DNA from: a virus | Direction: 5' to 3' (one strand) | Virus record (IMG/VR): IMGVR_UViG_3300047318_000332 | Span: 1-24,983 of that record | Length of the DNA: 24,983 nucleotides | Shown: positions 1 to 24,983 of the stretch, in pieces | Layout of the letters: every line of letters starts with the position of its first letter | Position numbering within the stretch: position 1 is the first letter of the stretch | Program-made: the position numbers and the translations under genes | Notes under the pieces: generated by a model | What the model was told of the DNA's origin: nothing | Databases searched by the model: none | The model's input: only the letters and a program-made list of their open reading frames with translations

Positions 1-1551
1 GCCGCCGCGGGCGTCGCGGCCACGACCGGCGCGTTGACGACCGCGATCAAGCTCGCTGCCGCGCCGGTTGCCGCATCGAGCGCCACGGCCACCCTGACCG
101 CGCCTGCCGCGATTGCCCTGGCCGCCGTCGCCAGCGCGGTTGCCGCGTCGGCGGGCGCACTGGCCCCGAATACCGCGAACCTGGCGGCAAGCGCCACCGG
201 CACGGCGACTGCGACCGGCGCGATCACCACCGCCATCACCGCGCAAGCGGCGGCGGCGGCATCGGCCACGGCCAGCGCCGCGCTCGGCACCACGATCCGT
301 CTGAACGCCACCGCGCAAGCCGTGGCGACGGCGCTGGCCGCGCTGGCGCCGAACACGGCCAACCTGGCCGCGTCGGCACAGGCGGCATCGAGCGCGACGG
401 CCTCCCTTGCGCCGAATACGGCCAACCTGGCCGCCGCAGTCAATGCCACCGCCACGGCTACCGCCGCCCTCGGCACGACGATTGCGCTGGCTGGCAGCGC
501 GCAGGCGGTCGCCCTGACGTTCACCGCCCTGGCCCCGAACGTCGCCCTGTTTTCCGCCGACGCACCGACCGCCCTCGCCACCGCCAGCGCGCAACTCGGC
601 ACGACGATCCGACTGGCCGCACAAGCCGCCGCCCAAGCTGCCGCCGCCGCCGCGCTTGCGCCCAACACGGCAAACCTGGCCGCAGCCGCCAGCGCAGCCG
701 CCAGCGCCGCGTCGGCCAGCCTCGCCACCGCGATCCGCCTGACCGCTGCCAGCACCGCCAGCGCCACCGCCAGCGCAACGCTGTTCAGCCCCGGCGCCAC
801 GCTTGCAGCGACCGCTGTTGCCCTCGCCAGCGCGCAGGCGGCGGTAACGACGACGATTGCTGCCGCCGCCATTGCCAGCGCCGCCGCCTCGTCCTCGGCC
901 AGCATCACCAGCGCGATCCGCCTGACCGCCGCCGCCATCAGTGACGCGACCGCCAGCGCGGCCCTGGCGGCGCAACAAGCGGCACTAGCGGGCAACCCCG
1001 CCGCCAGTGCCAGCGCACAGGCCGACCTGTCCACCGCGATTGCCCTCGCTGCCGACGCCATCGCCAGGGCCGCGGCGTCGTCCCAACTGGCGACCGCGAT
1101 CAACCTGCGCGCCGACGCCGCCGCCGACGCGGCGGTGCAGGCATTGCTGACGGACGCGATTGCCGCCGAAATCCTGCGCACCGTGCGCGCCCAGGCGAAC
1201 AACACCGCATTGACCATCGCCGCCCTCGATCGGCACCTGCTCACCGCACCCGAGCTGCGCCTGCTGCTGATCGCCGCGCAGGAGCGCCGCGCAATGGTGG
1301 CCGCAGAAGACCGCACCGTGCGCGCCCTGCCATCCGGCGCCATCCCCGCCCTGCTGGCCGACGCCCTGTTGCGCACGCTGCGCGTGGCTGCTGAAAACGC
1401 CGTGCTGATGGTCGCCGCCGATCACCGCGCCGTGCCGGTGGGGGCCGAACAGCGTTCGCTGGCCGTGCTGCCAGAAGCGCGCGCCTTCACCGTGGCAAGC
1501 GCAGAGCGCCTTGTCCATGCCGTCGCCCTCGATACCGACCTTGTGACGTAA
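1..1551 (+). CDS. Alanine-rich repeat structural protein, 5' partial
   Basis: The reading frame is open from base 1, so the gene starts outside the window; the TTG at 34 is unlikely to be the real start. The first ~370 visible residues are about eighteen imperfect units of 19-22 residues, made almost only of Ala, Thr, Ser and Leu. Unit junctions read LAPNTANLAA, LGTTIRLAA or LATAIRLTA. The last ~130 residues differ and carry short AExR-type repeats (AEDRTV, AEQRSL, PEARAF, SAERLV), probably beta-strand repeats. A small Ig-like protein and head-tail connector genes follow, so a virion role such as head fibre or decoration protein is likely, but the function is inferred from position only. Two copies of the same repeat unit occur in the tail fibre gene at 12294. 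The extreme composition makes homology searches unreliable. Confidence 0.75.
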   Translation, partial: AAAGVAATTGALTTAIKLAAAPVAASSATATLTAPAAIALAAVASAVAASAGALAPNTANLAASATGTATATGAITTAITAQAAAAASATASAALGTTIRLNATAQAVATALAALAPNTANLAASAQAASSATASLAPNTANLAAAVNATATATAALGTTIALAGSAQAVALTFTALAPNVALFSADAPTALATASAQLGTTIRLAAQAAAQAAAAAALAPNTANLAAAASAAASAASASLATAIRLTAASTASATASATLFSPGATLAATAVALASAQAAVTTTIAAAAIASAAASSSASITSAIRLTAAAISDATASAALAAQQAALAGNPAASASAQADLSTAIALAADAIARAAASSQLATAINLRADAAADAAVQALLTDAIAAEILRTVRAQANNTALTIAALDRHLLTAPELRLLLIAAQERRAMVAAEDRTVRALPSGAIPALLADALLRTLRVAAENAVLMVAADHRAVPVGAEQRSLAVLPEARAFTVASAERLVHAVALDTDLVT

Positions 1552-1559
1552 GGAATCCC

Positions 1560-1880
1560 ATGACCACCGCTACCTACTACCTCGACGGCAAGGGCCGACA
1601 GACCATCAACAAGGACGCGGGCGCCACGCTCGACTACACGTTCGACTGGACCGACTTTCTAACGCCGATTGCCGACACGATTGCGTCGGTGACGGCCACG
1701 GCCACCGGCATGACCCTGGTGGGCGGTCCCACGTTCACCGGCAACGTCGTGACCGTATGGGCCACTGGCGGCGTCGTCGGTACGCCCGCCTCGCTGACGG
1801 TGACGATCACCACCAGTTCCACGCCGCCGCGCATCGAGCCGATGACGGTCCAGTTCAAAATTACCCCGAAGGTGACGTAA
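1560..1880 (+). CDS. Small Ig-like phage structural protein (fiber-tail adaptor-like)
   Basis: A 106-residue protein preceded by TAAGGA six bases before the ATG. The N-terminus has a pattern of aspartates (KDAGATLDYTFDWTDFL) typical of small phage proteins found between capsid and connector genes, some of which are annotated as fiber-tail adaptor proteins. The rest is Thr/Val-rich and reads as alternating beta strands, consistent with an Ig-like sandwich. It lies eight bases after the repeat protein and its TAA overlaps the ATG of the next gene (TAATG), so the three are probably translated as one unit. The role as a virion surface or adaptor protein is family- and context-based; no catalytic motif is visible. 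Confidence 0.7.
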   Translation: MTTATYYLDGKGRQTINKDAGATLDYTFDWTDFLTPIADTIASVTATATGMTLVGGPTFTGNVVTVWATGGVVGTPASLTVTITTSSTPPRIEPMTVQFKITPKVT

Positions 1881-2386
1881 TGCTGATCGAAACCGGCCTG
1901 GGCGACCCGAACGCCACCAGCTACGCCAGCACCGCCGACGCCGACGCCTACCTGGCCGCGCGCGGCCTCGACGCGGCCTGGGTTGACCTGACGCCTACCG
2001 AGAAAGAGCAGCTGTTGCAGCGCGCGTGCGACTACATGGCGCAGTCGTACCGCTCCAACTGGCGCGGCTACCGCGCCAACAGCCAACAGGCGCTCGACTG
2101 GCCGCGCCAAGGCGTGCAACTGTTCGACTTGCCCACCGCCGCCCAAATTCCCTACGACGTAATTCCCGTCGAAGTGAAAAATGCACAGATCGAACTGGCC
2201 GTGCGCGCCATCGACGGCCCGCTGCTGTCGGACCTGTCGCGCGGCGTGCTGGCCGAGTCGGTCGGCGCGGTGTCCGTCACCTACGACCGCACCAGCCCGC
2301 AACAGACGCGCTTCATCGGCGTGGACGCCATGCTGGCGCACCTGTTCCGCTCGCACGGCGTCATGGTCCAGCTGGGTCGCTGCTGA
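1880..2386 (+). CDS. Head-tail connector protein (DnaT-like family)
   Basis: A 168-residue protein starting at the ATG that overlaps the stop of the preceding gene. It begins METGLGDPNATSYAS-like (MLIETGLGDP...SYAS) and contains YLAARG, a helical stretch ending in RACDYMA, and the W(R)GYR...ALDWPR segment. These are hallmarks of the phage protein family often labelled DnaT-like ssDNA-binding, which structurally is a gp6-type head-tail connector. It would form a ring below the portal at the neck. The gene ends in TGATG coupling with the next connector gene. The longer open frame that begins at 1757 overlaps the preceding gene and lacks family similarity in its extension, so 1880 is preferred. 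Confidence 0.82.
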   Translation: MLIETGLGDPNATSYASTADADAYLAARGLDAAWVDLTPTEKEQLLQRACDYMAQSYRSNWRGYRANSQQALDWPRQGVQLFDLPTAAQIPYDVIPVEVKNAQIELAVRAIDGPLLSDLSRGVLAESVGAVSVTYDRTSPQQTRFIGVDAMLAHLFRSHGVMVQLGRC

Positions 2387-2751
2387 TGACTACCTTCGCC
2401 AACTCGATGCAAACGACCGCAAAGCGCCTCATTGGCCGCTTCGGTGCCGACATTGTGTACACCTTCGTCACCGTCAACGCCTACGATCCGGCAACCGGCG
2501 GCGCGGCGCTGACCAACTTCGACTTCCCCCTCAAGGCAGTCGTCGGCCCGGCCGGGCGCGAACTGGTCAACGGCTCCTGGATCGAGCGCGACGGTTTGCG
2601 CCTGACCATCGCCGCCGAGGGCTTGCCCGCCTACCCGGCCCCTAACGACCGCGTGGCGTTTAACGGCTTGTCATACCTGGTCGAGCGCGTGGCGCCGGTC
2701 TATGCCGCCTCGCTCGTGGCCAGCTACGACCTGACGGTCAAGAAAGCCTGA
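2386..2751 (+). CDS. Head closure / neck protein
   Basis: A 121-residue protein whose ATG overlaps the stop of the DnaT-like connector (TGATG). Sequence features are a polar N-terminal helix (SMQTTAKRLIGRFG), then beta-rich segments including FDFPLKAVVGP and VAFNGLSYLVERVAPVY. This pattern, and the place between a connector and an HK97 gp10-like gene, match phage head closure or head-tail joining proteins (HK97 gp7 / SPP1 gp16 type), which seal the DNA-filled head before tail docking. The assignment rests mainly on gene order, as the family is weakly conserved. The open frame extends upstream to 2026 inside the previous gene, but that part is a shadow. Confidence 0.7.
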   Translation: MTTFANSMQTTAKRLIGRFGADIVYTFVTVNAYDPATGGAALTNFDFPLKAVVGPAGRELVNGSWIERDGLRLTIAAEGLPAYPAPNDRVAFNGLSYLVERVAPVYAASLVASYDLTVKKA

Positions 2752-2752
2752 C

Positions 2753-3259
2753 ATGGCCGCCACTTCCGCCCAGCTTGCCGCCGCCCAGGCCAAGGCCGAC
2801 CGCTTTGCCCGCGACTTCCGCCGCCTGTTGAAGCTGGCCGCCGACCGCGCCGACATCGTGGCGCGCCAGGTCAACATGAGCATCGGCAAGGGACTTGTCC
2901 TGGCCAGCCCGGTCGGCAACCCGACGCTGTGGAAGCACCCAGCGCCGAAGGGCTACGCGGGCGGGCGCTTTCGCGCCAACTGGCAGCACGGTTTCAACAT
3001 TCGCCCGAGCGGCCAGATCGACGCCATCGACCCGGCCGGCACGAACACGATCGAGCAGCTGAACGCGCGCATTGCCGCGACCGAGGGCAGCTACGGGGTC
3101 AACTTCTACGTCAACAACCTGCCCTACGGGAACCGCCTGGAATACGGCCACCACTCGTCACAGGTGCCGGCCGCCGGCATGGTGGGCCTGGTGATGCTCG
3201 ACTTCCACAAGTACGTGCTTGAGGCGGCGCGCGTGGCGCGGGCAAAGGCGTCGTCATGA
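2753..3259 (+). CDS. Neck/tail completion protein, HK97 gp10-like
   Basis: A 168-residue protein one base after the preceding stop. The N-terminal half is helical and charged. The central GRFRANWQHG and the C-terminal NNLPYGNRLEYGHHSSQ...AGMVGL are characteristic of the HK97 gp10-like / tail completion family found in siphophages just before the tail terminator. The likely role is joining the finished tail to the neck. It overlaps the next gene by four bases (ATGA). Family recognition is from these two motifs and from order; I see no signal peptide or enzymatic motif. Confidence 0.78.
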   Translation: MAATSAQLAAAQAKADRFARDFRRLLKLAADRADIVARQVNMSIGKGLVLASPVGNPTLWKHPAPKGYAGGRFRANWQHGFNIRPSGQIDAIDPAGTNTIEQLNARIAATEGSYGVNFYVNNLPYGNRLEYGHHSSQVPAAGMVGLVMLDFHKYVLEAARVARAKASS

Positions 3260-3696
3260 GCAGCGCAAAAATCCTCGCCGCCCTGGAAACCGCGCTGGCG
3301 ACGGTGACGCCCGCCCTGGCGACGCATCATGAGGCGATGCCGTTCGACCCGGTGCCTGGCGTGCCCTACCAGCGCGTGACGCTCCTGACGGGCGAGCCGG
3401 TCAACGCCACCTATGGCGGCAACGACTGGCGCGAGCAGGGCATTTTCCAGGTGACGCTGTGCTATCCAGCCCAGGCCAGCGGCGGCGCGGTCGGATCGCG
3501 CCCCGCCCGCGCCCAGGCCGACCTGGTGCGCGCCGCCTTTGCACGCGGCACCAGTTTGACGTTCGACGGCGTGACCGTCGTCATTGAAACCACGCCCTCC
3601 ATTGCGCCGGCCATGGGCGACGGCGACCGCTTTTGTGTGCCGGTGCGCATCCGGTATTTCGCCCAGGTCCACGCAGGCCCCGTAGGCCCGCCATGA
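3256..3696 (+). CDS. Tail terminator protein (DUF4128-like)
   Basis: A 146-residue protein overlapping the gp10-like gene by four bases. It has the layout of tail terminator proteins (lambda gpU class; many are annotated DUF4128): an N-terminal helix, then PYQRVTLLTGEPVN, a strand GIFQVTLCYP, a helix (RAQADLVRAAFARG) and a closing strand RFCVPVRIRYFAQV. Terminators cap the tail tube and fix tail length together with the tape measure protein. The next gene is the tube protein, as expected. It is followed by a 64-base leader with a hairpin, so the tube gene is separated from this tightly packed connector cluster. Confidence 0.75.
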   Translation: MSSAKILAALETALATVTPALATHHEAMPFDPVPGVPYQRVTLLTGEPVNATYGGNDWREQGIFQVTLCYPAQASGGAVGSRPARAQADLVRAAFARGTSLTFDGVTVVIETTPSIAPAMGDGDRFCVPVRIRYFAQVHAGPVGPP

Positions 3697-3716
3697 CCGG
3701 CATTTTTTTGACCCGA

Positions 3717-3739
3717 TAGGTTATCTCCTAGATAGCCTA
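3717..3739 (+). promoter_or_regulatory. Hairpin in the leader of the major tail protein gene
   Basis: TAGGTTATC (3717-3725) and GATAGCCTA (3731-3739) form a nine-pair stem with one G-U pair and a five-base loop TCCTA. A run of seven T and TTGACC (3703-3713) lie just before it; TTGACC could serve as a -35 box, but no good -10 follows at 16-18 bases. The SD-like GAAAGGA follows before the ATG at 3761. The hairpin may be a 5'-end stabiliser or processing site for the highly expressed tube mRNA. The structure is seen; its function is inference. Confidence 0.4.
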
Positions 3740-3760
3740 CCAACCTGAAAGGACACTACC

Positions 3761-4990
3761 ATGACCATCGCCATCGGCATTGCCAAGCAACTGCGCTACA
3801 AGAAAGAACCTTCGCTCAACACCGCGCCGGCCAGTCTCCTGCTCGGCCAACTGTTGCGCCGTACCTCGTCGTCGCTGGACCTGAAAAAAGCGACCTACCA
3901 ATCCAAGGAAATCAACCCGTCGTACCAGGTGCAGAACTACCGTCATGGCGTGCGCTCGGTTGACGGCTCGATTGCCGGCGAACTGTCGGTGGGCACTTAC
4001 TCCGACTTCATCGCCTCGGCGCTGCGCCAGGCATGGCAAGCGGTCGTCACCACCGGCGCCATCGTCACCGTGGCGATTGCCCCGACCACCGGCTTTGCCG
4101 GCACCATCACGCGCTCGGCCGGCAGTTTTCTCACGGACGGCTTTAAGGTGGGCGATGTGGTGCGCTCGACCGGCTGGACCACCACCGGCACCAACGCCAA
4201 CGCGCGCAACTTCTGGATCACCGCCCTGACGGGAACCGTCATGACCGGCCAGTTCCTCGACGGCGTGACCCTGGTTCCGACCAAGGCCGCGGGCGACTCC
4301 GTGACCATCGTTCAGGCCGGCAAGAAGACCTGGACCCCGCTGACCGGCCACACCAACGACTCGTACCGCATCGAGCACTGGTACGCCGACATCGGCCAGT
4401 CCGAAGTGTTCGGCGGCTGCCGCGTGGGTGACGTTGACTTCAAGCTGCCGGCAACGGGCTTTGCCGAGGTCGATTTCAACTTCATGGGCATCGACATGAC
4501 GACCGGCACGGCGGCCTACTACACCACCACCGCCGCCGCCTCGACTTCCGGCTCGCTGACCGCCGTCAATGGCCTCCTGGCCGTCAACGGCGTCACGGTC
4601 GCACTGGTGACGGGCATGAACATCAAGGTCGGCGCGGGCATGACGACCGGCGAAGTGGTCGGCTCCAACGTCCACCCTGACATTTTCGCGGGCGCCGTCA
4701 ACGTGAGCGGCCAGCTGACGGTGTACTTCACCGACGCCACCATGCGCGATATGTTCGTCAACGAAACCGAGGCCGCGCTGATGGCCGTTTTCACCACCGA
4801 CAACAGCGCCACCGCCGACTTCATGGGCTTCACCATGAGCCGCATCAAGGTCGGCGGCGCGTCGAAGGACGACGGCGAAAAAGGTCTGGTCATGACCATG
4901 CCGTACCAGGCGCTCCTGAACGTGAACGGCGGCGCTGCGGCGGCCAGCCTGGCAACCACCCTGTCGATCCAGGATTCGCTGGCGACCTAA
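3761..4990 (+). CDS. Major tail tube protein
   Basis: A 409-residue protein with SD-like GAAAGGA upstream. The start (IGIAKQLRYKKEPSLNTAPA, then LLRRTSSSLDLKKATYQSKEINPSYQ and RHGVRSVDGSIAGELSVGTY) is the classic N-terminus of phage tail tube proteins of the TTP/Phage_tube_2 type. The middle contains a Thr-rich beta segment (residues ~95-185) that may be an extra Ig-like domain. The C-terminal part again reads as tube-fold strands, ending near LATTLSIQDSLAT. Hexameric rings of this protein would stack to form the non-contractile tail. Its size is at the large end for the family, consistent with an inserted domain. It sits between the terminator and the chaperone pair, as usual. Confidence 0.88.
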   Translation: MTIAIGIAKQLRYKKEPSLNTAPASLLLGQLLRRTSSSLDLKKATYQSKEINPSYQVQNYRHGVRSVDGSIAGELSVGTYSDFIASALRQAWQAVVTTGAIVTVAIAPTTGFAGTITRSAGSFLTDGFKVGDVVRSTGWTTTGTNANARNFWITALTGTVMTGQFLDGVTLVPTKAAGDSVTIVQAGKKTWTPLTGHTNDSYRIEHWYADIGQSEVFGGCRVGDVDFKLPATGFAEVDFNFMGIDMTTGTAAYYTTTAAASTSGSLTAVNGLLAVNGVTVALVTGMNIKVGAGMTTGEVVGSNVHPDIFAGAVNVSGQLTVYFTDATMRDMFVNETEAALMAVFTTDNSATADFMGFTMSRIKVGGASKDDGEKGLVMTMPYQALLNVNGGAAAASLATTLSIQDSLAT

Positions 4991-5010
4991 ACCGCATCCG
5001 GCCGGGAAAT

Positions 5011-5059
5011 TTGTACGCATCTTTTCCGGCCGCTTGTACGCATTTTGTACGTCTTTTTT
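5011..5059 (+). repeat. Degenerate GTAC/T-tract repeat cluster (array I)
   Basis: The gap between tail tube and chaperone genes holds TTGTACGCAT (5011), TTGTACGCATTTTG (5034) and TTGTACGTCTTTTTT (5045), with a weaker ACGTCTTTTTT from 5061. The G of GTAC falls at 5013, 5036 and 5047, steps of 23 and 11. This is the phase seen in the two stronger arrays at 16129-16225 and 17630-17690. It is AT-richer than the flanking genes. It may be a partition-protein binding site, a promoter upstream element, or both. Confidence 0.5.
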
Positions 5060-5091
5060 AACGTCTTTTTTCAACCACCATGGAGCGCGCA

Positions 5092-5511
5092 ATGACTGCA
5101 TCGACCACCACCAAGCCGGCCACCATTTCCCTCGCCGCACTGGACCTGACGGCCTTGTGTGAGAACGAGTTTGAATTTGAGTACGTGGACCAGGCCGGCA
5201 ACGGCTCGGGCGTGTTCATTACCGTTTTGGGAAGTCAAGCGCCCAAGGTCCAGCAATGGATCAAAAAGCGCCTGAACGCGCGCCGCGCCCAGGAAGCAGT
5301 CCAGGCCAAGCGTGGCAAGGAAGTGGCGCGCACGGTGGAAGACGACGACGAGTTCGGCAACGAAGCCGCCGCGATCCGCATGGTGCGCTGGCGCGGCATC
5401 ACCGAAGACTTCTCTCCCGTCCTGGCCTTGCAGCTGGTGGCGAGCAATTCCGAACTGCGCGACCAAGTGTTCAAGGCATCGAACGACCTGGGCAATTTTA
5501 CGAAGGGCTGA
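5092..5511 (+). CDS. Tail assembly chaperone, short (G-like) product
   Basis: A 139-residue protein starting at the second ATG (5092), which has GGAG six bases upstream; the ATG at 5080 has no such site. It lies between the tail tube and tape measure genes and overlaps a second frame that continues to 5876 without its own good start. This is the lambda G/GT arrangement. The protein is acidic in its middle (DDDEFGNE) and includes VRWRGITEDFSPVLALQLV, similar in type to tail chaperones. The expected role is to keep the tape measure protein soluble and recruit tube subunits. It ends GNFTKG-stop in the frame used by ribosomes that do not shift. Confidence 0.75.
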   Translation: MTASTTTKPATISLAALDLTALCENEFEFEYVDQAGNGSGVFITVLGSQAPKVQQWIKKRLNARRAQEAVQAKRGKEVARTVEDDDEFGNEAAAIRMVRWRGITEDFSPVLALQLVASNSELRDQVFKASNDLGNFTKG

Positions 5512-5876
5512 TCGCAGAACTGCTCGCGTTCGCTGATGTCCAGTTCGCGCTGTCGGCCACCCAGGCAGACGGCGCGAGCCTCAAGCAACACCTGGACATG
5601 GTGGCGCAACAGACCGGCGAAATCCCGCAAGAACTGTTGAAGGCGCAGGAAACACCCTGCCCCGATGCCCTGGCCCATGTGTGGCTGATGTTTCTGGATT
5701 TGCACGCGGCGCGGTCGAGTAACGGCTTCGGCGCGAACCCGATCAGTTTCAGCGAATTGCGCGCCTGGTCGGACATGAACGAACTGGCCGTCACGCCCTA
5801 CGAAATCGGGGCGCTGCGGCAACTGGACGGTGCCTGGATGGCCGCGCAAGCGAAACAGGCGAAGAAGAACAAGTAG
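5499..5876 (+). CDS. Tail assembly chaperone extension (T-like), made by -1 frameshift
   Basis: This is the downstream part of a probable fusion; the complete fusion would span 5092-5876. After the codons AAT TTT at 5494-5499, a -1 shift gives TTT TAC GAA GGG CTG and continues as YEGLIAELLAFADVQFALSAT, which reads naturally after the shorter product. The extension has about 125 residues, is helical, and ends AAQAKQAKKNK just before the tape measure gene. No ATG with an SD lies near 5500; the first internal ATG comes about 30 codons in. The slip sequence C AAT TTT is not a canonical X XXY YYZ heptamer, so the exact site, and even use of an unusual start instead, remain open. In lambda the GT fusion binds the tape measure protein. 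Confidence 0.65.
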   Translation, partial: YEGLIAELLAFADVQFALSATQADGASLKQHLDMVAQQTGEIPQELLKAQETPCPDALAHVWLMFLDLHAARSSNGFGANPISFSELRAWSDMNELAVTPYEIGALRQLDGAWMAAQAKQAKKNK

Positions 5877-5901
5877 CAGGACACACGAAACGAGGTCGCG
5901 C

Positions 5902-8900
5902 ATGGGCAATTCCGTTGAAATCAGCACCCTTGCCCTTGCGGTCGATACGTCCGACCTCAAGAAAGCCGAAACCGCCATGGCGTCGGCCGGCGCTGCCGCC
6001 GACACGCTGGCGGGCAAGGCCAAGAACCTCAACACCGCGTTCACGCAGTTCAATGACGGCCTGACCAGCCATGAGCGCGCCGCCAAGCTGGCCGCCGAAG
6101 CGGATCGCGCGCTGCTGTTGCAGCAACAGGCGCTCGGCAACAACGCTGGCGCGCTCACCGCTGGCCAGGTGCATTTCATGGAAAGCCTCAAGGAACAGGC
6201 GACGGCCGCCGGCAAGACGCGCATTGAACTGTTGCAGCTGCGCGCAGCCGAACTTGGCCTGACCGAAGAAGCCAAGCACATGATCGAACAGATCGACAAG
6301 GCCACGGCAAGCCATCACAAGCTCACCCTCGGAACGGCCGGCACCACGCGCGAACTGATGGTGCTCGGCCACGAGGCCGTCACCGGCAACTTCTCGCGCT
6401 TCGGCTCGTCCCTGATGGTGCTGGCCAACCAGACCGGCATCGTGCAAGTGGCACTGAAAGGCGTCGGCATCGCCCTGCTCGGCATGGGCGCAATCGCTGT
6501 CGCAGCCGGCGCGGCGATTGCCTACGGGTTCCTCAAGGGCCACGAGGAAGTGGTGAAGATGAACAACGCGCTCCTGGTGACGAACAACTACGCGGGCATG
6601 ACGGTGCCGATGATGCACAAGCTGGCGCAGGAAATGGCCAAGACCGGCGAAATGACCATCGGCACGGCCAAGGACATCGTGACCGCCTTCGTCGCCTCGG
6701 GCAACATCAGCGCGGCCACGATGCAGAACATGGCTCGGATGGCGACCAACTACGCCAAGGCCACCGGCCAGGACATCGACACCATCGCGCCCAAGCTGGT
6801 GAAGATGTTTGAAGACCCTGTGAAGGGCGCGAAGGAACTTGATGACCAGATGGGCTTTTTGACCATCGCGGAACTGGAATACATCAAGAGCCTTGAGCGC
6901 CAGGGCGAAAAGCAGGAAGCGGCGCTGTTCCTGTCGAAAAAAGTCGTGGACTTCATGCCCGAGCACATCAAGAGCATCGGTGCGCTGGAACGCGGCTACA
7001 ACACCCTGACCAAACAGGTAGGCGAGTACAAGGACAAGCTGCTGGGCATCGGCCGCCCGCAAAGCATTGACGAGCGCATTGCCGACCTGACGAATACGAC
7101 CCGTTCGGTCGCCGCACCAGGCGGCGGCGTGCGCGAAATCCCGCTCGACAAGGAAACGCTGGAATACAACGCGCGCCAGGTTGCGGGCCTGAAAGTGCTG
7201 GCCGAATGGGAGCGCAAGGCGGCCGAGGCCGAAGGCGACCGCGCCAAGGCGCTGAAAGTGCAGAAGGCCGCGCAGGACGAAGTGGACAAGAGCGCCACCT
7301 ACCATATCCACACCATCATCGACGCCATCGAACTTGCGTCGAAAGCGCCCGACTCGCCCGACAAGACGCGCCGCCTGATCGAACTGCGCAAGCAGCTTGC
7401 CGACGCCAACCGCGCGCTCGGCGCGGAGCAGCGCGCCATGGACCAGGCGGCCATCGCGTCGAACGAAAAAACCAACGAGAGCCGCATCGCCAGTGGACGC
7501 CTGGAAAACGACCTGGCGCTGCGTACCGGCGAGATCAACCGCAAGCTGCACGCCGAGAACGAATTCAACCTGGAACAGTCGGTGCTGACGAGCAAGCGCG
7601 CCGCCGAACAACGCATCCTCGCGCTGGGCGGGCTGACGCGCGCAGAGGCGCAGGCGCACAAGGCGACGATTACCCACCTGAATGAAGAAATTGACCTCGG
7701 CAAGCAACGCTACGACAACAAGGAAGCGGCGCAGTACCTGAGCGACATCGAGCAGGCGATGGGCGCGGTCGCCGCCGCAGGCTTTGCCGAGGGCGCCGCC
7801 CTCGACGCGGCAATCAAGAAACGCAAGCTGTACAACGCCGAAATCGGCAAGACGGTGCAACAGAAAGCGGCCCTGCAAGCGGCCATCGAGCGCGAGGAAA
7901 TCGCCCAACTCGACAGCGACGCGGCGTTCCTGCAAGGGATCATCAACCAGAAGCAGTACGCGCCCGAAATCCTGGCGATCTTCCAGGCGCGCCTGAACGC
8001 GATCCAGAACGAGGCAACCGGGCGGCGCGAACTGCTCAAGCTGGCGAAAGACGGGGCCGAGGCCGAAGGCGTCAACGAGGCGCTCAAAAGCATCGACAAC
8101 GTGGCGCACAGCGTTTTCACCAGCATCTTCAACGGCGGCAAGAGCGCCTTCGACCGGCTGCGCGACACGCTCAAGTCGGGCCTGCTGGACCTGCTATACC
8201 GCATGACGATCAAAAAATGGATCTTCGACATCGGCGCGTCCGTCACCGGGGCCGCGGCGTCGGGCGTGGCCAGCGCCGCCGGCTCGGCTGTCGGCAACGC
8301 GGCAGGATCGGCAGCGGGCAGCGCGGCAGGCTCGTTCGCCGGTTCGGCGGCCCTGGCTGGCATCGGCACTGGCGCGATCCAGACGGCGGGCGCGCTGTTC
8401 GCGGGCGAAATCGGCTTCGGCTCGACGCTCTCGGCGGGTATCTCGGCCATCGGCACCGGCACCATGTCGGGCATCTCGGCGGGCCTGTCGTCGGTGGTCG
8501 GCGTGCTCGGCCCGATTGCGCTCGGTATCGCCGCCGTTTATATGCTGTGGAAAAGCATGGACCATTCCGGCACCCCGCACACGGGCGGCGCGTCGCAGGC
8601 GTCGGCGGCCGGAGTGGTCAACGTCGCGCCCGAATCGCTGCACTTTGAAAAGACGGCGATTGACAGTAACACGCAAAAAATGACGCAAGCCCTGACGCTT
8701 GGCATCGTCAATATTCTCGACAGCACGGCTCTGGCGTTCGGCAAGACGGCGGGCTACACCGCCGCCGCTGCGTTTGCCGACGATTCCTCCGAAGACGGCG
8801 CATGGGGCGGCCTGGTCATTTCCAAGCTCGGCCAGAAGATCATCGACTGGCAGGACACCAAGACCGGCTCCTGGGCGCCGAAGACGTTTGCCGATGGCGA

Positions 8901-10602
8901 GGAAGGCCAGAAACAGTACATGGCCGCCGTCACCTCCTCGGTGCGCAGCGCGCTCGACCAGATCGACTTGCCGGGCTGGGCCAAGACCATGCTGGGCAGC
9001 CTGACCGCCGACGCGAACCTGGACGACATGGCGAAGGTCATCGAGGCGATCAACACCACGCAAGCGGCGCTGGTGGTCATGCGCGACAAGCTGGTGGGCT
9101 TCGCCACCCTCTCCGACGCGGCCATCACTTCCCTGATCGCCAATTCGGGCGGCATCAACGCGCTGGTATCGGCCGCGTCGTCGTACTACGACAACTACTA
9201 CAGCGCCTCCGAGAAAATGGCCGGCGCGACCAAGCACGTTTCCGACGCGCTGGCCGCCGTGGGCGTCGCCATGCCAGCCACCCGCGAAGCGTTCCGCGCC
9301 GAACTGGAACGGCAAATGGCGCTGGGCGAGGCGGCCATGCCGGTCGTCGCCGCCATGCTGCGCGTGCAGGATGCCTTCGCGCAGACCCACGCCGCCGCCG
9401 ACGGCCTGGCGGGCGGCGAATCAAAACTGCTCGATGAACGCAAGAGCTTGCAGGAACAGCTGGACAAGCTGACGCTAACCAGCGCGCAGTTGCGCGCCAA
9501 GGAGCGCCTGACCATCGACGCATCGAACCGCGCCCTGTTCGACCAGGTGAACGCGCGCCAAGACATTTCGGACGCCTATGACCGCGAATCGTCGGCGCTG
9601 CAAACGACGATTGACCGCCTGAAAACCTTCGGCAGCACCATCGCCGGTTTCCTGTCGCAGTTGAACCAGGGCGCGCTCTCGACGCTCACGCCCGAACAGA
9701 AAGACGCCGACGCGCGCGCCACCTACCAGGACTTGCTGGCCAAGGCAAAGGCGGGCGACGAAGCCGCGCAGGGCCAGATCACCAGCGCGGCGCAGAACTA
9801 CCTGACGGCCAACCGCGTCATCAACGCCAGTTCGCCCGAGTACACCGCCGTGTTCAACCAGGTGCAGAAGGACATGCGCGACTTGCTGGCCGCGTCCGGC
9901 GCGCAGCAGAGCGAAGCGGAAAAGAGCCTGGAACAGATGAAGACGCTGGCCGGCGCCCTCGTCAATCTCGACAAGAGCGTGGTGTCGCTGACGGACGCGA
10001 TCAACGCCGCGCACAGCGCCGACGCCGCCGCCGCCGCGCAGGCGGCCATCGAAACAGCCGCCGCCGCTGCGCCGCCGCCCGTTGTCACCATGCCGCCGCC
10101 GGTCGTCATCGTCGGCCAGGCAACGGGCGGCAGCACCTCGGACAGCACGCCGCAGCCAAGCCCGCTGATCGGCTCGACCGTCCTGTACGACCAGCCAACC
10201 AGCGACGGCGGCAGCGGGCGCAACGGGAAGTCGCGCGACGACTGGATGCTCGACGGCTCCTACGCGAGCGGCCTGGCGTCGGTGCCGTTCGATGGCTTCG
10301 TGGGCGAACTGCACAAGGGCGAGGCGGTGGTGGACGCCCCGGCCATGGCCGCGCTCAAGCGGTACTTCGGCGCGGGTGGCGGCCAGGGCGGCAACAGCGC
10401 GGCGCTGGTGGCCGAGATTCGCGCCCTGCGCGCCGAGGTGGCCGCGCTGCGCGCCGACAACGAACGCCAGGCGCTGCGCTCGGACCACACGACGCTGACG
10501 GCCGCCGAGCGTAACGGCGACAAGGTGGCCAAATCGAACGTGGACGCGGTGCGCGCCGCTGAATGGGCGGCGCAACAGGCAGCCAAGGCGGTGATCGTAT
10601 GA
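5902..10602 (+). CDS. Tail tape measure protein
   Basis: At 1566 residues this is the longest gene here. It starts at the ATG with GAGG six bases upstream; the open frame from 5830 overlaps the chaperone and is not needed. The N-terminus (SVEISTLALAVDTSDLKKAETAMASAG) and the stretch LGHEAVTGNFSRFGSSLMVLANQTG match the TMP_2 group of prophage tail tape measure proteins. A membrane-like segment lies at about residues 183-211 and a Gly/Ala-rich hydrophobic region at about 770-886. Much of the rest is coiled coil with alternating charged residues. The C-terminal ASGLASVPFDGFVGELHKGEAVV (about 1453-1476) is typical of this family. It sets tail length and may help DNA cross the inner membrane. It overlaps the next gene by ATGA. 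Confidence 0.93.
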   Translation: MGNSVEISTLALAVDTSDLKKAETAMASAGAAADTLAGKAKNLNTAFTQFNDGLTSHERAAKLAAEADRALLLQQQALGNNAGALTAGQVHFMESLKEQATAAGKTRIELLQLRAAELGLTEEAKHMIEQIDKATASHHKLTLGTAGTTRELMVLGHEAVTGNFSRFGSSLMVLANQTGIVQVALKGVGIALLGMGAIAVAAGAAIAYGFLKGHEEVVKMNNALLVTNNYAGMTVPMMHKLAQEMAKTGEMTIGTAKDIVTAFVASGNISAATMQNMARMATNYAKATGQDIDTIAPKLVKMFEDPVKGAKELDDQMGFLTIAELEYIKSLERQGEKQEAALFLSKKVVDFMPEHIKSIGALERGYNTLTKQVGEYKDKLLGIGRPQSIDERIADLTNTTRSVAAPGGGVREIPLDKETLEYNARQVAGLKVLAEWERKAAEAEGDRAKALKVQKAAQDEVDKSATYHIHTIIDAIELASKAPDSPDKTRRLIELRKQLADANRALGAEQRAMDQAAIASNEKTNESRIASGRLENDLALRTGEINRKLHAENEFNLEQSVLTSKRAAEQRILALGGLTRAEAQAHKATITHLNEEIDLGKQRYDNKEAAQYLSDIEQAMGAVAAAGFAEGAALDAAIKKRKLYNAEIGKTVQQKAALQAAIEREEIAQLDSDAAFLQGIINQKQYAPEILAIFQARLNAIQNEATGRRELLKLAKDGAEAEGVNEALKSIDNVAHSVFTSIFNGGKSAFDRLRDTLKSGLLDLLYRMTIKKWIFDIGASVTGAAASGVASAAGSAVGNAAGSAAGSAAGSFAGSAALAGIGTGAIQTAGALFAGEIGFGSTLSAGISAIGTGTMSGISAGLSSVVGVLGPIALGIAAVYMLWKSMDHSGTPHTGGASQASAAGVVNVAPESLHFEKTAIDSNTQKMTQALTLGIVNILDSTALAFGKTAGYTAAAAFADDSSEDGAWGGLVISKLGQKIIDWQDTKTGSWAPKTFADGEEGQKQYMAAVTSSVRSALDQIDLPGWAKTMLGSLTADANLDDMAKVIEAINTTQAALVVMRDKLVGFATLSDAAITSLIANSGGINALVSAASSYYDNYYSASEKMAGATKHVSDALAAVGVAMPATREAFRAELERQMALGEAAMPVVAAMLRVQDAFAQTHAAADGLAGGESKLLDERKSLQEQLDKLTLTSAQLRAKERLTIDASNRALFDQVNARQDISDAYDRESSALQTTIDRLKTFGSTIAGFLSQLNQGALSTLTPEQKDADARATYQDLLAKAKAGDEAAQGQITSAAQNYLTANRVINASSPEYTAVFNQVQKDMRDLLAASGAQQSEAEKSLEQMKTLAGALVNLDKSVVSLTDAINAAHSADAAAAAQAAIETAAAAAPPPVVTMPPPVVIVGQATGGSTSDSTPQPSPLIGSTVLYDQPTSDGGSGRNGKSRDDWMLDGSYASGLASVPFDGFVGELHKGEAVVDAPAMAALKRYFGAGGGQGGNSAALVAEIRALRAEVAALRADNERQALRSDHTTLTAAERNGDKVAKSNVDAVRAAEWAAQQAAKAVIV

Positions 10603-12281
10603 GCATTTCCGACGCTCAGTACAGCGCCTGGCTGCGCGACCCCACGGCCATTCGCTGCCTGCTCTTTGAGGTCGGCGTGTATTCGGGCGGCTCCGAAATC
10701 ACCCGTTACCTGTCCACCACCGGCTACACGACGGGCGCCGCCGACACGCCCGCGTCCACGACCTACCTGGGCATCGGCACTGGCGGCCTGACCATCACCG
10801 AGTCGGTGTCGCTGACCGGCCAGGCCAGCCTGTCGATTGGCGACATCAAAGTGGCGAACCAGGCCGGCGAGCGCGACAGCTGGCTTGCCGATGTCTGGAC
10901 CAACCGCCCGATCGCCGCGTTTTTGGGCGATGTGCGCTGGCCGCGCGCCGACTTCCGCCCGGTGTTTTCCGGCGTGGTGGCCGACATCGGCAGCGAGGAT
11001 CGCGGCACGCTCAACCTGATCCTGTCGAACAAGCTGCAACGGCTCAATACCGCCGTGTCGGACGTAAAACTCGGCGGCATCGTCAGCTATGCGCAGAGCG
11101 GCACGACTGTGACGGTAACGAAGGCCCGCCATGGCCGCAACGTCGGCTCGCCCGTCGAAGTGCATCCCACTTCCGGCACCGCCGTGGTCGGCGTGTACAC
11201 AATCCTGGCCACGCCGACCGTGGACACGTTCACCTACACGGCCGGCACCAGTCTGACCACCAGCGGGTTGATGACGCTGGGCGGCGTGAACGCCGACAAC
11301 ATCATTCCGCTGGTGTTCGGGGAGTGCCACAACATTACCCCGCTCCTGGTCGATGGCCGCCTGCTGGAATACCAGTGCCACGGCGGGCCGGTACAGGACA
11401 TTTTTGAGGTGCGCGACAACGGCAAGCCGGTCGCCGCCACCGTCACCAACGCGACCGGCACGTTCCGCCTGCTGGCCGCCCCGGCTGGCGCAATCACTGC
11501 CTCGGTGCAGGGCGACACCCCGGCGGGCACCGACTACGCCAACACGGTCGCGCAGCTGGTGCAGCGCATCGTTACCGGCTTCGGCGTCACCGCGTCGCTG
11601 TTTACCAGCGGCGACCTGGACGCGGCGAGCCTGGCCGCATTCGATGCCGCGCACCAGCAGCCGGTCGGCCTGTATCTCACCGACCGCTCCAACGTGCTTG
11701 CCGCATGCCAGCAGCTTGCCGCCACGTTGCAAGCGCAGCTGGTCATGACGCGCGCCGGCCTGTTGCGCCTGGTGCAGATCAGTTTTCCGCCGGCCGGCAC
11801 CCCGACCGTGATCGCGCAGTCGAGCCAGATTGACCGCACCCTGACCATCGTCGCGCGCTCAACGGTGGCCGCCGCCGTGAAGCTCAACTACGTCAAGAAC
11901 TGGACCGTGCAGCCCGGCCTGCAAACGGCCATTCCGGCCGAGCACAAGGAAATGTTCGCCTCCGAATGGTGGACCGTCACCAGCGTGAACGCCGCCGTGG
12001 CCGCTGCCTACAAGCTCAATGCCGAGCCGGTGCCGTCCGACACGCTGCTGCTCACGCGCGAGGACGCCCAGGCCGAGGCGGATCGCCGCCTCGTCATTGC
12101 CAGCCAGGTACGCACGACCTACCGTTTTGAGGGCACGGCGGCCCACATGGAACTTGAACTCGGGCAGGCGGTGACGCTGTTTAGCAACCGCTTCGGCCTG
12201 GCGGGCGGCGCGCTGGGCGTCGTCACCAGCCTGGCACCGGACTGGCAGAACTGCCATGTCACGGTCGAAATCACCGTCTAA
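10599..12281 (+). CDS. Distal tail / baseplate hub-like protein
   Basis: A 560-residue protein whose ATG overlaps the tape measure stop. The N-terminus carries AWLRDPTAIRCLLFEVGVY, then strands leading to WPRADFRPVFSGVVADI and the helix LILSNKLQRLN. A Thr/Val-rich beta segment (about residues 160-225) looks inserted. After it comes IIPLVFGECHNITPLLVD...EYQCHGGPVQDIFEVRDNGKPV, a motif I recognise from siphophage tail-tip proteins placed after the tape measure gene. The C-terminal half resembles hub proteins, ending in a segment VTLFSNRFGLAGGALGVVTSL typical of tail proteins that close the tube. It likely forms the tip platform that carries the fibre encoded next. The exact lambda counterpart cannot be fixed from sequence alone. 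Confidence 0.68.
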   Translation: MSISDAQYSAWLRDPTAIRCLLFEVGVYSGGSEITRYLSTTGYTTGAADTPASTTYLGIGTGGLTITESVSLTGQASLSIGDIKVANQAGERDSWLADVWTNRPIAAFLGDVRWPRADFRPVFSGVVADIGSEDRGTLNLILSNKLQRLNTAVSDVKLGGIVSYAQSGTTVTVTKARHGRNVGSPVEVHPTSGTAVVGVYTILATPTVDTFTYTAGTSLTTSGLMTLGGVNADNIIPLVFGECHNITPLLVDGRLLEYQCHGGPVQDIFEVRDNGKPVAATVTNATGTFRLLAAPAGAITASVQGDTPAGTDYANTVAQLVQRIVTGFGVTASLFTSGDLDAASLAAFDAAHQQPVGLYLTDRSNVLAACQQLAATLQAQLVMTRAGLLRLVQISFPPAGTPTVIAQSSQIDRTLTIVARSTVAAAVKLNYVKNWTVQPGLQTAIPAEHKEMFASEWWTVTSVNAAVAAAYKLNAEPVPSDTLLLTREDAQAEADRRLVIASQVRTTYRFEGTAAHMELELGQAVTLFSNRFGLAGGALGVVTSLAPDWQNCHVTVEITV

Positions 12282-12293
12282 AAAAGGGCCGCC

Positions 12294-14924
12294 ATGACCG
12301 CACCCGCCAACAACCTGTACGCCGACGCCACCGTCATCACGGGACTGACCGGCTCCATCGAGGGAACCTGTGTTGACGCGGAGGTCGAGGACGGCTACCT
12401 GGCCGGCGGCGGTGTGATCGACGGCGCGGCGGTCTGGTACAGCTACACCCCGACCGTGAGCGGCTACATCACCTTTGCGGCGACGACCGACGAAGGCGCT
12501 GGCATTTATGTCAACTACGTGGACCCCTACAAGGGCGACACGATGCTGACGGCGGAATACTGCAACACGCCAAGCGGCATCTACGATTACGCCGCGCCGA
12601 TTGTCGTCGCGCAGGCGGGCCTGACCATCCATGTCGGCGTCAATATCTACCTCGGGCAAGGGCCGTTCACGCTCTCCTGGTCGCTCGAAACGGTGCCGGT
12701 GGTCGATGGCGTCACCGTCACGCCGGGCGTCGGCATCTACGAGATGAACCAGACGCTTTGCTACGTGCCTGCGGTCGATGAAGTGTGGATGCACCTGCAT
12801 CGGTATTCAGCCTACCCCGACGACATGCCGATGTTCGTGCGCTACGCCATGGACGGTTCGATTGCCGGTTACATCAGCAACGGTTCCACCTACGGCGCGT
12901 GGGAGGTGCTGCTGCTCGATCCTTACAGCGGCGACGCCACGCTCTCGCCGCACCTGTCATCGAGTCCCACCGATGCCGAAACGAGCGTGACTTGTTACGC
13001 TGGCCTGACGCCTACGTCGCACTACTCGTTGCCGCACCTGAACAAAGGCGATTGCTGGTCGGGCGTTGACGGCACGCTCTGGAAAAACGCCGGTACTGCC
13101 ACCGGCGGCGCCACCAATGGCACGGTGCTGCAATACGCCCTTGACGCCACGCTGCTGACCACCGTCGCGCTGACCGCGCCGAAGGCGCGCGAAATCACGG
13201 TCGATAGCGACGGCATTCTCTGGCTGTTCACCCCGCTGAACGCGGCCGGCGCCGTTACCCGCGTCGATCCGGTCACGCCGACCGTGACGGTGTACGACCT
13301 GGCCACCACCAGCCCGGCGCGCGCGGTCCAGAATTTTGTTTATGACAGCGACCGCCATAGCCTGTGGGTGCTGCGCCAGGGCACCACCGGCACGGGCGAA
13401 CTGGTCGAGTTCGACATCGCCACCCTGACCGTCACCACCGTCATTGCCGACATCGAGCTTGTGACCTGGTACGGCACCTACGACTTCATCAAGTACGACC
13501 CCTGGCACGGCTACGTGTGGCTCATGAACAGCGCGGCCAGCGCGCTGATGGGCTTTGACTGCGCGAGCGGTACGCTGGCGCAGCGCACCGTGCTGCCGGT
13601 CGATTGGGAATCCGGCCCGATGGCCGTCACGCCCGAGCAGGTCTTTGTGCAGGACGCCGGCTACGGCAGCTTCTTCCGCGTTTCGATGGCGTCGGGCACG
13701 CCGCCAGGGGCGGAACTGGCTGGTGCCGCTACGGCCGAGGCCAGCGCGTCGGGCAGCCTGACGCCTCCGATCACGCTTGCCGGCGCGGCGCTGGCGACGG
13801 CAAGCGCGCATGCATCGCTGCACACCGCGCCGCACTTCGTCAACGACCGCGACAAGCTGCTGCAAGCGACGACGCCGCGTTTTGCCCCCGGCTTCGGTGA
13901 CGCCCTGGTTCTCTCCGCGCCGATCACGCAGTTCCATGTTGCCTCGGGCGGCGCGGCCTCGCCCACCACTATTACCGTCACCGCGACGGCGGTCGGATTC
14001 GACCTGGGCGGGGCGTCGGTGACGTTCGCGGCCGGCGGCCTGCCGCTCACCACCACCGCCACCACCGCCACGCTGGCCTACGCTGACCTGGCTGGGGCCA
14101 CGGTCGCAGTGATCGACGGCACCGTGACGGTCGATGGGGTGCTTTACAGTGGTTCCATCGCGCTTCTTGTCGTCTCGGACGGCAGCGGCGGCGCTGACGG
14201 CACTGATGGCACCGATGGCGTCGATGGCCAGCGCGGCACCGTGCAAGTGGCCTCGTCCACCTACGGCGCCACCTGGAGCGACGCCGACGCTGTGCTGATC
14301 CTGGCGGCGGCCGGCTACGGCTCGCCGGTCAACCGCGACATCGTGACGATGTACAGCGGCAGCGCCTCGGTGTCGAAGTTCTACGATTCCGGCACCTGGT
14401 ACGCGCTCACCGCCTACATCGACGGCAACATGCTCATCACCGGCACGCTCGACGCCAACCGCATCACCGCCGGCACGATCACCACCGACCGCCTCGTAGT
14501 CGGCTCGGTCGGCACCAGCGCGCAGTCGGCTATTACGGTGACCGACATCACCACTACCGGCCCGACCATGCTCACGCTGACGATGACGAACGCCGGAACC
14601 GGCGAGGTCATCGCCATGGTCACTGGCTGGGTCAAGGTGCCTGCCGGGACCGGCAAGGTGCTCGGCGTGTATGGCGACATCACCGTGAACGGCACGGCGA
14701 TCACCACCGGCTACTCGATCTTCAGTTCCACCAGCGACGTGTGCGGCCCATCGCTCAACGGCTGCACCGTGCCGGTTTCCATCGCCGTGCCGGTCACGGT
14801 TGCGGCGGGCAGCAACACGTTCAACTTCGACCTGTCGGCGGTGTACCTCACCAGCGGCACGGCCGTAAGCGCGACCGACTCCTACTTTTGGGGAACGCTC
14901 GGCATCTACGAAATCAAGGTGTAA
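12294..14924 (+). CDS. Tail fibre / tail tip protein with propeller-like and collagen-like parts
   Basis: An 876-residue modular protein. Residues ~1-140 resemble a PPC-type beta domain (AVWYSYTPTVSGYITFAATT). Residues ~145-460 contain repeated ITVDSDGILWLF / FVYDSDRHSLWVLRQG / YDPWHGYVWLMN blades, like an NHL-type beta propeller. Residues ~470-515 hold two alanine-rich units of the kind that fill the gene at position 1. A short collagen-like run (GADGTDGTDGVDGQRG) follows near 640. Then YIDGNMLITGTLDANRITAGTITTDRL, a motif common in host-specificity (lambda J-like, DUF1983-type) C-termini, and a beta-rich end. The protein is probably the receptor-contacting tip or fibre. No chaperone gene follows, and the module mix suggests recombination-driven evolution. 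Confidence 0.78.
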   Translation: MTAPANNLYADATVITGLTGSIEGTCVDAEVEDGYLAGGGVIDGAAVWYSYTPTVSGYITFAATTDEGAGIYVNYVDPYKGDTMLTAEYCNTPSGIYDYAAPIVVAQAGLTIHVGVNIYLGQGPFTLSWSLETVPVVDGVTVTPGVGIYEMNQTLCYVPAVDEVWMHLHRYSAYPDDMPMFVRYAMDGSIAGYISNGSTYGAWEVLLLDPYSGDATLSPHLSSSPTDAETSVTCYAGLTPTSHYSLPHLNKGDCWSGVDGTLWKNAGTATGGATNGTVLQYALDATLLTTVALTAPKAREITVDSDGILWLFTPLNAAGAVTRVDPVTPTVTVYDLATTSPARAVQNFVYDSDRHSLWVLRQGTTGTGELVEFDIATLTVTTVIADIELVTWYGTYDFIKYDPWHGYVWLMNSAASALMGFDCASGTLAQRTVLPVDWESGPMAVTPEQVFVQDAGYGSFFRVSMASGTPPGAELAGAATAEASASGSLTPPITLAGAALATASAHASLHTAPHFVNDRDKLLQATTPRFAPGFGDALVLSAPITQFHVASGGAASPTTITVTATAVGFDLGGASVTFAAGGLPLTTTATTATLAYADLAGATVAVIDGTVTVDGVLYSGSIALLVVSDGSGGADGTDGTDGVDGQRGTVQVASSTYGATWSDADAVLILAAAGYGSPVNRDIVTMYSGSASVSKFYDSGTWYALTAYIDGNMLITGTLDANRITAGTITTDRLVVGSVGTSAQSAITVTDITTTGPTMLTLTMTNAGTGEVIAMVTGWVKVPAGTGKVLGVYGDITVNGTAITTGYSIFSSTSDVCGPSLNGCTVPVSIAVPVTVAAGSNTFNFDLSAVYLTSGTAVSATDSYFWGTLGIYEIKV

Positions 14925-14936
14925 AGGAAAAATAAC

Positions 14937-15767
14937 ATGCCCAACATGCGCATCGTGTCCGACAACGCCCTGGCGCGCGCCGCCAGCTTTACCGCCTCAA
15001 CCACGGTCGGCACGCTTGCGGCATCGAACATGCTGCTCGATGTGAAATCCGCGGTGCATCGCGCCACTGGCACCAGCGTGACCTACACGGCCACCTGGGC
15101 GGCAACGGAAACCCTGGCATGCGTGGCGATCCCGTTTTGCAACCTGTCGCCCACGGCGACCATGCGCGTGCGCATCTACAGCGATACCGCCGGCACAACC
15201 CTGGTGTTCGACAGCACGGCGCTGCCGGCCTGCCCGGCCTCGGCGGTCGTGCTGCGCGGCTGGACGGCGCTGGCGTCCTCGATGGCCTACGCCTACGGCG
15301 GCGGCGTGTATGCGCGCGCCTGGTTCGCCGCCATCGGCTGCCGCTGCCTGGTGGTGGACATTTCGGATGCGTCGAACCTGGCCGGCTTCGTGGAAGCGAG
15401 CCGGATGGTGGCGGGCAATTACTGGTCGCCCTCGGTGAACGCCGACATCGGCGCGCAGCTGCTGTTTGACGACCGTTCGGCGCACGTTCGCTCCGACGCC
15501 GGCGACCTGTTGACCGATGTCGGCCCGCGCATGCGCAAACTGACCCTGAACCTGTCGTACCTGCCGGCGTCAGATCGCACCACGGCGGCCGGCATCTTCC
15601 GCGCGAACGGCATGGGCACGCCGATGCTCGTTTCGGTGTTCCCTGGCGACGCCGATACGGACCTGGAACGCGACTACACGGTGTACGGCAAGTTGTCGGC
15701 CATGAGCGCCTTCACGCTGGCGGCCTGGCCCGCCTACGTGCTCCCCATCGAGATTGAAGAACTGTAG
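14937..15767 (+). CDS. Distal tail structural protein, unknown specific role
   Basis: A 276-residue protein 12 bases after the fibre gene, with AAAGGAAAA before the ATG. It is beta-rich with many Ala and Thr; the first half (VTYTATWAATETLACVAIPF, MRVRIYSDTAGTTLVFDS) reads like a jelly-roll or carbohydrate-binding-module fold, and the second half contains RKLTLNLSYLPASDRTTAAGIF and MGTPMLVSVFPGD. Similar proteins occur next to tail fibre genes in siphophages and are annotated only as tail or minor structural proteins. Position at the end of the tail block supports a distal tail role, perhaps receptor or polysaccharide contact. No enzymatic motif is visible. Confidence 0.6.
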   Translation: MPNMRIVSDNALARAASFTASTTVGTLAASNMLLDVKSAVHRATGTSVTYTATWAATETLACVAIPFCNLSPTATMRVRIYSDTAGTTLVFDSTALPACPASAVVLRGWTALASSMAYAYGGGVYARAWFAAIGCRCLVVDISDASNLAGFVEASRMVAGNYWSPSVNADIGAQLLFDDRSAHVRSDAGDLLTDVGPRMRKLTLNLSYLPASDRTTAAGIFRANGMGTPMLVSVFPGDADTDLERDYTVYGKLSAMSAFTLAAWPAYVLPIEIEEL

Positions 15768-15794
15768 TCCCACCCAAGAGAGAAGGAGAGCGCC

Positions 15795-16103
15795 ATGACC
15801 CAATCCCGCCCCGAACAACGTGTCGTTGACATGCGGATTCCCCTGCACTGGCTGCTGTCGTCGGCCGCCGCCATTTTGCTGACCCTGGCAGCGACGTTGT
15901 GGAACATCGCCGGCCAGAGCAACAAGCTCGACCAGCTGATTATCACCAACGCCAAGATGGAGAAGCGCCTGGACGACCGGGATACCCGCATCGACACCCT
16001 GCGCGACAAGATGTTCACCTACGAACGGAACCTCGACAGCGTGCAGATGCGCCTGGAAGCCCTGGAACGGCGCGCCAGTGAGGTAATGCGCGTCACCCGA
16101 TAG
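15795..16103 (+). CDS. Small membrane protein with coiled coil, lysis-cassette associated
   Basis: A 102-residue protein with AGAAGGAGAG upstream of the ATG. One hydrophobic segment at about residues 18-41 (WLLSSAAAILLTLAATLWNIAG) is followed by a charged coiled coil (KLDQLIITNAKMEKRLDDRDTRIDTL to the end). The topology would be N-in with a long helical domain outside the membrane or the reverse. It is the first gene of the cassette that continues with holin, endolysin and spanins, so it may be a second holin, an antiholin or a membrane protein unrelated to lysis. No family is recognised with certainty. It ends just before the nine-unit repeat array. Confidence 0.65.
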   Translation: MTQSRPEQRVVDMRIPLHWLLSSAAAILLTLAATLWNIAGQSNKLDQLIITNAKMEKRLDDRDTRIDTLRDKMFTYERNLDSVQMRLEALERRASEVMRVTR

Positions 16104-16128
16104 CATCCGTGCGGCCCAAAAAATGCCG

Positions 16129-16225
16129 TACTTTTTCAGTACAAAATTCCGTAATTTTTCACGTTAAAAAAAGCGTACATTTTCCGTACAAATCAGCGTA
16201 AATTTTCGGTACAAAAGGGGGTACA
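16129..16225 (+). repeat. Nine-unit GTAC/T-tract array, 11-12 bp step (array II)
   Basis: Between 16104 and the holin start lie nine units centred on GTAC or a close variant. The G of each core is at 16129, 16140, 16152, 16164, 16176, 16187, 16199, 16210 and 16222, giving steps of 11, 12, 12, 12, 11, 12, 11 and 12. Cores are separated by T or A runs, for example CGTACATTTTCCGTACAAA. Such phasing is typical of DNA bound side by side by ribbon-helix-helix proteins, and a candidate partner is encoded at 18408. The last unit lies inside the translation start region of the holin. Confidence 0.85.
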
Positions 16226-16226
16226 A

Positions 16227-16451
16227 ATGGCACTCATTGACGAATGGCGCGCGGCCTGGAAATTCCTGTCGGTGCAGGCGAACGTGCTCGGCGTGGCGAT
16301 TTCATCGAGCTACGCCGTGATGTACGACCAGCTCAAGGAAACCGTTCCGCCCACGGTGGTCGCCACCATCACCGGCGTGGTGTTCGTGCTCGGCATCATC
16401 GGCCGCCTGACGGTGCAGAAAACCCCCGACGACGGAAAGGACGCGCCATGA
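16227..16451 (+). CDS. Holin-like protein (DUF7940-like)
   Basis: A 74-residue protein with two hydrophobic segments, about residues 14-31 (LSVQANVLGVAISSSYAV) and 44-62 (VVATITGVVFVLGIIGRL), and a polar tail (VQKTPDDGKDAP). This small two-helix layout, an N-terminal DEWRAAWKF motif and the gene directly upstream of the endolysin fit class II holins; related small phage proteins are grouped as DUF7940. It would form the inner-membrane lesion that releases the endolysin. GGGGG in the last array unit (16218-16222) serves as ribosome binding site. The stop overlaps the endolysin start (ATGA). Confidence 0.75.
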   Translation: MALIDEWRAAWKFLSVQANVLGVAISSSYAVMYDQLKETVPPTVVATITGVVFVLGIIGRLTVQKTPDDGKDAP

Positions 16452-16909
16452 TTTCGGCCAACATGCGCGCATTCCTCGACACCATCGCCATGAGCGAACT
16501 CGGCCCGCAACTGCTGGCCGTGTCCGACCGTGGCTACAACGTGTGCGTCGGCTCGACGCCGAAGCGCCCGATCCTGTTTTCCAGCTACGCCACCCACCCG
16601 ATGCTCCGCTGCGCCGCCCTGAATTCGGATGCCGCCGGCCGCTATCAGTTCATGGGCCGCTACTGGCTGCACTACAAGGCCCAGCTGGGCCTGGTGGACT
16701 TCGGCCCGGCCAGCCAGGACCGTTGGGCGATGCAACTGATCCGCGAATGCAAGGCGACCGACGCGGTGGAGAGCGGCCAGATCGACCGCGCCGTGGCGCT
16801 GTGCAAGAGCCGCTGGGCCAGCTTCCCCGGCGCCGGCTATAACCAGCCCGAGCACCGACTGGCGCAGCTGTCCGAATGGTTCGACCAGGCCGGCGGGGTG
16901 ATCGCATGA
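16448..16909 (+). CDS. Endolysin, lambda R-type lytic transglycosylase/lysozyme (GH104)
   Basis: A 153-residue protein very close in layout to lambda R: N-terminal MRAFLDTIAMSELGP with the catalytic Glu at residue 17 (equivalent to lambda E19), then GYNVCVGS, FSSYATHP, the SDAAGRYQFMGRYW motif, LGLVDFGPASQDRWAM and SFPGAGYNQPEHRL near the C-terminus. Lambda R cleaves peptidoglycan as a transglycosylase. There is no signal peptide or SAR helix, so it should accumulate in the cytoplasm and need a holin, which is encoded directly upstream with a four-base overlap. The stop overlaps the Rz start in the same way. Length is normal for the family. Confidence 0.93.
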   Translation: MISANMRAFLDTIAMSELGPQLLAVSDRGYNVCVGSTPKRPILFSSYATHPMLRCAALNSDAAGRYQFMGRYWLHYKAQLGLVDFGPASQDRWAMQLIRECKATDAVESGQIDRAVALCKSRWASFPGAGYNQPEHRLAQLSEWFDQAGGVIA

Positions 16910-17445
16910 TTGCCGGCCTTCTGCTGCGCACGCTGCCATACCTGATCGCGCTGGCCGGGGCGGCCGCCCTGGTGGCCGCCATCCACCATCACGGCTACAT
17001 CGAGGGCGTGGATGCGGAGCGCGCTGTCTCCCTGGCCAAAGCCGCGGAACAGGCCGAGGCGACCCGCCTGGCCGTGATCGCGCGCAACATCGAGAACGCC
17101 GCCACACAAGCCCGATTCGACAAAGCCAACCTTGAGGACGCTATCCGCCATGATGAAGCCAACCATGCTGTTGAAGTTGAGCGCGACCGTCTGCGCGCTG
17201 ATGTGCGCCGCGCTGGCGGGTTGCGCATCCCCGCCAACTGTCCCGCCCCTGGTGGAACTGCCGCCACCGCCGAAGCGCGCCTTGACGGCGGATTTGCTGC
17301 GCCCACTGCCGGAACCGTCGCACTTCCAGAACAAATTGAGAGCGATCTTCTCAATCTCGCCGCAGAAGCCGACGCCGTGACGGAACAGGCGCGCGCCATA
17401 CAGCGCCGCCTGATCGAAGACCACAAGGACGCGACCGTGCCATGA
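16906..17445 (+). CDS. Rz: Inner-membrane spanin subunit Rz
   Basis: A 179-residue protein coupled to the endolysin by ATGA. A single N-terminal membrane helix (about residues 3-26, GLLLRTLPYLIALAGAAALVAAI) is followed by a long charged helical region (RAVSLAKAAEQAEATRLAVIARNIENAATQ...), the usual i-spanin topology with a periplasmic coiled coil. Similar proteins are sometimes grouped as DUF2514. Together with Rz1, encoded inside it, it would fuse inner and outer membranes as the last lysis step. The position after holin and endolysin strongly supports the call. Confidence 0.85.
   Translation: MIAGLLLRTLPYLIALAGAAALVAAIHHHGYIEGVDAERAVSLAKAAEQAEATRLAVIARNIENAATQARFDKANLEDAIRHDEANHAVEVERDRLRADVRRAGGLRIPANCPAPGGTAATAEARLDGGFAAPTAGTVALPEQIESDLLNLAAEADAVTEQARAIQRRLIEDHKDATVP
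17150..17380 (+). CDS. Rz1: Outer-membrane spanin lipoprotein Rz1, embedded in Rz
   Basis: A 76-residue ORF in the +1 frame fully inside Rz. It starts MMKPTMLLKLSATVCALMCAALAGC, a short basic lipoprotein signal with lipobox LAGC; Cys25 would be lipidated. The mature part is proline-rich (PPTVPPLVELPPPPKR), as in lambda Rz1. An embedded proline-rich lipoprotein is diagnostic of the Rz/Rz1 pair. The start at 17150 is chosen because it directly precedes the basic signal-peptide start; GAGG lies 12 bases upstream. The frame is open up to a TTG at 17132, which is less likely. Confidence 0.85.
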   Translation: MMKPTMLLKLSATVCALMCAALAGCASPPTVPPLVELPPPPKRALTADLLRPLPEPSHFQNKLRAIFSISPQKPTP

Positions 17446-17633
17446 AACCCATCGGCAAGCTGTTGTTCGGGGAAGGCGGCCTGGGCAAAGTCGGCGTGGC
17501 GGCGCGCAATCGCCGCCAGCGCCGGCCCGACGCCGAGCCGCAGGACTTCCCCAAGAAGCCGCGCCTGAAAAAGCGCGAGGGCGCCCGCCACAAGGGACGT
17601 TTGTCCGATTTTGAACCGGACAACGATCCGTAA
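17442..17633 (+). CDS. Small basic protein of unknown function
   Basis: A 63-residue protein starting at an ATG that overlaps the Rz stop. It has a glycine-rich N-terminus (LLFGEGGLGKVGVAARNRR) and a highly basic centre (RRQRRPDAEP...KKPRLKKREGARHKGR), ending acidic (DFEPDNDP). No family is recognised. Its stop codon TAA lies inside the first unit of the repeat array that precedes parA. It is the last gene of the lysis operon by position, and could be a small DNA- or RNA-binding protein, but nothing beyond charge supports this. Confidence 0.6.
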   Translation: MKPIGKLLFGEGGLGKVGVAARNRRQRRPDAEPQDFPKKPRLKKREGARHKGRLSDFEPDNDP

Positions 17634-17690
17634 ATTTTCCGTGCCATTGGCCGTACATTTTCCGTAACAAACAGCGTACAAATTCTGTTC
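17630..17690 (+). repeat. Six-unit GTAC/T-tract array upstream of parA (array III)
   Basis: Six units with core G at 17630, 17641, 17653, 17664, 17676 and 17687, steps 11, 12, 11, 12, 11. Cores read GTAA, GTGC, GTAC, GTAA, GTAC and GTTC, with spacers such as ATTTTCC and AACAAACAGC. The motif and period match array II. The location, 86 bases before the parA start, suits a partition site that also acts as operator. The binding assignment is inference. Confidence 0.8.
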
Positions 17691-17719
17691 ACTTGAGCGG
17701 AAGAAAATAGTAAAAAGGA

Positions 17720-17736
17720 TGGCATTTCCGATGCCA
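17720..17736 (+). promoter_or_regulatory. Inverted repeat and possible -10 box before parA
   Basis: TGGCAT and ATGCCA flank TTCCG (17720-17736), a perfect six-base inverted repeat. Seven bases later TATGCT (17743-17748) could be a -10 box; no clear -35 is seen at the matching distance. The position suggests an operator for the parA promoter, but this is inference from layout. Confidence 0.35.
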
Positions 17737-17775
17737 CGGTGATATGCTTTCTCTATTTCAACCGGAGAGAGCGCC

Positions 17776-18411
17776 ATGGCAACGACCATCGGATTCATCA
17801 ACCAAAAGGGCGGGGTCGGCAAGACCACGCTGGCGGTCAATTTCGCCGCCTGGCTACGCCTGAATTACCCCGACAAGCTGACCATCCTGCTCGACGTTGA
17901 CCCCCAGGGCAACGCGAATATGTGGAGCAACGCGCGCCAGGAAGAACCGCTGTTCCCGGTCTTCCCGAAGGCGTCGGACTCGATCCACCGGCAATTCGCC
18001 ACCCTCACCACAGGCTACGACTTCGTGGTGATCGACGGGCCGGCCAACGTGTCGAAGATCAACGGCAGCGCCGTCATGTGCTGCGACCTGGTGGTGGTGC
18101 CTACCGAGCCGGCGGCGTTCGACATTTGGGCCTCGGCCGCCATCCTCGATGTGATCGAGGGCGTCCAGGGCGACAGCGACCGCAAGACCGTGTTCCTGGT
18201 CAACAAGGACGACGACACCAACATTTCGGTCGAATCGGAGGCGGCGCTACGCGCGCAGCCGGTCCCGGCGCTGACGGCCACGCTCAAGCGGCGCGTGATC
18301 TGGAAAGAGGCGGCGGCAACCGGCCGCACCATTTTTGAACTCGACAAGCGCAGCGACGCCGTGAAAGAGGCGAACGCGGTGTTTGCCGAAATGATGGAGA
18401 TTGTGAAATGA
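17776..18411 (+). CDS. parA: ParA-type partition ATPase
   Basis: A 211-residue MinD/ParA ATPase with GGAGAGAG upstream of the ATG. The deviant Walker A is KGGVGKTT at residues 11-18 with the signature lysine K11, the A' motif DVDPQG is at 40-45, and Walker B VVIDGP is at 84-89. The protein is short and lacks an N-terminal HTH domain, as in type Ib (ParF-like) systems that work with small RHH partners. It would bind DNA non-specifically with ATP and move the partition complex on the nucleoid. The stop overlaps the start of the RHH partner gene by four bases, and a repeat array lies upstream, completing an ATPase-adaptor-centromere set. A ParA in a phage genome suggests plasmid-like maintenance of the prophage. 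Confidence 0.93.
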   Translation: MATTIGFINQKGGVGKTTLAVNFAAWLRLNYPDKLTILLDVDPQGNANMWSNARQEEPLFPVFPKASDSIHRQFATLTTGYDFVVIDGPANVSKINGSAVMCCDLVVVPTEPAAFDIWASAAILDVIEGVQGDSDRKTVFLVNKDDDTNISVESEAALRAQPVPALTATLKRRVIWKEAAATGRTIFELDKRSDAVKEANAVFAEMMEIVK

Positions 18412-18785
18412 AGCGCGAGAAATTACACATTTCGGCGGCGCCGCCGACCAAGGGCGACAAGCCCGATCCCGAGACATTCCTGAAAACCCTGCCGACGACG
18501 GGCATAGACCCCGCCACGCCCTCCGTGCCGCCGGATGCCTCCACACCCCGGCCATCGCGCAAAAACGCCGCCACGGCCCGTTTAACGAGCATGGAGGCGG
18601 TTCTGGCCGACATGGAACCGCCGCCGATGCCCGGCAAGACCAAAAAGCCGACCCTGCAACGGCTGGCGGTCGATATTCCGGCCGATCTGCATGCCAAGAT
18701 CAAGGAGCACGCCAGCCGTCCAGGCGCGTCGGTACGCGAGGACATTACCGGGCTGCTCAACTGGTTCTACAACCGGGCCAAGTAG
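18408..18785 (+). CDS. Partition partner protein with C-terminal ribbon-helix-helix
   Basis: A 125-residue protein coupled to parA. Residues 1-80 are polar and proline-rich, likely flexible. Residues 83-122 read as a ribbon-helix-helix: strand LQRLAVDI, helix PADLHAKIKEHASRP, turn GAS, helix VREDITGLLNWFYN. Type Ib partition partners such as ParG also have a mobile N-terminal tail that stimulates the ATPase and an RHH dimer that binds DNA repeats; the tail here is longer than in ParG. The TTTTGACCAAA-like residues are not visible here; the link to the 11-12 bp arrays at 16129 and 17630 is inference from proximity and from the spacing used by RHH proteins. It probably represses its own operon. 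Confidence 0.82.
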   Translation: MKREKLHISAAPPTKGDKPDPETFLKTLPTTGIDPATPSVPPDASTPRPSRKNAATARLTSMEAVLADMEPPPMPGKTKKPTLQRLAVDIPADLHAKIKEHASRPGASVREDITGLLNWFYNRAK

Positions 18786-18787
18786 CC

Positions 18788-18976
18788 ATGGCACGGCCTC
18801 AGGGCACCTACAGGATCATCGAAGACGGGCGCGCGATCGAGTGCCAGGGTTGCGGCCGGATTTCGTACAGCGCCGGCGATGTGCGCGAGAAATATTGCTC
18901 CAATTGCCACGAATTTCTCGCGCCGCCGCCGGTTGCACCGGCTCCCCCGCCTCCGGCGGGGAGAGGCGACAAGTGA
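18788..18976 (+). CDS. Small zinc-ribbon protein
   Basis: A 62-residue protein two bases after the RHH gene. Two CxxC pairs (C19-C22 in ECQGCG and C37-C40 in YCSNC) form a four-cysteine zinc ribbon, followed by a proline-rich tail (APPPVAPAPPPPAG). The role is unknown; small zinc ribbons in plasmid and phage operons often bind nucleic acid or proteins. Its stop TGA lies inside the first copy of the duplicated hairpin at 18971. Close spacing suggests it belongs to the parA operon. Confidence 0.65.
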   Translation: MARPQGTYRIIEDGRAIECQGCGRISYSAGDVREKYCSNCHEFLAPPPVAPAPPPPAGRGDK

Positions 18977-19034
18977 TGGGCTTGCGCCCATAGGGAAAGG
19001 GAGGGCAATAAGTGATGGGCTGCGCCCATAGGGG
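18971..19034 (+). repeat. Two direct copies of a hairpin-forming 25-bp element
   Basis: AAGTGATGGGC followed by GCGCCCATAGGG occurs at 18971-18995 and again at 19010-19034. Each copy contains ATGGGC and GCCCAT arms, with loop TTGC in the first and TGC in the second. The one-base loop difference between otherwise matching copies suggests that the stem is what is kept. The pair opens the long gene-free region that leads to the replication gene. Confidence 0.75.
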
Positions 19035-19105
19035 AGAACCGGAAAAAGCGGGACGCGCCGGCGCGTGGCTGACCGGCCCGGCGGCCGGCAGGTTTGGCGG
19101 GGTCG

Positions 19106-19126
19106 TGACCCCCTGAACGGGGGTCA
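19106..19126 (+). repeat. GC-rich hairpin
   Basis: TGACCCCC (19106-19113) pairs perfectly with GGGGGTCA (19119-19126) around the loop TGAAC. No T run follows on the + strand, so a simple terminator is unlikely. It may be part of the replication control region. Confidence 0.6.
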
Positions 19127-19398
19127 GGCCGCTAAAGCGAAAGACCGGCCCGCGGGCGCGCGACCCAGGGGTTTTCCGGCATCACGGCGAGCCACCAGAG
19201 CACGGTCTGACCTACGCCGGGGCAACCCGGCACACAGGCGCGGCGGTTTGCGCAGCAAATCGGGGCGCAATATTCGTTGACGCCTGGGCGGATCGGACAG
19301 TCAAGGCAGAAGGTGCGCGTGCCGCGACACAGATCAAGAAGGGCGGCAAAAAAACATTCGCATAATCAACAACTTGCGACCCCCACCCAGGAAAGCAT

Positions 19399-19420
19399 CA
19401 TTTCCGCACCCCCGGAAATG
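19399..19420 (+). repeat. CACCCC-loop hairpin A
   Basis: An eight-pair perfect stem (CATTTCCG with CGGAAATG) around the loop CACCCC at 19407-19412. It is the first of four hairpins with a shared loop placed on both sides of the replication gene. Confidence 0.75.
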
Positions 19421-19423
19421 GTA

Positions 19424-19441
19424 TTTCCGCACCCCCGGAAA
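19424..19441 (+). repeat. CACCCC-loop hairpin B
   Basis: TTTCCG-CACCCC-CGGAAA, a six-pair stem, three bases after hairpin A. It repeats the core of A as a direct copy with a 24-25 bp step. Confidence 0.75.
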
Positions 19442-19522
19442 CAGCTGACTTCCAGGGGTTGCCTTTTCCCAACTGTTGACGCATACTGGTTTGCATATTT
19501 TCTACAACGGATTACCCAAAAT

Positions 19523-20143
19523 ATGCAAGACGATGCCCGCAAGCTCGGCACGCCGCACCAGGCCGCCGCCGACACGTTCGTGATGACCAACCGCGTCGCC
19601 CACGAAGCATGGGGCGAATTGACCATTGCCAAGCCGCGCGCGGCGGCGCTGCTGCATGTCTTGACCGCGAAGATGGGCCACCAGAATGCCCTGGTGGTGA
19701 GCCAGAAGACTTTGGCGAAAATGCTCGGCGTAACCGATAGAACCGTGCGAACGGCCGTCAAAGACCTGGTGGATGGTAAATGGATTACGACCGTTGCGAT
19801 TAACGGACCAGGTACGGTTTGCGCGTATGTCGTTAATGACCAGGTGGTTTGGGGACAGTCGCGCGACCAGCTGCATTTGTCGATCTTTTCGGCCGCAGTT
19901 ATTGCCGACAAAGCCGACCAAGACCCCAATCAGGAGGCGTTTGAATTGCGCAAGATTCCCACGCTTTATTCTAACGAGCGCCAATTGCCGACTGGCCCAG
20001 GACTGGACCCGCCAAGCCAGCCGGCCATCGGCGGCCTGGAACCTGATTTGCCGGCATTGTCGGCCCAGCGCGCCGCCGAGCCGCCGATGGTGGACATCGA
20101 GCTAGAGGATGCGGTGAGCAAGATCGAGCGCGGCGGCGACTGA
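19523..20143 (+). CDS. RepL-like plasmid replication initiator
   Basis: A 206-residue protein. MTNRVAHEAWGELT, a helix ending KMGHQNALVV, the HTH segment SQKTLAKMLGVTDRTVRTAVKDLVDGKWI (about 59-88), NGPGTVCAYVVNDQVVWGQSRDQL and IFSAAVIADKADQD form a pattern I recognise from replication proteins of small proteobacterial plasmids, related to RepL. It would bind the origin and start replication. The frame is open to 19277, but the extra 82 residues are basic, lack similarity and are encoded by hairpin DNA, so the ATG at 19523 is preferred although its SD is weak. The C-terminal 60 residues are Pro-rich. Together with ParA this supports a plasmid-like prophage. A lytic replication role is also possible. 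Confidence 0.82.
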   Translation: MQDDARKLGTPHQAAADTFVMTNRVAHEAWGELTIAKPRAAALLHVLTAKMGHQNALVVSQKTLAKMLGVTDRTVRTAVKDLVDGKWITTVAINGPGTVCAYVVNDQVVWGQSRDQLHLSIFSAAVIADKADQDPNQEAFELRKIPTLYSNERQLPTGPGLDPPSQPAIGGLEPDLPALSAQRAAEPPMVDIELEDAVSKIERGGD

Positions 20144-20177
20144 AAACCGGCAACACCGTTCCCATTTTGTGCAATTG

Positions 20178-20197
20178 ATTGCCGCACCCCCGGCAAT
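20178..20197 (+). repeat. CACCCC-loop hairpin C with changed stem
   Basis: ATTGCCG-CACCCC-CGGCAAT, a seven-pair stem. Compared with hairpins A and B, T is replaced by G on one arm and A by C on the other, so pairing is kept while the loop is identical. Confidence 0.75.
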
Positions 20198-20228
20198 ATG
20201 CGGCCCTGGCGTGAGTTTTTGCGGCTCA

Positions 20229-20247
20229 CTTGCCGATTACCGGCAAG
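20229..20247 (+). repeat. Hairpin D, same stem as C with another loop
   Basis: CTTGCCG-ATTAC-CGGCAAG, a seven-pair perfect stem sharing the TTGCCG/CGGCAA arms of hairpin C but with loop ATTAC. Confidence 0.65.
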
Positions 20248-20271
20248 CCATTGCAGAAAATCGGCAACGCC

Positions 20272-20289
20272 CTTCCGCACCCCAGGAAG
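20272..20289 (+). repeat. CACCCC-loop hairpin E, shorter stem
   Basis: CTTCC and GGAAG pair around GCACCCCA. The TTCCGCACCCC core matches hairpins A and B, but the closing G-C pair is lost (G/A), leaving a five-pair stem. Confidence 0.55.
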
Positions 20290-20380
20290 CGCCGCTTCCT
20301 ACCCTCCCGACCGTTTTCTATCTTAATTCCCTCCATGGGAATAATCACCATTACTCACATTAGATAGCCGGATATTTAAA

Positions 20381-20411
20381 TTAGACTTTCTCCAATGGCT
20401 CGTTGTATTAT
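20381..20411 (+). promoter_or_regulatory. Possible promoter of the H-NS-like gene
   Basis: TATTAT at 20406-20411 is a good -10 candidate in an AT-rich stretch. TTAGAC at 20381-20386 is a weak -35 at a long spacing of 19. The gene starts about 50 bases downstream. Support is from motif shape only. Confidence 0.3.
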
Positions 20412-20463
20412 CCGCTAGTTGTCAATCCAGACCACTTCAAAACAAACCGGAGATAGACCTTAG

Positions 20464-20802
20464 ATGAAAACCGCAGCCGAGATTAGAAGCGAGATAGCCG
20501 CCCTGTTAAACCAGATCGAGCTATTGAAGAAGGAATTGACGAAGGCCGAGATAAACGACAAGAAAGAAGCGCGCGCGGCGATCCTGGCAATTCTGGCGCA
20601 GCACGGCTTATCGCCGGAAGCAGTCTTCTCGGCGCTGCCGACGCCGGCCACGCGCGCACCAGCTGCGACGCCGCAAGTGCATTACAGAGGACCGAACGGC
20701 CAATTATGGATGGGTCGCGGCCCGCATCCGGCCTGGCTCAAGGAATCGGGCAAGGATAAGAAGGAATTTGAGCAGCCTGGCCCGATGCCAAGGGCCGCCT
20801 GA
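20464..20802 (+). CDS. H-NS family DNA-binding protein
   Basis: A 112-residue protein with CGGAGA upstream. Residues 1-45 form a charged helical/coiled-coil oligomerisation region (AAEIRSEIAALLNQIELLKKELTKAEI). After a Pro/Ala linker, residues 73-93 carry the H-NS C-terminal DNA-binding motif: HYRGPNGQLWMGRGPHPAWL, corresponding to the Y-x-x-x-x-G-x-x-W-x-G-R-G-x-x-P-x-W consensus of Histone_HNS proteins common in Burkholderiales. Such proteins bind AT-rich DNA and silence transcription. Carried by a phage, it could shape silencing of the prophage or of host genes, or counter host H-NS. It leads a short operon with two small genes and lies next to the most AT-rich DNA of the window. Confidence 0.85.
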   Translation: MKTAAEIRSEIAALLNQIELLKKELTKAEINDKKEARAAILAILAQHGLSPEAVFSALPTPATRAPAATPQVHYRGPNGQLWMGRGPHPAWLKESGKDKKEFEQPGPMPRAA

Positions 20803-20804
20803 CC

Positions 20805-20945
20805 TTGAAGGTACGCCAGAAAAAGCTGACCGGCACCGTGCCGCTGCCAAAGCATCGTGCCGGCGTGCTGCCGACCAAGGTTGAGCGCGACCGCACCAAG
20901 GCGACGCCGCGCCAGGCCAAGCACAAGAAACAGGACGCGGAATGA
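20805..20945 (+). CDS. Short basic protein with TTG start
   Basis: An open frame of 46 codons beginning at TTG two bases after the H-NS-like stop and ending in a TGA that overlaps the next ATG (ATGA at 20942). The product (LKVRQKKLTGTVPLPKHRA...KHKKQDAE) is strongly basic and Lys/Arg-rich. The gap would otherwise be 139 bases with perfect junctions at both ends, which argues that it is translated. There is no ATG in the frame; GTG codons occur further in. No family is recognised. It might be a small nucleic-acid-binding protein. Confidence 0.5.
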   Translation: MKVRQKKLTGTVPLPKHRAGVLPTKVERDRTKATPRQAKHKKQDAE

Positions 20946-21172
20946 ACGACATCAACCTCAAGCATTTGGAGCGGCTGCGCTTCATCGACTTTTTGCTTGA
21001 CCATTACGGGATGGTGGACCGGAGCGCGCTGGTCGATTACTTCGGCATCGGCCCGGCTCAGGCCACGCGCGATCTTCGCCAGTACGCCGCTATGGCGCCG
21101 GGCAATATGGTCTTGAACCAGAGCACCAAAAAGTATCTTCGGGCCGAGACTTACGCCAGGATGATCCTATAA
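20942..21172 (+). CDS. Small HTH protein, WYL-regulator N-terminal type
   Basis: A 76-residue protein. HLERLRFIDFLLDHYGMVDRSALVDYFGIGPAQATRDLRQYAAMAPGNMVLNQSTKKYLRAE reads as a winged HTH and resembles the N-terminal DNA-binding domain of WYL-domain regulators, without the WYL domain. It could be a stand-alone repressor or activator. It is the last rightward gene before the bidirectional terminator and likely shares a transcript with the H-NS-like gene. Confidence 0.72.
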   Translation: MNDINLKHLERLRFIDFLLDHYGMVDRSALVDYFGIGPAQATRDLRQYAAMAPGNMVLNQSTKKYLRAETYARMIL

Positions 21173-21199
21173 AAAAAGGCTCCGAAACCGGAGCCTTTT
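21172..21199 (+). terminator. Bidirectional rho-independent terminator
   Basis: GGCTCCG (21178-21184) and CGGAGCC (21189-21195) form a perfect seven-pair stem with loop AAAC. A run of A precedes and TTTT follows, so it can terminate on both strands. It sits exactly between convergent gene groups: rightward genes end at 21172 and leftward genes end at 21216. Confidence 0.9.
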
Positions 21200-21215
21200 G
21201 CATTGCGGCCGGACT

Positions 21216-21473
21216 TTACGCGGCGGCCAGTTCCTCGCGCTCGACATCGTGCAGCACCGCGCGCAGCGCCGGGATCGACAGGCCGGTGGTGTCGTGCATC
21301 AGCAGCAGCGTGTCGCCGCTGACCTGGTTGTAACCGTGGCGCATCTTGGAAATCTGCGGCGCGGTCATGCCCAGGGCTTTCGACAGGGCGGCATCGTTCT
21401 TGAGGCCCAGGTGGGCGATCAGGAAATCCAGCAGCTTCACAGGGTCTTGTGGTGGACGGTGGCGGTTGGTCAT
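21216..21473 (-). CDS. Small XRE-like HTH protein
   Basis: An 85-residue protein, leftward, with AAGGAG eight bases before the ATG. DAALSKALGMTAPQISKMRHGYNQVSGDTLLLMHDTTGLSIPALRAVL matches a helix-turn-helix of the XRE/Cro class (helices around residues 27-45), although short. It is the last gene of the leftward group. It might regulate the early operon, but a location at the operon's far end is also common for small phage HTH proteins of unknown job. Confidence 0.75.
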   Translation of the reverse strand: MTNRHRPPQDPVKLLDFLIAHLGLKNDAALSKALGMTAPQISKMRHGYNQVSGDTLLLMHDTTGLSIPALRAVLHDVEREELAAA

Positions 21474-21498
21474 GTTTACGACTCCTTCTGGTGGGGGT

Positions 21499-21666
21499 TT
21501 AAAAACGGTTGAGCAGGTTGCGGATCATGGCGTGGCGGCGCGGATCGGGCGCGGTCCAGCCGTGGCGGCGCCAGGTGGCTTGCACATCGGTATTGACGGC
21601 CTTGACGTACTCAAAGCGCGGCGGGAAAGCGGTCAGGCGGCCGGTGGCCGGGGTCATTGATTGCAT
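21499..21666 (-). CDS. Small protein of unknown function
   Basis: A 55-residue protein starting at 21666, where the leftward strand reads AGGAG eight bases before ATG. Its sequence (FPPRFEYVKAVNTDVQATWRRHGWTAPDPRRHAMIRNLLNRF) is basic at the end and has the look of a folded small phage protein. The longer open frame to 21942 overlaps the next gene and is discarded. It overlaps the start of its upstream neighbour's end by 13 bases. No family is recognised. Confidence 0.6.
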   Translation of the reverse strand: MQSMTPATGRLTAFPPRFEYVKAVNTDVQATWRRHGWTAPDPRRHAMIRNLLNRF

Positions 21667-22076
21667 GGCTCTTGCTCCTGGTGGTGTGCGCCGAACAGCG
21701 CGTTTACCAGCGGGTCGCCCCGCCGGGCCTTCTTCTCCCAATACCGCGCCCGTTTGCGTGCGCAGATGACATCGTAGTGGCCGCTTTCCTTGGCGCGCGC
21801 CACGAAATTCTCGTTGTTGACCTCGCGCGATCGCTTCTTGAACGAGCACGGCACGTCGCGCCCAGCGCCGGCCACGTACACAGGCACCCAATGGACGCCG
21901 AATTCGCCTTCGTTGACCCGCTGCCAGCCGCCAATGTGGCACAGCTTGGCCTTGCGCAGCGCCGACACGGCGCGCCAGATCGTGTTCGGGTACATGCCGG
22001 TGCGCAGCGCCAGTTCGGCGTTGGTCCCAGGCAGTGCCTTCGGCACTTCGATGGCGGCGAATTTGCGCTTACCCAT
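21654..22076 (-). CDS. Putative winged-helix DNA-binding protein
   Basis: A 140-residue protein. Residues ~16-55 (GTNAELALRTGMYPNTIWRAVSALRKAKLCHIGGW) fit a helix-turn-helix with wing, as in phage regulators and replication accessory proteins. The rest is basic (SFKKRSREVNN, ARKRARYWEKKARRG). The start at 22076 is the first Met of a plausible domain, two bases after the upstream stop; no strong SD is visible, so translation may be coupled. The frame is open further to 22184, but that part is low-complexity Arg/Pro shadow. The function could be operon control. Confidence 0.65.
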   Translation of the reverse strand: MGKRKFAAIEVPKALPGTNAELALRTGMYPNTIWRAVSALRKAKLCHIGGWQRVNEGEFGVHWVPVYVAGAGRDVPCSFKKRSREVNNENFVARAKESGHYDVICARKRARYWEKKARRGDPLVNALFGAHHQEQEPCNQ

Positions 22077-22078
22077 GC

Positions 22079-22267
22079 TCAGTCGTGTTCCAGTTCCAGT
22101 TCCAGTTCGTCGTGGTCGGCCAGGTCCGAATACGGGCACACAGCAGGGCCAGGACAGCGGCCAGGCAGGTCGTCGTCGCCACACTGGCAGCGTGCCATGC
22201 GCACCGTGCGGCGCGGCTCTGGCGGCTCGTAGTCGGGGTATTCCTCGTTAAACGAATGCAGTTTCAT
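22079..22267 (-). CDS. Small acidic cysteine-containing protein
   Basis: A 62-residue protein with GGAGGAA eight bases before the ATG. It has four cysteines (C27, C29, C38, C44) in a CQCGDDDLPGRCPGPAVC stretch, and the tail ELELELEHD is encoded by three exact TTCCAG hexamers on the + strand (22088-22105). It overlaps the preceding gene by 20 bases. The role is unknown; a metal-binding loop is possible. Small acidic phage early proteins can be inhibitors of host factors, but nothing specific shows that here. Confidence 0.6.
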   Translation of the reverse strand: MKLHSFNEEYPDYEPPEPRRTVRMARCQCGDDDLPGRCPGPAVCPYSDLADHDELELELEHD

Positions 22268-22490
22268 GTTTCAGTTCCTCCATCGCGGCCAGATACGCCT
22301 TGCGGCGGTCTGTCGCGTCATAACGTGTGCAGCAGTAGTTCAGGGGCCGCATCAGACTTGCGCCGCGGATCGCGTCAAAGCGGCAATGCACCAGGCCCAC
22401 GGCAAAGTGGCGCGCGTACACCTTCTGGTCGTGCTCGCGCAGCGAATGCCGGCACGACTTGCAGCTGGTGGACGCGGCCACGTTGCCCAT
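22248..22490 (-). CDS. Small cysteine-rich protein of unknown function
   Basis: An 80-residue protein whose ATG overlaps the stop of the Gp157 homologue (TAATG on the leftward strand). Cysteines at 10 and 13 (CKSC), in HCRF and in NYCCTRY suggest a metal site, and HSLREHD, FDAIRG and CTRYD recur in short phage zinc-finger-like proteins. No certain family. The tight coupling places it in the recombination operon. Confidence 0.6.
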   Translation of the reverse strand: MGNVAASTSCKSCRHSLREHDQKVYARHFAVGLVHCRFDAIRGASLMRPLNYCCTRYDATDRRKAYLAAMEELKHETAFV

Positions 22491-23017
22491 TACTTGATCG
22501 CCAGGCGGTACGCTTGCGGCAGCAGCCGCGCGCCGGGGATTACCACGCCATCGCGCGCATCCTCGTTGATCTTCTTCTTGTCGATCTTCCATTCCGGGTC
22601 GTACACGACCTGGGTCTTGTAATCGGCCGGCACCTGCTCGGGGTCCACGATTTCGGCCGTGCGCGGCAGCTTGACCAGGTTGATCGTGAACTCGGTATAA
22701 CGCTGCGGCATCGGCATATGGCTGGCCTCGATGCTTGACTGCGCATAGTCGCGCAGCCAGATCGCCTTCTTCTCGTCGCGGTCGTTGGCCTTGACCATGC
22801 GGTCGATGGCCGCCTTGCGCGCCGTAATGTCGGCGTCCAGTTCCAGCGCGAACGCGATCACGGAATGCAGCTTGGCGCTCATGTCGGCGGCGGCGCTCTC
22901 AAACGCCAGCAGGGCTTGCGTGTGTTCGCTGTCGGGGTCGTCGTCGGCCGTCAACGGACGGTCGCTGACGGTATCGAGCAGCGCGCGCATGACGGCGGTG
23001 ATTTCGTACAGTTTCAT
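22490..23017 (-). CDS. Siphovirus Gp157-like protein
   Basis: A 175-residue protein starting at MKLYEIT, with GGAGG eight bases before the ATG. N-terminal MKLYEITAVMRALLD, a long coiled helix (FESAAADMSAKLHSVIAFALELDADITARKAAIDRMVKANDRDEKKAIWLRDYAQSSIEA) and the C-terminal beta part PRTAEIVDPEQVPADYKTQVVYDPEWKIDKKKINEDARDGVVIPGARL are the standard layout of Sipho_Gp157 (PF05565). The family occurs in siphophage recombination/replication operons; one member was linked to phage resistance in Streptococcus, but the molecular role is not settled. It lies directly downstream of the SSB-like gene. Confidence 0.9.
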   Translation of the reverse strand: MKLYEITAVMRALLDTVSDRPLTADDDPDSEHTQALLAFESAAADMSAKLHSVIAFALELDADITARKAAIDRMVKANDRDEKKAIWLRDYAQSSIEASHMPMPQRYTEFTINLVKLPRTAEIVDPEQVPADYKTQVVYDPEWKIDKKKINEDARDGVVIPGARLLPQAYRLAIK

Positions 23018-23034
23018 CTTGCGTTCCTCCAAAG

Positions 23035-23058
23035 AGCAGGGCGCTTGCGCGCCCCGCT
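23035..23058 (-). promoter_or_regulatory. Intercistronic hairpin between SSB-like and Gp157 genes
   Basis: GGGCGC-TTGC-GCGCCC with three further outer pairs (AGC/GCT) after one mismatch. On the leftward transcript it lies between the SSB-like stop and the Gp157 SD. There is only a short CTCTTT after it, so partial termination, RNA processing or mRNA stabilisation are all possible. Confidence 0.45.
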
Positions 23059-23066
23059 AGGCCGAT

Positions 23067-23729
23067 TTAATAGGGAATGTCGTCGTCATCCGGGAAGCCC
23101 GATGGCGGCATGGACGACTGCTGTTGCTGGTAGCCGCCGCCGGCGCCGCCCTTCGGCTTCTCCACCTTGTCCTTGATGGACCCGAGGATGGCATCGAGGG
23201 CGACCGCCTTCGGCGCGCGCTCGATGATTTCCTTCGGCGTCTTGCGGCTGGCGATGTCGTAGCATGCGTAAATCAGCATCTTTTCGCGCGGCTGGCCCTG
23301 GTAGGTCGAGTGCTCTTTTTGCAGCACCAGACCAATCGGCTTGCCCATCAGTTCAACGAAGCAGTTGGCCTTGGTCTTGATCATGCCGCCGCTGTTCTTG
23401 TCCCACTTGTCCACGGTGGCCAGGGTCGGCTCCATGCTTTTCACGCGCAGACACAGCATCAGCGCGTCGATGAGGCGACGGCCCGACAGTTCCTCGCCGG
23501 TCCCATTTTGGTAATACAGGTCCAGGAACAGCGCGGTCGCGCCGTCGTGCGACTTGAAATCAATCTGGATGCCCAGGGCGCCCGAATCCTTGCGCGGCAG
23601 CGGTTCGGCGCGGGTGATGACGCCCTCATAGCCGCCGGTCGCGTTGATGCGCGCCGAGCCGCCAATCTTGGCCGCGTTGGAGTCGTTGCGGGTGAAGCTC
23701 ATTGGGCGATTTGCAGTCGAAGTATTCAT
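23067..23729 (-). CDS. Single-stranded DNA-binding protein, phage type (DUF669-like)
   Basis: A 220-residue protein with GAGGAAA before the ATG. The core (GSARINATGGYEGVITRAEPLPRKDSGALGIQIDFKSHDGATALFLDLYYQNGTGEELSGRRLIDALMLCL) resembles phage DUF669-type SSB-like proteins coded beside Gp157 and RecA-like ATPases. The C-terminus is a Gln/Gly linker followed by an acidic tip FPDDDDIPY, very like the DDDIPF tail with which SSBs recruit partner proteins. It is expected to coat ssDNA and to cooperate with the ATPase encoded upstream. Length and context are normal. Confidence 0.82.
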   Translation of the reverse strand: MNTSTANRPMSFTRNDSNAAKIGGSARINATGGYEGVITRAEPLPRKDSGALGIQIDFKSHDGATALFLDLYYQNGTGEELSGRRLIDALMLCLRVKSMEPTLATVDKWDKNSGGMIKTKANCFVELMGKPIGLVLQKEHSTYQGQPREKMLIYACYDIASRKTPKEIIERAPKAVALDAILGSIKDKVEKPKGGAGGGYQQQQSSMPPSGFPDDDDIPY

Positions 23730-23754
23730 TCAGTTTTCCTCGTAGGGGTTGGGG

Positions 23755-24408
23755 TCAGGCCGGGACTTCGGCCAGGTCGTAATACTCACAAATGGCGTGA
23801 TCGACGGCGGCCAGGTCGTTCGGGATCAGGTCGTCGGGGAACAGGTCCATGGGTGTCTTGGTGGTGTCGGCACCGTTGTTGCGGGTGGCGAAGAAATAGT
23901 CGCCGCCCTCGACCACGGTCTTGAGCACGATGGTGAACATGCCCTCGACCGAGATTTTTTCATCGAGCAGCTTGCCGACCGTCTTGGCGCGGGTCTTGCC
24001 AAAATCGTCGGTGGCGGTGTGGCCGAGGATATACACGCGCTTTTCCGCCGGCAGACCGGCGGCGGCCGAGAGAACGTCCCAGGCGTGACGGCCAATGTCG
24101 GAAAATTTCTGGTAGCCCTGTTCTTCCGAGCGGCGCATGAATTCGTTGGTCATCATGTATTGGAAGTCGTCCAGGATGATGACCTCGCGGCGGGTCTTGG
24201 TCATCGTTTCAATGATCTTGGCGCTCAAGTCGGTGACGATGATGTTGCCCTGCTTGTTGGCGTTGCTGGCCAGCCCCCAGCCTGGCGCTTTGAAGGGCAG
24301 CGGCTTGCGCTGGCATTGGATTAGGAGCGTGGTGGCGGGGTCAAAATTGCGCAGGCTGGCCGTTTTGCCGGTGCCTGATTCGCCAATGACGAGGGTTGCG
24401 ATTGACAT
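23755..24408 (-). CDS. RecA-like ATPase, Sak4-type recombinase
   Basis: A 217-residue protein with AAGGAAA before the ATG. Walker A is GESGTGKT (residues 9-16) and Walker B VIILDD (76-81), followed by FQYMM. The compact RecA-core NTPase without extra domains, next to SSB-like and Gp157 genes, matches Sak4-type single-strand annealing proteins of phages, which need a cognate SSB for activity. It is also annotated in databases as ATP-binding or AAA protein. It probably promotes recombination or replication-linked annealing of phage DNA. The first 88 bases overlap a possible small gene in another frame. Confidence 0.82.
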   Translation of the reverse strand: MSIATLVIGESGTGKTASLRNFDPATTLLIQCQRKPLPFKAPGWGLASNANKQGNIIVTDLSAKIIETMTKTRREVIILDDFQYMMTNEFMRRSEEQGYQKFSDIGRHAWDVLSAAAGLPAEKRVYILGHTATDDFGKTRAKTVGKLLDEKISVEGMFTIVLKTVVEGGDYFFATRNNGADTTKTPMDLFPDDLIPNDLAAVDHAICEYYDLAEVPA

Positions 24409-24500
24409 GGTGTTTCCTTTTCAAGATATTCAGAGTCGATTTGGTCTTGCTGGTCCTGCTGGTCCTGCTGGTCGAGCACGTAACTGCCGATTTTGCTCAT
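24321..24500 (-). CDS. Possible small gene overlapping the Sak4 start
   Basis: A 59-codon frame starting at 24500 with a very strong SD (GGGAGGG, five bases before ATG). The protein starts MSKIGSYVL, then DQQ repeated three times from a 9-bp DNA repeat, and continues into a Pro-rich end read out of frame within the Sak4 gene. The start signal argues for translation; the low-complexity product and the overlap argue against a conserved function. It may act as a leader peptide that controls Sak4 translation. Confidence 0.4.
   Translation of the reverse strand: MSKIGSYVLDQQDQQDQQDQIDSEYLEKETPCQSQPSSLANQAPAKRPACAILTPPPRS
24447..24473 (-). repeat. Three tandem 9-bp repeats
   Basis: TTGCTGGTC, CTGCTGGTC, CTGCTGGTC in tandem on the + strand. 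They encode the DQQ repeat of the small leftward frame. Because the unit is a multiple of three, slippage would change copy number without a frameshift. Confidence 0.7.
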
Positions 24501-24591
24501 GGTTCCCTCCCAATCAAAAATTCCTACGGGAACACCCATGTTATCCAACAGGTAGCCAACTGGCAAGCGGTTTTCATAGCTAAAACGACGT

Positions 24592-24634
24592 TTTTCAACA
24601 GTTACGACGGGAATTTTCAACAGTTCAAACAGTT
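24592..24634 (-). promoter_or_regulatory. Repeated TTTTCAACAGTT sites, candidate operator
   Basis: TTTTCAACAGTT is present at 24592-24603 and again at 24614-24625, exactly 22 bp apart, and a weaker TTCAAACAGTT follows at 24624-24634. The first copies lie between the VRR-NUC gene and the leftward Sak4 group. The 22-bp step equals about two helical turns. On the leftward strand each copy contains TTGAAA, which could also be a -35 box. Confidence 0.5.
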
Positions 24635-24983
24635 TGCAACTGTGTTCCGTCGGGTAGCGACAAACCGCGTTCCAGGTAGTCGATGGTGATGCGGAAAGCA
24701 TTGCTCGCGTCGGTGACGACGACCACCAGCCAGCCGGCCTTGACCAGCTGCGCCATGTAGGCGGCCTGGGCGGTGCTGACGACGCCGGTCCCTGGGCGCT
24801 TGAATTCCAGGGCCAGGCCGACGAAGCCGCCGCATGGCACCGGCAGCAGCCAGTCGGGCACGCCAGGACGCAAGCCCGCGGCGCGCAGTTTGCCGGCCGC
24901 CTGGACGCTGACCTGGTAGCCGCCGTTGGGCACCGCGAAGCCGAGCCGCAGCCAAGGACGGGCGACTTGTTCGGCCGAGCGGC
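24625..24983 (-). CDS. VRR-NUC domain nuclease, 5' partial
   Basis: The leftward frame is open to the right edge, so the start is outside the window; the GTG at 24933 is internal. The visible 118 residues include WLRLGFAVPNGGYQVS, AAGLRPGVPDWLLPVP, GLALEFKRPG and an STAQAAYMAQLVKAGWLVVVVTD segment. These give the PD-(D/E)xK nuclease core of VRR-NUC proteins: the D of GVPDW, the E and K of LEFK and the Q of the following helix. Such proteins in phages act as Holliday-junction or flap-type nucleases in recombination and replication. Placement upstream of Sak4, SSB and Gp157 is typical. Its stop lies in the second TTTTCAACAGTT repeat. Confidence 0.85.
   Translation of the reverse strand, partial: RSAEQVARPWLRLGFAVPNGGYQVSVQAAGKLRAAGLRPGVPDWLLPVPCGGFVGLALEFKRPGTGVVSTAQAAYMAQLVKAGWLVVVVTDASNAFRITIDYLERGLSLPDGTQLQTV

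Follow-up and report, generated by a model that had tools for sequence, protein, structure and literature searches.

Phased GTAC-type repeat arrays as candidate binding sites of a ParG-like ribbon-helix-helix protein in a phage-plasmid-like viral fragment

The stretch of DNA analyzed here (the window) comprises the entire IMG/VR record IMGVR_UViG_3300047318_000332, a fragment of 24,983 bases with a GC content of approximately 65%. Its genes are arranged in the order tail cluster, lysis genes, parA, a gene encoding a ribbon-helix-helix (RHH) protein and a rep-like gene (Table 1). The tail cluster is opened by an alanine-rich repetitive frame of 505 aa (34-1551), and in the lysis region an Rz1-like lipoprotein frame (17132-17380) is nested within an Rz-like spanin gene (16906-17445). 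The rep-like product exceeded the Pfam cutoffs for HTH_36 and RepL and matched PHROG 270 (replication initiation) with an E value of 1.6e-5. Two sets of repeats accompany this gene, a 39-bp repeat present twice between a small zinc-ribbon-like ORF and rep (18959-19033) and iteron-like repeats (GGAAATGGTATTTCCGCACCCCC), each some 23 bp long, where the rep-like ORF starts (19356-19445), which are a candidate origin and share the period, but not the sequence, of the arrays described below. The phage also encodes an H-NS C-terminal-like protein (20464-20802), which scored slightly under the Pfam cutoff. No integrase was recognized among the listed ORFs of this 25-kb fragment. A phage-plasmid would be expected to combine replication and partition genes with phage structural and lysis genes and to lack an integrase; the window contains the rep-like gene, parA and the lysis genes. 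The phage probably persists as a plasmid.

Table 1. Coordinates of the arrays and of the genes discussed with them
Feature	Position	Strand	Remarks
Array 3	5009..5064	-	Gap flanked by ORFs 3761-4990 and 5080-5511 of the tail cluster
Array 1	16126..16226	+	Nine cores spaced 11/12 bp apart, making four whole 23-bp units and a half-unit
Holin	16227..16451	+	PHROG 1356 holin, E 2.7e-19; directly 3' of array 1
Array 2	17628..17697	+	Six cores; roughly 80 bp 5' of parA
parA, short type Ib (ParF-like) ATPase, 211 aa	17776..18411	+	NF041546, PHROG 164, ParF 4dzz
ParG-like ribbon-helix-helix protein, 125 aa	18408..18785	+	Candidate array-binding protein; 4-bp overlap with parA
Replication-initiator-like protein	19277..20143	+	Start codon uncertain

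Judged by their sequences, ParA and the RHH protein are a ParF/ParG-type (type Ib) pair. ParA scored above the cutoff of NCBIfam NF041546, matched PHROG 164, carries a deviant Walker A motif (KGGVGKTT) and has no N-terminal HTH domain, as is characteristic of type Ib. Family profiles matched ParF (4dzz, E 2e-41) and ParG (1p94, E 3e-9), respectively, bearing out the earlier note on this DNA, which had proposed a type Ib-like ParA and an RHH protein. A Pfam scan with the single RHH protein gave no match, while alignment with 13 downstream partners of related ParAs covered, besides the RHH region, a basic motif in the N-terminal part; its N-terminal arm is unusually long and exceeds those of the compared partners. 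Both RHH helices were modelled by AlphaFold2 at a pLDDT of about 90. Foldseek with the monomer model returned only a weak match to Arc, unsurprisingly for a fold whose ribbon is completed only on dimerization. Searches with the RHH protein retrieved no close relative from phage or plasmid collections and nothing from viral contigs, the search for Rep in viral contigs likewise found nothing, and the best ParA matches in genome contigs reached 37% identity or less.

Array 1 fills the gap before the holin gene, with its last core positioned between the purine-rich, RBS-like run and the ATG of that gene. Its cores, which are of the types GTAC, GTAA and GTTA, start at 16128, 16139, 16151, 16163, 16175, 16186, 16198, 16209 and 16221, i.e. 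in steps of 11, 12, 12, 12, 11, 12, 11 and 12 bp with one departure from strict alternation. The cores of array 2 start at 17630, 17641, 17653, 17664, 17676 and 17687 and alternate strictly (11, 12, 11, 12, 11); those at 17641 (GTGC) and 17687 (GTTC) are weak, and the first shares bases with the stop codon that ends ORF 17442-17633. The earlier note had reported these nine and six cores, with array 2 correctly placed and array 1 one base too high. An extension of array 2 to 17699 and 17710 was left out on account of poor cores. A GGCAT-TTCCG-ATGCC dyad (17722-17736) between array 2 and parA is a possible additional operator. Scans for promoters and terminators in the arrays gave nothing above chance, and no sigma-70-like promoter was found in them.

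Since the core pattern was picked after viewing the sequence, shuffles, lag tests and cross-prediction were combined, with more weight given to the pattern-free tests. Of 5000 dinucleotide-shuffled versions of this gap, in which composition is preserved, none contained nine chained GT[AT][CA] cores at 11/12 bp as array 1 does (maximum 5), and the strict chain of four cores in array 2 was likewise reached in 0/5000. Autocorrelation, for which no core has to be chosen, was highest at a lag of 23, with z 8.0 for array 1 and z 5.7 for array 2, the latter being a phased array upstream of parA as is typical of type Ib systems. Together with the shuffles, these peaks confirmed the nine plus six phased cores. 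Tandem Repeats Finder reported 4.2 copies of 23 bp for array 1. Given the lag-23 peaks in both arrays, the repeat unit is better read as 23 bp (11+12) with two half-units, GTAC-ATTTTCC and GTAC-AAATCAGC, each composed of GTAC or a near variant, four A/T bases and 3-4 further bases; this periodicity had escaped the earlier note.

Both of the arrays it had described are thus real, and a scan of the whole window with a matrix built solely from array 1 revealed a third one (array 3) that it had missed, inverted and located in the tail cluster (5013-5062). The five best sites outside array 1 consisted of three array 2 units (scores 16.3-16.5) and two minus-strand units at 5008-5018 and 5042-5052, while a lower-scoring minus-strand unit at 5054 reads ACGTTAAAAAA, the same as the unit at 16163. 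The cores of array 3 lie on the minus strand at 5059, 5047, 5036 and 5013 (steps 12, 11 and 23). Autocorrelation in this gap peaked at lag 23 as well (z 5.2), the matrix scores were reached in only 0.05-0.2% of shuffles of the same gap (P 0.0005-0.002), and five control gaps scanned with the array 1 matrix contained nothing comparable. The chain test was weak for array 3 alone, and its support comes from the matrix and lag-23 tests. Arrays 1-3 and the repeats before rep gave the four strongest lag-23 signals of any segment in the window. An origin by chance, or as AT-rich filler of low complexity, to which the degenerate units and the post hoc selection of cores might point, can be given almost no weight in view of the absence of comparable chains from 5000 shuffles, the lag-23 autocorrelation in three separate gaps and the cross-prediction by the matrix.

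The arrays are AT-rich within DNA of 65% GC, with T-tracts and A-tracts alternating. Such islands could also serve a nucleoid-type protein, for example the H-NS-like product encoded nearby whose C-terminal match fell just below cutoff, with the phase resulting from A-tract curvature. We consider this very unlikely, because the GTAC core and the 23-bp periodicity exceed what AT content explains in composition-preserving shuffles and because other AT-rich gaps are without the motif.

In 54 non-redundant relatives, drawn from plasmids, phages and IMG/VR, we surveyed the 150 bp that precede parA. Pooled autocorrelation in these relatives was strong at lag 8 (z 17.0), lag 16 (z 12.7) and lag 24 (z 9.0), as opposed to z 0.5 at lag 23 and -0.2 at lag 11. 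Conversely, the 8-bp phase was absent before parA of the window (z -0.6 at lag 8). This phase, shared by nearly all the relatives, is a subfamily trait rather than a definition of type Ib, as omega uses 7 bp. A phased array before parA is the family rule and is therefore expected at that place, while the 11/12 pitch is the window system's own, just as had been supposed from the window itself. Relatives that keep the parA pair do not share the exact 11-12 bp phase, but they do share a phased array with a related core: their 8-bp-phased tetramers include CAAA, TACA, GTAC and CGTA, the letters of the window's cores, and phased GTAC occurred in 7 pairs versus 0.03 expected. By sequence comparison, the half-unit of the window can be read as the 8-bp unit of the relatives plus 3-4 bases.

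A second copy of the sequence upstream of parA was present elsewhere in 14 of 47 relatives (about 30%) compared to 1 of 188 shuffled controls. In phiHAP-1 (L140), units of GTAC followed by four A/T bases recur every 8 bp upstream of parA and again around 12640-12690, in a gap at a distance of 2.6 kb. Second 8-bp-phased arrays of ParA-RHH phages, phiHAP-1-like and others, were located at L140:12640-12690, L131:4520-4560, L104:3020-3065, L142:3835-3880 and L154:3585-3635, where they occupy gaps or the vicinity of gene starts. In ParA-RHH phages, dispersed parS seems to be common, and the survey suggests the same frequency of about 30% for second parS-like arrays in viral contigs with ParA-RHH pairs.

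Among known systems, phiHAP-1 and VP882, both linear plasmid prophages, resemble the window in their ParA-RHH pair and in GTAC plus A/T units before parA, and phiHAP-1 has its second array in a gap elsewhere, as the window does. On the other hand, these are protelomerase phages with an 8-bp phase, and their ParA is only about 32% identical. The partition sites of N15 are likewise scattered through its phage-plasmid genome, a dispersed centromere reportedly described by Grigoriev and Lobocka in 2001, but SopB is an HTH ParB acting on inverted repeats, unlike the situation in the window. The closest precedents for several separate blocks are pSM19035, whose centromere consists of three parS blocks (PMC5016525), and RedRock with two parS arrays of 8-bp repeats. 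Like the window, the delta-omega system of pSM19035 combines an RHH protein with three separate parS arrays, and omega is also a transcriptional repressor (PMC5016525, PMC9499535); it differs in its 7-bp heptads, its separate par promoters and in being a plasmid rather than a phage. The mycobacteriophages RedRock and Miko form extrachromosomal prophages with two or three separate direct-repeat parS arrays (PMC7157519), but their repeats are of 8 bp, their arrays lie near the par/rep region and they belong to another phage and host group. With these examples of multiple parS, three separate blocks are not unprecedented.

In TP228, the centromere parH precedes the operon and is composed of degenerate tetramer boxes separated by AT-rich spacers (PMC7308502). 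The window shares with ParF-ParG-parH the short ParF-like ParA, the ParG-like RHH protein encoded just downstream and repeats built, here, of GTAC and an A/T tract. It differs from TP228 in its core, in the 11/12 (23) bp phase as opposed to 8 bp in relatives, in an RHH protein of 125 aa with a long N-terminal arm and in two extra, distant arrays, one of them inverted. The earlier note had compared the arrays to R1 parC, where an RHH protein acts on 11-bp repeats; in pJIR4165, similarly, ParR_B binds 8-bp repeats separated by 3 bp, also a period of approximately 11 bp (PMC9426499), and this 8+3 layout is comparable to the half-unit of the window (8-bp unit plus 3-4 bases). Both of these are type II systems with an actin-like ParM motor, whereas the motor in the window is a Walker ParA, and the window is not a member of this type. 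The apt comparison is with type Ib centromeres, here of 8 bp. The interpretation given in the earlier note was supported in part: a centromere or operator of the RHH protein is the likeliest reading, in view of the general occurrence of a phased array before parA in the family, often with a second copy elsewhere, and of the GTAC-A/T core in relatives such as phiHAP-1.

We regard the arrays as candidate binding sites of the ParG-like RHH protein on a phage-plasmid, serving segregation and repression of parA, and assign this reading a probability of about 0.72. An RHH dimer would occupy each core (GTAC or near) together with its A/T tract, successive dimers would form a row on the array, and DNA coated in this way would be captured by nucleoid-bound ParF-like ParA and thereby segregated. 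Array 2 would double as operator of the parA-rhh operon, while arrays 1 and 3 would represent further parS blocks placed between genes of the late region, with a possible additional role in repressing the holin and a tail gene in the prophage. Since array 1 reaches the holin start codon, RHH binding at this location could repress lysis in the prophage. The arrays, their common motif, the gene families, the phased arrays generally found before parA in relatives and the second copies in many of these were observed, and on this basis RHH binding, segregation, repression and a plasmid lifestyle are predicted. Four contiguous repeats are enough for full ParA activation in pSM19035 (PMC9499535), and by that measure arrays 1 and 2 are long enough.

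What speaks against binding by the RHH protein is that the 8-bp phase marking the sites of the family is missing in the window, that two of the three arrays are remote from the par operon and precede phage genes, as would be expected of operators for another regulator, that no second genome with the 23-bp array came to light in the searches described below, and that the RHH protein has no close relative in the phage or plasmid collections. Another regulator, for example the Cro/C1-like HTH protein encoded at 21216-21473 or an unseen late regulator, might coordinate tail, lysis and par genes, with the partition sites located elsewhere. In line with this, all three arrays occupy gaps directly before a gene, array 1 even up to a start codon, and arrays 1 and 3 are at least 1.5 kb from the par genes. 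We nevertheless consider another regulator unlikely, as no array was found near the HTH gene or in other tested gaps, the arrays are without a detectable sigma-70-like promoter, their number, A/T spacing and core match type Ib centromere arrays, and second arrays at dispersed positions occur commonly across the ParA-RHH family.

A more speculative proposal, which we put forward tentatively, is that the RHH protein uses the three arrays of alternating 11/12-bp (23-bp) repeats in two ways, as a dispersed centromere and to repress the lysis cassette and a tail gene during lysogeny. If true, one protein would be shared by segregation and the lytic decision, the arrays before lysis and tail genes linking plasmid segregation to lytic-gene control, and its stretched phase would represent a so far undescribed segrosome geometry of type Ib. 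In the type Ib centromeres compared here, RHH dimers coat repeats of 7 or 8 bp; a natural system with the same core logic but a pitch longer by 3-4 bp would test to what extent dimer-dimer contact, rather than DNA recognition, determines segrosome geometry, and if the gap is spanned by the long N-terminal arm.

In other genomes, the strict exact array pattern had 0 matches in IMG/VR, and neither pattern searches in IMG/VR nor the DNA of tail-module relatives yielded a second genome with a 23-bp array. The 20 matches to a 23-bp pattern were chance-like, in AT-rich DNA, and were discarded. One tail-module relative was 83% identical across a 560-aa marker protein. ParA was detected in 0 of 23 tail-module relatives, the records of which may be fragments, and arrays of at least five cores were absent from their examined DNA; in one of them (L015) an integrase-like ORF is found downstream of the lysis region, in the place taken by par and rep in the window. 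We have moderate confidence that the arrays and the par genes arrived together, as this distribution would suggest.

A CGTACAAA-chain pattern had 30 matches in IMG/VR, mostly AT-rich or short tandem CGTACAAA repeats. The location of tandem CGTACAAA-like repeats next to tyrosine-integrase-like ORFs in two viral contigs (L056 and L063), as well as the period of 23 shared with the repeats before rep, would fit arm-type sites of a recombinase or replication iterons unrelated to partition. For the arrays of the window this is highly improbable: the listed ORFs include no recognized integrase, three arrays spread across 12 kb with one at parA are unlike an attachment site, and the repeats near rep differ in sequence. 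As for the CGTACAAA-chain matches themselves, some adjoin integrases; those at L056:133-161 and L063:5025-5053, beside or at the start of the integrase-like ORFs, are possibly arm-type sites, and long tandem CGTACAAA arrays occur in unrelated AT-rich viral contigs (L058:45-74 and L060:6270-6340).
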